From Marchantia polymorpha subsp. ruderalis (taxonomy: Eukaryota; Streptophyta; Marchantiopsida; Marchantiales; Marchantiaceae): a stretch of DNA of 64,000 nucleotides. Below are positions 1-64,000 of this stretch, in pieces. The notes under the pieces are model-generated. The model made no database searches, was not told the origin of the DNA, and was given only the letters and a program-made list of their open reading frames with translations. How positions within the stretch are numbered: position 1 is the first letter of the stretch; every line of letters starts with the position of its first letter. A program made the position numbers and the translations under genes. The stretch lies in the NCBI GenBank assembly GCA_037833965.1, contig AP031355.1, positions 30,963,501 to 31,027,500 on the forward strand, given 5' to 3'.

Positions 1-525
1 CAGCTCATTTTACCGACCCTTTGTTTTCAAGTGTGCTGACACGGATCTTATATGAGGCGTCTGTCGTATTAAGTTCGTCTGCCGTATACTTCGCTCCCCA
101 CTCCAAGAGAAGATTTCGTTTTTTTGCATCCATTCTCTTGACTTCAACCTTCGCTCCCCACTTTTCAACTTCCTATGATATATGTACAGACATAAAAAAT
201 GGCTATATGGGCTCTACGGAAGCATACATCTCTTATTCATCAAGAGCTGACTTTGAAATCTCACCCTGAAAAAAATAACAAGCACAATACTCTTAGATCA
301 TATCCAAACTGCAATATCTGTAATTGTAACATAAACATTACAAATTGGAAAATCTTTACGTCAGGAGTAAGAATGTCTGACCTTTGTCCGAGCTGTCTCT
401 TCATCTTTGATGACACCCAGGTCTGCCATGCGCTTCATTCGACCTCTCAGAACGGTTTCTCCAAGATCAAGTTTGGCTTTCCTGCCCGTTGGACTATAGA
501 GATAATCCAGAAATTTCAAGATTAT

Positions 526-1503
526 TCATTCATTACATTCCAAAGATGGATTCCAGTTGGATTGTTCAATCCAACTGTACTTACCACAGAATACTATCCA
601 TTCTTTTGCCTCAGCTTTCAAATCGCTGCAACTGTCATCTGCACTCAAGATCGCCACAAGATCTTTCATGGCTTCAACTTCGTCAATGTCAATCTCTGAC
701 TTCTTCATACCTCGCCGTTGACTGCTCTTTCTGTTTTTGGCATGCTCTCTCTTCACCCACTCTTGAATAGAATCTACGAACTGTGCCTTTCTCTTACAGG
801 GATCAAGTAGTTCGTCAAGATGATCAAAGACAAAATTTGTAAACTCTGGAATTCTCAACATGTTCCAACCTGGAAGGAAATTCTTGCATACGAGTCTCAT
901 GGCCCTCAAAATCACCGGAGGTTCCTCCAATTCTCCTATATCCTCTCCCGTCATTAGAGAATATATCTTTTGGTCGAAATATCCCTTAATAATCTAGACA
1001 CACAACTCAAATTGTCAATTGTGCAACATATATACGGTTATTGCAATCTGAACATAATAAATCTTAAATTATTTGTGGAAGTCTACTTGAATTCAATTTG
1101 AAATAAACAATGCAAATAGAAAAAAAAAACTTGCCACCGAAGAATTGCATACCTCGCCTCGAAAAAAATCCAACTTATCTTGCTTGTGCTTGATCCAACG
1201 TTGACAGATATTACCAAAATGCTTGTCACAAGAGTCAATCAACTCTTTCTTGTCAGCCTTCTTGGAAACTCCAGTCGTCTTTGGTCCAGGTGGAAGCTTC
1301 TAGGTAATTTGGAGATGACAGTCCACATGGTTTTTCCTCCAATGCTTTTCGATATAATTTTTTTGGGAAAATGTTCCTGGGAAAAGACAACCTTGCAGTA
1401 GGCATTTCCAGTTATGCCTACCGCCCTTGGTGACGTGTGGCACCTTTGCATAGTGCCTATCCAATATCGCCTCTTCCAGTTTGCCCCCAAATACTCTCGC
1501 CAT
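526..1503 (-). pseudogene. C2H2 zinc-finger gene of unknown family, apparently broken
   Basis: Read on the minus strand from an ATG at 1503. Exon 1 (1503-1153) carries one C2H2-like finger (W-K-C-x4-C, then H-x4-H in WRKNH), then a basic stretch ending FFRGE at a GAG|GTATGC donor. A 159-nt intron (1152-994) ends in TCTAG. Exon 2 (993-526) continues in frame for 155 residues to a stop and includes an acidic, coiled-coil-like segment (KKSEIDIDEVEAMKDLVAIL). Exon 1 has one in-frame TAG shortly after the finger (near 1301), before the KLPPGPK segment. The frame on both sides and the clean splice sites suggest a once-real gene that is now a young pseudogene. A 27-nt intron removing the stop is too short to believe. 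The family is not recognised; BED/hAT-type domesticated proteins are one possibility. Confidence 0.5.
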
Positions 1504-1509
1504 GACCGC

Positions 1510-2610
1510 TCACTACATCGCTCGCTCGCAACAAGAGTCTTCTGTCAAGGTTCAATAAACCAATACGAATAAGCATTGTATTCAGTCAACAAATTCTTGA
1601 AGATATTGAATGAAGTTCCACCCAAACTGTGCTCTTGGTGTTGTGCCGTAACTACTGTATAAAAATCTACATGTTCCTACTAAGGGCGGCCTTCCAATTA
1701 TCTGATGTCAAAGAACATAGAGCAAATCACAAGAGATACAAATTGTATGTACCTTGCTACAAAAGATAATGTAAACTGTCACATTAGAATCCATTGTGCT
1801 GTACAGCAACACAGGCAAAACTAACTGTGATGTCTAGTCTATGAATTGTCTGTAGTCCCAGCTTTTGACAGGAAGTTGATCAATGCGTACCTGCAGCTTA
1901 GTCTCGTATAACTTTTTAACAGTGGCGATGAGCTCCTAAGAAGGAGTGCTACCCTCAGTAAGACTGTGAAGAACCTGTGCATAATTCATGAAGTTTTATA
2001 AGTCCTCCTATAGATGATCCCAGGATGATAACTCATCTGTAAACAAAGAAATGTCGTGATAGATCAAGAAACATATTGTACGCTGGAAATCAACATCCTA
2101 AGTCTAAGCAGTAGCGTGGCCGGCGGAAAGAAAGTCCTAAATGGGCAACAAGCATGCACGTTATATCATAAGAATGAAATCAAAACTCTACTTCACAATT
2201 TTCTATGTACAACTGTTGACTAACGGACAGTAAATTAGTCATCAAAGAGAGACCACTGCATTTAGTTAATGTGCAAAAACACAAGTTACTCTAATTCTAA
2301 AATGGTGTAATTAGCATCAATTTTAGAAGTAACTAGAATAATGATATGGGAAGTCTGGACAAAAGTATATGAACAGAAAGAAAACGTTTAGAACTCCTCC
2401 ACACCTGTTTGACAGTTTTAGATACCTGACCGTACACAGAAAAGAGTTGGCGTAGTAGTGAGTGTTTCTGCAAAAAGATATGTTAAGAATTCGTCAAGAT
2501 GGAGCTTGAGGATGATGAAGCTCAGCTAAAGATATGCATAAAACTCTATTGAACTTGCAGCAACCAACCTTTCTAGCATAAGCACACCCCATCCCAACTA
2601 GGAGTTAATG
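1510..2610. other. intergenic, nothing recognised
   Basis: Upstream side of the finger pseudogene. No frame longer than about 60 codons resembles a known protein, and no RNA gene was recognised. Base composition is moderately AT-rich without simple repeats. Confidence 0.5.
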
Positions 2611-2613
2611 TTG

Positions 2614-2717
2614 ATGTTCGTTACAGAGATGCTCCGGAGGGCCAGTGTCCTGGTGAGCTCATAGTTGTAAATGTTCGTTACAGAATTGCTCCGGAGGGCC
2701 AGTGTCCCGGTTAGCTC
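2614..2717. repeat. two-unit tandem duplication, period 57 bp
   Basis: Two copies of a unit of about 47 bp starting ATGTTCGTTACAGA and sharing GCTCCGGAGGGCCAGTGTCC lie at 2614-2660 and 2671-2717. They differ at a few positions, so the duplication is not brand new. Function unknown. Confidence 0.75.
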
Positions 2718-2757
2718 TCTGATCGCTCGTACAATGAATGAGTGAGTGTCATATACA

Positions 2758-2790
2758 CTACGGTGGTCAACACATGATTGACCACCGTAG
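2758..2790. repeat. perfect hairpin, 13-bp arms
   Basis: CTACGGTGGTCAA at 2758-2770 is followed by a 7-nt loop and its exact reverse complement at 2778-2790. It lies about 40 bp beyond the tandem duplication. It could be a transcript hairpin or the end of a small transposon; no target-site duplication was established. Confidence 0.7.
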
Positions 2791-2799
2791 CTTTGGGCT

Positions 2800-3980
2800 T
2801 CTTTCATGGTGATGATTGAAGATTTACTTCGATGTTCAACTAGTTAGATTTTGGAGAAGTCTCCCGTCTCTCTGACGATCTAAGAAAAGTGCGCGGCAGC
2901 TGCAGTGGTCCACGATTGAGATACGCAGCATGCCATCCTAAAGCAACAAAAGCAAGATCTAAATCTTGAACGGCAAATTAATACGCACATTCGAGTATGA
3001 ACCGTTCAGTGGAAAGTGAAGGAAAATTATTTCTGTAGACGCTGTACTGCGTCTAAAATGTGGGATACAAGTGGTGACACTTCCACTGCGATTTGCATAT
3101 TGCAGGAAATCTGGCCATATATTTCATTCGAATTGCAAATTAGTGACATATTATACACCTGCAACAGTCTGTAAACTATGTACAAGAGCAAAGGATTGGG
3201 CTTCGGAAGTCAGTGGAGAACTCCACTGACCCACGGACCTGGTTGATCTTGCAATCAAAGCAGACCTCGATCTGCTTTAGTGGGAATACGAGATTTGGTT
3301 TTCCGTGAGGCTCAAGCTCTTACGACCTTACATGAATCCAAGTTTTCCGTTGTACTTCTGAATCCTTCGTCTCTGTAAATATAAATATATATAAGCAGTT
3401 TAGTTTTATAGTGTTTGGTCTCATATCTGTACAGACGAGCTCAAAGACTTCTTCGGGGGACTCTAAAGTTGTACATCAGAGAAGAGCTCAGAGAACGTAG
3501 GCAAGGAAGACTTCACATCTCTCGATACAGGAAAGTTGGCCTATAACTCTATAACTCTATCCTACACTATGCAACCAATGCTCCCACTACTTTTGCACAC
3601 TTTCGCAGTGTGGCACATATTACAACTGCGATGCTTTTTCTCTTGTTCCTGTGCTTCCTAGGTCTGTCTAGTTTTCTGAATTTATTTGTTACAGATGAAC
3701 CGCCTCGCGTGTTCCATTCCACTCGAATCAATAGCTTTCCAGTCTAGCACATAAAGTTGGCCATTTTCGTCGACTTGTCATATTATAAAGGACCAAAATG
3801 AGCACAGTTGTTAATACACTATTGAGTGAAAGAGTGACCAAAATACACTTTTTTTTATATATAAATGTTGATATTTACTGAATAATTTAAAAATTCAACA
3901 AGCAGTGACATTTCTTAGTAGAATAAAACACATTACAGGTAAGTATTTTTTTTCATCAATAAATCAAAGATCATCAAACT
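2800..3980. other. intergenic, nothing firm
   Basis: Mixed-composition sequence without a recognisable gene. A TATA-like run lies near 3380-3395, but no coding frame of interest follows it. Confidence 0.4.
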
Positions 3981-3991
3981 ACTAGTTTTCA

Positions 3992-5626
3992 CTATCTTGC
4001 TCTGCCATTCCACATCAGTTTAATAAGTTTCATCAAACTCATAGGCACACTAATATCATAGGATATAATGCTGGGCCATCTTCTTTGCTGCAGATTATAA
4101 ATCCACCAGATCTTCTGTTTCTTCTCTTTCGAGGAATCCAAAAACGCTAGGATGTTCGTGTTCATATTCGTCAAACACCATCAGGGTGTACAGTGGATAC
4201 TGCATTGCAAAAAATGAAATAAACGTATCAGTTTGCTGCTAGCAATCGTCTACAAAGTATTCATCTTCATTGATACTAAGCTAAACCTGATACAAATGAA
4301 TGATTCGCTATTTTTATGTCTTGATAATTTAGACGTGATCAAGGTATATAAAACAACATATACAGCACACATTGAGACGTTCAATAATGTCTTACAGGAC
4401 TGGTTAAAGCTCCAAACCGTTTTTTTTTCAAATATCTTGCAGAGATTGCAAATAGTAAGGTAGAATATACATAATCATGGAACCCTGATGATAAAAACAT
4501 CAAAATGGACAAGTAGAATATTACCTTATACTTCTGCGTGCCATGCGTTCCATCTATAGCAACACAACCTCCATTTCCATGTTTTAGCAACCAATCTAGG
4601 AGCAAGGGTCTTGTAACAGCAAGCCTCAATGGTTTAAATGTATCACTTTTTGGTGCCTGATACAAAACAACTTGAGATGAATTCGCTTTCATCCATAATT
4701 CTGTGCTAATTCTATCATTAGCATGCCTTCTCCAAGTTTCTTTGTCCAGTTCCAATTTGATATTATACACATCGGCAGATGTGATATAATGATCTTTAAT
4801 AGGGGTCCCTTGCACATAGCCTAAGCGCTGATGATTTTAGAACAGTGCTTTTGCAGCACGCATGAGAATTTGTGGAGGAGTTAAACCTCTTCTTAACTCG
4901 CATTCAACCCACTCCCTGGCATAAGAACATAGAAAATATTAGACAACGTGCTTGCTTAGTGTCAAAGTTTTACAAACTGTAATAACAACAAACTTATTGT
5001 AGATATTACAAATATGACGGGAGATTGACTGTGAACGATAAACAAATACATTGAAAATGTAACAAATATGACGTTACCTACATTCAGAGGATAAATTGCG
5101 CGCCATTTGAGATGGCAAGCCAACACTATCCAAACACGCTGGGCCATGACAAGCTACACCTACAGCATTTACGTGTCTTCTATGCTTGTATATCAATGGA
5201 ATGTGATCCATTCTGGTGGAATGTGGTCATTAAACAGCAGTTTAATGGCACTAAACCTGCACTGACAGCCCTTGTGATGCGAATCATGATCTAGTCTATT
5301 CCTGCTGCCAGGACCAAATTTTGCCTTTGTTGATGGATCTTGAATAAAATTTGAGGAAAGCATACTCTTCTTGCCCCTTTCTGGAGTACCATACTTGCAA
5401 TAATACATTGCATACGATTCCCAATTGTGCCTAGTACCTCCACCCTTGTATGAGCAACGTGTCACAAATTCTGTCTTCGCATCACTATGACAAGATCCCT
5501 CTCCCGAAACAAAATCGTTAAGCCTCGAGCTTTTGATGTAGGCCGTCCCATTTGACCAATTCAACATTAACGAATTGAAAGGGCCATCATAAGGTGGGTC
5601 CTGCACAATCCATCTGCCTCCATGCT
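3992..5626 (-). pseudogene. FAR1/MULE transposase-like gene, decayed
   Basis: Minus strand. The 5' piece (about 5626-5193) opens after an acceptor-like TGACAG and contains a FAR1/WRKY-GCM1-type zinc-cluster tail: HHKGCQCRFSAIKLL then H-I-P-P. A short linker piece lies near 5160-5090. The next piece (4915-4525) begins after CCAG with EWVECELRRG, runs through a segment with W-R-R-H and L-L-L-D-W-L-L, and reaches IDGTHGTQKYK at a GTAATA donor; D-x-T-H-G-T is the start of the MULE transposase (ZSWIM/FAR1 type) core. One in-frame TAA interrupts this piece near 4840. A further frame at 4174-3992 may be downstream coding. No complete DDE core or SWIM finger was found, so this is probably a dead Mutator-like transposase or a dead domesticated relative. 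Exon limits are approximate. Confidence 0.55.
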
Positions 5627-5639
5627 GTCATCACACCTG

Positions 5640-5985
5640 CAAAAGCACCTGAAATGACAAGAAAAGTACAAGCACGAGCTCTGGCACGAGCTCCTCAAAG
5701 CACTGACACTGGCACCCAAAAGCGACGTCGAAACGACAAGCTGGAGAATATTGATGTGATTTTATTTTCAAAAACCCTAATCTTTGCCGCTTAAAATTTC
5801 GTCGCCTCAATTTGTTATCACCGTTTGATTACAAATATTACAGTTTGAAAATTAGGGATTCCATCTGAGCCATACCTCTTGCAGTTTAGTTTTAGTTCCC
5901 GCAACGTTCCACGACACGACTGCGATCATTTTTACGGCGCAGATCATTGCAACGCACTAGATACAATGTTGCGGCCTCTACAGTG
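5640..5985. other. intergenic between the FAR1-like relic and the mitochondrial insertion
   Basis: A short plus-strand frame rich in Ala, Arg and Thr (ARALARAPQST) runs to about 5794, but nothing supports it as a gene. It may belong to the promoter side of the divergent FAR1-like relic. Confidence 0.35.
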
Positions 5986-6263
5986 ACGACCTCTCTTCTA
6001 CATGGTTGTTGGAATTTTATCCGGTTGATGGCCTCTACATGGTTGCCGGAATGTAGGGTCCGCCGACCCTCTCCGCAAAGCGCTCCGCCTCCCCGTTCCC
6101 AAAACTAAGATAAAATCCGGCTGATCCGGGGCAGCCCGAAGGAAGTATGAAGAAAGAAAGAAAGAGGAGAAAGAAACTGGGATCCCTGACACCTGGCAGT
6201 ACGGCCGTTTGTAAAAGTTTGTGCAACTAAGCGAGTCGCTCATGGTTGTGGCGCTTATCAGAT

Positions 6264-6509
6264 TTATACTTCTTGTAATAATATTTTTGCTTCGGCTTTG
6301 AGTTTATATACAAGCAAAGCAGCGCAAACAATCCCTAGAGCAACTAGCGCCAACTTGAAGTTGGCGTTCGGCTTCAGGTTAACCAATTTATACACAAATA
6401 ACGAGCCAGGACCCACAATAAATAACTTATCGGTGAGGTCTTTTTCAATAATCCCTCCAAAATTATAAGAACTATTTAAGAAATTACCAAGGGAGTGGAA
6501 TAGGTAATT
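6264..6509 (-). other. open frame of 81 codons inside the mitochondrial insertion
   Basis: On the minus strand a frame without ATG runs for 81 codons to a TAA at 6264-6266. It contains FGGIIEKDLTDKLFIVGPGS and a hydrophobic segment (LALVALGIVCAALLVYKL) near its end, so it resembles the C-terminal part of a small membrane protein. I do not recognise the family. It may be the tail of a mitochondrial open frame truncated by the insertion, or chance. Confidence 0.25.
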
Positions 6510-7174
6510 CTATTTTGATAGTTTGACCGGGTATCGTCCGTCGACGCTCCCGATTTATCCGTTAACCCCAGAGGATCCAATTTAGATATGGGTCCCAAAG
6601 GGACAGCTTGCTCCATAACCGAATTGGACGAGTCGCCTTACTTGCCTACTTCGGGGGGGCTACACTGGGTTTACACCAAGGCTGAGTTGAGGGCATATTC
6701 ATCGCCCAGTTCTTTCGCATGTGCAAACGGGTTCCCCGTCCCGAACTTATCCACTTTTGCCAATAGGGCCCGCAGGGCGAGCCCCGGATTTCTAAGCATT
6801 TGGTACTAAGAGGCCCCGGGTGACAAAATGAACAAAAAGCAATACTAAACTGATAGTTAGTCGCATAAACAAAGATGAATTGGTAGATGAAAAATACAAG
6901 TTTCCTATATGAATAGGAATCAATTAAATAATCGCAAATTGTTCTAGCGGACTGCAAACCATATGATTAATTTTCTTTTTTTTGATCCTGGCGCAAGGCG
7001 AAACCATCAAGCCGCTTTGTGGCCTGATGGATTTCAAGCCCAAGTCTTGAAAGGAGAAGCCCGTAGGGCTTTACTCGAGTATAAAGAAAAATATAGACCC
7101 GAGTTCCAGACAACCTCATTTTGAATTCTAATCGATACCATTATGTTTTACCAAAAAATGAATTGATAGGATTT

Positions 7175-7774
7175 TCAACGAAATTTTTTAATAGTATTCT
7201 GAAAATCTATAGCATTTTGTATGAAAACATCCTGACGTTTGACCTTAGTCGTTTTATGCATCGTAAGTACTATTGCCCCAATAAGTGCTACTAATAAAAT
7301 TAGACTAGAAACCAAAAACAAGAAAAAATAGGTTGTATAAAGTAAATTGCCTAATGTCTCCAAATTAGTCCAACTATGTATCTTTCCAGCATAAACTGTA
7401 TATGTTAGATAGGTTGCACTCAATTTCGTTGGTAATATTGGAATGTAATCATTATCTACCATTAAAAAGATTTCCAACAAAAAAATAAGTCCAATAATAC
7501 CACCTACAGGTAAATAGCGCAATACATTCTCGTGAATTTCTTCTATTCTTATATGTAACATCATAACGACAAACAAAAATAAAACGGCAATAGCTCCTAC
7601 ATAAACCACTAAAAAAATCATAGCAAAGAAATCAAGACCTAACAAAACAAGTAACCCGGAAGTATTGCAAAAAACTAGGATTAAAAATAAAACAGAATGA
7701 ACTGGATTTTTGGCACGTATCACCATAGCGCCTGACACTAAAGCGAGGACCACAAAAACATAAAAAAGTATCAT
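7175..7774 (-). CDS. nad6: NADH dehydrogenase subunit 6 (mitochondrial nad6 copy in NUMT)
   Basis: A 199-residue frame on the minus strand starting at the ATG at 7774 (MILFYVFVVLALVSGAMVIR) and ending FQNTIKKFR. It contains the family block LDFFAMIFLVVYVGAIAVLF, then VVMML. Several hydrophobic membrane helices fit ND6, a membrane-arm subunit of respiratory complex I. Length and sequence agree with bryophyte mitochondrial nad6. The frame stays open for 36 further codons upstream (to 7882), but that part is not conserved and starts with leader-like sequence, so the inner ATG is chosen. In mitochondria this gene would be active; here it lies in nuclear DNA with no presequence or nuclear promoter visible, so it is probably an unexpressed copy that has not yet decayed. 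Confidence 0.85.
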   Translation of the reverse strand: MILFYVFVVLALVSGAMVIRAKNPVHSVLFLILVFCNTSGLLVLLGLDFFAMIFLVVYVGAIAVLFLFVVMMLHIRIEEIHENVLRYLPVGGIIGLIFLLEIFLMVDNDYIPILPTKLSATYLTYTVYAGKIHSWTNLETLGNLLYTTYFFLFLVSSLILLVALIGAIVLTMHKTTKVKRQDVFIQNAIDFQNTIKKFR

Positions 7775-8149
7775 GGTGAAATTTTCCCTTTTAATTTTAT
7801 TAGCTGTGAACAAAAAATATATATTTTTGCTGCGAGCTGCGTCGGCAGAAATTTTTCCCCGAAATTTTCTAACGACGTACATATATATGTCTGAGATCTT
7901 TTCGTTACGGCATTTTGCATGCCGATTATGAGTCCCAACTTCAATAACGGGAGATTACACACATCGCAAGCTAGCCTCTTAAAACTTCCACAAAATAGCT
8001 TCTATGAACCTCTTAAAGAGGGCCCCAACATAGCAGCCGCACGCACCTTGTTATTTCTGCGAATCAACAAGAAGAGTTGGCGAGCAGCTCTATCATTTGC
8101 TCGCGAGCTTAGTATCGCTAATCTTTTTTTTGTTTATTCAGACAAAGCC

Positions 8150-8185
8150 CTCCGGGCCTCTAACCTAACGGTTAGAGGCCCGGAG
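8150..8185. repeat. perfect 16-bp-arm hairpin in the mitochondrial insertion
   Basis: CTCCGGGCCTCTAACC at 8150-8165, loop TAAC, and its exact reverse complement at 8170-8185. GC-rich hairpins of this sort are common in plant mitochondrial spacers, where they can stabilise transcript ends. It supports the mitochondrial origin of the block. Confidence 0.75.
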
Positions 8186-8454
8186 ATTCGACCCGAACCC
8201 TTTGGGTCGCCGGTTTATTTGGCCCTATCCCGCGTAATAGGAACTGTTAGGATTCAAACCTGGCCGTGGGTCTAGACTTTGTCTTTCCTTCGTCCTCAGG
8301 CCTTACACCAGGTCCACAATTCCGGGTGTACCCGGACGAGGATCCAGTAATGAACGGATAAAAAGAAGTACTAAAAAGAAGTACACCTTCTTTTGTGATC
8401 TAAGACCCAAGACCTAAGGTCTCAAAACCAGCACCCGAAAAAATGAAAAAACGA

Positions 8455-8740
8455 CTAAGCTAAAAACATAGTCATGTGCTTAAGAATTCTAGCAAAAATA
8501 CTAAACAGAAAAAGATCGCTATAAATAATAATAATAGCTATGATTTTCTGCTGAAAGGACAATCTACGGAAAGTCTTAAGAAACCACAGTATTAATTGAT
8601 TAATACAAGGTTTCTGTTTTACAATGGTTAAGGTTTGCATTTTTTCCAGAAAATGGATTAGTACCAATTTTGTCAAAATGCTAGAAATATAACAGATAAA
8701 AAACATTACCAATAATTGGCAATATATAACAATAGCCGTT
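8455..8740. other. AT-rich stretch at the right NUMT border
   Basis: A minus-strand frame of 85 codons rich in Phe, Ile and Leu (8712-8455) is open here but resembles no family I know. Such frames arise easily in AT-rich DNA. It may straddle the junction between mitochondrial and nuclear sequence. Confidence 0.3.
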
Positions 8741-8742
8741 TA

Positions 8743-8787
8743 TGGATCCATGGATGTTGGATTCATTAAAGCATCCATGGATCCATG
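8743..8787. repeat. inverted repeat, 15-bp arms
   Basis: ATGGATCCATGGATG at 8743-8757 and its exact reverse complement at 8773-8787, separated by 15 bp. Each arm also contains the short palindrome ATGGATCCAT. It lies between the mitochondrial insertion and the gypsy fossil. Confidence 0.75.
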
Positions 8788-8799
8788 AACGTAAAAGCT

Positions 8800-11080
8800 A
8801 GAGTCAAGATTTCACGTGATACAAAGAAGTATTGAAGACAAAGTGGAATACATAATGATGCTAATACAAGCTATGCTCACAAAGAATTTTGTCAGAGGTT
8901 TTATAATGTAAAAAGAACTCTTCTAAGATTAAATTCGTTAAGTTGTCATTGGAATGGAGAAAAGCTTAGAAGATGATGATTCTAGTTTGATGGTTAGACA
9001 AATAACTCTATCAATCGTAGAAAAATCAAATCCTTTTACTCTTGCTAGTTCATTCATGATAAACAATCGTAATGCATTTTGCAATAAGAGTTAAAACATA
9101 TCACAAAAATTCTAGCTAATTTTAATACAAACTTAGATTATTGTGGAAGAAGAGATTTCAAAATGTAGTAGAAGTTTCTATAAGATATGCAAAATATTCT
9201 TGAAGAAAAAATTCATCTCAAGAATATTTTATAGTTTTGTACTTTAGTTGTCGAAATATTTGTTTTTGAAGAACTTTTCCTAAGACTGAGAACAGAATGT
9301 GATCGGTGTGTTCATATTGTGCCAAACTCGCACAATATCAACACACCGATCTCATATCAAACAAAATATAAAGAAATAGCATTTATTGATATATCTTTTC
9401 ATCAATGCACTTTTAAAAAGAGAGAGCATTACATAAATTCAAGGTATATATATTTTTGCTTATCCAAAACAGTGTGCAATATTTACAAAGTATTCTATAT
9501 TCAAAAGTAATTTGTTAAGTTGAAATCCATGATCTAGTGGAGTGATTTAATCAACATTGAAAAGAAAAAGTTGAAAATGTACAACTTTTCATGTAAGTCT
9601 CACAAGCTAAATACAATTTGATGAAAGATGTTAGAGGTCAAAAGATCAATATAACACTTAGTCAATTGATTGCTTTAAATTTGGTTATACAAAAGAAGTT
9701 GAAATGACATTTGAGCTCCACAAGGATCAAAAATCAAAGATCCAAGGATGAAATGTTTACATCACAAATGTGAAGATTGATGTAATGAATGCTATTGATT
9801 TAGAAATAAATATTCGTTTTTCAAAGATTAAAATGAAAATCCATGGTCATGATGTTTAAGACGGATCCATTGATATAATCTTTGCAATAAACATAATGTC
9901 CAAAATCTTGTTGTTAAAATTGGAGATGAAGCTTTTTAGATCCTTTGATAGAATTTCTGATATGATCAAGAAACAAGAGTTACAACCATTGATGTATTAG
10001 AGAAGATTGTGATGAGTAAGAGAGGGATTCAAACCTTGTTATCTTTCTAAATGCTTAAAATAACTGATACTGATTTATCATTGTGACATTTTTGGCTAAG
10101 TACTATGCGAATCATTTATTGATGACGCAAGGACTACCTTTGTATAGGGACAAAAAATCATCAACTGAAAGTTTCATTGACAAAAAGAGGAGATGCAACA
10201 ATAGACTCAGATAGACCAAATATTGAATTTTAGAAATTTGAAAGACATGAGAGTGGATTTTTTTCAAAAATTGACACTAACATGTGATTTTCATATCAAA
10301 ATACATCATCATATGACTTTCAAGATGACAATGTGCAAGTTCAAATTGTTGTTGTCATGAAATGGCATTTTAGATCAAGGATGATGAAATATCATAATAA
10401 GTTGAAGATGAATGTGAAGGAGATTTTCAAACGCCTTTTCATACTCAAGTTTGGTACAAAGTTTATCAAGAAGTAAAATGTAAAATTTAAGTATATATTT
10501 TGCAAATAAATATTCATATCTTTATTTTTTGTCACAAAGATTTAGAGCGTGTGACACTAGAATCTCATCACATTAAATTTAAGAAGATAGTATCTATATT
10601 CAACCATGCTTAAGAAATTTTTCTATAACTGTGATAATGAAGAAAGATATTAAGAAGTTCAAAGAATTTGGGTTTCATCTACGATAAAATTTTTTGATTA
10701 TATCTTGTCAAAAAAACAGAAATATATTGTGAGTATGCTCGGATTACAAGAAATTAAATGATGTAGAAAGAAGAATTATTATTTTAAACCTTTCATAAAC
10801 TACAAAAAAATGATTGATGTTTCGAAAAGAATTACTATTCTTTAACTTTCATGGATAAGATTCTAGAAGAGTTTGCAAGATTTGAGTGATATAGTTTTGA
10901 ACATGTTTATAGTGATCATAACCAAATCAAAATTGTTTTAGAAGATCAACTCAAATTACTTTTATCGCAACATGTGTAACTTTAGCCATTGAAATGATGT
11001 CATTTGATCTCTTTAATGCTCCAATCATCTTTCAAAGATTCATGAATTGCTAGATTAATTCACTATCAATTGTCGCTAAT
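8800..11080 (+). mobile_element. Ty3/gypsy LTR retroelement fossil
   Basis: Plus-strand, strongly AT-shifted remnant. A reverse transcriptase segment is recognisable near 10980-11045 (a single short frame with FNAPIIFQRFMN), and weaker pol-like similarity lies just upstream at about 10730-10930. The stretch from 8800 is tentatively gag/protease debris. The element is thoroughly broken (tens of breaks) with heavy C-to-T and G-to-A type decay, so it is old. No LTR pair was established; both ends are estimates. Confidence 0.5.
9302..9350. repeat. near-perfect hairpin, 21-bp arms
   Basis: ATCGGTGTGTTCATATTGTGC at 9302-9322 pairs with 9330-9350 with a single mismatch across a 7-nt loop. It lies in AT-rich fossil DNA yet keeps its pairing, so it is either a younger small insertion or chance preservation. 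Confidence 0.75.
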
Positions 11081-14000
11081 GTTTGGGATTAGAATTCTAT
11101 GATGATAATTGGATATCGGTTGTCATTGTACTTATTCATTAAGGCGATGAGGAGACTAGTCGCGTGGTTTTATTTTAATTTTTTTATTTTAGTAAAATGA
11201 TCCCTTGTGTTGGCATTGCGTGAACTCTATGCGTTTATTTGTATTAGAGTTTGAGGTTGCAAAATTTTTTTGCGAGAAAAATAGAGTCTCGTGGAGAAAA
11301 ATAGAAAGGTGAAGTGTGTGTGAGATAACAAGATCTTGTCTTATTATGCATTCTTTCTTTTCTCCATGATTAAGCTGCTCCCGTCACTTTCACATCCATC
11401 AAAGTTTTGATTGTCATTTTTGAATCGATTGAAATTCTAATAAGATATCAAGGGAACAAGCTAAAGCCCAGATTGATAAATAGTAAAAACTAGCAGCTCA
11501 GTTGTGCGTCTATCTTTTTTGATCGAGTAGTAGATTGGTTGCATGAACAAGAAGTTAAGAAAAGTTAGATTTCAATTGAAACAGTGCTCAATTGAGAATC
11601 GAAAGAATTGTTTACTTTTTAATAACACAGTAAAAGAAATTCAAATTTATGAATACAAGAAAAAAAATTGTTCAAAAACAGATTGTGAAGCTCAAAAATT
11701 GCAAATAATTAGATAGGAGTGAAAAGTATTGAAATCTAAATTTTCAAATATATGAGATGAGATTTGTAAGCAGCCAAATAGAGGAGATTGTTTACTCCAC
11801 ACGAAGACTTAGAAGATTTGAGAGAATAACAGCAACTTGGAGAATTCCTCACTATTTTGTCTTCAAGATTGTACATTAGAATTTAATCTTCAATATTACA
11901 GAATTAGATTTGAAAGATTTGAAACAATCACAAGAGCTTGGAAAATTTTTCACAACTTCGTCTTCAAGATTGTACATTAAAATTTAGTCTAGGATATTAC
12001 AGAATTAGACGTTGTGCATGATAAGAGAAACTTGTTTAGCACAAAATCTCAAAGGAACGTGGATGGTTCTCAATGAGTAAAAAAAGGAGAACTTAAATCC
12101 AACACAAACGGATTTCAATCTACATCATCATTTTACTCACACTTGATACAAAAACAACTATCTATACAATTATAGTCGATTTGCTCTATATATACAAGTT
12201 AAGGTTCAACTCATTGCGACTAGGAAGTCAAGGGCTAATAAATTGAGTAGTTGATCTTGAGCTTTCAGATGAAACTTTGCAACTTGTAATCATTGATGCA
12301 ACTCATAGAATATGACGGAGTTATACTTAATGAAATTTCTTTAGCTATGAGACGATATCAACACATTAAACTAAAAGCTTTAAGACAAGTTTACCTCACC
12401 AGTTATCACCATCACCTCACAAATGTTCTTCTTAATCTACAAGATCAAGAAGAGTTGAGTAGTGTTTAATCGTCAAACAATATTATCTTCAATCAAAAGG
12501 ATATATCGGATCCAAGTTTTTTTCACCACACAATACACACTGATCTATGTTCCAATTTTGAAATGGACGTTGAAGATTTGCATAATAACTTGATTGATGA
12601 TGAACAAGTTAAGACGTCCAAAGAATTCGTTGAAATAAAATACTCCAACTTGCAATATCCAAGAGATAAAATTGGTGGTGAGTTGCAGCTTGCAAAAAGC
12701 CGCATATCAAAGAGAAAGAACTCATGACATTCAAAAGAATGAACAAGGAAATGCATGTACTTGTTACCAGTTCATGTTATTACGACCGGCAAGTACGATA
12801 ATGTTTATGCAAAATACTACTGTTCTGCATGCCTGCTCAAGAGCTATTTTGATCTAGTTAATCAAATTCATAGCATTTTGTTGGATGGTTCTCTTTGGAA
12901 TGTTGTTCAGCTCAAAGCTCCTCAAGTTTCTACAAATAAGTTCTTGCCAACAAATCCATACAATACATGCCTCACTTCAAGCATTCAAGCTGAACTTTGA
13001 ATGTGAGACACTCCATATTTGCGCTTTATAAAAATTGGATAAGAGTATCATAACTTGACAAAGCAATCATGAAAAAAAACATGCAGCAAATATTGCTGCA
13101 TGTCTTTTTTCTCAATTTTTTGTTAATCATGTCGTAATCTTTCTTAATTGCATCATAGACAATCTGGGTGACGTTTACAAATCAATTATGTTTTGGTTTA
13201 CAACTATGTGACTCGCTTGAAGTTTTATACTCCCTAAGATTTTAGAGCTTTGCTCCATATGCTAAACAACAATCAAACTCACATGAGAACTTATCTCGTG
13301 ATTGATCTAGACAATGTTGGAGATTTCACTTCAAACTCGTAGATATTGGTGCTATTTGAATATCATTGGAATTGGCTTTTGTGAATTCAAAATTAAGATA
13401 AAAGCACCAGCAAGAAAAAAATAGAATTTGACTAATTGATTGAAATTGTGAATTATCAACAAAATGCAAGCTCCACAAATATAAGCAAATTCCAAACATA
13501 TCAAAAGAACATAAATTGAACGTGCAGGTCAATAGTTCCGCAACGATTTGAACCAGATGACAGATGATTATATTTTATGCATTAATTTAGACGTCTAAAA
13601 TTGCCGCAATTTAGGTAATTTAGGCAGCCGCTCATACGGTAGTTTAAATTACGCATGTCCGCACATGCTAAATAGTCTTGTGCTTGTAGACATATTTGCA
13701 ATCAATCAAAGCTTGATTTTTGGAAGCTTCACTAGCTCAAATTTGTTACAATGAAGATCACAAATAAATGTTGTTATTCTAGTCTCTATTCAAAATAATC
13801 TAGATGAAAATGAACAAAGTTTAATCTTCAAACGTGATCAATATTGGTATTCAAAATATACTAGATGAAACCTAACAAAGTCTACTCTTCAAACTTGATC
13901 AGTATAATTCATGTGCAAAAAATCCTAGATGAAACCTAACAAAGTCTACTTTTCAAACTATAGCTAACAAGAATTAAGTTGTAATCAAAACATGATACAA

Positions 14001-14100
14001 ATAAAAATATCATAGAGGTAATAAAATTTGCTAGTAAAGTCTATTTTTGTTTCTCATGAAAAATCTGCGTAATAAAACAATGTTTCATACAACCGTCTAA
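11080..14100. other. AT-rich decayed repeat DNA
   Basis: No intact gene. A stretch near 11160-11450 has the look of an LTR followed by leader sequence, and 12520-13000 is less AT-rich with short plus-strand frames. Neither could be tied to a family with confidence. Probably old retroelement debris. Confidence 0.4.
13079..13103. repeat. small hairpin, 11-bp arms
   Basis: ACATGCAGCAA at 13079-13089, a 3-nt loop and its exact complement at 13093-13103, flanked by A-rich and T-rich runs. It could act as a transcript 3' hairpin, but no gene ends here. Confidence 0.55.
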
Positions 14101-14179
14101 AGTATATTTTTTCTTGTATTACCTCAATTGAATTTACCATCAATCTTGACTAGCTCATTCTTTTCATCGATAATTGCAT

Positions 14180-15740
14180 GTTTGATAAAATGATATGTGA
14201 TGTCAATGTGTTTCACTCTACTATTCATTACTTCATATGCAACAAGATATAATGCACTTTGGATACATAAGATTGATAATTTATTGTTTCAATTCCATTT
14301 TAATGATAAATATTTTCAACCAAACAGCAAGTTTTTGTTGTTTTTTATGCCAATACATACTCAACTTACTTTGTAGACTGAGTTGCGCACTTTTGCAAAG
14401 TAAATCTTCAACTAATGCATCCATCATCAAGTTTAAACACATACTCAATAGTAGATGTACTACTCTTGTCTAAATCTTGTACATAATCAACATCAACGTA
14501 AACTAGCAAAATTTTGACATTGTTTAATAAATCATCGAACAATAAATCATATTTCTTAGTATTTTCATATAATTGAACAATACTTAAAGCAATATCAAAT
14601 TTTGTGCACTCCATCAAATTGTCCACATTTTTGTCATAGAAAGTTGATAATATCTTTTTCTTCTTAATGACATTGATTGAAAATTCAGCTACAAAAATTT
14701 TGAAAAATGATGTCAACGGAGTCCATACTATTTTAGAGTCTATAATGTTAGATTTTTCAAGCACACGTTGAACGTATTTATCTTGACTAAATTATAGATT
14801 TTTTTATCAAATTCTTATAAATTTTTATCCCTAATATACTCTTAAATTTATCCAAATCTTTTATCTTAAATACAAACTTCAGCTGGTTCTTGCATTTTTC
14901 AACGTTCGGATCAATTTTTTGTCAATATGAGCATGTTATAACCGTAAAGTAGTAAAATAATATAATCAAAAAACTCATTATCAACTTCTTCAGGTACACA
15001 TAAGTATCATACACAATTTGTCAAAAATCTTTTGCTTTCATGAATTCATCAAATTTTTAATCTCACTAGCTAAAAGTTTGCTTCAATCTATATAATGATC
15101 TGAGCAATTTACAAACCATCTTCTCTTGAATTTTCTTCTCAAAACCAACTTGTTGTCTCATGTAAATTATTTATTCTAGAGATCCATAGAAAAAATGTAC
15201 TAATAACATTTAACTGATCTATGATTAGACAAAATATTGCATCAAGTGCACTGACAAATTGTAACATATTTTAGTACATGTGAAAAAACTTCATTATAGT
15301 TCACACCTTTCTCTTGTGTAAAAACCTTTAGTTACCAACTTGGATTTAAAGATTCTAATCTCATCACATCCTATATTGTACTTAAGTTTCTAGAGCTCCT
15401 TGCAATCAATCAAAGTTTGATTGCTATGAAGCTCTTCTAATTTCCATGTCTTGTTATCCATTAACAGCTGCAACTTTTGTTCCATAGCAACATTTATTTA
15501 AGTTTATTGACAAAAGCTTGAACTTCTATATACAAAGTTTTTTCTTCTTTCAATATCAACGCAATGATATCATAATACTCTATATCAATATTACAATCTT
15601 CAAGAATGGAAGAATCAACCCATAATTCATACTTTGCAATAGTATTATTAATGAGATTTGATGATCTTCTAGTACACAATTTTGGTAAATCCCTATCGTT
15701 TGATGTAAATATTTGAATCTCGTCAAAAATCATCTGCTAT
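14180..15740 (-). mobile_element. Ty1/copia LTR retroelement fossil (pol)
   Basis: Minus-strand pol remnant. The part at about 14410-14765 is recognisable as the copia reverse transcriptase tail and RNase H region (for example YVDVDYVQDLDK in one short frame). The part near 15300-15480 matches the segment ahead of the reverse transcriptase. The flank at 14000-14180 resembles sequences at about 42940-43000 and 52400-52480, as if from the same family. It is broken many times, AT-shifted and old. The 5' end may reach about 16080; no LTR pair was defined. Confidence 0.6.
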
Positions 15741-16916
15741 TCTAATTCATGCTCTTTAAGAACTTATCTATCTATATCGGAGATTCTCTTTACTCGCAAG
15801 CGAAGATTTTTACCTGTCAATGCGGGTAGCTTGAAAATTATTCCACTTTTACAATGATATGGTATTATTGAAGGAAACATTCCTAGTGACATATACTCTA
15901 TGTGCAATAAATTACGTGCAAAGTGTCAAATTGAAATTGAGACATACACAATACAATTGAGTAAAACACCAAATGTTCTAAATCAAATTTATTAAAGATT
16001 TCAAATATGAAGACGGAAAACTATGCCGGATAGCTATTTCAAAAGTTTAGATAGTTTTTTGAAAAGCTTCTGAATCTCGTTACACTACATGCACATTATG
16101 TATACTTACTTTTTTGGAAAACCAGATAGAGCTATTTCCCCAGAAAACCATGTTGCAAAATAAACGTTCATCAGGGACTATCAGTACTCTTTTCACAATT
16201 CAATCCGGGAAAGAGATACTTGCATTTTCCAGGAAGATAGTCATTCTTCTAAGACCAAAAACTAAACAAATATTCAGCGGGTTAACGAGAATTGGCAACT
16301 TGGGAACTCAATACTCCTCCACGTACCCCAGCTTCGACACGTGAACATTGTTCTCAGTCGTGAAAACGCTCACTCGGAACAGACGAAAATCGAACGAACG
16401 ACTGCGATTGATGCCTTTAGCCAGCGTGGACGTTCTAATATCATCTAGGTATTTGCTGTGCCGTGGAGTTTCAGTTTCAAACCTCAATAGGGACCACGAT
16501 CATCAAAGACGGGATTGTGTAGTCCACCAGCAGCAGCATCAATTATAGCAGGACATTGATTGCCCCATTGCATGAACCTGCTGCTTCTCTAAGTGGTACT
16601 CTGTTATTCGTTAAATTAGGCCGAATTTGCATTGAATCACTGGTGTTTTTGTCAGGCTCTGTATCTCAATAAGGAAAGCTTGTTAAGGTATCAGTAATGC
16701 CCGCAGCGACCATGTACCTCAAGCCGACAACCTTAGTCTGTTTGTCCAACGTGATGTGCCGAACAATATGAGGGTACTCTGGAAGATGGGCAGGCTTTCT
16801 TCTGTGATCAGTGATGAACTTCAGTGAACAGGGGAGTTTGGCCATCTAGGATTGGTGTGGAAGCATACGGAACCACAAGGAGTAGGATTGTGTTCTATCA
16901 CCGCAGGCTTGTGACG
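15740..16916. promoter_or_regulatory. upstream region of the PDI gene (promoter and leader not delimited)
   Basis: From about 16110 the sequence becomes less AT-rich than the fossil DNA to the left, which marks the gene territory. Short frames on plus (16114-16344, 16348-16548) look like leader noise. A 5'-leader intron is possible (for example a donor at about 16687, TTAAG|GTATCA) but cannot be proven. No clear TATA element was chosen. Confidence 0.35.
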
Positions 16917-18314
16917 ATGACGTTGAGGTCGGAAACAATGGGGTTTGGGTATTATAAAAGGTACTCGCGAACGATATTGATTCAACTGCTTTTACACATT
17001 TTGTGTCTTGTTTTCTGTTCAGCTGTGGAAGAGACACGGAGCTATGTCTTGGATTTGACTGCTGATACATTTGATGCCGCGATCGCCAAACACGATGTAC
17101 TTCTCGTGGAATTTTACGCCCCTTGGTGTTCTCATTGCAAGCGGTTGGCCCCCGAGTTTGAGAAAGCGGGTCAGTTGCTGGCTCAGAGTTCGTCCCACAT
17201 CAAGCTAGCGAAGATTGACGCAGATAAGTACAAGTCGATCTCTTCCAAGTATGACATACAGGGCTTTCCGACCCTGAGGCTTTTCATGAGTGGCTCTCCA
17301 GCAGAAGCGGAATATGACGGACCTCGGAACGCAGATTCTCTTGTTTCTTATGTGCATCGCGCGATCGCTCCAGTCATAAGATCTCTCTCTTCAGATGCAG
17401 AGCTCAATGCCTTTTTGAAGAATGTTAATGATAGTTCGCCCATTTTCCTAGGATTCGGTTTAGAGGAATCTGTTTTGAAGCAGACTGCCACCAAGTACAA
17501 GAAGAAAGCTTGGTTTGCTGTGGTTCAAGACTTCTCAGAGAAAATGATGATGGAATTTGACTTTGACAAGAAGCCGGCTCTGGTGGTGACCCATCCTGAA
17601 CTGATGGAACAAGCTGTGTTTTATGGTCCTTTCGAAGGAGTCGACATGGAAGATTTTGTGAGGCAGAATATGATGCCACTCGTAACGAAAATGTCATTTG
17701 AGTCTCTGAAGCTGGTGAGGGAAGATGGACGTCCTATTGCTATAGGTATTTATGATGGGCAACAAGACGATGGAAGTGTGCGACAGTTCATGAAAATGCT
17801 GAAGGCTGCTGCACCAGCAAATCGTGGTTTCATATTTTCCTATGTGGATGCAGCGAAATGGCCCAGTTTCCTCAAGCCTTTTGGTATAGAGAAGGGGACA
17901 ACTCTGCCAACTTTGATTGTATGGAATGGATTGGCAGAGTACTCCTCTCATGAGAACGAAGCTGCCTTCATTGCTCGAGATGCAGAAGCTCAGATCACCA
18001 AGTTTCTACAGGATTACAAGAACAACAAGGTCAAGAGATTGAAAGTGAAAGAACCGTCATTCATGGAAAAAACAAAGGACATCCTATGGGGTTTGCCAAC
18101 TCTTTACATGATATTCACTATTTTCGTCGTCGTGTGGTTGCTACAAGGCTGTACTTGGAAAGATGTCATGCGCGATGGAGGTCTAGAAGAGCAGCATCAA
18201 CAGAGAGAAAGATTGAGGAGAGCAGATCTTGAAGGAGATTTGGGTTCAGAGAGAACAAGTAGGGATGCTGGAGAGTCTCTCGTGATTAGCAGGAAAAGTG
18301 AGAAGAAGGACTAA
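16917..18314 (+). CDS. PDIL5-2: PDIL5-2-type membrane protein disulfide isomerase
   Basis: Intron-free frame of 465 codons. The frame is open upstream to 16824 without an ATG, so the first ATG (16917) is taken; the ATG at 16938 has better context and is the alternative. In order: signal peptide or anchor (about residues 19-37), one thioredoxin domain with active site WCSHCK (Cys71, Cys74) and cis-Pro118 in GFPT, then two weaker thioredoxin-like regions without CxxC, a membrane span at about 393-412, and a charged cytosolic tail ending SEKKD. Length and conserved blocks such as YKKKAWFAV, FYGPFEG and AANRGFIFSYV match plant PDIL5-2, an ER single-Trx PDI. The usual WCGHC is WCSHC here. The role is formation or shuffling of disulfides in secretory proteins; the C-terminal lysines hint at ER retention but do not form a canonical KKXX. 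Confidence 0.92.
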   Translation: MTLRSETMGFGYYKRYSRTILIQLLLHILCLVFCSAVEETRSYVLDLTADTFDAAIAKHDVLLVEFYAPWCSHCKRLAPEFEKAGQLLAQSSSHIKLAKIDADKYKSISSKYDIQGFPTLRLFMSGSPAEAEYDGPRNADSLVSYVHRAIAPVIRSLSSDAELNAFLKNVNDSSPIFLGFGLEESVLKQTATKYKKKAWFAVVQDFSEKMMMEFDFDKKPALVVTHPELMEQAVFYGPFEGVDMEDFVRQNMMPLVTKMSFESLKLVREDGRPIAIGIYDGQQDDGSVRQFMKMLKAAAPANRGFIFSYVDAAKWPSFLKPFGIEKGTTLPTLIVWNGLAEYSSHENEAAFIARDAEAQITKFLQDYKNNKVKRLKVKEPSFMEKTKDILWGLPTLYMIFTIFVVVWLLQGCTWKDVMRDGGLEEQHQQRERLRRADLEGDLGSERTSRDAGESLVISRKSEKKD

Positions 18315-20300
18315 CGAGATGTAGCATGTAGGATGAGCATGTACAGATGTTTGCATACAATTTTCCTTTTTTCCTCCAATGCACCTGAAGGGAAACATTT
18401 TTGTTGTCCTTCAGCAGCATCAGCAGCATGGAGTGTCGTTCTTCTTTGTTTGTAAACAGAACAGCTTTCGTTTGGCATGTTGTTTATTGGCTATGGTGCC
18501 CTATTCAGGACTGACATAAGATGTCCTTAGTCATATGTATTTATCTTAGCTCAATTCCTCACACCTTCACTTGATATATGTATCTGTTATTCAGAAGATC
18601 GTGTGTACTTGTTAGTTTGGTTTCCCCTGATCCGATTCTGCGGTAAGATAAACTCTCTGAAATCTAAACAAGTGAATTGTTTTCAAATTCATGTATTCTA
18701 GCACCCAAGTCAAGTTGCAGGGTCTATGGTCTGTGGCTTATGAACAGCCACAAACAAAGTCTTATAGTTTATCCAGCGTGGCACTGAATGAGATACAGTC
18801 TATGATATAAACTCCTGAGTTTTATTACTGAGGTCTTAATTTATAAGGCCTTATTGTTAATTTAAAAACTACCAGTTTGTTATTTGCTTGCTGATTGATG
18901 TTGCTAATATGGCTAAAAGTCCTGGTTTTGTATTTGAGTGTCTCTGTGTCATGCCTGGGACCGTGACGATTGCAAATATGAAAGCTGGAGGTAATAGTTT
19001 CATATTTTCTCAAGTTCTCTTCGATATCTGGAGTTTGACATACACATGTGTCTTGATTTTCGTAAGCTCCGGATATGATACACAAAGGAAGGATGGAGTT
19101 TTTCAACCAAATATTTCTTCCCTTTGAAAACCGCTGTGTGGAATCGTGGACTTGTGGTAGATAAGTAAACTCATCAAAAACATCAGTTCGACTGTGGACG
19201 TTCGTGTCAGACAGGCTATCATGTGTACATATTCGTTTGTGATGAAATTTCAATGAAATACACATAAGTGGTTCTTTACGTGGAAACACTCCGGCTCTTT
19301 GGTCCAGAGAACTAGTCTGATGTGTTGGGAAAATGTATTCTCAAGAAATCAGCAGCCCATACTTCAATTGTAGGTCATGTGGTAAAAAATACACCAAGAG
19401 ATTGAGAGATCTCAAGGGGCATCCAAAATTCCGACTTCCAATCCACATCTTGAACTCATGGTGACTGATTGAACATGTAGATCATCGAATTGTGGAGATG
19501 GAAGAAAATTATCCATCACATTTGCACTTAGTACTCTATGTTAAAATTGTGAGAGCCAACCTCAACAGTTGAGTTTACTACTATCACTTTCACGTGGATT
19601 GATTACGATACAATAATTGTTTTCTTCATAACCTGTGTGGAGATGTAATCGTTAACATATTTTACCAACTATGACTATAAAGTCTTTCTTCAAATATTAC
19701 CAAATTAACATGTACGACCACAACTATACTAGTTGTTTCTATAAAGATCTTGAGTTCTCCAATATTAATTGTAACAAAATAGAGTGGGCCAGCTCCTGAA
19801 CTCAGTGAAATGCTACTTTTCTCTTCAAGACATTATTCAATCTTTCAATACGTACGATATGTCAATATGGCAGAATACTGGATTGTTTGTTCACCTTCAG
19901 TGACTCAGAGATGGAAACGTCAGAAATTTCATTAAAATTCATTCGGCACCGTGCCTTTTCCACTCTATGCCTTCATCATCAATCTAGACGATATAATTAT
20001 CTGGCAGTTAAGTTTTCTATCTTACTGGGTTCGTTATTTCGAGGATTCATTTTCATACTTTGGCCAGGATGTAAGACACTACCAGTACAGTAGTATATCA
20101 TCACGTTGAGAGTGAAGTCATGAGGAGAAAAAACAATTGATATACTGCGAGTATATCAATTTTGATCTTTTCAAGTAAAACATCATCCTCTTGCTAGTTG
20201 TTTCTTACTCGACAATGAGGACTAATTGATCCAGAGAATGATAACATGTATTAATAAGTATGATTAAAATATGTCAGAAAATATATGTAACTAAACTTTT
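18315..20300. other. 3' flank of the PDI gene and intergenic DNA
   Basis: The first few hundred bases are likely the PDI 3' untranslated region. A minus-strand open frame at 19289-18825 (154 codons) has no recognisable domain and is probably chance. The rest is AT-rich with nothing identified. Confidence 0.4.
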
Positions 20301-20951
20301 TGCGGTGATTTGATCTGATAGTGTTGAGGATACTGGTACATTGCGGTCTTTTTCGGTCGCAGAGGGAAATGGCACAATTGAAGGGACGAGATTGATCATG
20401 CTTCGTGGCTGCTGACTTAGACTTTGGTCTGGGTTTCTTCGATTTCTTCGTGTATGAATTTGTTCCGTTTGAAGTGGACTTTCACAGCCGACGTAGGACT
20501 TTCACATCTCGCTGTTATGCCCATTGGACCGGAGATAGTCAGCAGTACGTTTCAGGGGAGCCGAAGCTAGGTGAATTAACTTACATGCTTTTATGAAACA
20601 TCGTGGGGAAACGATGGATTGCACAGTTTTCGATATCCAGTGATAATTTTCATTGTGTGGCATGATAATTAGAACTTGGATATGCTTGTTTCCCAAGTTT
20701 CGGATCGAAAGTTGGCCTCCTGCCTTGTTTCTAATATGTTTTTGCCGGAGGAAGAAAAAAAATGTTATATAATAGTAAAATCCGAGTGTAGGCATCCTCC
20801 GTTGTAGTCTAGTTGGTTAGGATACTCGGCTCTCACCCGAGCGACCCGGGTTCAAGTCCCGGCAACGGAAAATTCTGGGGGAAATTTCTCCCAACGGAAT
20901 ACACATTTTGGCTCCAGGACATTTCCAGAAGCCTACACTACCCTTGCTTTG
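20301..20951. repeat. left arm of a large inverted repeat carrying tRNA-Glu
   Basis: This 651-bp arm is the reverse complement of 23498-24148. Paired positions add up to 44449 throughout, so there is no net insertion or deletion. Identity appears essentially complete from 20301 to about 20929 and then falls towards the inner end. The open frames in both arms translate to identical peptides, which shows the identity but not coding function. The outer border is abrupt: pairing stops exactly beyond TGCGGTG at 20301. Confidence 0.93.
20798..20870 (+). tRNA. tRNA-Glu (anticodon CUC)
   Basis: A 73-nt cloverleaf: acceptor TCCGTTG pairs with CAACGGA, discriminator A. The D-arm region contains AGTCTAGTTGGTTAGGAT, the anticodon loop CTCTCAC gives CUC, and the T arm GACCCGGGTTCAAGTCCCGG-type stem is intact with TTCAAGT. 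The internal A and B boxes for RNA polymerase III are therefore present. It nearly matches the standard plant nuclear tRNA-Glu(CTC), with one change noticed in the region after the anticodon stem. It has no intron and no encoded CCA. A T-run terminator is not immediate; the first TTTT is about 35 bp downstream. An identical gene faces it in the other repeat arm. Confidence 0.97.
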
Positions 20952-21340
20952 ATTACGTCCAGCATCCATGTTTTCAAGTCGATTCCCTCACTCAACCATA
21001 GATCATGATACGATACCGCTCCCCACAGGCATTTCCTTTTAGCTCGAAGAAATTTCGAGAAGCCCAGATATCCCTTGCTTTGATTGCGTCCAGCATCCAT
21101 CTTTTCAAGTCGATTCACTCACTCAACCATAGATCATGATAAGATGGGGACGGGAAAAGTACAATCCACTGCAGCCTCCTGTGTCCGAACAACTAGGCAA
21201 CCCGAGATCTAAAAGCATCGATGTTTTCAAGTCGATTCCTTCACTCAACCATAGATCATGATACGATGGGGACGGGAAAAGTACAATCCACTGCAGCCTC
21301 CTGTGGCCGAACAACTAGGCAACCCGAGATCTAAAACTAT
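20941..21340. repeat. nested tandem repeats just inside the left arm
   Basis: Unit A (CCCTTGCTTTGATT..., then TTTTCAAGTCGATTC and CACTCAACCATAGATCATGATA) occurs at 20941-21014, 21072-21144 and, partly, about 21215-21266. Unit B (GGGGACGGGAAAAGTACAAT... to CCCGAGATCTAAAA) occurs at about 21145-21214 and 21268-21336. Copies differ by only a few bases, so the duplications are fairly recent. A further short repeat, ATGATTTGCGAAATTAAA, occurs near 21366 and 21459. Confidence 0.85.
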
Positions 21341-21479
21341 CACTCTGTTCACACGATGAGCAGTATGATTTGCGAAATTAAAACGGGGGGACGCTTTAGA
21401 AATCACGCACACGTCACGGCACAAGGAGACTAGTGACATCTTTATGATGATAGTATGAATGATTTGCGAAATTAAACGT

Positions 21480-23497
21480 GGCATTCCTCATGGAGGTGGG
21501 TTTGTTTTCATTCATTCTTATCCTTCCAAACAAGAATCCTCCAAAATAAAGATTGTCGGTCACGAGAACCAACTTTAATCTCTCTTATCATTTTCACAAG
21601 AATGCAAAACCCGGATAGCGATAGGATGAGGAATTTGCTCTAACTTGGGTTAACCTAATCTCAGATAGTTAAATTGGTCAATTCATCACTATATAAGAGA
21701 GTTATCATGTTCTCAATGATAGATATTAGACTTTTGGCTCGAGAATATTTGTCATTCTACGCGGAAATTGGGGAATAACACAAGAAATTAAGAGATAATA
21801 ATATGAAGTTACACCCCTTCCTGCAGATCCGCGTGGATAAGATCAAACTTCTTTTTTTCAAAAGAAGAATGAATATTTTAAGGAAATTTTTAATAGTTAG
21901 TATGAATAAGAAACAATGGAAGATTTTGTTTGTTTTCCTTGAAGAAGAGTCAAGGACTGCTAGACATAAGATTTATAGAAGACTCATAGAAGAGCAGATA
22001 TACTGGTGATATTGTAAACCTTCACAAGGTCATGAAGTAGTCAAGAACGGGTTTTTAGCAAAAATATAAGATTGGAGAGATAACGTGATGGCACGAGGTA
22101 ATATGAATGTGGCAAAACAAGTGGCGATGGCGATTTTAGTCCGACTTTGACTGCAGAAGTAATTCACGAAAATCGTAAATCTGTTGATGGCGACGAATGA
22201 TATAAAAGAGGGGGGGAAAATGAGGAGAATCAATCAAAAAGGAAAAAAATTGGACAGTGAAACGTATGATGGGCCAAAGAAAATGTTCGAAGATTTGAGT
22301 GGAAAATCAAGACACAAACAATGAAAGAAGGGATATCAAAACGTTCTAGAGAGAGCAAGCAAGAGGTGATTGGGTTTGATAATTTTTTTGAGGATTAGTG
22401 TGAAGAAGCATCTGCTATATCACCATATCATAAACGGTAAGAGCATAGAAAATTATCATGAGGGTTTGTCTGCAAAGATCTGCAAACTCCTTTGTTATTA
22501 AAAGTAAAAGTATATAAAGGAGTAGTGAACATAAGGGTCTGAATATCCTGAGTTTATGAAACTTTCTTAATAACTACTCATCCAATATGCCCTGAAAAAA
22601 ATTAAAATAGTCTGATGACGTTGTTGCATATCTTACAACTGAAAAATAATATTTTAATTACGTTGATCATTGAGTGTTGAATGGAAAGTCAACCCATATA
22701 TATCTAAATATATGGTTATGCGAAGATAAATGTATTAAGTTTTCATTGTAAGTGTATATAAGGGTATGCATATTGACTTGTGATGTACTGAGAGCTTAGA
22801 TAGTTAGTCAAAGTAAACAAGTGTCATCACCCATGTCGTAGTTATCTTAGTAGATAAATATTCATGTGCAAAGGTAGATATAGCAATTAGATTAGCTATT
22901 GAGGCTAACAGTGCTATTAGGAGACCTTGGATATAGGAGATTAAGTTTACAAATACTCCATCCGTTGTACAAACCTATCCGATCCAGGTTACACTCAATA
23001 GGATACGGTTGCAAAGCACGATAGATTGATTTCATAGTCGTTTCTTAGTAGGCCTGGAACCTCAGTTCTTTTTATCTGCCAAGGTTTCTGAATGCTTTTG
23101 TATTGCTCTTCTCGTTCAGCTATATTTGTACTCGTTGGGGTTCGTTGATTTGGGTCATGAAGATGCTGCTCTTTCTTCTCTTTGATCATGTGGTTGTGGC
23201 AGCTTGATAGACCAGCGGAGCTTTCGAGAAGAGAGGTTAGTACCGATTTTGTTGAAATCTTTTAGTGATGCTTGGGTTTCTCTTGGAAGGAATCATTACA
23301 CTACAACAGAAGCTATTGAAGTGAGCTACTTTTTTCTCTCTTTACACTCGAATGGCTATGTATGATGTTATAACAACGATGGCCATTGGATGTTTCTAAT
23401 ATTGTAGAGAGAAGAGCTGGAAATAGAACGCGCTCATGAACGTGATTTGAAGCTCCAGGAACAGGGCAAATCCGAGCAAATCTAAGAAGGACGAAAG
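21480..23497. other. AT-rich spacer between the inverted repeat arms
   Basis: No gene recognised. It includes A- and T-rich runs and short frames only. The last 200 bp before the right arm contain an unremarkable minus-strand frame that continues into the tRNA and is not coding. Confidence 0.45.
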
Positions 23498-24148
23498 CAA
23501 AGCAAGGGAAGCGTAAGCCTCTGGAAATGTCCTGGAGCCAAAATGTGTATTCCGTTGGGAGAAATTTCCCCCAGAATTTTCCGTTGCCGGGACTTGAACC
23601 CGGGTCGCTCGGGTGAGAGCCGAGTATCCTAACCAACTAGACTACAACGGAGGATGCCTACACTCGGATTTTACTATTATATAACATTTTTTTTCTTCCT
23701 CCGGCAAAAACATATTAGAAACAAGGCAGGAGGCCAACTTTCGATCCGAAACTTGGGAAACAAGCATATCCAAGTTCTAATTATCATGCCACACAATGAA
23801 AATTATCACTGGATATCGAAAACTGTGCAATCCATCGTTTCCCCACGATGTTTCATAAAAGCATGTAAGTTAATTCACCTAGCTTCGGCTCCCCTGAAAC
23901 GTACTGCTGACTATCTCCGGTCCAATGGGCATAACAGCGAGATGTGAAAGTCCTACGTCGGCTGTGAAAGTCCACTTCAAACGGAACAAATTCATACACG
24001 AAGAAATCGAAGAAACCCAGACCAAAGTCTAAGTCAGCAGCCACGAAGCATGATCAATCTCGTCCCTTCAATTGTGCCATTTCCCTCTGCGACCGAAAAA
24101 GACCGCAATGTACCAGTATCCTCAACACTATCAGATCAAATCACCGCA
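23498..24148. repeat. right arm of the large inverted repeat carrying tRNA-Glu
   Basis: Reverse complement of 20301-20951 and effectively identical over its outer 620 bp or so. The 2,546-bp spacer between the arms makes a 3,848-bp palindromic unit. Pairing ends sharply at 24148 (CACCGCA). No terminal transposase, target-site duplication or SINE tail was seen at the outer borders. Confidence 0.93.
23579..23651 (-). tRNA. tRNA-Glu (anticodon CUC), second copy
   Basis: Exact mirror copy of the tRNA at 20798-20870, on the minus strand; no differences were seen along the 73 nt. The two genes point towards each other, into the spacer. Both have intact arms and A/B boxes, so both could be transcribed by RNA polymerase III. 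Confidence 0.97.
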
Positions 24149-26482
24149 GATAAATTCCTATGCAGGAGCACCGCTACATATAGTTTTGTATACTGCGAAG
24201 AATTCATTTCCATCGTTAACGTACCTGCGCATAACGACTTTCTCACTTTACAAATATTCATGCAGAATTACAGTCTACATTGAATCGTATGCTTTCTGTC
24301 TGAAATGAAGAACTCCGTCCCAGAGAAAATCTCTGGAAGTTCTTCCTCTCTCTGGCTTTCTACGAAAACATGCATTTCCTCTTGAAATCTTTTCGGATAA
24401 TAAATTTCTGGCCTCGATTTATGGTCAACAGATTGTTGAATGAAAAAGTTATATTCTACCCAGGTTGAAGATTCAGAAGCCAATAAATTCTATTGATGTA
24501 CAGTTGAATGGTTGTACAATTCTGATGTTATTAAAACCCGAATCAGATGATGAAGTTGTCACTCATATTGTATCACGATTTCTGCAGTTGGATCCACTGA
24601 AAAGTGATTTCTTTAGAAAAATGTTCTGTGAAAATTCTTTGAAACCAATCTAGTGTTTGATATCGAATCACAACCCCAATAAAAGTGAAAATTAATCTAT
24701 AAATCTCTGGTAGGAAAGGTTAACTTCAGCTACGAGACGGATTCAGTAATGCCAAATAATTACCCACTTCTGATACCGAGATCGTCACTGGTGAATTCGG
24801 ATTTTCACCCCCAAAAAAAAAGATACATAGTGTACATGTAGTGTAACAAGATTCAGAAGCCATGTAAACTATGTAAACTTTTGAAGTTGGGATGCCTCAT
24901 TTCACATACAACTACATTCCTCAATTGGTATCCTTATGCAGATTTTTGCCTTCATCCTTCTCCCGTGATGAACACGAACTTTCTGTCCGTGCATTGAGGG
25001 GTACATGCGTTTGGTAGAACTTCGTTTATGGTTTAGGTCTGTCCAGCTTTGTAAGACTAATCTACATGGGAACGCTCGAGATGCTCATCAGTTGCACACA
25101 TCTGTTGACTAGGTTTTCTGTGTTATGAGGTGTAACTATCATCAGGACTTATCGTCAAATAAAGATGGTAACGGTTAGTTATCCTCACTCTTAACGCTGA
25201 TTATCTCTCACCATCGTATCATCCATCTTTGATTGGTCGATACCATGCAAGGACGGACCAAACGGGCTATGTAGTTTCGCGGGCAGATTGAAACGGGGAA
25301 AAGTATTGGAAACAGGGTAAGATTAGTCCAGCGTGCGGGAATAAATAACGTTAAGTGAAGGATAACTAGCGGCTCCCAATGAATGTATATATGCACACAT
25401 AACTTGCCCGGGCATGGCGTCAGGTTGTGGAACAACCTTGTATTAGAGGTCCCAAACATGCCTGTTCAAAGGCGTCGGCGTTGGTCTGGGACATGCAAGT
25501 AAGGATCCGAGATAATCGGTAAGACCTCCCTCATTTTTCCTCATTAGTTTACGTTGTGAACTGCTGACAAACTCATAGCTGAAACTCTCTCTAATGTCGG
25601 TGACACTTGATTCAATTTCTAGGCCGTCTTGTATCCTTATGGCCCCCTGTGTTAGTAATACTTTCCTTGCGCATGAACGCAATCTTCGAAAATCAGAATT
25701 CGACAGGCGTTTAAACCAGACAAATAGTTCGTGAAAATTGGTCACCTTCATTTTTCTGGCTCACTACCCACATGAGTATGTGGGTAATCAACCACCTTCT
25801 ACCTAAATTACTACGTAAACATTACTCCCATAATCCATATTCGTTGTCAACTGAAACCTTGTACCAATTAGAATCACAGAAGTAGCTCAAAGTCCCCATT
25901 TACTCGATATCCAATGCGTGCAGCTGCCTTAGTCCTCCACTTTCATCAGGTGAACTTTCAAAAAGTACAGCAGTTTCTTTCCTTCCAAGTGACTTCTAAA
26001 AAGGTACCTAAGCTCTTAATGACTGGACTAAACGCCTGTGTAATTTTGCTTATTCATAACTGTTGTGAGGACCTGCAGATGGTCTGGACCAAGGTATGTA
26101 CAAAACAATAACCCAACCTTTTCAGAAAATGTCCTGTCAAAGGCAATCAATATGCTACGTTGATGTAGAAACTACTTTTGTAAATGTGCAAGAAGTAGAT
26201 CGAAAGAAGATTCTCTAAGACCATTTGCAGCATTACGTTTTCGATGGGTTTTAAGCAGAATCCCCCGGGAAATAACTCAAAATGGAATGTTTTACGCTAT
26301 CCTAAATTGACTACAAAATCTTCACCCTAGGGACATTCCCAGATGTGTTTTAAGTGGCGAAAGGATAAAGAGACAGGACTGTTATAGCCAGTCGATGGCA
26401 GTCCCTCGAAGATGGGGCTCGTATACCCATGAACCGAATACTTTAAGGCAAAGTAGGACTGTCGACAGCTCGTATTCCGTAC
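24149..26482. other. intergenic between the inverted repeat and the adenylate kinase gene
   Basis: No recognised gene. Short overlapping frames lie near 24268-24653 (one minus-strand frame reads like real protein, with RPEIYYPKRFQEEMH, but is only 71 codons) and near 25208-25751. The end nearest 26480 is presumably the 3' untranslated region of the adenylate kinase gene. Confidence 0.4.
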
Positions 26483-27962
26483 TCAGGCAGCCAGCTTTTG
26501 CTGATCACCTTCTTCACTCGCTTTATCCGTCAGATTCAAGGCAGCCAGCAGATTGGGCCATGTTTCCGGTATACCGCCACCGACGTTGAAGTCCAAGAGT
26601 TTCCCCCGACTTCTGTAATAGCCCTCCACAGGTGCACTCTGCTCATTGCAACGACTGTTGTCAGGGTAACTCAAAAGCTCATGCACCACAAATTTCGAGA
26701 GGTCATGAATATGAAGTCCGTACAAACTCCGTGCTAACAGACACTAACGACAACAAGTAAACAATCAATTCTACGCCAAGCGGAAGATTGACGCACCTCT
26801 TCATGATAAACACGGAGCCTCGCTCTAACGACCTCATCCGTGTCGTCGGCGCGGATGGTCATCTTCGAGGCACATGAAGGTGGCGGCAACAGAGGAGGCA
26901 TGAAAATGCTGGGAGCGCCGTCCTCGCCTTTGACGTCAATCTTGGCAAGATTAAAATTCCCTCCACACTGGCTACAGATCCTCCTGCCCAGGCACTTTGA
27001 AATCAACACGTCCTCTCGAAGCCTGAGGTTCACGACCAAGTCAATTTCTGTAACGTCCTCTAGAACTTCCTGCAAATACAAAAACCATTATCAGTGGACG
27101 AAGTCAAGCACATGGAGGGTATTTTAAAGACAAAAGAACACCCGACAGCAGGCTCCAGGTCTGAGGCGAATTCCCTCACCGCTTGGCTGATAGTTCGAGG
27201 AAACCCATCCAAAATAAATCCTCTTTCGCCTGCAGACAGACCTTGCTCCAGACGCTTGGACAGGAGATTAAATATGACTTCGTCGGGTAGCAACTTCCCC
27301 GCTTTCATTGCTTCGGACAGCTGCATTGAGAACGAGGATACAGTCAAAACAGAGAAACACGCAAAGTCCAAATAAACGAACTCTTTCGACTAGCATCAGT
27401 AGGCCGGAAACTACATCAAATGGTTTGACTGTTAGCCCAACGAAGTTCCTTTTCGTAGTCCAGGCATCGCCAAGCGACTCGCGCGATCACCAGCTATTTC
27501 ATAACATATGAAATAACTAAAGGAAGACGCATGAAGTACTGATGAAGTGGACAATGAGCCTTACGATGTAAACATAGAATTAAAACATGTACGGAAGTCA
27601 CGAAAAGCTATCGCAGTATACACCGCACTGATGACGGCTTGAACTACCTGTTTAGCCAGCGGCGATGAAGCCTTCAGCTCATTTCGTACAAGATCTCCCA
27701 TAGCAATGTGCGGTACGTCCAATAATTTGGACAAACGGCTGGCGTAAGTCCCCTTTCCGACTCCAGGACATCCCAAAAACACCCACTGAGGACCCCTTCC
27801 TTCATCCTGTCTCTGAACATCCTCTACAGTGGGCATCGTCATGTTCCAGACCTCGACATCCATAGCAGCCTGGGCTGCACCAGACATCAGTCGATAGGGC
27901 CGATATATTATCGATCCCATAGAGGCCTGGAGTCCTGGTGACAGGCGGCGAAAGGCCGCCAT
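26483..27962 (-). CDS. ADK: organellar adenylate kinase
   Basis: Four exons on minus: 27962-27648, 27320-27180, 27069-26797 and 26638-26483, all joined by GT/AG introns and in phase, giving 294 residues. It catalyses ATP + AMP = 2 ADP. The P-loop is GCPGVGKGT (64-72). AMP-site and core motifs include HIAMGDLVR and DGFPRT (143-148). The LID has CSQC (Cys184, Cys187) and a third Cys218, a partial zinc-site pattern as in the plant orthologue, then RADDTDEVVRARL. The C-terminus GGIPETWPNLLAALNL is typical. The closest family member remembered is Arabidopsis plastid ADK (At2g37250). The first 55 or so residues (MAAFRRLSPGLQASM..., few acidic residues at first) look like a transit peptide to plastid or mitochondrion. 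The frame is open further upstream to 28136 but without an ATG. The acceptor of exon 4 could shift by one codon. Confidence 0.93.
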
Positions 27963-28870
27963 TATAACTGCACTAGTCAAAATAGCAACCAAGCTCTTCA
28001 AATATGCAGATCGGAACCAAGTCAACTTTCCCCGAACGCGAAGGCCAAGGTGATCGGTGAAGAGAAGAAGAGCCGATGTGATCGCTGGCAGTGTTCGATC
28101 GCAAAACCAAATCAAAGTCTCAAGCACAAGTTCCACACACGAAAACTAGAAGCCTCAGTCCTTCAGACGATCACGCACGTTTTCTGAAATTCCAGCTCCT
28201 GCCAAGGAACCCAAGATAAGCACTCCTCTGCCGCCCTCTGGGAAACTAATTTCCCCAGCGCCCGCCTCCAAACGGAAGTGAACTTTCGACCACCAGGACA
28301 GGCAGGTGCCACTGTGTACAATTTCACCCCCACCACAACACCTACGTCCCGAAAGAATCTGACCTACCAAATAGATCCGTGAAGCACTCCACCCTCTCAG
28401 GCTAACCAAGAGTAGGGGGCGAAAATCACACAACACCTCTTCCTCTCTTCGCCGCCACCATGCGGAAATAGTAAGCTCTCAGACGCTCCGTCCGCAAACT
28501 CCAAAACTGAATCAAGACGTTCAGACGCACCAAAGCAGCTACGGCATGGCAAGAGGCCAAAAGCTTCGTAAGCAGCCCTGGTCAGAGAGTGAAGTGGAGC
28601 ATAAGAAAAGGAGGAGGAGGCGGTCCGGGTCGGGGCAAGCAATCCTTCAAATCTGCTGATTCTGTTGCTGCTGCCCACATCGAATCCCCTCACCTCCTGC
28701 TCTCGTGCCAATCTCCCCTCTGTTTCTCCGAAACCACGGCTGCTTCTCACTGCCCACCTCACTCTCGTTCCGATGGCCGCTTTACCCTTCCCCAGAAGAG
28801 GAAGACAAGCACCTACAGCGAGCCTCCCGCACCTAAAGCAATTTCGTAGGCCCCAAACCCTAACTCATAA
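27963..28870 (-). promoter_or_regulatory. GC-rich 5' leader and promoter region of the adenylate kinase gene
   Basis: The GC-richer stretch upstream of the adenylate kinase ATG has overlapping long frames on both strands (for example minus 28762-28397 and 28436-28155; plus 28589-28970), none with a recognised domain. This suits a long leader plus promoter. The plus-strand ATG at 28771 (MAALPFPRRG) opens a short frame of about 65 codons of unknown meaning. The transcription start was not located. Confidence 0.4.
28855..28863. promoter_or_regulatory. telo-box (AAACCCTAA)
   Basis: Exact AAACCCTAA, the plant telo-box found near transcription starts of many housekeeping and translation-related genes and bound by telomere-repeat-binding (TRB) factors. 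It lies about 890 bp upstream of the adenylate kinase ATG, at the edge of the GC-rich zone, so it may mark the real promoter. A nine-base match can also be chance. Confidence 0.45.
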
Positions 28871-28970
28871 GTCTCAAATAGTTACCCCGACCCCCGGCTC
28901 CATGACACGATCTTGTTTGCTGTACTGCACCAGATGGATTAAGAGATCCGTGGGGCACATGGCTCTATAG

Positions 28971-31230
28971 GTATGGTTTGCTTTATTTCTCCAACCCAAA
29001 TGCTGAACTCTCAGAATTAAATTGCTCTTTCCTCTCGAAAAAAGCGCAAGACGATTGTGTTTGACTGTATATTTTAAGGCAAAGCAACAAGCCACAGACT
29101 AGAAATGAGACCCAAGGAAAGGGGAGCATATGATAAACCGTCAATATTATGAGGGCTTGACACAAATTTTCGCATTTGAGTGATTGAATTGAACTGGTTG
29201 AGATTTCGTTCCACTTTTTTACACCTTATCGTCGTAGTTGTTCTTGCACAAGGTAACCTTGGTTGGAATCTTTCATCGCCTCATTCTCATAATAGATCTC
29301 ATTCTAACATGACTATCGACATGTTTACATATGAATCCTTGCCCATTATAGATAGCCATCATGCCATCATGTTTGTAACGTTTGTTTTGAAAGAAATATT
29401 CTAGATATTTCAAAATATAAAGTGTTTGAAGCCTTGTAGTCCACTGACGCTATGGATATCTATATACGCTAATGGTTTAATGTTGGCATCCTACATGGTT
29501 TAAGTGGTTGCTAATGATCTTACAAGTGGCACGTTTTCAAAGAGTGTGATTTTGTATATCTGTAATATATGGCAAGTGGAGCGGTAGCTGTGAAGTTCTC
29601 CAATTTAATAGGTAATTAGAGAATTCACATTCTTACTTGGGCTTTGAAGTCTATCAAGCTATGTGTTGAGATCTGGACATATTCGTAAGTCAATGCGTGA
29701 AGGCTTTACATACTATAAGGCAAGGGCTTGCGTTTCGTTTTTTGAATACATATATCCTATTTTATCCACTTGTTTCTAATTCCATTTAAAGAAAATTAGC
29801 AATATAATCCATTGTGGATCATTCTTTTAGATGATATTTTCCACATCAGTGTTATTTATATAATTATTTATCTAGATAGTTAGTTTATATTAATCATTGA
29901 CATGTCATTTTAATTGAAAAATATTTGGCCTAGCCCCACCTTTGTTTGGTTTCATCATATTATTTGTTAATATGATGTTCAGACTTGTACATAATACATA
30001 TTAATACATATTTTATTAATACATATTTTTCAGTAGCTTACTTTCTGCTTCTAAGAGCAAGACGTTATGATGGAGAAGGTTAGTAATGTCTCTCCGAAGG
30101 GATTTTCTACCTGTTACAGACTGTAAGGAAGGACAGTCTGTTCCATTCGATTATGACCTCCATAACTTTCATGTGACTCTCTCGTGTGCTCGACCTGCCC
30201 TGACACTGCTAGACCTGAGCAGCCTGACCTGCCCGTTATGAAATTCTCAACGCACGCCTGTTCCGAGGCACGGCGGAGAGGGTGGCGACGTGTCAGAACG
30301 TCTCTGCTCCCTCGCCAGTCGCGACCCTGAGAGCGACCACAGTCGTCCGTCTTCCTGAGACTTTTCACACCGCAATTATTATCGGGCTTCCCTTTACAGT
30401 TTTTTGGGTATGAACAGCGATAGTTTCATGAAAAGCTTCGCGGCCTTTGCGTGTAATTTACCTTCCTTCCTAAGTACCGCGTGTCGAGTTGTTCTCCTGT
30501 TATTTACAGTGGACTAACCAGCACTTGGTCATACAGACTTTCAATGTATATACAATCCTCAGTTCAAGGTCAAACCTATGGTGACTTGCTCACGATGGAA
30601 TATGCCCATGGTTATTTCTCTGTTCATTGGGCCCCCGGCACATTGTGACTTGCTAACCACCATACTCAATCTCCTCTTCTGATCACTTCTGATACTTCTC
30701 ATCCAGACTGAGATTTACAAGTCCTTTTGTCTTCTACTTTGTTCAGTCATCCACGGCTAGTCACCATTCATCTTAGTCTCGAGCTTATATTAGTATTGAT
30801 AAGGAATCGATATACCGCTCTATGTGTCAGAAAGTAATGTGAAAGAAAAACAGGCGAGCAAAGGTCTCATTACAATTCCAGGGGGAAGATCAAAAATGTC
30901 AGTGAGAGTATACAAATATTTTTAATTTAGCAAACTCCACTTTATTACCTTACAAAAATTCCCTTCTTGTAATGTCATCCATCCACTTCCTTATCATTAA
31001 AGCATACTCTTGTTGTAATGAGATATCACATGCCCAAAACATCCTTCAATCAATTGATTTTTTTCCTACAAATGATGGCAATTGACCTGATCTTACACTT
31101 TCACCAATGTGTTCAATTGTGTAAAATTGACTCGGACGTCTCCCTCCACAATGTAGGGTTTTTGAGTGTTAACATGATTGATATAACAAAAACTATTTTT
31201 TTTTTATCCAACAATACAATTAATTCAAAT
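28971..31230. other. AT-rich intergenic DNA
   Basis: No gene recognised. The 30060-30500 part is GC-richer (open minus-strand frame 30368-30114 rich in Arg and Ser), which may be a fragment of an LTR or a dead gene; no family match. A small inverted repeat CATCATATTA/TAATATGATG lies near 29950-29975. Confidence 0.4.
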
Positions 31231-31445
31231 TGTTCACCAAGCTGAAACACAATGTCCAATGCAAATGATGTCTAGTGTAGTATGTTGTCATCTCTATCAC
31301 TGTTTTGATGAGTAGAAAATGATTCTTTGATATTCCAACAATCTAATCATTTTATTTTGTTCATCAAGCTGAACTTATAATGTTCAAAGCAAGTGAAGTC
31401 TAATGTGGTATGTTGTCATCTCTCTCACTTTTATGATAAGTAGAA
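31231..31445. repeat. two-unit tandem duplication, period about 127 bp
   Basis: Unit starts TGTTCACCAAGCTGAA at 31231 and TGTTCATCAAGCTGAA at 31358. Both contain the shared stretch GTATGTTGTCATCTCT about 50 bp in. The copies have diverged noticeably, so the duplication is old. Confidence 0.7.
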
Positions 31446-33200
31446 AAGTGAACTTTCTTCGTCAAATATCATAACATAAGTAATGGAATAATACTTCGAA
31501 GACCATTTGTATCTTCAAAACTTAACAACATGATGTTTACTTTAAAACATCATGATAATCATACATACTTAGAGTTTTTTCAATGTTCAGAGACATGATT
31601 AAGTAGGTTAGTTATGAACCAATGTTGATGCATTATAGTAGATTTAGCCACATATTCGATCGATCACTAGATCATTAAAATACAAGAAACTAGCTAAATT
31701 GTTGAAAAAATATGTGAAAATTTGAATTTAATAAAAATTAACGAGGCGCTCATTATCCCCAAAAAAGTTCATTGATAGTTATTTTTAGGAAACTGATAAA
31801 TGAAAGAAGATAAAACATGAAATTTATTGACACATGTTGTTTAATTTTACTTTTATACCTCCTTATTATATAGATTATAGACTCGAGAAAGAGCTTTTAA
31901 AAAATCAACTTGAAATTTTTTCCTAAATTATCACACTCAGTAATAGATTTTCTAATCAATACATTTTTTATCACAATTAAAATAATGAAAAAAATTAAGC
32001 TCAACATCGATCAAATATTTTGATGAATTTTCTATAGCTACATATATATATGCCTTTTTGTCTCTCCACAAGATTAATTATATTAATTTCAGTAAATAAA
32101 TATTGGAATAGATGTTTCTAAATCGCCAGTTGTTAATACAAACATTTCTGGTTCAAAACCTCCTGTATATATATATATATATCAATTTTTTATATTTATA
32201 CACAAATATCATTTCTATCGAATTGTAAATAAAACAACAAATGTTTGAATCATTTTCAAATCAAACATCAACTTATATATACACACTTACGTGGATTGAT
32301 ACATGCACGAAATCTTGACCAGCTTTCGGGGAGATATATGATGAAAGCACGCAACAAGACAGAAGGAGCAAGCAACTCTCCAAACTACTTACATCACATG
32401 TTCGATTCTTTGATGCAACAAAGGAACTGACTCACCTTGGATGACTTGCAGCATGTTTGAGTTAACATTGCAAGCAAGGAATTGATATGAACTCGCACCA
32501 TTGAAGCTAAGAAAGTGACTAACCCGTCGGTCATGTTTGTAACGCAAGCAAAGGGTCTCCCTCAAGTGTTGCGAAGTAGAGGCAACTTCATTCACGCTCT
32601 TTATCATGTTTAGTAAACGATCGAAAGTGATAATGTTGTGTTGGGTTATAAATATAGTCGGAAACCATGGTTGCTTTGTAAGGTTCTCCTCTTGAAAATA
32701 AAATAATATCTAATCTCATGATGCAACAAGCTATGTTCAAGGCAAAAGAATACACGTATGATATACTTCTGACTTTCCTCACGAAGAATTGTAGGAAAAA
32801 GTCCCCCCTCATGGTGGTGGTAATGTGGTATCAATACTCTATCTGTTAGTAGTACACTAAAAACGTAGCTTAGATTATATTCATACCTGAAAAGGGAGGA
32901 GCAATTTTCTCTATGGGGCAATGAAAACCTAGAAGAAACTCCAAGAGCCAAGACTCTTCTGTTACTTGTAGATATCCGATACTAAGTTTTGCTTGTAATT
33001 CATGTCTATCACTTGTTCACGGTCCTTTTGTCCATCCCTCACAGCTTTTTGGTAGTAGGTTACTAACTTCTTTGATGTTGTGTACACCAAACGATCTGAT
33101 AGCTGAATAGAGTGATTCTATCATAAAACTACACAGAACTATACTTCAGACTGGACGATGCTATAAAGGACGAATGACTTTTGTTCTAGAGCTTGTTGGG
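31446..33200. other. AT-rich intergenic DNA with a TA microsatellite
   Basis: No gene recognised. A (TA)n run of about nine units lies near 32165-32183. Short frames at 32245-32430 and on minus at 32389-32951 carry no known domain. Confidence 0.4.
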
Positions 33201-33900
33201 AATGAAATATCACAAGCCTGGTAAAAGCTAATGTCAAGTGGCTAGGGACGTTCCCCCACACAACGTTTGCACAAGTAAAACAATACTAATGGGCAACAGT
33301 TATCCTGATTTGTAACTCGGAATGAAATTAGTCTACCCTGGAACTTGTGTGACATGACGGACTTTATAAACAGCAAGTTCTGCCGGCTTATCGTTCGATT
33401 GAGAGACCGCTGATGTGACAATGTTTTGACATGGGCAAGGTCATGCTCCCGCGGAGATTCACAAAAACACGACTCCAATGTTTTCCGCGTACACATGACC
33501 CTGGCCTTTGCGGGCAGCACATGTGTTGTCCTGCCTCCGCGCTACTTGCTCAATGTACGCACTACAAGCCAAAACCTTCAGGTGACTTCATGGATTCAAA
33601 CATGCAAGCATGATAGGCACAGAGTCCACCTCCACCGACTATTCCCCTTGATTCTCACACCGCCTTCGAGATTACAGTACATGTTTCTCGAAGGGGGAAG
33701 GCGCCTCTGGACTCTGGACTTTCGTCGAAGCGGGCACTACACCCTAGCGAAACTGTGCTCACACCTCACGAGAATGAAAGATAAGAGGTTGTCCCAATTG
33801 TCTTGCTTAGACTTCAAAATATCTGCCAGACTAAATCATCTCGTGTTAGCTTTCTTCTTAAGGAGTTAACATGCAAGATTGAGTCCAGACGAAGTTTCTG
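33200..33900. other. GC-richer island, no gene recognised
   Basis: A local rise in GC with open frames on both strands (plus 33426-33869, minus 33520-33242). Neither starts with an ATG that heads the frame convincingly and neither resembles a known family. It could be a relic exon or an old LTR. Confidence 0.3.
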
Positions 33901-34208
33901 GAAATTTAGGACTGATTTGAATAATGTAGTGAATAATGTTCTCACATAACAGTAGCAACGATTATAGTGGACCTCGTTTTAATTTGCAAATAAAATCTAT
34001 TGACATCCACGTAGCTTTTAGCCTTTAACTGGGTAGTGTCCATGCATGTGCACAAAAGTCTCTTTCTCAGCATGGAGCTCCAATTTTCCTTGTGGATGTA
34101 CGTAGTCAATAGGAAGATCCATTTCAACAAAAAGCCTTAACAGAAGTAGACATTGTGTACATCTTGAATGAGCGCATATAGAATAAGGAGAGGTATCAAT
34201 ACATGTTA

Positions 34209-34238
34209 AAAGAAAGAAAGAGAGAGAGAGAGAGAAAA
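34209..34238. repeat. GA-rich microsatellite
   Basis: Run of AAAG units followed by (GA)n of about 9 units. Its purine strand is plus. Confidence 0.8.
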
Positions 34239-35460
34239 ACAGTGTGTGATATGATTTAATCCATTCGGGCATTTAAGAAATAGTGATAATCTTGCGTGAA
34301 TCATTTTAATGGTAAAAAGGATCTCTCATTTTCGCATATTAATTTCAAAAGAATGATTTACGGAAAACAGGTAGTTTATAGCGTAACCTCACCACAGTAT
34401 ATTCGAACTATGTACTCATTCGCCGCATGTCGTAGCAAAATAGCATGAGAGCCAAATAGGATAGAAAAGTCATGTCTGCAGAATATGACTTTGTCAAAGC
34501 CTACGGTGGCTTTTGATGTATATAATAGGTATATCTGCAGAATCTAATTATTAGGTCTATCAAACAATGTACTTCTTACTACAAAGGAAGATGATATTTG
34601 TGAACGTGATACTTCAGACCGATTCTACCAGTGCCTATGTAATAAGAGATCTGGAAACTTTCCGCACTTTATTCTTTTTAAATCTCCACTGACTTCTCGT
34701 TGTTATCATATTAACCAACGAATTCTCAAGTCCTCGGCTGCATACACAGATTCACAAGTCGTGAAAATTTACACTTTTGCCCAATCATATATACAAGTCA
34801 GTTCACCTAAACGATGTGAAGAAGGCCTGTGGAAAATCAAGGGCACTAAACCCTGGAATGGCTCGGTAACATTGTGGCCATTATCTTCACTTCTTATCAC
34901 TTAGACTTGTAAGATAAGTTGTTCAAAAACATGTTCCATCCTCTAAATTGTTCCTGTGGATGGATTGAGACAAATTTATTTATAATGCATAGCTACTGTG
35001 GCTGTTCATCATGTGCGATTATTCCTCTCACATATACACCACAATTAAGTTGAGACATTCTCACGCTGATGCTATATGCAATCTACGAAAGTTGGTAATC
35101 TCTAAACTTTGAGAATGTTGTTCGTTCGCAGAATAAGGTTGTCCTCATCTCCAGATTACCTTTGAAGAGAACGTGGAAAGAGTGAAGTCTCTGTCTACAA
35201 TAACCACGGCTTACTCACACCACGTTCTGGGTGCAGAACAGCATATAGCCAAAGAGATAAAGGAGGTGGTAGAACGTGTACGAACCAACTACCCACTGCC
35301 TTTTCATCCTTTTTTGTTTGAACATTCCACGATTGATGCATCAAATCGATAGAACTGCAGGATAGACATGTCCAAGTGATGAGCTGTGAAATGACTATCA
35401 AGTCCAGGAAGTAAATATCAAAGAAGATTAGAATACCACATAAACTCCTACATTGATGAA

Positions 35461-35503
35461 ACCAAACGGTAACATGTGGCTAGGCCCTACAGTACCGTTT
35501 GGT
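35461..35503. repeat. inverted repeat, 11-bp arms
   Basis: ACCAAACGGTA at 35461-35471 and its exact reverse complement at 35493-35503, with a 21-bp centre. It could be terminal inverted repeats of a tiny deletion derivative, but no duplicated target site was found. Confidence 0.6.
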
Positions 35504-38324
35504 GTATATATAAAAAATATCCATCCTACAGCATCTGATTTATCCGAATTACTGTGAAATGACTACCGTCACTTTCGGAGTCACCTAATTTTCGTCTGCA
35601 TCTTCGGTAAAAGTTCCATCGGTAATAATGAATCACCGCATTTTTGTTAAAAATTTATAATCTTAGCGAGTAGCCAAATCAGGAAATTTTCAGCGTAAAG
35701 TTTAAAGCCTAAGAAAAGAAAATATCTGCTCATGTAACAAAGTTCGTTGACAATGAAAGGAAGAATAAGATGAAAAGGATCCAGATCGTCTATATAACAC
35801 CAAGACATGATGTTCGGCTTGGAATTAGGAAGAATAATGTGTTGGCGGGAGAAGTAAATTAAGCTTAGTCTGGATTCAGATTGTCTGAAACTACAACGGA
35901 TGGCGTACACTCATGCACTACAAATGTACACTTGTCATCTTTCCCATAAACATACGGACGGGAAGTACGGGAGTTCATGACCCTCTCATGAACTAGCCTA
36001 GTTGCGCAAAGCGTTTAAGCCATTGACAAATGGCTGCAGAGGTGCCTCACGTGATGAATACCATAGTCTGTTAATCGTGCTCCGGTTTTGTGCCTGTCCG
36101 CCTTGCTGGCATTACACTACTGGATGATACTATAAACAAAAATGCTTGGGAAACGCATAGTTTTGGCAATGCTTACGAAACTTTCGATTGGAGAAAGAAC
36201 TCATGTTGAACTGAGATACCACTCACAACCATACATTTCATCTCCATATTACTCTAGTAATTGACAACGTATTCATGTTTATACAAAGTTCTGTCACAGA
36301 GTTGTATAACCTACTACGCTATACATACCATGCTAATATTTTTGAGTATTTTATTCCTTCGATAAAATGATATGTTTATGTTATGCATTAGCATATTATT
36401 ACATTGTCCCGTAACGGATTGGCTACGTGATATTGTATCACATGTTAACGTCGAACTGAGACAATTTCATGTTGATTGTCCAAACATTTTATTGACACGT
36501 GACACGTGTTTTATTGTGTAGTATTGAATATAAACTCCAGTATTCAATTTTTTTTAACGATTTTAGGGTTTACAAACTCTTGCATATTTTTAATAAACCA
36601 ATTGTCTCTTTAAATATGAGATTTAGAAGATAATCAAGCAAAATATACTTTATACAATGAAAATTTTTGTAGGTATATTTCTTTTTTAAAATTATTTTGA
36701 AAATATTCAATTATGTTTTTAACATTATTTTAATTTAAAATTTAATATAATTTAATTAAATTCAATAAAATATTATTAAATTCAATTGAGAAAAATAAAA
36801 AAGTAGTTATAAAGTATGCAATATTTGATAAGCCGAAAACATCGCTATGGATATATTGAGTGATATTTATTTGTATGAAATCAATATAAAAGAATCATGA
36901 ATATATATAGAATAATTTTTTATTCAAATTATTTAATTATTCAAACGAATTTACAAATGGTTAAAAAAAATAAAATTTTTGGTTTTTTCTTGAAATAATA
37001 AATGTGAGTTTTAGTAAAATTGAATATATTTTTAGATATTTTTTATTTATAATTTTATGTGTAGTGCAAATACATTTTATTTTTTTTAGTTATGTAGATG
37101 ATGATAATTCATAGCAACAAAAATTCAATATGGATAATATGAACTCTAAGTATGAAGTAATGTTTTAATCCACTAGTAAAAAGCTTTGATCTTGCTATAC
37201 ATTATTTTTTATTACACTAACATAACATAACATAATTATTTCTGATCACGTTTTATTATATGTTAAAAAAATTTACAGCATAAATTTTTTCATCGACTCG
37301 TATATAATTAATATATTTAATCTGCTCATTACAATCTATTATGAAATATATAATTTCATGAAATTAATTTCAAATGTTTGATAGTAATATAGTAATCAAA
37401 TCACATATAAAAATTTCTTAAATAATGTTTTGTCATCATGAGTTTCTATCAAATCATTATAATTTTTGATAGTTTTGTACTGTTAGGAGATCATTCAAGT
37501 CATGATTTAACTCAATTTGGCTTAATTTTAGTAAGTGTATTTAAATATATTGTTATTATACAAGAGATGTCACAAAAGTTCTCAGCAACACCTTTTAGTA
37601 TTTTTGTAGTAAAACCTACGATGTTGAATCGATGTAGCTTGCAGGATTGAATCAGGAATTTCCATAGTGGTCTATGCTTGTGAGTTTTTGTATTTATCAT
37701 AAAGTGTGATTGCATTTTAATTTAATAGTGACATGTGAACTAAATCTATTTATTTTTATAGATAAAATTTTACCTACTTTTTAATAAAAATTTTGTCTCA
37801 AAAATTTGATGCCATCTACTATGTAACATTAAATATGCTTCCTTAATTTATATATACACATAATGATTTCTTTCTCTACTTTTTTCCAATGAGATTATTA
37901 ATTATTTCAATAAGTGATGATTATTGATAAAATTAAAGTAATTTTTTTTAAAAAAATTACATCCAAGAATTTTCCATTTTTATTCATTCTACATGATTTG
38001 AAATATAATTTGAATAAACTATACGGTTAAATCTCCCAATAGTGTCACCTTGTTTAAGTGACATCCTCCCATTGATAACATCAAAATGAAGAACCATTAG
38101 TTTTTAACTTTTTAGTCTGTCCAATAATAACATTACGTCACTATTGACAATAGTGGCATATTACTATATAATAGGGACAATGTAGATCTTTAATACCTAT
38201 CATTATGACCAAAATTATTGATTTTGAGCCGTTTTAGAACGAATGGCAGACTTTAGATTTCAAACATGGATTTAAAATCAGATGGACTGTACAAAAATTG
38301 TACGGTTTGTGCAGTCAAGATGCA

Positions 38325-38552
38325 CGAGAGAGTTTTCAGTGAAAATTTATAAAAACCGTGTTGTGACAATTTATTTTTCTTACTTCATCATTATTTATAC
38401 TTTGTCATAAGTTTGTTTCTTTTGCCTTGACAATGAATGGTCAAGATACATAAAAGAGAATTCAGTGAGAATTCATATAATGAAATTATGTTGTGAACAT
38501 TTATTTTCTTACTTCATCATTACTTATACTTTGTCATAAGTTTGTTTCTTCT
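38325..38552. repeat. two-unit tandem duplication, period about 128 bp
   Basis: About 38325-38424 and 38454-38551 share TTTATACTTTGTCATAAGTT-like text preceded by CTTACTTCATCATTA and an AGAGA...CAGTGA start. Copies are about 80-90 % alike by eye. The unit resembles the end of a copia-type LTR, so it may be a duplicated LTR fragment on plus. Confidence 0.75.
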
Positions 38553-38559
38553 TCCTGGA

Positions 38560-39715
38560 CGACAAAGAAGGAGTTGGAGCTCAATTCAAAGATTGGTAGT
38601 TAAGTAATCAAATCCAAAACTTTTTAGCAATTCTAGTATTTGCAATTCTGTAGTCAAATCCAAAACTCTTTAGCATGTTCAAAACTGTGGTGAGAATCAT
38701 GTAGACAAATGCAAATGATGATGCGTTGAATGATCAAGCAAAATTGAATAACCTCATGCTCTAAGTTTGCATCCAATCACACATCCGCAATTTACTTTTT
38801 TTAGAATTAATTTAGTAAAACATTAATAGACCCCATCTTGAAAGTTCAATTTTTTTTTGACACAGTAATCAAAAGCTTGCACGGTTTTATCCAAAGATGC
38901 ACTCACGATAGCACAATTTCCGATTCCCGATTGATTTGTATATAGCAAATAAGGTGGTTCATTTCTTGGTCAAAATCTCTTAGCCGACTTTCTAAAACTC
39001 GACACTGTTCACCACCTCTCGATAATGTCAACGTCCAGCCAAAGTTTAAAACGTTCTTGCTTCTAGAAATGTTGATCAAATTTATCTACTTTCAATTGAC
39101 TCGTCTACATTTCACAAGTTAGTGTTCGTATGCCATTGGAAATCAATTGATCTAAGAGCAGCGGACTCTTACAGAAGGCATCTGATTGAACCACAACTCA
39201 AAATATGTATGAATTCACACATTTCAACTTACATACAAACCTAGATTCATAAAAAAAAACATTATAGTACACAATCTCTTGTTGTTCTTTTCTCCTTGTG
39301 TATCTCTTAGAGAATATGACAAGTTCAATGTGATAAGTCACAGTGAATGATTGATTACTAGTAAAATAACACAATGACTTATGGCGATAATTTGCAAAAC
39401 TAGGCGACTATAGTTAACCATATACTTTACGTGTTTCGTGATCTATCTTCTGACAATAGATGCATGTATTTGATTGTAAGGTTCATTTCTAGGGCTCTTA
39501 TGGAGGTTTATCATTCTATGCTTACCATACAAAACGAACTGCTTGGATACTCCATGACTTTATAACAAGAAAAATATTGAAAGTCTACCTTTTGATAACT
39601 CCGCTTGAAATTATGATCAAAAGCTTATCTTGATATTAGGGAAATAATAACTGAAATTTGCAACCTTACATAGGTAGAATCTTGTTCTTCAATCTCTATT
39701 GTAACATATATTGTA
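38560..39715. other. AT-rich intergenic DNA
   Basis: Nothing recognised apart from a homopolymer T run near 38848 and short frames without domains. Confidence 0.4.
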
Positions 39716-39716
39716 T

Positions 39717-39717
39717 G

Positions 39718-39755
<38 letters not shown>
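39717..39755. repeat. TA microsatellite
   Basis: GTATGTATGTA followed by about 15 TA units. A likely polymorphic and breakage-prone site. Confidence 0.9.
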
Positions 39756-39757
<2 letters not shown>

Positions 39758-39878
39758 GGTCACACAGTCGATAAGATATTGTATAACTGAAATTGAACAA
39801 TTAACATATCATATTTATCGATCCGCACGTCTTGTATTCTTCCATTGTTAAAAAGCTTTGTTTCACCAAATAAGTTCA

Positions 39879-39915
39879 TAATTTTTCAGATGTGTTAAAC
39901 ACATCTGAAAAATTA
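39879..39915. repeat. near-continuous perfect palindrome, 18-bp arms
   Basis: TAATTTTTCAGATGTGTT at 39879-39896, one central A, and the exact reverse complement at 39898-39915. Arms are 18/18 paired with a 1-nt centre, so it would extrude as a cruciform or be hard to clone. No gene flanks it. Confidence 0.85.
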
Positions 39916-40274
39916 CTTGTTATTCAATAAGAGAAAAACGGAAACCTAACAATTTAACATCTTCCAGTATATCAATTCTTCATATATAAATTGATTAACG
40001 AAAAAATAAATTCGAAAATTCGAAACTTAAGGATACACAGAAAGTGGAATGGTGATCATTAGTCATACAACTTAGCAGGTATAAATGAAACTTTTAAAAA
40101 TTTTTTAAAAAAATCGTAATGTAGTCATGAAATTAATAAGAAAAAAAGTCCTTCGTGTTAATCTGTCTTTTCCAAATTCATTTTCAACACTTCCAATTTT
40201 CCTTGTTCTTTAGTGTCTATACTAACATGTAACCAGCAATAATATGCTACCTATATACAATGCGCTAATACGAT

Positions 40275-40765
40275 ATGTTTTTTTTCCACTGGTTGCTTGT
40301 GTTTATTGTTCGTTCATCACCCCTTCTTGTAGCAGACTTGTCGTCCTCAGGGCACTATACATCTCATAAAATAATACCATCTGGTGGTGACTATGCCACA
40401 GGAAATAGAATATCAACCATGATGTACTGTAGTAGCAGAATTTGGCCTATGGTCGTGGTCACCGACACGCCATAGTCGATGTATGGTCCAACCAGAGGCT
40501 CCGGAAAGATCTGGAGACAGCTACGAGACGCCACCGTCGAGCACTGTCCGGGCATTACAATCCAACCAAAGTTCTGCAGAAGAGACGGGGCACTCGTCAC
40601 CCATGTCTGGGAGCTGCTCGTAAACCCTGTCAACGTCATGTTCGCAGCAGGGACTCCAACATGACACGTGTCAAACACAAAAGCCTTTTACATGCTTGGT
40701 GGGAGATTCACAGTTCCCCACATGGCGGACATGTGCGATCCTCATCTGGCCATGTCCTGGGGGTC
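40275..40765 (+). pseudogene. possible gene relic in GC-rich island, family unknown
   Basis: A single plus-strand frame reads protein-like for about 160 codons, with an in-frame TAG at 40473 and a TGA at 40665. Its pieces include SGGDYATGNRIS, VEHCPGITIQPKFCRR and VWELLVNPVNVMFAAGTP, then FYMLGGRFTVPHMADMC, ending at a TAA near 40762. The start (MFFFHWLLVFIV) looks like a signal peptide. However, the minus strand is also open at 40678-40391 (Cys- and Ser-rich), so the coding strand is not certain. If the plus reading is right, this is a secreted or membrane-anchored protein gene broken by two stops. No family is recognised. Confidence 0.3.
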
Positions 40766-41560
40766 TCCTCTCGCAGCTTAAACCATGCTGGAAAAATCTA
40801 AACACTTAATGTTAATATCCACGCTCATGAATATGAAGAGGGCAGCTTTCACTCTACGGCGGAGAGACATGGATGCCAATGGCAAGTAATGTAGCGTACA
40901 GGTGGTTCTTGTACCGAACCACCAGTACGCAGCGCCCGCAGCATCCTGATCTTGTTTACTCCAATTAGGCGGCTGGAATGGATATCCGTGCGGCGATTCT
41001 CTGATGATGCTCAATATACGGCACCACCGCACTCTCCAGTGAGGCGGGTCCTCCTGGTAGTTTCATTTGTCAACTTGCGTCTCACTGCTGACGTCTCTTG
41101 AGCATGCCCCGGCCGGCGCTGGTGAAGGTGCGGCGGTCAGTATCGACATGGCCTTTGACATATCAAACGTAAGATCCATGTGGATGCAGCTCGCAGGAAG
41201 CCGCTCCACGAACATCCGGCACCGTGGCGCCTCTCGTGCCGGTTGCTTCGGGGAGAAGCTACGGGAGCCGTGGTTGATGTCTTCCTTGATATCTTTTCCA
41301 GCCACAACGTGAAGGCATATCTTCGAGGCAACAGTTCTCTCGCTCGTTTCTGGGGGATTGCTGGATTTGTGTGGATGATGACTAGGCGTTTCATGTTTGC
41401 CTTTGACTTGTTTCGGCGTGGGGTAAGCATAACAATGGATTCGAGGATACGTGTGAATATAGGGATTCTGCTTATTGAAGGGGGAAAAAAACGAATAACC
41501 GAGGAAATAAGATGAGAAACCAAGCGACTAAGTTCCTGCGAGGGCGGATAGCAAATACAC
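40766..41560. other. rest of the GC-rich island
   Basis: Open frames on both strands (minus 41032-40778 with AAGAAYWWFGTRT, minus 41305-41063, plus 41067-41515). None is recognised. The minus reading could be earlier exons of a minus-strand gene ending at 40391. GC content drops sharply at about 41560. Confidence 0.3.
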
Positions 41561-41699
41561 TATATTGAATTTTATATATCTATCCATAACAGATTATACA
41601 CGTTATATTTTTAAAATGAAATTAAATGATAATTAAAAAATCAACATTTATATTCGTTATTCTTCTATAAATTATTCAAGCAAATGTTTCCTCTCTGAA

Positions 41700-42330
41700 G
41701 AATCTCTATATATATCTTGTTCCACTCAATTTGACATCAAAGTCTATGGATAATCGTCTCTCCAAAGATATTATGATGTTACCATCAATAACAAACCAAA
41801 TGATGTTTTACCAACCAAGTTCAGATTACCCTTTTATATATTGATATATTTACTTTGGTGTATTGAATTGAATAAATAAACATCATATCGTTAATGACTT
41901 CATGAGCAAATACCTTCTTATGATTTGCATGAACAACAAATGATTTATTATTCATTGTGTCTTCAAACATCTGAATGTTTACATGTGAGTATTATATAAT
42001 ACCTTGAAATAGTAGTTTTCTTTGATAAAATAAATTAACAATCATACATACTTTATGAATAAATGACTCTAAATTTTGATTTTTCTTCCAATCATCACAA
42101 TCTCATTAACATACAAGGATCTGAGTACATAATAATTGATATCTTCTCTTAACACTGAAAATTGAAACTTTCCTCCTGTTATTAATGTAGCTTTGTGAAA
42201 CTAATGAACATTCATTGACCATTTTCTACAATTTTCATATACCTTTCATGACAACTGTACGAATATGTATGAATTCATATGTATAGATACTGGAAACAAA
42301 GTATTGTTGAAGATGTAATAGTTCATATGG
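41700..42330 (-). mobile_element. Ty1/copia retroelement fossil fragment
   Basis: Minus-strand AT-shifted debris with a recognisable reverse transcriptase patch near 42075-42120 (SLYVNEIVMIG in one short frame). It is old and broken many times; neither LTR nor ends could be fixed. Confidence 0.4.
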
Positions 42331-43860
42331 CTAAAACATGCAACACATAACTGATGAATGCAAGCAACACATTAAGTATTACTCTTATTAGTAAAGTTAG
42401 TGAAAAAATTTTTATGAAGTTTGAATGACATGTTTTAAGACAATACGTATTTGCAATTACTCAAATAAAAGCTAAAGAAAAATATATGATACTAAACTAA
42501 TGGTAATTTTTGCAACTTTTTTTAAAATTGATAAATTTCTAATGATCATCTTGAAATGAATTCAAACAAGAAAATGCGAACAGAAAGTCAACAGAAATTA
42601 TACCTGGTTGATCACTTTGAATTACATCTGCAAAAACACCAAAAAATTCAATGAAATATACTCATTTATGTTACAAAGAGCTACAACCAACTTTCATATA
42701 TAATGATAAAGTGCCTAGCCTAATTATATCTTACAGAAATGAACAAAGTTAAGAAAACTTGAATAAACTCATAATAAATTCTTCCTTGATCATATTTTGG
42801 ATAGCATAATCGCTAGAATGTAGATAATCACTCTAAATAAAATATCAAAAGAAAATCTAACATAGTTATTTTTATAATTTATAGCTAGTTAGAATTAAAT
42901 CCTAGCCATAACATGATTGGGTCAAAACATATATAGAGAAAAATATTGTTAAGAAATTTTACTTGTGCTCTTTATGCAAAACTTGCAAAGTAGCACAATG
43001 TCTATTAAAACTTTCCAAAGATTTTAAAGAAGAATAGAGATTTCAATGAAAAGAACATAGTATTGATTTATACTTTTGAAGCTTAAAGAATCAACGACTT
43101 TATTCAATTTGCAAAATGTTCTTTCTAACGTTCTTACAATCTTAACAAGTTATGAACTTTTTTTAAAGATTTTTTAGATTGATTAGAATCAAATATGAGC
43201 AATTATTTTATTCAAAAATATAGTGTAAATAATTTAAGAAAATAAAAAAGAATCTTATGACTAGTGAAAAGTTAAATATGCTTCACTAAATCTATTGTTG
43301 GTATTCTAGTGAATATCACCAATCACTATTTCAAGCTTACTTGTTTGCTATAAAAATCGAGCAATCAATTTCTTCTTGTAACTCATATTGACGATAGACA
43401 TAATAAAAAAGGGCCAAAGAAAAGTGAAAATTGCTGATTTCTCCAAGTCTCAGTGCTTATTACAAAACAAAAAATCAAAGCGTCAAGGTGTTCTTCACTT
43501 TCACAATCCAAGCCATCATTTATTTCATTTTTAGTAGAATTCAGCTTTCACATTTTGTTTCAATATACTCTAAAGATTAGCTTGAACTTGTTTGAGTTGC
43601 AAAAGTGATCAATGAATCTTTGACTAAAATCATTTTAATGCTAAAAAAAGAAGAAGAAGATTTTTCATCGAGTTACTCCTAACACTCAAACTTTTTTCAT
43701 TAGATTTTCAAAGTTTAAAATTCATCAACGTTAATGTCAAAGCTCTAAAATTAATATGCAATGAGTTCTCTACAATGATTACAATTCACAAATCAAACAC
43801 TTTTAGCCATTTAAATTATCTAGGATATCGAGGTTTTTACTTAACCTAAAATGCTTACTC
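42331..43860. other. AT-rich debris, partly copia-related
   Basis: The stretch 42900-43000 is similar to 52380-52480, which lies at the 3' end of another copia fossil. At least part of this segment therefore comes from the same retroelement family. No gene. Confidence 0.4.
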
Positions 43861-45240
43861 GGAGCGTTTAAGTTTTGTTTTATTCGATGGGAGCACTTTG
43901 AAGGTACACATCACGCATGTTCTAGTGTGAAAAGATGTTGCAGTTGGTGAAATTGTGACAGCGAAATTATCTTGTCGTCCTCATTGAATCTCTCAAATCT
44001 CCACACAGCGCAATTGGACCCGGATACTTCTTTGTCCGAGAGTTTTCCATTGCAACAAAATTCGTAAATTACCCAACACTTGAATCACAAGTCCTCCGCT
44101 TCCTTCTTGTGAATTTTCTCCACATATTTCACACATCCGCTGTTGCTCACAAAGTCTAATTTTCAACAGCTCAATTTCCAAAACCTCTGTGCACTCGTGA
44201 CAATGTTTGTCAAAGTTCATCGTTTTGAGATTTGCGATCACAAAGGTCTCCTCATATCATATACGAGCTTTAGTGCATAGGAACAACTTTTAGAAGTTGG
44301 CGGCGATGTGCCGTCGTTAGGATCCCAACGGATAAACTAAACTTGATGGGTTCCATCAAGCAGTTTAGGTTCCGATGGGGTTTCATCAAGTAAATAACTC
44401 TAGAATCATCAAAAGTTCAAGTTAAATGCGGAAATGTTTGATATTAATAGACTTCACAAAATTGCATACATCAGCGCATCTGTCAGTGAAGTAATCTACA
44501 ACATTGAACATTGCAACTGCAAAGCTTAAACACGTGAAGATTCTTAAACAACACACAAACAAACTAAACACAATCATATAGGCGAGCTTAAACTAAAAAT
44601 TTTATCCAAGGTTTTTCTTGTTAGTAAAATCTGACTACTTGCTCAGATAGTAATTGATAAGTATTAAAATTATAATGTGCAATCAGATAGCAGACAAAAA
44701 AATACATGATTCATCAAAAATAATACATGGGTAATGAACATGTTTTAGTCCAACAAAACACAACAAACTAATTTTTGTTGTGTAATGGAAATGCAACACA
44801 AAAAAAAAACCCGAAAGCACAAAGAGTAGATGCATGCAGACTTTACCCTGCTTGTCAGGGTCAAGCTACGTCCATGGAAACAAAAGGGTTTATTAGAAAT
44901 CAGAAAACAATGTTTCGGCTAATCTCCGTATGGCCATACTATTTAGTCTAGAGAAGTTACTTGGGTTATCTTTTGACTTGAGTTATCACTAACATGTTAT
45001 AATGAGATACCACCAACTTTCATATATTACAAGATACTATCTAGCTTAACTAACTTGGATTAACTTAACAAAAATTAACCGGGATCTGAATTAACTCCTA
45101 ACACATCTTCCACAGTCTAACATGTTGTCTTAGTATTATATATAATTTAGTTTGAAAGCAAAAAAAATTAAAACTATGTCAAATTATTTGTAAGTTGTAT
45201 TAAATCATGTGCCCACCAAGTGAATGATAATTCCGAAAAA
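43861..45240. other. intergenic DNA with a short minus-strand frame
   Basis: A minus-strand frame at 44241-43993 (ATG inside at about 44220) contains two Cys pairs, HCHEC and MCEIC, which could be a metal-binding fragment. It is only about 75 codons and has no partner exon. Around 44340-44395 two GATGGG...CATCAAG motifs form short hairpins. Nothing else was recognised. Confidence 0.3.
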
Positions 45241-45242
45241 TA

Positions 45243-45790
45243 AGTTCTAGCTTCATCCTGAATTGCACGGAAGCTTCCTGGCCTAAGCCCTAAGTAGGGA
45301 AAAAGAAGTATATAAAATAAACATGAATTTATAATATTATAACCCTTTTAACTGTTTAAATGAGATACTATCTCCTTACACAATATCATCATCAGTATAC
45401 CAAGTCCAATCTAGCTTCATCACGAAGTGCACAAGACACCATACATGACTGGTATCTTGGCATGATCTTGTATATATAATCTTAAGAAAGCTTTAAATTG
45501 AATATAATTAGATGCTGAATTCCTCCCTCAACATAATTATCATACCAATTCCAATCAAGTTTCTTCATGAAGTGCCAAAACATCATATAAAAAGAAACAT
45601 GAGAATGTAATCTCTACAATGCTTTTCATTGAAGATAATTGTGATGCTGACTCCTTCCACAACATTAACAAGTCCAATCTAGCTTCATCATTAGTTCCAC
45701 GTGATAACATATATAATAAACATGAACATAATTGCTATGCTAACTATTTCCACAACGATATCAGTATATCAAATCCAATTGACAAAGTAT
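45243..45790. repeat. diverged tandem repeat, units 100-150 bp
   Basis: Unit starts TCCAATCTAGCTTCATC followed by (A/T)(C/T)GAAGTGCAC-like text occur at about 45404, 45550 and 45673, with partial ones at about 45243 and 45774. Between them, ACATGAA...ATAATTG...ATGCTGA...CTTCCACAAC-like text recurs. Unit length shrinks from about 146 to 101 bp, so it is an old minisatellite-like array. Confidence 0.7.
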
Positions 45791-46943
45791 CAACGTAAAA
45801 TATGTGCAAGCATGGGTAAAATAGGCGATCGTATGCCACGATGCCTAGATTACCTAGATGTCAATGTGGTGTCTTGACTAAATTAACGACTTGTATATGG
45901 CTCATATAAGGCATACGTCTTACTCGCGGGCTGAAATTAACACAAGACTGGGCAACCGAATAGAGGTTCCCCAAGTAGATGAAATTATATCAATCCAAGA
46001 AATTCTTTGGGTTGGTACTCAAACAAGTGGAGAACAAAAGTTGAAAGCCTTTGAAAGTGACATTCAGAGTGAAAGTCCCAAGGATCATTCAAGATGACAA
46101 TTTTGTGGCTAATCCTCGTTTGACATGTAATGAAAATGAGTATAAAATCGCTCGGTATCTTTCGTTGAGTCAAATTTATAAAATGTGGATTTTCAGATAG
46201 AAAGAAGGTTATAATGTTAAACTCCTCCGTTCGAAATACTAGCTTTCAATTTTATTGAGCACTGCTCTCGATTTCATGGTGTTTACAAGTTCAATATGCA
46301 CGAGAAATTTCAGTCTCTAAAACTTGACTTTTGGAGTATGTACAAGTGGCTACAAAGAAATTTGCCGTCAGATTGACAAACTGCAACTTCTTATAGGCTT
46401 CAACTATTATTTGCAGTTTGATCCGTCTTCAAACATTGTATCTGAAACATGATCACGAGGTAAATGAAGCATGGAACGGTAGCAACTTAATGTAATATAT
46501 GGACAATAGACCACTAACAAAGAAAGAGAATAGTACGGCCAAAAAGTTCCTCTTGAATTGCTTCCATGATTATTGGGTGCTGTTTCTCAAGTTTAACCAT
46601 TTTCAGTTGATTCTATATCTTTGACAAAGCATTTACCAGATGATCACTTCCAGAAAAAACTCCTTTCTTAGCTAGCACCGATGACTCGTGAAGGTCAACA
46701 ATCGTAACAGCGGGTTTGTGCTGTTCCACAGCTTTTCATTGCATTGGCAAGCACTAGTGTATACAATAATCTTATTATCCTAACACCGACTCTCACATAA
46801 TCATTTACTCCTATACAAGCGCATGACATCATGGGCCGTGCAGTTGCTCAGTGCACAACCTCAATCACACTGGGCTCTTCAGTCGCCCATTAGATTGGAA
46901 TTGATCAAGTTTAACCACCAGCCGATTAGTCCTTAAGACCACT
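45791..46943. other. intergenic, 3' side of MED17
   Basis: No gene recognised. The part next to 46943 is presumably the MED17 3' untranslated region. Confidence 0.4.
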
Positions 46944-49900
46944 TTAATCATAACTTCCTGCTTCGGGTTGACTCTCTAAAGAGATAAGATCCAGAAGAAC
47001 TTTCCTCAAAATGTCCAGCGACAGGGGTCCAAGGAAACGCTGATGGTGCCCATTCTCAGAGACCATGTCTTCCTTTCCTGAAGATTCGTCCATACCAAAG
47101 CCCCAGGTTCTCATCCACCAATTGATGCAATGTGCTTTAACGTCGGGACACGCAACAATGGCAACGTCATCACAGCTCTCCAGCTGAAATACAACACTAA
47201 GAAGATCCCTTGAAACTTTCAATCCCATATTTACTGCTTCATCATGAAGCCACGAAACGAGCTCCGTCGCAATCTGCAAAGAAACATATGACAAGCTTTA
47301 GTTTCTACAGCGATGACGCCGTTGAGTGAACATAAGCAAGATGAACAAGTTTTCATAACGTTCGCATTTGGTAGATTCTTGACCTATAAGCCTCGTACCT
47401 GAAACAGTAAGAACGTGGGTAATTCGGATATGCCAACATTGTGGATATTTAATGGTAGAATCTCCTGTGGTGAAGTCTTAGAAGGGGCTTCAAACCGTGA
47501 CTCTCCTTCCAGCCCTTCCACTGTAAGAGATTCATCTCTTAAGACGATAGTGCACTGAAACCATGACTCCTTGTTTTCAGTTAAAGCGGCGTCTTTTCCT
47601 CTTTGCGAGGATACAGGAGTAACGAGGGAAAGGTCCCACGCAGAAACGCGAGGATGCCATGTGGGATGGAAAGACAGTTGCAGATGAGGAATTTCCGTAA
47701 CCTGTAGAAAACGTGAACAGATTTTAGTGGCAGTGAAGAAGAATTATACTTCTCGGCAGAAGCTCATTAAAAAAATAGATAATTACCTTGACACACACAC
47801 AACCTGACTAGGCCTAACCAATCTTCCCTTCACTTCATTGTTCCATCGAAGTTCACATAGTCAACTGAAACCACTTAAAGAGACGAGGCACATATTCAAC
47901 TGGCTGACAGCATTGATACCTGCTTCTCAAGCTCTGCCAGTACTCTGTTACATAAAACACGATGACGCATGATTGCCGAGAAATGTTTGATTGCACTGGC
48001 CCCATCCCCTGAAACCGACTCTTTTGCGGGTCCAGATGCACCCGTGGCCGATGAAGGTTCTCTCGTCTTCGTCAAAACTGGGGTGTCTACTGCGTTCTTC
48101 CCGTGGCCCAACTTAAAGGTCACTAATCCGTTGGGCAAAACGGTTGGATAACCAAAAACGCACTGATGAAAAGCCTGATGCAAACAAACAACCAACGCTC
48201 TTTCGTTTGGAATAATGCGTCGTCCGTACAACTTTAGGCTTGACCATTCAGCATCTGCTTTATCTAGAGTCTGAGAGTTTGTTGCTGATTTAGTAGGACC
48301 AAGCTTTCCACCGTCTTCGTCCTCATCGTTGCCGTCTTCGTCATCCTGAGCATCCGTGGGACCTAGGTCGTGATTGCGTTTGGCACTTTCCGAGAGCTCA
48401 AGAGTGAGACTGGCTGAGTGGCCAAGACTAAACTGCAAACAAGTATCACCGATTCCAAGAACATTCATACCGGAATTGGCCATTAAGGCTTCACGACCTA
48501 CCCATTCGAATACCTGCACAATACGAGAGACAATAATATTCAGTCACATATTTAAATTTGACAAGAAATCCGCGCTTAGGCAAAGAACAGCACACTGATG
48601 GTATACAGTAGATGTCTCGAAGGAGAGACAAGAAAATGTTCAGTAGTGCAGAAAGCTTGAAAATTCATATGTATACCTGTTCATCAAATATAACAGCCTG
48701 AATACGCCGTAGAACAACCTGTGCACCTTTCGCACCGGTGTCAACTCCTTCTCCAACTCCTCTATTTTGACTGCCTGCCACATCAGATCCTCTTGCTGGA
48801 TCCTCAACTTTGCCTATCCAGTCTTCATCTTTCACATCTTGGCGTTCCCAGACTGTGCGTCCAGGTTGCGTTGATCGGAGAGATATGTTCAGCTTGTTCA
48901 GAGGTTTCCCCGACGGAGTCAGTGCTTGGAGGAGGCCACTGACGTCCTGGTCAAGGTTCACCGATGCCAACGCCGCAGCTCTGGCAGATGATCCACTTGA
49001 GGAATCAGCTGGAAGAGGGAAAGATAAATCGATGGAAAATCCAGCGCTTCCACCCGGTCCAGCAGAGACACCTCTTTGACGCTTTACTTTCCAATTACGC
49101 TGAAGTCTGCAAGGCAGTTCAATGTCATAGTAGTCGAAACTTATGAAAGACACTTATGTATCAAGTTGGTAAAATTTCAACCTGCCACTAAGAAAATGTG
49201 ATTATTCAGTATCTTCTAAGTGCGTGATGCTAGGGCACTCCAAAGTACAAGCTTGCGTTGTAATCAACCTCATGAGTGCACCATAAAATACTGCCTCCCT
49301 TTCAACCTGCCGCTCCAGTGCTTGCGCAGTTTTTTTCAAGTACTTGCCGACTTCCTGAAAGTAACAGTTTGCACACATGTTATTAATAGAGCTACATTCC
49401 TCCCTACAATTGCAGATTGTTGGTCAACTGATGCCCAATATGACCTAAGAGAGCAACTCTGTCATCTAGAGTCGACATGTATACACACTTTTCCTCTTTG
49501 ACGACATTTAAACGAGAGTTTAATATCCACTGAGTGAGAACCTTACCCGAAACTTATTGTTCTTCGCGGCAGCACGGAGGCAGATCTCATTGAAAGTTTC
49601 GTGTGGTAACATCTTCGGCTTCATCATGTTCACAACCTGGACCGCCTCATTTGCTTCAACCTAAAACCAAAAACCTGTGTGAGTAGTTCGTTCTACACAG
49701 GTGGAAGATGCCAGTAAACTTCCCGTCGTCATCTATGACAAACCTGATTCGTCATGTATTTATGACCATTTAAGAAGAAACTGAAGCAGCTCGTTCGGCA
49801 CTGCATCTTGAAATAATAATAACCTCGAGTATGGACGCTTAATATAATGTTCGACCGTAATCATAAGATTTTTTCCTGTCATGGACTCAAGATCATGTGC

Positions 49901-51127
49901 AGAAGGTTCAAGATAGCGAGGAACAAGTCAGTTTGTGGCACATTCTTCTTCAGCTGTTTATATGATTCATAGAAGTCACATGGAGAGCTTTGAGAACTGG
50001 GACGTGAGCTCTAATTTCTTTACGGTGAACTCTTCACATGGAGAAAGTGAGAGAGTTCACCTTAACAAGAGATTGAAATGCTTGTTCCAGCTACGTAGAA
50101 TTCTTTCTTCAGAAAACCTTAGCCTCGGCTTTGATAGCAATGGCTATCATTAAGCAGCAATTATGTCCTCTTTGACAAAAGAAGACATTCATGCTGCTTA
50201 AAGATGAAGAAGCTACCGAAAGTGAACTCTTCATAGACTTTACTACTGGTCTTGGTGAAACAGGAACTGCATTGCATCATGATATGATCGCCCAGTATTC
50301 CTCTTACGGTCTCACTCCCAGAGGTGGTAACAGAGCAAGCAATCAAGTGTACTACGATGCTTACATAGAACACTGTAGAACAACGGATCACCAAAACCTA
50401 AATATACAGACCCACATAATCCCGACATTTTCGAGCTGTTCAGCTTGACTGTCTATAAGGGGTGAGAGCCTTACATGGGTTAGAAGATCAAGAATAATAT
50501 TCAGCTCCTGTTGTGCCTGTTGCAGGTTTTCAGCTAATCCTTGCCAAGGCCATGCTGCCGGTGGTGGTGGTGGAGCATCCTTTCCGGCCTTGATCTTTTT
50601 CGTATCTTTTTCAACAGTATGTCCGAAGTCTATTCGTGACAGCAAATGCAGGGGCTTTTCTTCAGGAGTCGGCTCACTACAAAGTACAATACAAATCCGT
50701 CAGATGAAAGATACCACTGACTTGTATGCAAGCATTTAGAAACAGCTTTTACTAAACATTTCGACTACATTTACCATACACATAGGCTACGGATCTGTCA
50801 CCGTCACTCTAACGTCACTCCTAACCCCTAAACCCGCAACTTAGATAAAGTCATGGATGTTATTGCTTGAGAAATGGGAAAGAATTGACGCGGCCAAGCA
50901 CGGGAATTTGCCAAAAAAAAAGTTCTCGTCATTTGTATATCGAGAAAATGTCAGTGTAAGGGGTCCAATCGAACTAGAGAAGAAAGATCACACAAGCAGA
51001 AGCAAAAATTATAACACTCCATACTGACTCACATTGGTAAAATTTCCAATCCAGCCTCCTCCAAAGCTAGAACGCGCTTCAATGGGAGCTTGTCCAGTGT
51101 AACCACCAGGCTACCCGGGGGCGCCAT
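46944..51127 (-). CDS. MED17: Mediator complex subunit 17 (MED17)
   Basis: Eight exons on minus: 51127-51033, 50676-50475, 49660-49547, 49354-49269, 49106-48677, 48513-47920, 47701-47399 and 47273-46944. All have GT/AG borders and matching phases, giving 717 residues. MED17 is a head-module scaffold of the Mediator complex, which links transcription factors to RNA polymerase II in the nucleus. Family signs: N-terminus LVVTLDKLPLKRVLALEEAG; RIDFGHTVEKD; AENLQQAQQELNIILDLL; the hallmark RLQRNWKVKRQR at about 166-177; FGYPTVLPNGL; and a C-terminal IATELVSWLHDEA...LSLDILRKVLLDLI block. These align block by block with Arabidopsis MED17. A very acidic insert (DDEDGNDEDEDGG) lies in exon 6, and a Pro run (PPPPPAAWPW) in exon 2. 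No break was seen, so it should be functional. Confidence 0.95.
50826..50835. promoter_or_regulatory. telomere-like motif in MED17 intron 1
   Basis: CCCTAAACCC, a permutation of the plant telomere repeat and related to the telo-box, lies in intron 1 (50677-51032), about 290 bp inside the gene. Such motifs near plant transcription starts can enhance expression. It may be chance. Confidence 0.35.
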
Positions 51128-52430
51128 GGCCGCCAGAGCAGAGAGTCGAATCGCCCTCCTTGACCGACTTCTCCCCCTATTCTAACATTCCAACAGATAT
51201 CAAATCAAATGTGCACCGCTATCGCAGCTGATACACCCGTCCAATCTCTCATTTCTCACAGACATCGAGTAAAAAGAGAACTGGTGAATCCTCAGCACAA
51301 AATTTGCTCCTATCAGTCGAAGCCTTCTTGCGATCTCCAAATCCTCATTTACTCGAGGAAAGCGAACTGCGACGAACAAGCTGGTACCGGAAGGGCGGAG
51401 TAATTTTGAACGATGTCCTGCAACGTCCACTCGGTTTCAGTCGCAACATGGCGGAAGTTACTTCCACAGTGAAGCGCACGCACAAATTCTCCGTCATGGG
51501 ACAGTGTGCAGAGGGATCCGCAACTCCAGGTCGACTTGTTCATCTCTTCTCGTTGACACAGATAAAGGAGGTTTTCTCTGAAGATATTGGGTCCAGAACC
51601 TCTTAAACTTTTGGTTCATTACTAAGGGGTTTAGTTTCTATCATATATTCAATGTAATCGAACTGTCTTATATTTTAAGTGATTATCGAATCGAAATTAT
51701 CATGCTTATAAAATTTTAGGTAATATAAATTTGATCATGCAGAGTGACATTTATTAAGATTGAAAGTTTTATTTATGTAAATCTTCTCAAAGCCACATGT
51801 CAAAAGATTGTATACCGACGATTCTTTCTACTCGTTCCTATTTACTATGTAAATTCCAAAAGTAGATATTGTGTTGTAGATTTAATCAAGTGCTAACAAC
51901 CCATTGACTTTTTTCACAATGAATAAATACATTCCGAGTGAAAATTTGAATGTTATAGTATAGATACTCCCAAGGTTTAATCTTCATTTGCAACATTAGT
52001 GAAAAAAAGGTTATGCAAAATTATGAGTAAAGTCAAAAGCTTGAGCGGTTCATGATCCCGTACTACATTCACATCAACCCAAATATTTTACTTCTAGAAA
52101 AAACCTAAATTGTGTCTTTGACAACTTTCATGAGTTATATTTTATAGTGATAATTAAACCAGCTTTATGAATTAAATGTAAGCTAATCTGAGTTACAAAA
52201 ATACATGAATTCACCCCTAACCCTATTCATGATTAGTCAAATTAATTTACACGAGTTATCTCCAACTTTTTTCATGTTGTCATAATACTCGTAATTTTTA
52301 TAAATATTTTGTAAAAATCTTAGAAAAAACCCTAACATAATTTAATCTTTAAGCTAGAACCAAGTCATAGTCAAAACATGATAGACTAAGATACTTTAAA
52401 AAGATAACAATTGGTAATAAATTTTTATTT
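51128..52430. other. upstream side of MED17 and AT-rich intergenic DNA
   Basis: The first 450 bp or so (to about 51600) are GC-richer with overlapping short frames and probably hold the MED17 promoter and leader. Beyond that the sequence is AT-rich with no gene. Confidence 0.4.
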
Positions 52431-53560
52431 GTGCTCCTTATGCAAAACCTTTAAAATAACACAATATGTCATTAAACTCTCTAGTTGATTAATTCTGGTG
52501 AACATAACAATTGAATTTGACAAACTCAATCTTTTCATCAAAATTTGCATCCTATTAAAGTGATATTTGATGTTCATGTGTTTCATTTGACTCTTCATCA
52601 TTTAATTTGTAATCCTAACACACAATTTAACTATCACAAAGAAGATTGGTAGCTTTTTATTTCATATCCAGATAAATATGTTCAATCAAAAACTCTAATC
52701 TTTTGTTAGATGATTTCTTAAAAAAAATCATCAAACAAAAAATCGTAATTTTGAAAAATCTTGAAATACATAAAAATCCACTTCAAAGCTTTGTTAAAAG
52801 TAATCTAAACTCATTTGAAGTAAGGTATGTTTGACGTGTAATGCACACATTGAATGTATTTGTCTTAAATTGATCATATTTATATTTTCAACAAATCCAT
52901 ATTAACATAACTTGCCAAGATCATATTGGATTTAGCCAAACTTTTCATCTTAAATTCAACATAGGCTTCAACTGACATTTTGCATTTGTCAATATTGGGT
53001 TGATTTTTTGTTAAAATGTACAAGTCTATAATGTAGAATACTAGACTAATGATATTCATGATTCATGTACAATACTTTCAATCATACACACTTCATGAAA
53101 TTTTCTGTGTATTAATGAATTCATCAAATCTTGCATTTTATTGCATGGGGAGCTTGCTACAATATATGTAATGATTTCAACAATCTACACATCGACTTTA
53201 TGGATTTTCTTTTCAAAATTTATTTATTATTTTATATAGATTTTATATTCTAAAAATCCTTAGTAAGATGTTGTAACATTGATCAGATCAAGTGCATGTA
53301 TTAATCAAATTGTAGCATGTTTTGATACAATTAAGAAAAATTTTTTGTAATTTATTTATTTGACTCTTGAAATTTTCTTGCTATCAATTTGACTATATAA
53401 ATACTTTTTGATCTTTTTTACAATAATTTTCTGCTTATACATCAACTTATTGTCATGAAAAGATTGACTCTTTCGAAGTTTCATTAAGTTCATATGTTAT
53501 TATCAATTACCAATTGCAATTCATGATTCATAATAGAATTTCATTCTGTTTTATTGATAG
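52430..53560 (-). mobile_element. Ty1/copia LTR retroelement fossil (pol)
   Basis: Minus-strand remnant parallel to the fossil at 14180-15740. The RNase H end lies at about 52500, and similar segments follow in the same order up to about 53540. Highly AT-shifted with many breaks, so old. The 3' flank at 52380-52480 also resembles 42900-43000. The 5' part may extend into 53560-55100 but is no longer recognisable. Confidence 0.55.
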
Positions 53561-56160
53561 AAATTTCAATTACATTAAAATTTCATTAAATCTATATCCT
53601 TTAAATGGGTTGGAAGTGATTTATAATACAGTAGTATAATATCACTTATATAATATCACAACTATACATACATATCCATAGATTTAACATACTCCCTTAT
53701 AAAATTTGCTTTTGCTAGTTCAAATTGCTGATTGAGAACAATTTGATATCGAAACATGGTTGAAGTTGCTTAAAACTCTGAACAACACTCTAAGAAAATT
53801 ACTACTAAACACGATTCAAATTGAGATTCTCTACATGATTTTCTTAAGGTGAAATATCAAAACCTGCCGTAACAGCAATAGACTGAATTATGGGGCAGAC
53901 AATAAGACGAACTCATCTGGAAATATGATGAATGCAATGCTATAAAACACTACTCCTTTTTATAATATGGCTGATTAGCTAAATTTGTATGTGTTTTTTC
54001 CTTTGAATGCTGTCATGATGTTGACGACAACAGTAATATTACTTAGAAGTAACTTACGTTATTACTCATAGAGAGAAAAGAAAAGAAAAGATCAAGCACA
54101 ACTCTCTTTCAAATCATTTGCTTCAAATTCTTCGTACTAATCATGTGTATAAAGACCTCTATGATCTTATCAAATGAGCTATTTATCACAATTCTTTATT
54201 CGTTTATATGAGGAAGACATTGATAATTAAATTCATATTTTTGAAAACATGAAGTAGAATTTTTTTAATGTAATTAAAAATATTAATATTCAGATTATGT
54301 GAATTTTTAAAATCTGCTCCAATAAAAATCAAATCTTATTTTTGAAAGAGTTTGTTCCTTCATTGATCTATATTGAAATCTTGTTAAATATAATCTAAAT
54401 CAAACATATTTTTATCCACACCAATAAAATAATTAGATTTGATATTGATTGATCCATAATCAGTTTGATTTATTTAACAAAAAAATATTTCAAGAAAAAT
54501 TTGGATCACTACTATCAAATGATTAAGATTTTAAAATAGAAGCAGAAGGATTCATAAAATACCTAAAAAAATTGATTTGAATGAATGAGATCTAAATTTT
54601 GAATTTGATGCTATTTTTAAATGGAATAGAATTTTTCCAGCATATATCAACAAAAAATGAATTCATCACTTTCAGAAAAAAATAATTTAATATGTTATTA
54701 TGGAAATGCTTGTGCTTCACACAATGTAATTGTGATTACTTGCAGATTAAAATGTAAATATGTTATCAAATAATGATGAATTTTTCTTCAAATTTCAATT
54801 ACTATGACATCACAAACTTTGTTTATAATATTTTCATTAAAATTTATCAGATTATGTACAAATTTTTAGAAAATTACATGCAATTGTATTGTTCAAGATC
54901 TACGTATTTAAGTTATACATCTTTGGATCAAAAAACTTAATCATTTCATACACAAAGATTCCTATCTTTTTGGATTTATTTTATTCAGATTTTTTACATT
55001 ATTTTTCTTTTGAAAAAATCTTCAGATCATAAAAATCCAAAAGAACGAGCATTAAAAATATCATTATGGATGTCACAGAAAGAAATTGTTGATAATATCA
55101 ACAAACCAAATGAAATTTTATGATAACAATTTTTTTAAACAATTTCAAATTTTCTTGGAAATTCCAGTCTCCAGATGTTGCTGAAATGATATAACTTATT
55201 GTTGATTGTTGTAACTTTATTTACTTCAAAACTTACTATCAACAGTCATAAAATCCAATGAAAATGTTGTTGTACATCTTTGTACAAGACCCGAGGTTGA
55301 AATACTACAGGCAAGGTCACTAAAAAACACCACATAAAATTTATAAAATCTTGAAACGCATTTTCAGCAAATCTTGTCCAAGAGGTCTGCTTGTTAAAGC
55401 AATAACAATATTATTAAAAATCAATTATCTATAAAATTGACTTTTGGGTGATGAGATGGCATATGTTCTAATTCTAATGATTGGCAAGATATTAGGAGAG
55501 TAAAATGTGCAAATGAGTGAACAGGAATGTAAACTGAAGTTATAGCTGAAATTTTCTGGGCTCCAGCTACCGGAGAAAGAGAAAAAGTTATCTGGAGTGC
55601 CGTGGCTTACTCCATGAGCACCTCCCATTTTGAAAAACACCCGCACCGGACATGGAAAGCCTGTCAAGTTGATCACGTTCCGTTCACGACTGCGCCGATT
55701 TACTTTTCCAAGGCGATGCATGTGGGGCTTGCAAATTGACTCGAGGTCTTGTCCAATACAATGACAATGCGGGTTTCAGGCTTGAGGCAATGCATGACAC
55801 CAAAGAAATCAAGATCATGGAATATAGTCACCACCGTAATTTTAGTCATCATGCATTGCAGGTGGTTCACAAAGGCCTGCCATTGACCACACTATCGGCG
55901 TCTTAGCTTCAGCACTTGAAGATGAGCAATAATTCAGCCCTCTTAGATGGCTGAGAAATTACACTAAAGGATTCAAACGCAGTCAAACGCGTTTATTGAA
56001 GCTGTGGATCATAAGACGAGCCTTACTCTCCTCTGTGCACCGGATTCGAGATTATATTCTAAAACATCTCTTTCTTGAAACGTGCTATGAACTAAACTTG
56101 TAGTGTAAAGACATTATCAACAATCCTGAGGAGCTTTCGAGCAACACATCTATAAGAAGC
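53561..56160. other. AT-rich DNA, then upstream region of the germin-like gene
   Basis: Up to about 55450 very AT-rich debris, possibly the 5' part of the copia fossil. From about 55500 composition is normal and a minus-strand frame at 55721-55425 is open but unrecognised. The last several hundred bases are the likely promoter of the germin-like gene. Confidence 0.4.
56151..56158 (+). promoter_or_regulatory. possible TATA box of the germin-like gene
   Basis: TATAAGAA about 120 bp before the ATG, leaving a leader of about 90 nt, a normal plant arrangement. Chosen by position and sequence only. Confidence 0.35.
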
Positions 56161-56273
56161 TCAAGTTAAGAACAATACCCTGGTCTACTATGTCCTCTCA
56201 ATAGCTAAAGAAAGCTTACAACGCTTGCCTTAGCTTTCTAAGCTTTTTGTAGTGATTTCTGGCCACTTCAATC

Positions 56274-56927
56274 ATGACTCGCAGTCCAATCGCATTCGGG
56301 GTCTTTCTCTTCGGTTTGGTTTCGACGATTGTGTTTGCTTCGGATCCTGAGCCAACGACTGATTTTGTCCTTCCACGAGGTGTAGACTCTGCGATTCTCG
56401 ATGGCAATTATTTCACCTCCACAATCCTGAGAAACGACACAATGGGATCAGGACCTTACTCGACGACGACCCAAGTCTCTGTTGAAAATTTTCCAGCTCT
56501 ACAAGGATTGGGCATATCCATGTCACTCGCTCGGTATTCACCCGGAGCCGTTGTGAGACCCCAAATACATCCTCGGGCCACGGAGCTTCTCTACGTTTTG
56601 GAAGGAACACTGGATGTGGGCTTTATCGACAGCACCAACAAGTTGTTCAGGCAGACCCTCCAGACAGGGGATCTGTGGCTGGTGCCCCAGGGAATGGTTC
56701 ACTTTCTCAGTAATCTCAACGACACCAGCGAAGCAAGGGCCGTGGCAGCATTCACCCGCTCAAATCCAGGGTATATTGATGTAGCTGCAAGTATTTTCGG
56801 ATCGAACGAGCGAATTTCGAAACAGGTCCTTTCCAAGTCCTTCAAGGTTTATGAAAGTGTCATACAAACTCTGTTTGAAGCTCAAGAACAAGAACCCATC
56901 TCGAGCTCAGTGAGAGCTTCTCCGTGA
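56274..56927 (+). CDS. germin-like protein (cupin), first metal-site His replaced
   Basis: Single-exon frame of 217 residues from the ATG at 56274. An N-terminal signal peptide (about 1-22, AFGVFLFGLVSTIVFA) sends it to the apoplast. A single cupin domain follows. Germin box 1 reads GAVVRPQIHPRATELLYVLE: the usual H-x-H is Q-x-H, so the first of the three metal-binding histidines is missing while the second His and the Glu remain. Box 2, GDLWLVPQGMVHFLSN, is complete. The N-terminal cysteine pair of classical germins is absent, as in some moss germin-like proteins. Likely forms cell-wall oligomers; oxalate oxidase or superoxide dismutase activity is doubtful without the first His. N-x-S/T sites occur (NDT, NDT). 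The Ser-rich C-terminal tail is short. Confidence 0.93.
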   Translation: MTRSPIAFGVFLFGLVSTIVFASDPEPTTDFVLPRGVDSAILDGNYFTSTILRNDTMGSGPYSTTTQVSVENFPALQGLGISMSLARYSPGAVVRPQIHPRATELLYVLEGTLDVGFIDSTNKLFRQTLQTGDLWLVPQGMVHFLSNLNDTSEARAVAAFTRSNPGYIDVAASIFGSNERISKQVLSKSFKVYESVIQTLFEAQEQEPISSSVRASP

Positions 56928-59139
56928 ACTCAGTTGGCCGTTCTCAGATGCAGCCTTTTTGTAACTCATACTCAGAGTCACAAAAGAATTCCCAACAACC
57001 CTTTCATCCACCAGCAGTATATATCCTCTGTAGTCTAGTTTATGCTTTGTGATCTGACAAGAAGTTTGAAAGGAAGTACGTTCAATATCTTATTCAGCAG
57101 CTGAACTTCTCCAGCTACTGTGTTTGAAAATGTCAAAATTTTCAATTTTCAAACTCTGCTCACTTGTCGGACAACTTAGACTACGTTCACTTTACAAAAG
57201 CATTTGTAAATGTTGCTTGTGTCCGTTCGAAGGACTGCAGGTAGAACATTCAGATGACTATTGGTCACATCATCTGCTGAACAATTTTTTCGTCCGTACT
57301 ATGTATAAAAATTGACTCTGTATGTTGTTGTAGTCAATCTCTAAGGTGCGTCGCATTATGAGGTACTTGTAAGGAGGATACAGAAAATCGCTCGCAATCT
57401 CGAATGGACATGTACTCGATGTACATGTACTACAGCAGCGCAGACGCAAAAATCTGCAGGTTACCTTCGTATCTCCAATTCGCAAGATGATAAACTATCA
57501 GTCTAGTGATGGTTAATGACTTGAACCAGATTAATTTGTTGATCACTTGCTCCACTTTGGACTAGAAAGAGTCGTCAGGACCGAATGCAGGATTCCATAG
57601 ATATTTTGTGGAGAGTGCTGGAAGAGAGAACCTTGATTTAGAGGGACTGAATATCTCTTGCCTTGACGTTTACATAATGTAGATCTCATCTCGTTGTCCC
57701 AAATCGTTCTGAGTAATTAGCTTCTTTCGAAGAACTCATTGGTGAACCATGAGGGGTCTCACACCGTCCGAATGTCCATTAGCCTGAAATTGGTTCTTGC
57801 CAACAGAAGTGGTTATAGTGTGTTCCTGTTCGAGTGACTGACTGACAACTGCAGTCAGTTGCATCTACTTTCCTCTCCTTTTCTTCACCTCGGAGCCTTG
57901 AATCAAGAATTATTAAAAGAAAGAAACAAGATGCAAAAGACCCGTCAAGATGACTAGGCTGACTTCTGGTTTCCATTCTCAGATTTTCGATTGAACTGAG
58001 TTTAAGTATCCACTCAAACCTGCAGCACATTCACCTGCCGAACCTTATCTGGTTTACCTTTTGTTTACATGCAAGAACAAAGACACCCTCTCAAAGTTCT
58101 AGTGGAGAACATGCTTTTAGTCATCTACAGTGAAAGTATCAGCTCTAACGTTGACAATGATTCCTGATCCACATTCTATAAATGAGTACAAAGCTTTTTT
58201 CTGCTTTCAAAAGTCAACATGATAAAGTCGGAGATCTTCTCAACCAGGAGATTGGAATTGAAGTTCACACTATCTTTTTAGGATTTTTTGTTTTTTTAAT
58301 CTTCATAGTAAGTGTATGAGATACTACAAAAGTGTCCTAACAACTCAAACAGTAAAAATTGATGAAGAATGTGCATAAATGAGTCGGTTTCCAATTGTTA
58401 AGTGATCCAACATGCTGAAAAGTGGTGCTTTATAATCCCAAAAAGTAACGCTGGACACCAGAGTACACCAGAGTGGTACCAATAGTACACTTCTGCTGCC
58501 TATTGCTCTGCCTCTCCAATCAGAAATTTGCTTATGTATGAAACAGAATTACCTCAAAGTCAAACATTCGGTATTCTATTGATGATGGAAAACTCTCCTT
58601 TACAAAGTCAGAGCCAAGGCAAAACACTCTATACTATCAACATCAATATATTTAGCATTCGTTCTATCATAACTATGATTGTAGTTCCGGAACCAATACT
58701 TTTTACACTTTTGTAAGCTTTGGCTCTCTCTTTTTCTCTTCAGAGCATCTTTGAGCAATTGGGACTCTCAAAATTCTTTGAGACCATCTTGAGAGCATGT
58801 CTGAGTTTCAATTGAGAGACTATAGACGTCAATTTCAAAATGAATTTGACCTGGTTCAAATAAATTTTGTGGAACAATTCATGGTTTGGATGCTCTAAAT
58901 ATATCAACTAGTTTGAGTATTCTAAACTTCCAGATATTCAAGCAATAACTTGCACAATTTCATAAAAATCAAAATCGCAATTGTCATATTTAGTAAGAGA
59001 GATGTACTTAGAAGACAACATACCAGTTTTCCCTTCATTGTTGTTGTGTTTAGTTAAGAAGATTTTGAAATGATACTTGTCAAATTTTACTCTTCCATTT
59101 GTAAATTGCATTTTGGAATTGAAGCTCCGAGTTCATACG
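56928..59139. other. 3' flank of the germin-like gene and intergenic DNA
   Basis: No further gene recognised. Short palindromes occur near 57408-57432 (GACATGTAC/GTACATGTAC). A short direct repeat (ACACCAGAGT) lies near 58455-58475. Composition turns AT-rich after about 58700. Confidence 0.4.
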
Positions 59140-59387
59140 ATGCTAGCTACCATCAAGGTTTGCAGTATTATTGATTAGCCTCCAGCTATCAATCTATACA
59201 ACAAGTTTATCCAAGCCAGAGAAAACACATTGCACAACCACAAGGAAGTGACTCACATACCCATTTCATGGATGAAGTAAAGTCGAGCACAGTCATGACT
59301 TGCAGAGAGACGAGTAATGAATAGTGATCTGGATGGAACATGGTAAGAGTGATCAGCTACTACAACAGTCTTGATGGTAGCTAGCAT
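59140..59387. repeat. long imperfect hairpin, 18-bp perfect terminal arms
   Basis: ATGCTAGCTACCATCAAG at 59140-59157 is exactly complementary to 59370-59387. The inward 20 bp or so show further partial pairing, and the middle has a small hairpin around TTCATGGATGAA. The 248-bp unit is less AT-rich than its surroundings. It could be a MITE-like insertion or a long microRNA-type precursor; no known microRNA was recognised. Confidence 0.6.
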
Positions 59388-59779
59388 GAAATCAAGATGT
59401 TAAGAAGTCACAATCTAGAAAAAAAATTGAGTTCCATGTTGCATGGTAACATTCTCAAAAATTTGGAGAAGAATTCAGAGGGATAGATTGTAGTTGTTCA
59501 GAGTATACAATCGGTATAATACGATATGGAGAAAAACTTCACTTTTAGAAAGTTTCATTTCATAACACTGTGATTTCAACATGGAAGATGTGAATCATGT
59601 GTGAATATATGATCTCCAACATATAAAGTATAAAATATGGATTGATTTATACTTTTTTGAAGATTATGATATTGAATCTTAGTATACTTATGACTATACA
59701 TTGATCTTGGAAAGATTATATGAATCTTGTTTGTACAAGAAAACTCATGACTCTTTCAATAAGTTTAAGCAAAATATAT

Positions 59780-61560
59780 TATGGATTGTGAGATGTAATT
59801 ATTTATTGTTAACAAGATATGAAATCTAGTGTAGTTTTTAAAATCAATTTTTGGTTGAAAGAAAATGGGATAAAATCTGAAGTACAATTGAATAAGTGAC
59901 AAAAGTAAAATATTCAAAATCAAGTTGATGGCCAGGAGTTTCACATAAAAGAAAGGTGTGACTATAATAATTTTTGTTTTTCTTGTAACATAATATGTTA
60001 TATCGTGATTAGTAGATGCACTTGCTGCAATGTTTAGTTATATTATGGATTGAATGAATTTTTTAAAAATAATTGATTTTTATTATGAAATAATCAAATG
60101 TTATTGAGAAAAAAGTTTGAAAAAAGTTTGTTTGTGAATTGATGAAATCATGATTTGGATTAAATCAAGCTCTTAAGCAATAAAATGCAAGATTTGATGC
60201 TTTTATAAAATTAAAAGGTTTGTATGAAGTATCTGTGATCTATATGTATACATAAAAAGTTAAATAATAAAATTTTCAGTATTATTATTTTATTCCACTA
60301 TGTGATAGACATGTTCATTGTGACAAATGATCAAATTCACGTTGATAGATGTAAGAATCAAATGAATTTTGCATGCAAGATAGAAGATTTTGATACTTAC
60401 AAGAAACCATTAAATATGTATGTGTATGATAATCTAAAAAGAAAAAGTTATCAGCAAATCAAGACATATTCATTCAACATATGCTCGACATGTTTAACAT
60501 GAAAGACTTTGAAGTACTTTGTATTCAGTTTTTAGCACATTTCACGTTTTTTAAGTTTAAGATTTGATTTATGCCAATCAAAAGAAAAATATGTCATCTC
60601 TTCATTACGTCAAAGAAATGAATAGCATGTTAGGATATAATTTAAAATCACATATGTTAAGTGTTGATTTTTGTGATTGTGCATTTTTGTACTAATTGTG
60701 TGAGTATGTTTCAAATTTTTTTAAATTGAATGACATAAAAATTGATTTCAAAGCTTAGAAATTTTCAGACAAGTTGCTCATTATGAGCTTTATTAAACTG
60801 TGTTTGCATTTTTTTTCTTAGTTTACATGCATGATTAACTATTTGTGTGTAATTTTTGATCTACACAAGAGTTTACCAAAAGACTTTTTTAATATTGATA
60901 AGATGTCAAAAGGTATGGAAAAGGAATGCATTTTTATATTTTTGTGATTTTGAATCTATACACAAGTTTAGAAAATGACTATTTTAATAATGATCAAATA
61001 TTAAGAGGTATGATAGAGGAATGTAAAATGTGTAAAGTATGCACACTATTAAGGTGATTGATATCTTGTCAACAACAACATGATTTCAAGCACATGATCT
61101 ACATCCATCGACATTGAATTGTGCACATATTAAATTTCACAAGACAACACGATGATAACATGAAATTCTACAGAGGACTTGGTCTGGGCTGCATGCATTG
61201 GCTTTGTCAATTGTTAGTTTGTGCGGATGAGATTGAAAATGTATATGCACATTGTGTACAAAAATCACTAGAATGAACATTAAGCATCAAGGTTGAAAAA
61301 GAGTAGAAAAAAAGAGATAAATAGATAGTGAGTTTGGATAGTAGATTTAACTCAAAGCCAAAGTTCTAAGGTTTGAAACAAAATTGCAGTTCAAAAAATA
61401 GATGATTGTGTTATAATTGATGTGCAAAATAGCAGGCTACTTGCAAGTTTATTGATTGGCTTACAAATCCATCTCTTCTTCTTGACAAGACATTAAACAC
61501 AACTTAAAAGAGTTTCGTCAAAGGGAGCGTTTGGAATTAAAAGAGTGTAGTTTAAAAATT
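59780..61560 (+). mobile_element. Ty1/copia LTR retroelement fossil
   Basis: Plus-strand pol remnant. A patch before the reverse transcriptase lies near 59900-59970, and the reverse transcriptase itself near 60150-60330 (YVIDMFIVTND in one frame). Following pol text runs to about 60500 and a weaker RNase H region beyond. A polypurine-tract-like CAAAGGGAGCGTTTGG at about 61528-61543 probably marks the start of the 3' LTR. Very AT-shifted, broken many times, old. The 5' LTR was not found. Confidence 0.55.
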
Positions 61561-63430
61561 AAATAATTAAAAGGTAAAAATTTCCTCTATCTTGTTGTAG
61601 ATATACAAGCGTGGAAAAAAAACACTTTTGAAAAATGTTTAAACCTGATTTAGTTGAAAAAACATCGTTCTTGAGGATTATATCTTGTGACAAATCTTTC
61701 TACAAACTTTTTCTTCTTTCTTTATTGTTGTTTATGTCCAACCTTGAAAATAGTGCAAGCTGAAGAAGCCTATATTCACTTTGAAAATTCATGTGCTTTT
61801 TCCGAAATGTGACTCATCAATACAATAGGATGAAGACTCAAAAACGATGTAGTTGGATCTTCCAACTCACGCATTGTGAGAAATTTATCTTTGTAAAAGC
61901 TGCATATATGTGGTTTTGAATCTAGACTAAGATATCAATTACTTGGAAATTATTCAAAAAAACGCAATATTTTGTATTACATGTTTATGCAAACAATAAA
62001 AAAATCAGATGGAGTTTAATTAACATCAAAATATTTCAATTCATGTTATCAAAGTTGTTGATTGATTTCAATTTTACATCAAAGTCCATTTAGAATCAAC
62101 TTTTGAACTTTGGCTTTTTTTTATCATTGATGAGTGGTTTTTTCACATGAGTGAAAAACAAAAATAATTTATATAGACTTCAATTTTGAATATTGAACAG
62201 AAAAAAACAACTATCATGAAGTTTGACGTAGCTTGATATAACATAGTCAGATACAATAAACTTGATGATTTTGCTTTGAAAGAGTCAATTGTCAGAGTAA
62301 TTGAAGATTACAGAGCCTGCTAGAATCATCTTTCGTTATGTAGAATTAAAATAAAGTTACTGAAAATTAAGACAAAATTGATTTTTAATAAATAATCTAT
62401 AGATGCCATGTCAATAATTCTTATGTTTGAAAGTTAAACAATTAATGTGTTTTTAGACACTAACATGTAAGCAATTATTGTATTTCTTAAGTAAAGATTG
62501 AGTGTGTTAGTTAAAAGCAACACATTAGGTAATACTGTTATAACATTTATCCGTTATATCATTTATCCATTATGAGTAAAATGGATGGTTTTTTTTAAAA
62601 AAAAATAAGAATACATTTATTCAAAATATATTTCATCCTCAAAACTTTATGTTTCTTCTTTAAATGAGTTTCTTTGATAATCCTTAGTCTAACATTTGAG
62701 CAAGATGTTGAGGACTAATTCCTTACCTTCAACAACAATGATCAAAATATTGAGGCTTAAATACTCGTCTTTAACAACAATGCCAAAAAAAAATCTTTGA
62801 AAGCAAACTGTAAACATAATTATAATTTATTTGCAATCTTTGATTTTGAATCAAATAAATGAATATAATAAAAAAACTATATTCTTTGAAATTTTTGTGA
62901 AAGATTTCATCACAAAAAGTTATTATAAAGATTGTATGTTTTTTTGAAACTAATGAATTTGAAGTCAAAGAATTATAACACAAATATTCTTTATCATATA
63001 ATAATTTTGATAAATTTTTATTGATCTTATATGTTATTTTTAAGTGTGTTGCTACATCATGATAGATTAATAATCATTTACAAAAAAATTAAAAATTTTC
63101 ATCATCTTTATAATAAAAGATCATAATCTTATTTTTTAATCTGGTATAGCACTGAATAAAACTCAATAATTTTCATATTTACACAGTAATAAATATATCA
63201 AGTGTTTTGAATTAAAAAATAGATTAACTTTTACGAGTAAAATTTTAAAATAAAGAATAAAACTTTGTTAAAAATGCGCCAAAAATATACACATTAGAAA
63301 ATGATTTGTGCAAAGATCAAAGATGATGATTTTTTTGTGCAATTTTGTTCAAAATTTTAATCTCAAGGTATATGACTTGCTTGATGATGAATTAAAATGC
63401 TAAAACTATGTCTTGTGCAATTAATCAACA
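61561..63430. other. AT-rich DNA, probably including the 3' LTR of the copia fossil
   Basis: No gene recognised. The first several hundred bases after the polypurine-like motif are presumably LTR. The end of the LTR is not visible. Remaining sequence has long A/T runs. Confidence 0.4.
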
Positions 63431-63439
63431 TATGTTAAT

Positions 63440-64000
63440 GATGAATGTATGTAATAACCCACTAAAGGCTAAAACTGCAATATAGTGGTAGAAAGGTCGA
63501 ACCCACAGGGACAGAGGAACACACAGGGTACAAAGTGTCACGTTTAACAGACTATTGAGGAGTTTGAATTCTCAAGCGACTGTCACTCCCAGAAATACTG
63601 CAAGTGTCCACTCGGAGCGCACTTGGAGGTCGCACAGTGCAGCGTAACACACACACACACCTGAAACTACAGAAACACAACCCAGAGATCCGTTAGGACC
63701 TCTACTCAAGATTTCAGGGGGAAGGTCTCTCAAGAGTACACTCAGCGAAGCTGCGGGTAGTGACTCCCAACTCCGGCTTTTACAACACTTCCACTAGCTT
63801 GCTGCTAGCGTAGGAAACCCGGTTTGGACTGCCTACTTCGGATCGAAGTCACTCATACGCGGTGAACAACACTCTCAACTCACAAAACGCGCAGAGAACA
63901 CAGGTCAGCACTGAAGGACTCACTGAGAAACATTCCAGTAACACACCATAACAGTCTATTGAAGAGTTTGAATTCTTAGGCACTTGTCATTCCCAGAAAT
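63440..64000. repeat. GC-richer repeat block at the window edge
   Basis: A sharp rise in GC near 63440 starts a block with TCGAACCCACAGGGACAG, a phrase common in plant repetitive DNA. A segment of about 52 bp (AACAGACTATTGAGGAGTTTG... to CACTCCCAGAAAT) at about 63547-63599 recurs at about 63949-64000 with a few changes, i.e. spaced about 402 bp. A (CA)n run of six to seven units lies near 63646-63660. It is either the start of a tandem array or part of a younger transposable element continuing past the window. No coding frame. Confidence 0.6.

Follow-up and report, generated by a model that had tools for sequence, protein, structure and literature searches.

Inverted tRNA-Glu(CTC) gene pair of Marchantia polymorpha in near-identical arms: possible gene conversion after an older duplication

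The window analysed in our study is a 64-kb stretch of Marchantia polymorpha subsp. ruderalis DNA, situated on contig C6 of a genome of 241,466,482 bp in nine contigs. It contains an inverted repeat with one tRNA-Glu gene in each arm (Table 1), and the original prediction of this structure has proved real, as the arms pair without any insertion or deletion and their position sum stays constant at 44449. The arms had been put at 651 bp and were measured at 660 bp, with 99.1% identity over this length, whereas the identical span, given before as about 620 bp, was found to comprise 629 bp; the paired inverted arms and their near-identity stood as described. A base-by-base comparison of the arms, which had been proposed earlier as a check, placed the mismatches at positions 20930, 20933, 20937, 20940, 20952 and 20955. 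All six are inside the innermost 31 bp, for which the probability is 6.6e-9 if the differences fall at random over 660 sites. The near-perfect identity extends through the non-coding flank, and a search of the window for inverted pairs of 60 bp or longer, with a seed of 14, reported no other. The two tRNA genes were also expected to face each other across a spacer of about 2.5 kb, and they are indeed identical and convergent, pointing inwards with their 3' ends towards a spacer of 2,528 bp.

Table 1. Coordinates of the features of the inverted repeat and its spacer (positions in the window)
Feature	Position	Strand	Details
Left arm	20301..20960	+	660 bp, ungapped; 654/660 sites pair with right arm
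Right arm	23489..24148	-	ungapped pairing with left arm
Zero-difference stretch, left arm	20301..20929	+	629 bp; partner 23520-24148; 0/629 differ
Diverged inner end, left arm	20930..20960	+	6/31 sites differ from right arm
tRNA-Glu (CTC), left	20798..20870	+	ARAGORN; Rfam RF00005, 65.8 bits
tRNA-Glu (CTC), right	23579..23651	-	ARAGORN; Rfam RF00005, 65.8 bits
3' trailer, hairpin and TTTT run	20871..20912	+	-11.6 kcal/mol, z -2.68; no difference between the arms
Short tandem repeats	20906..21336	+	periods 131 and 122 bp; from left arm into spacer
Spacer core	21337..22945		genome search: no match besides the locus itself
PP28/PDAP1 gene fragment	22946..23491	+	546 bp; related to C4:1866857-1867403
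Overlap of fragment and right arm at junction	23489..23491		3 bp common to both

Each arm consists of a 497 bp 5' flank, the tRNA-Glu(CTC) gene and a 90 bp 3' flank. Both genes have a canonical tRNA sequence and structure according to ARAGORN and Rfam, the latter having been searched over window positions 16000-29000. An AT-rich stretch, identical in both arms and presumably TATA-like, lies upstream of each gene, and the hairpin with its TTTT run in the 3' trailer is what we take to be a plausible Pol III terminator. Each is likely to be an ordinary Pol III gene, and a redundant one in view of the 16 other exact copies; that they are active is our inference. Next to each tRNA lies a 97-aa frame without a Pfam match (the right copy was scanned and the left is identical to it), which is treated as a chance occurrence.

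The spacer is of mixed composition. Its tandem-repeat part has 20 diverged matches elsewhere in the genome, a count that excludes the locus and the PP28 match. Aligned with its C4 relative, the PP28/PDAP1 fragment shows differences at 52 of 540 sites and a further 16 gap columns, and it is 87.6% identical to that part of the C4 gene when gaps are counted. The spliced 29-residue peptide of the fragment matched PF10252 at E 2e-4 and 22.1 bits, below the cut-off of 25; the C4 gene gave the single match over the cut-off in a genome search with this profile. The fragment is presumed to be an intron plus part of an exon. As it starts in the intron and stops in the exon, going by presumed splice sites, its ends look like arbitrary breakpoints. 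Overlaps of a few base pairs at joins, such as that between the fragment and the right arm, are often left by end-joining or template-switching repair.

In the original prediction the flanks were held to match too well for tRNA conservation to be the whole cause, and the other copies of the gene bear this out. The 72-nt tRNA sequence has 18 exact copies in the genome, both arm genes included, and the 490-bp upstream arm flank matched the two arms only. At the 16 other exact copies the arm flanks are absent, apart from a weak similarity over about 47 bp upstream of one of them; this is the nearest other exact copy (C6:23937088-23937159), which has that stretch and the gene in common with the arms. 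Some of these 16 copies have flanks in common with one another. Hence tRNA conservation alone is ruled out as the source of the arm identity.

A wider comparison took in 39 tRNA-Glu-like loci, being all 43 matches from the best 40 of 45 candidates, compared through alignments no shorter than 110 bp under low-complexity filtering; a broader tRNA search took in the best 63 of 11,355 candidates. No second near-identical pair was listed among the 39 loci, all other alignments of at least 110 bp being at or below 96.8%. The best identity between two other loci in the list was 96.7% over 153 bp, for a Glu-Phe gene pair. After the arms, the next-longest alignment joins two C3 loci, 93.6% alike over 1,620 bp, which are oppositely oriented and separated by about 114 kb (L045, C3:4155800-4159000; L048, C3:4269800-4273000). 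Judging from this alignment, they are a diverged counterpart of the arm pair, the flanks of which have not been held identical. Two loci without an ARAGORN tRNA call are 90.5% alike over 650 bp. These flank-inclusive alignments indicate that duplication of tRNA-Glu loci along with the flanking sequence does occur in this genome.

The Marchantia polymorpha v7.1 assembly, which may differ from the one used here, is described as T2T-scale in the available part of its report (PMC13078153). One arm could have been copied or misplaced during assembly, and short reads cannot tell 629 identical bases apart. Fold-back assembly artefacts have arms which meet in the middle, whereas here the 2,528-bp spacer separates the arms. 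Moreover, the outer flanks are unrelated, with no other genomic match at 18400-20300 on the left or in the first ~660 bp on the right, and the inner ends of the arms are not identical. Due to the spacer, the unrelated outer flanks and the differing inner ends, an assembly artefact is considered quite unlikely.

A transposon (MULE, foldback or Pack type) in which terminal inverted repeats of 660 bp enclose a captured PP28 fragment would give a similar arrangement, as a Pack-MULE has in outline the same long inverted ends with a captured, intron-bearing fragment between them. However, no exact target-site duplication was found at the ends, and the sole repeat of at least 4 bp within 8 bp of them is a 4-bp match off the ends. 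No further copy of the upstream part of the arm or of the spacer core was found in the genome. Leaving aside the tRNA with the sequence directly next to it, only the two arms carried the arm ends among the best 40 of 45 candidates. There is no reading frame of at least 80 aa wholly inside the spacer, and no Pfam match was obtained for the 107-aa frame which overlaps it across the right tRNA. With the target-site duplication and the dispersed end copies both absent, an element with terminal inverted repeats is largely refuted, and this origin is highly improbable.

The six differences bear on the age of the duplication. In the inner 31 bp of the arms 25 of 31 sites match, for which the binomial chance is 1.7e-9 at an assumed match rate of 0.28, and on this count the innermost 31 bp are diverged homology. 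Past the inner arm ends no similarity above that of shuffled sequences was found. Just beyond the outer ends a borderline similarity over 60 bp (2 of 100 shuffles scored as high) faded in longer spans, where 17, 53, 62 and 60 of 100 shuffles scored as high; hidden homology past the arm ends was rejected on these results. If the arms were as old as the PP28/PDAP1 fragment, the 629 bp should contain about 61 differences, whereas they contain none (P about 2e-28), an age argument which rests on six sites and on an assumed single joining event of fragment and arm. At the inner end, six of 28 sites differ, which exceeds the 9.6% rate of the fragment (P 0.047). The divergence outside the presumed tract (6/31) comes from one end and few sites, and a mutated junction could give the same pattern. 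Together, the diverged inner end and the differences in the fragment favour, without proving, an older inverted duplication of which the outer 629 bp were later overwritten by gene conversion, and it is towards this reading that we incline, with a little more confidence than doubt.

The same pattern might have arisen if the left arm had been duplicated in inverted orientation very recently, beside an older PP28 fragment, with the six differences introduced by error-prone synthesis or template switching at the junction; this explanation is possible, and we hold it to be clearly the less probable of the two. Identity at 629 of 629 sites needs recency only (95% upper bound of divergence 0.48%), and all six differences adjoin the junction. 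When the differences were polarised by eye, with the neighbouring repeat unit as outgroup, four of the five that could be polarised fell in the right arm, presumed to be the new copy, and one site was undecided. Against this, the fifth reads as a change in the left arm, although it hinges on a diverged outgroup repeat unit; the tandem repeats also have relatives on C2, but the alignment with these was too poor for the arm differences to be polarised. Further, the change across the 31 bp amounts to 19%, and error-prone repair polymerases are not known to come near such a level. No other template was found for the right inner end either: no other place in the genome carries it at up to three mismatches, and a genome search at E 1, by a method which skips very common words, gave no further match. 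Another repeat unit was tried as the template and rejected, unit 2 and the right arm being 75% alike over 55 bp. Among the three readings which had been put forward at first, gene conversion is therefore the favoured one on this evidence, a simple very recent duplication is less favoured and the artefact is unlikely.

For the older duplication with later conversion, we infer the order of events and the mechanism as follows. A nuclear tRNA-Glu(CTC) gene would have been duplicated in inverted orientation, together with its 497 bp 5' and 90 bp 3' flank, some time ago. The break would have been sealed by end-joining or template-switching repair, a piece of the PP28/PDAP1 gene from another contig being taken up as filler with the 3-bp overlap at the join. 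Later, gene conversion may have copied one arm over the other in a tract formed by the outer 629 bp and ending 31 bp short of the end of the inner homology, and the inner 31 bp, left outside the tract, would have retained the older divergence. As the identity runs to the outer arm end, the boundary of such a tract is visible at one end only. A GC-biased form of conversion gave no distinctive signal: the upstream arm has 42.9% GC against 33.8 and 35.6% in the 500-bp flanks, and a GC content as high occurs in 160 of the 636 windows taken over the 64 kb. It can also be speculated, though we regard it as doubtful, that the convergent tRNA pair is a self-maintaining conversion hot spot which keeps its flanks identical over long times. 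The detail of this idea is equally doubtful: one Pol III gene would always be met head-on, forks would pause and template switching from arm to arm would rewrite the arms.

By analogy, the locus looks like a small-scale instance of the known inverted pairs homogenised by conversion and not like a new kind. Regarding conversion among dispersed tRNA genes, PMC4981973 cites Amstutz et al. 1985. In Caenorhabditis, long inverted repeats with paired genes are described, for which gene conversion was proposed; as at the present locus, the gene pairs are convergent or divergent and the inverted arms are near-perfect including the intergenic sequence, whereas the pairs are of paralogous genes and the available part of that text does not contain the term tRNA (PMC1803023). 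Persistence across species has been demonstrated there, according to the same part of the text, while the present locus was analysed in one genome (PMC1803023). The palindromes of the human Y chromosome undergo arm-to-arm gene conversion, their arms being homogenised by non-reciprocal exchange, and they too have inverted arms of very high identity around a non-duplicated spacer; their arms, in the part of the report at hand, are far longer (more than 100 kb compared for P6) and lie on a sex chromosome, in contrast to 660 bp on a 31.4-Mb contig here (PMC3723533). For dispersed tRNA genes, the accessible text of a further report describes concerted evolution with intergenic conversion as an established contributor, and identical tRNA copies are spread over the genome there as they are here (PMC4981973). 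Unlike in such dispersed genes, the identity of the arms extends 556 bp outside the tRNA and is not shared by the 16 other exact copies. Among the matches listed in literature searches on tRNA genes and repeats, palindromes and liverwort genomes, where subscription journals are thinly covered, no publication on a nuclear tRNA pair of this sort was found.

If the conversion reading is true, the locus would offer a compact natural marker system, with a 629-bp converted tract and a visible edge around a tRNA pair. The adjoining gene-fragment filler may then date the rearrangement, and a comparison of strains would measure arm-to-arm conversion in a plant-type nuclear genome. If it is false, a redundant tRNA gene would simply have undergone local duplication, a routine event.

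Some further observations concern the other tRNA-Glu loci and the surroundings of the repeat. At nine of the 14 loci with a called Glu(TTC) gene, tRNA-Glu(TTC) is followed on the same strand, after about 1 to 10 bases, by tRNA-Phe(GAA) (L065, L066, L068, L069, L071, L072, L075, L076 and L077). These Glu-Phe pairs show about 89-97% identity, which suggests that both genes were duplicated together as a unit. Locus L065 also has a 244-bp inverted repeat (2259-2502 and 2784-3025) of 96.7% identity, near a tRNA-Glu gene which itself is outside the repeat. In the window, the inverted repeat is flanked by a gene for a protein-disulfide-isomerase-like protein at 16824-18314 (+), with a C-terminal membrane stretch recognised by eye, and by an adenylate kinase gene at 26483-28136 (-), the pieces of which occupy several frames, as though introns interrupted it. 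A 235-aa frame at 7175-7882 (-) covers the whole NADH dehydrogenase subunit 6 profile (PF00499), which is typical of mitochondrial DNA, on a contig of nuclear size. The 3 kb around this frame (~6200-9200) have at least 44 genomic matches, from the best 40 of 614 candidates, and these many-place pieces suggest nuclear insertions of mitochondrial DNA. Further along, at 56274-56927 (+), the window holds an uninterrupted 217-aa cupin (germin-like) frame matching PF00190.
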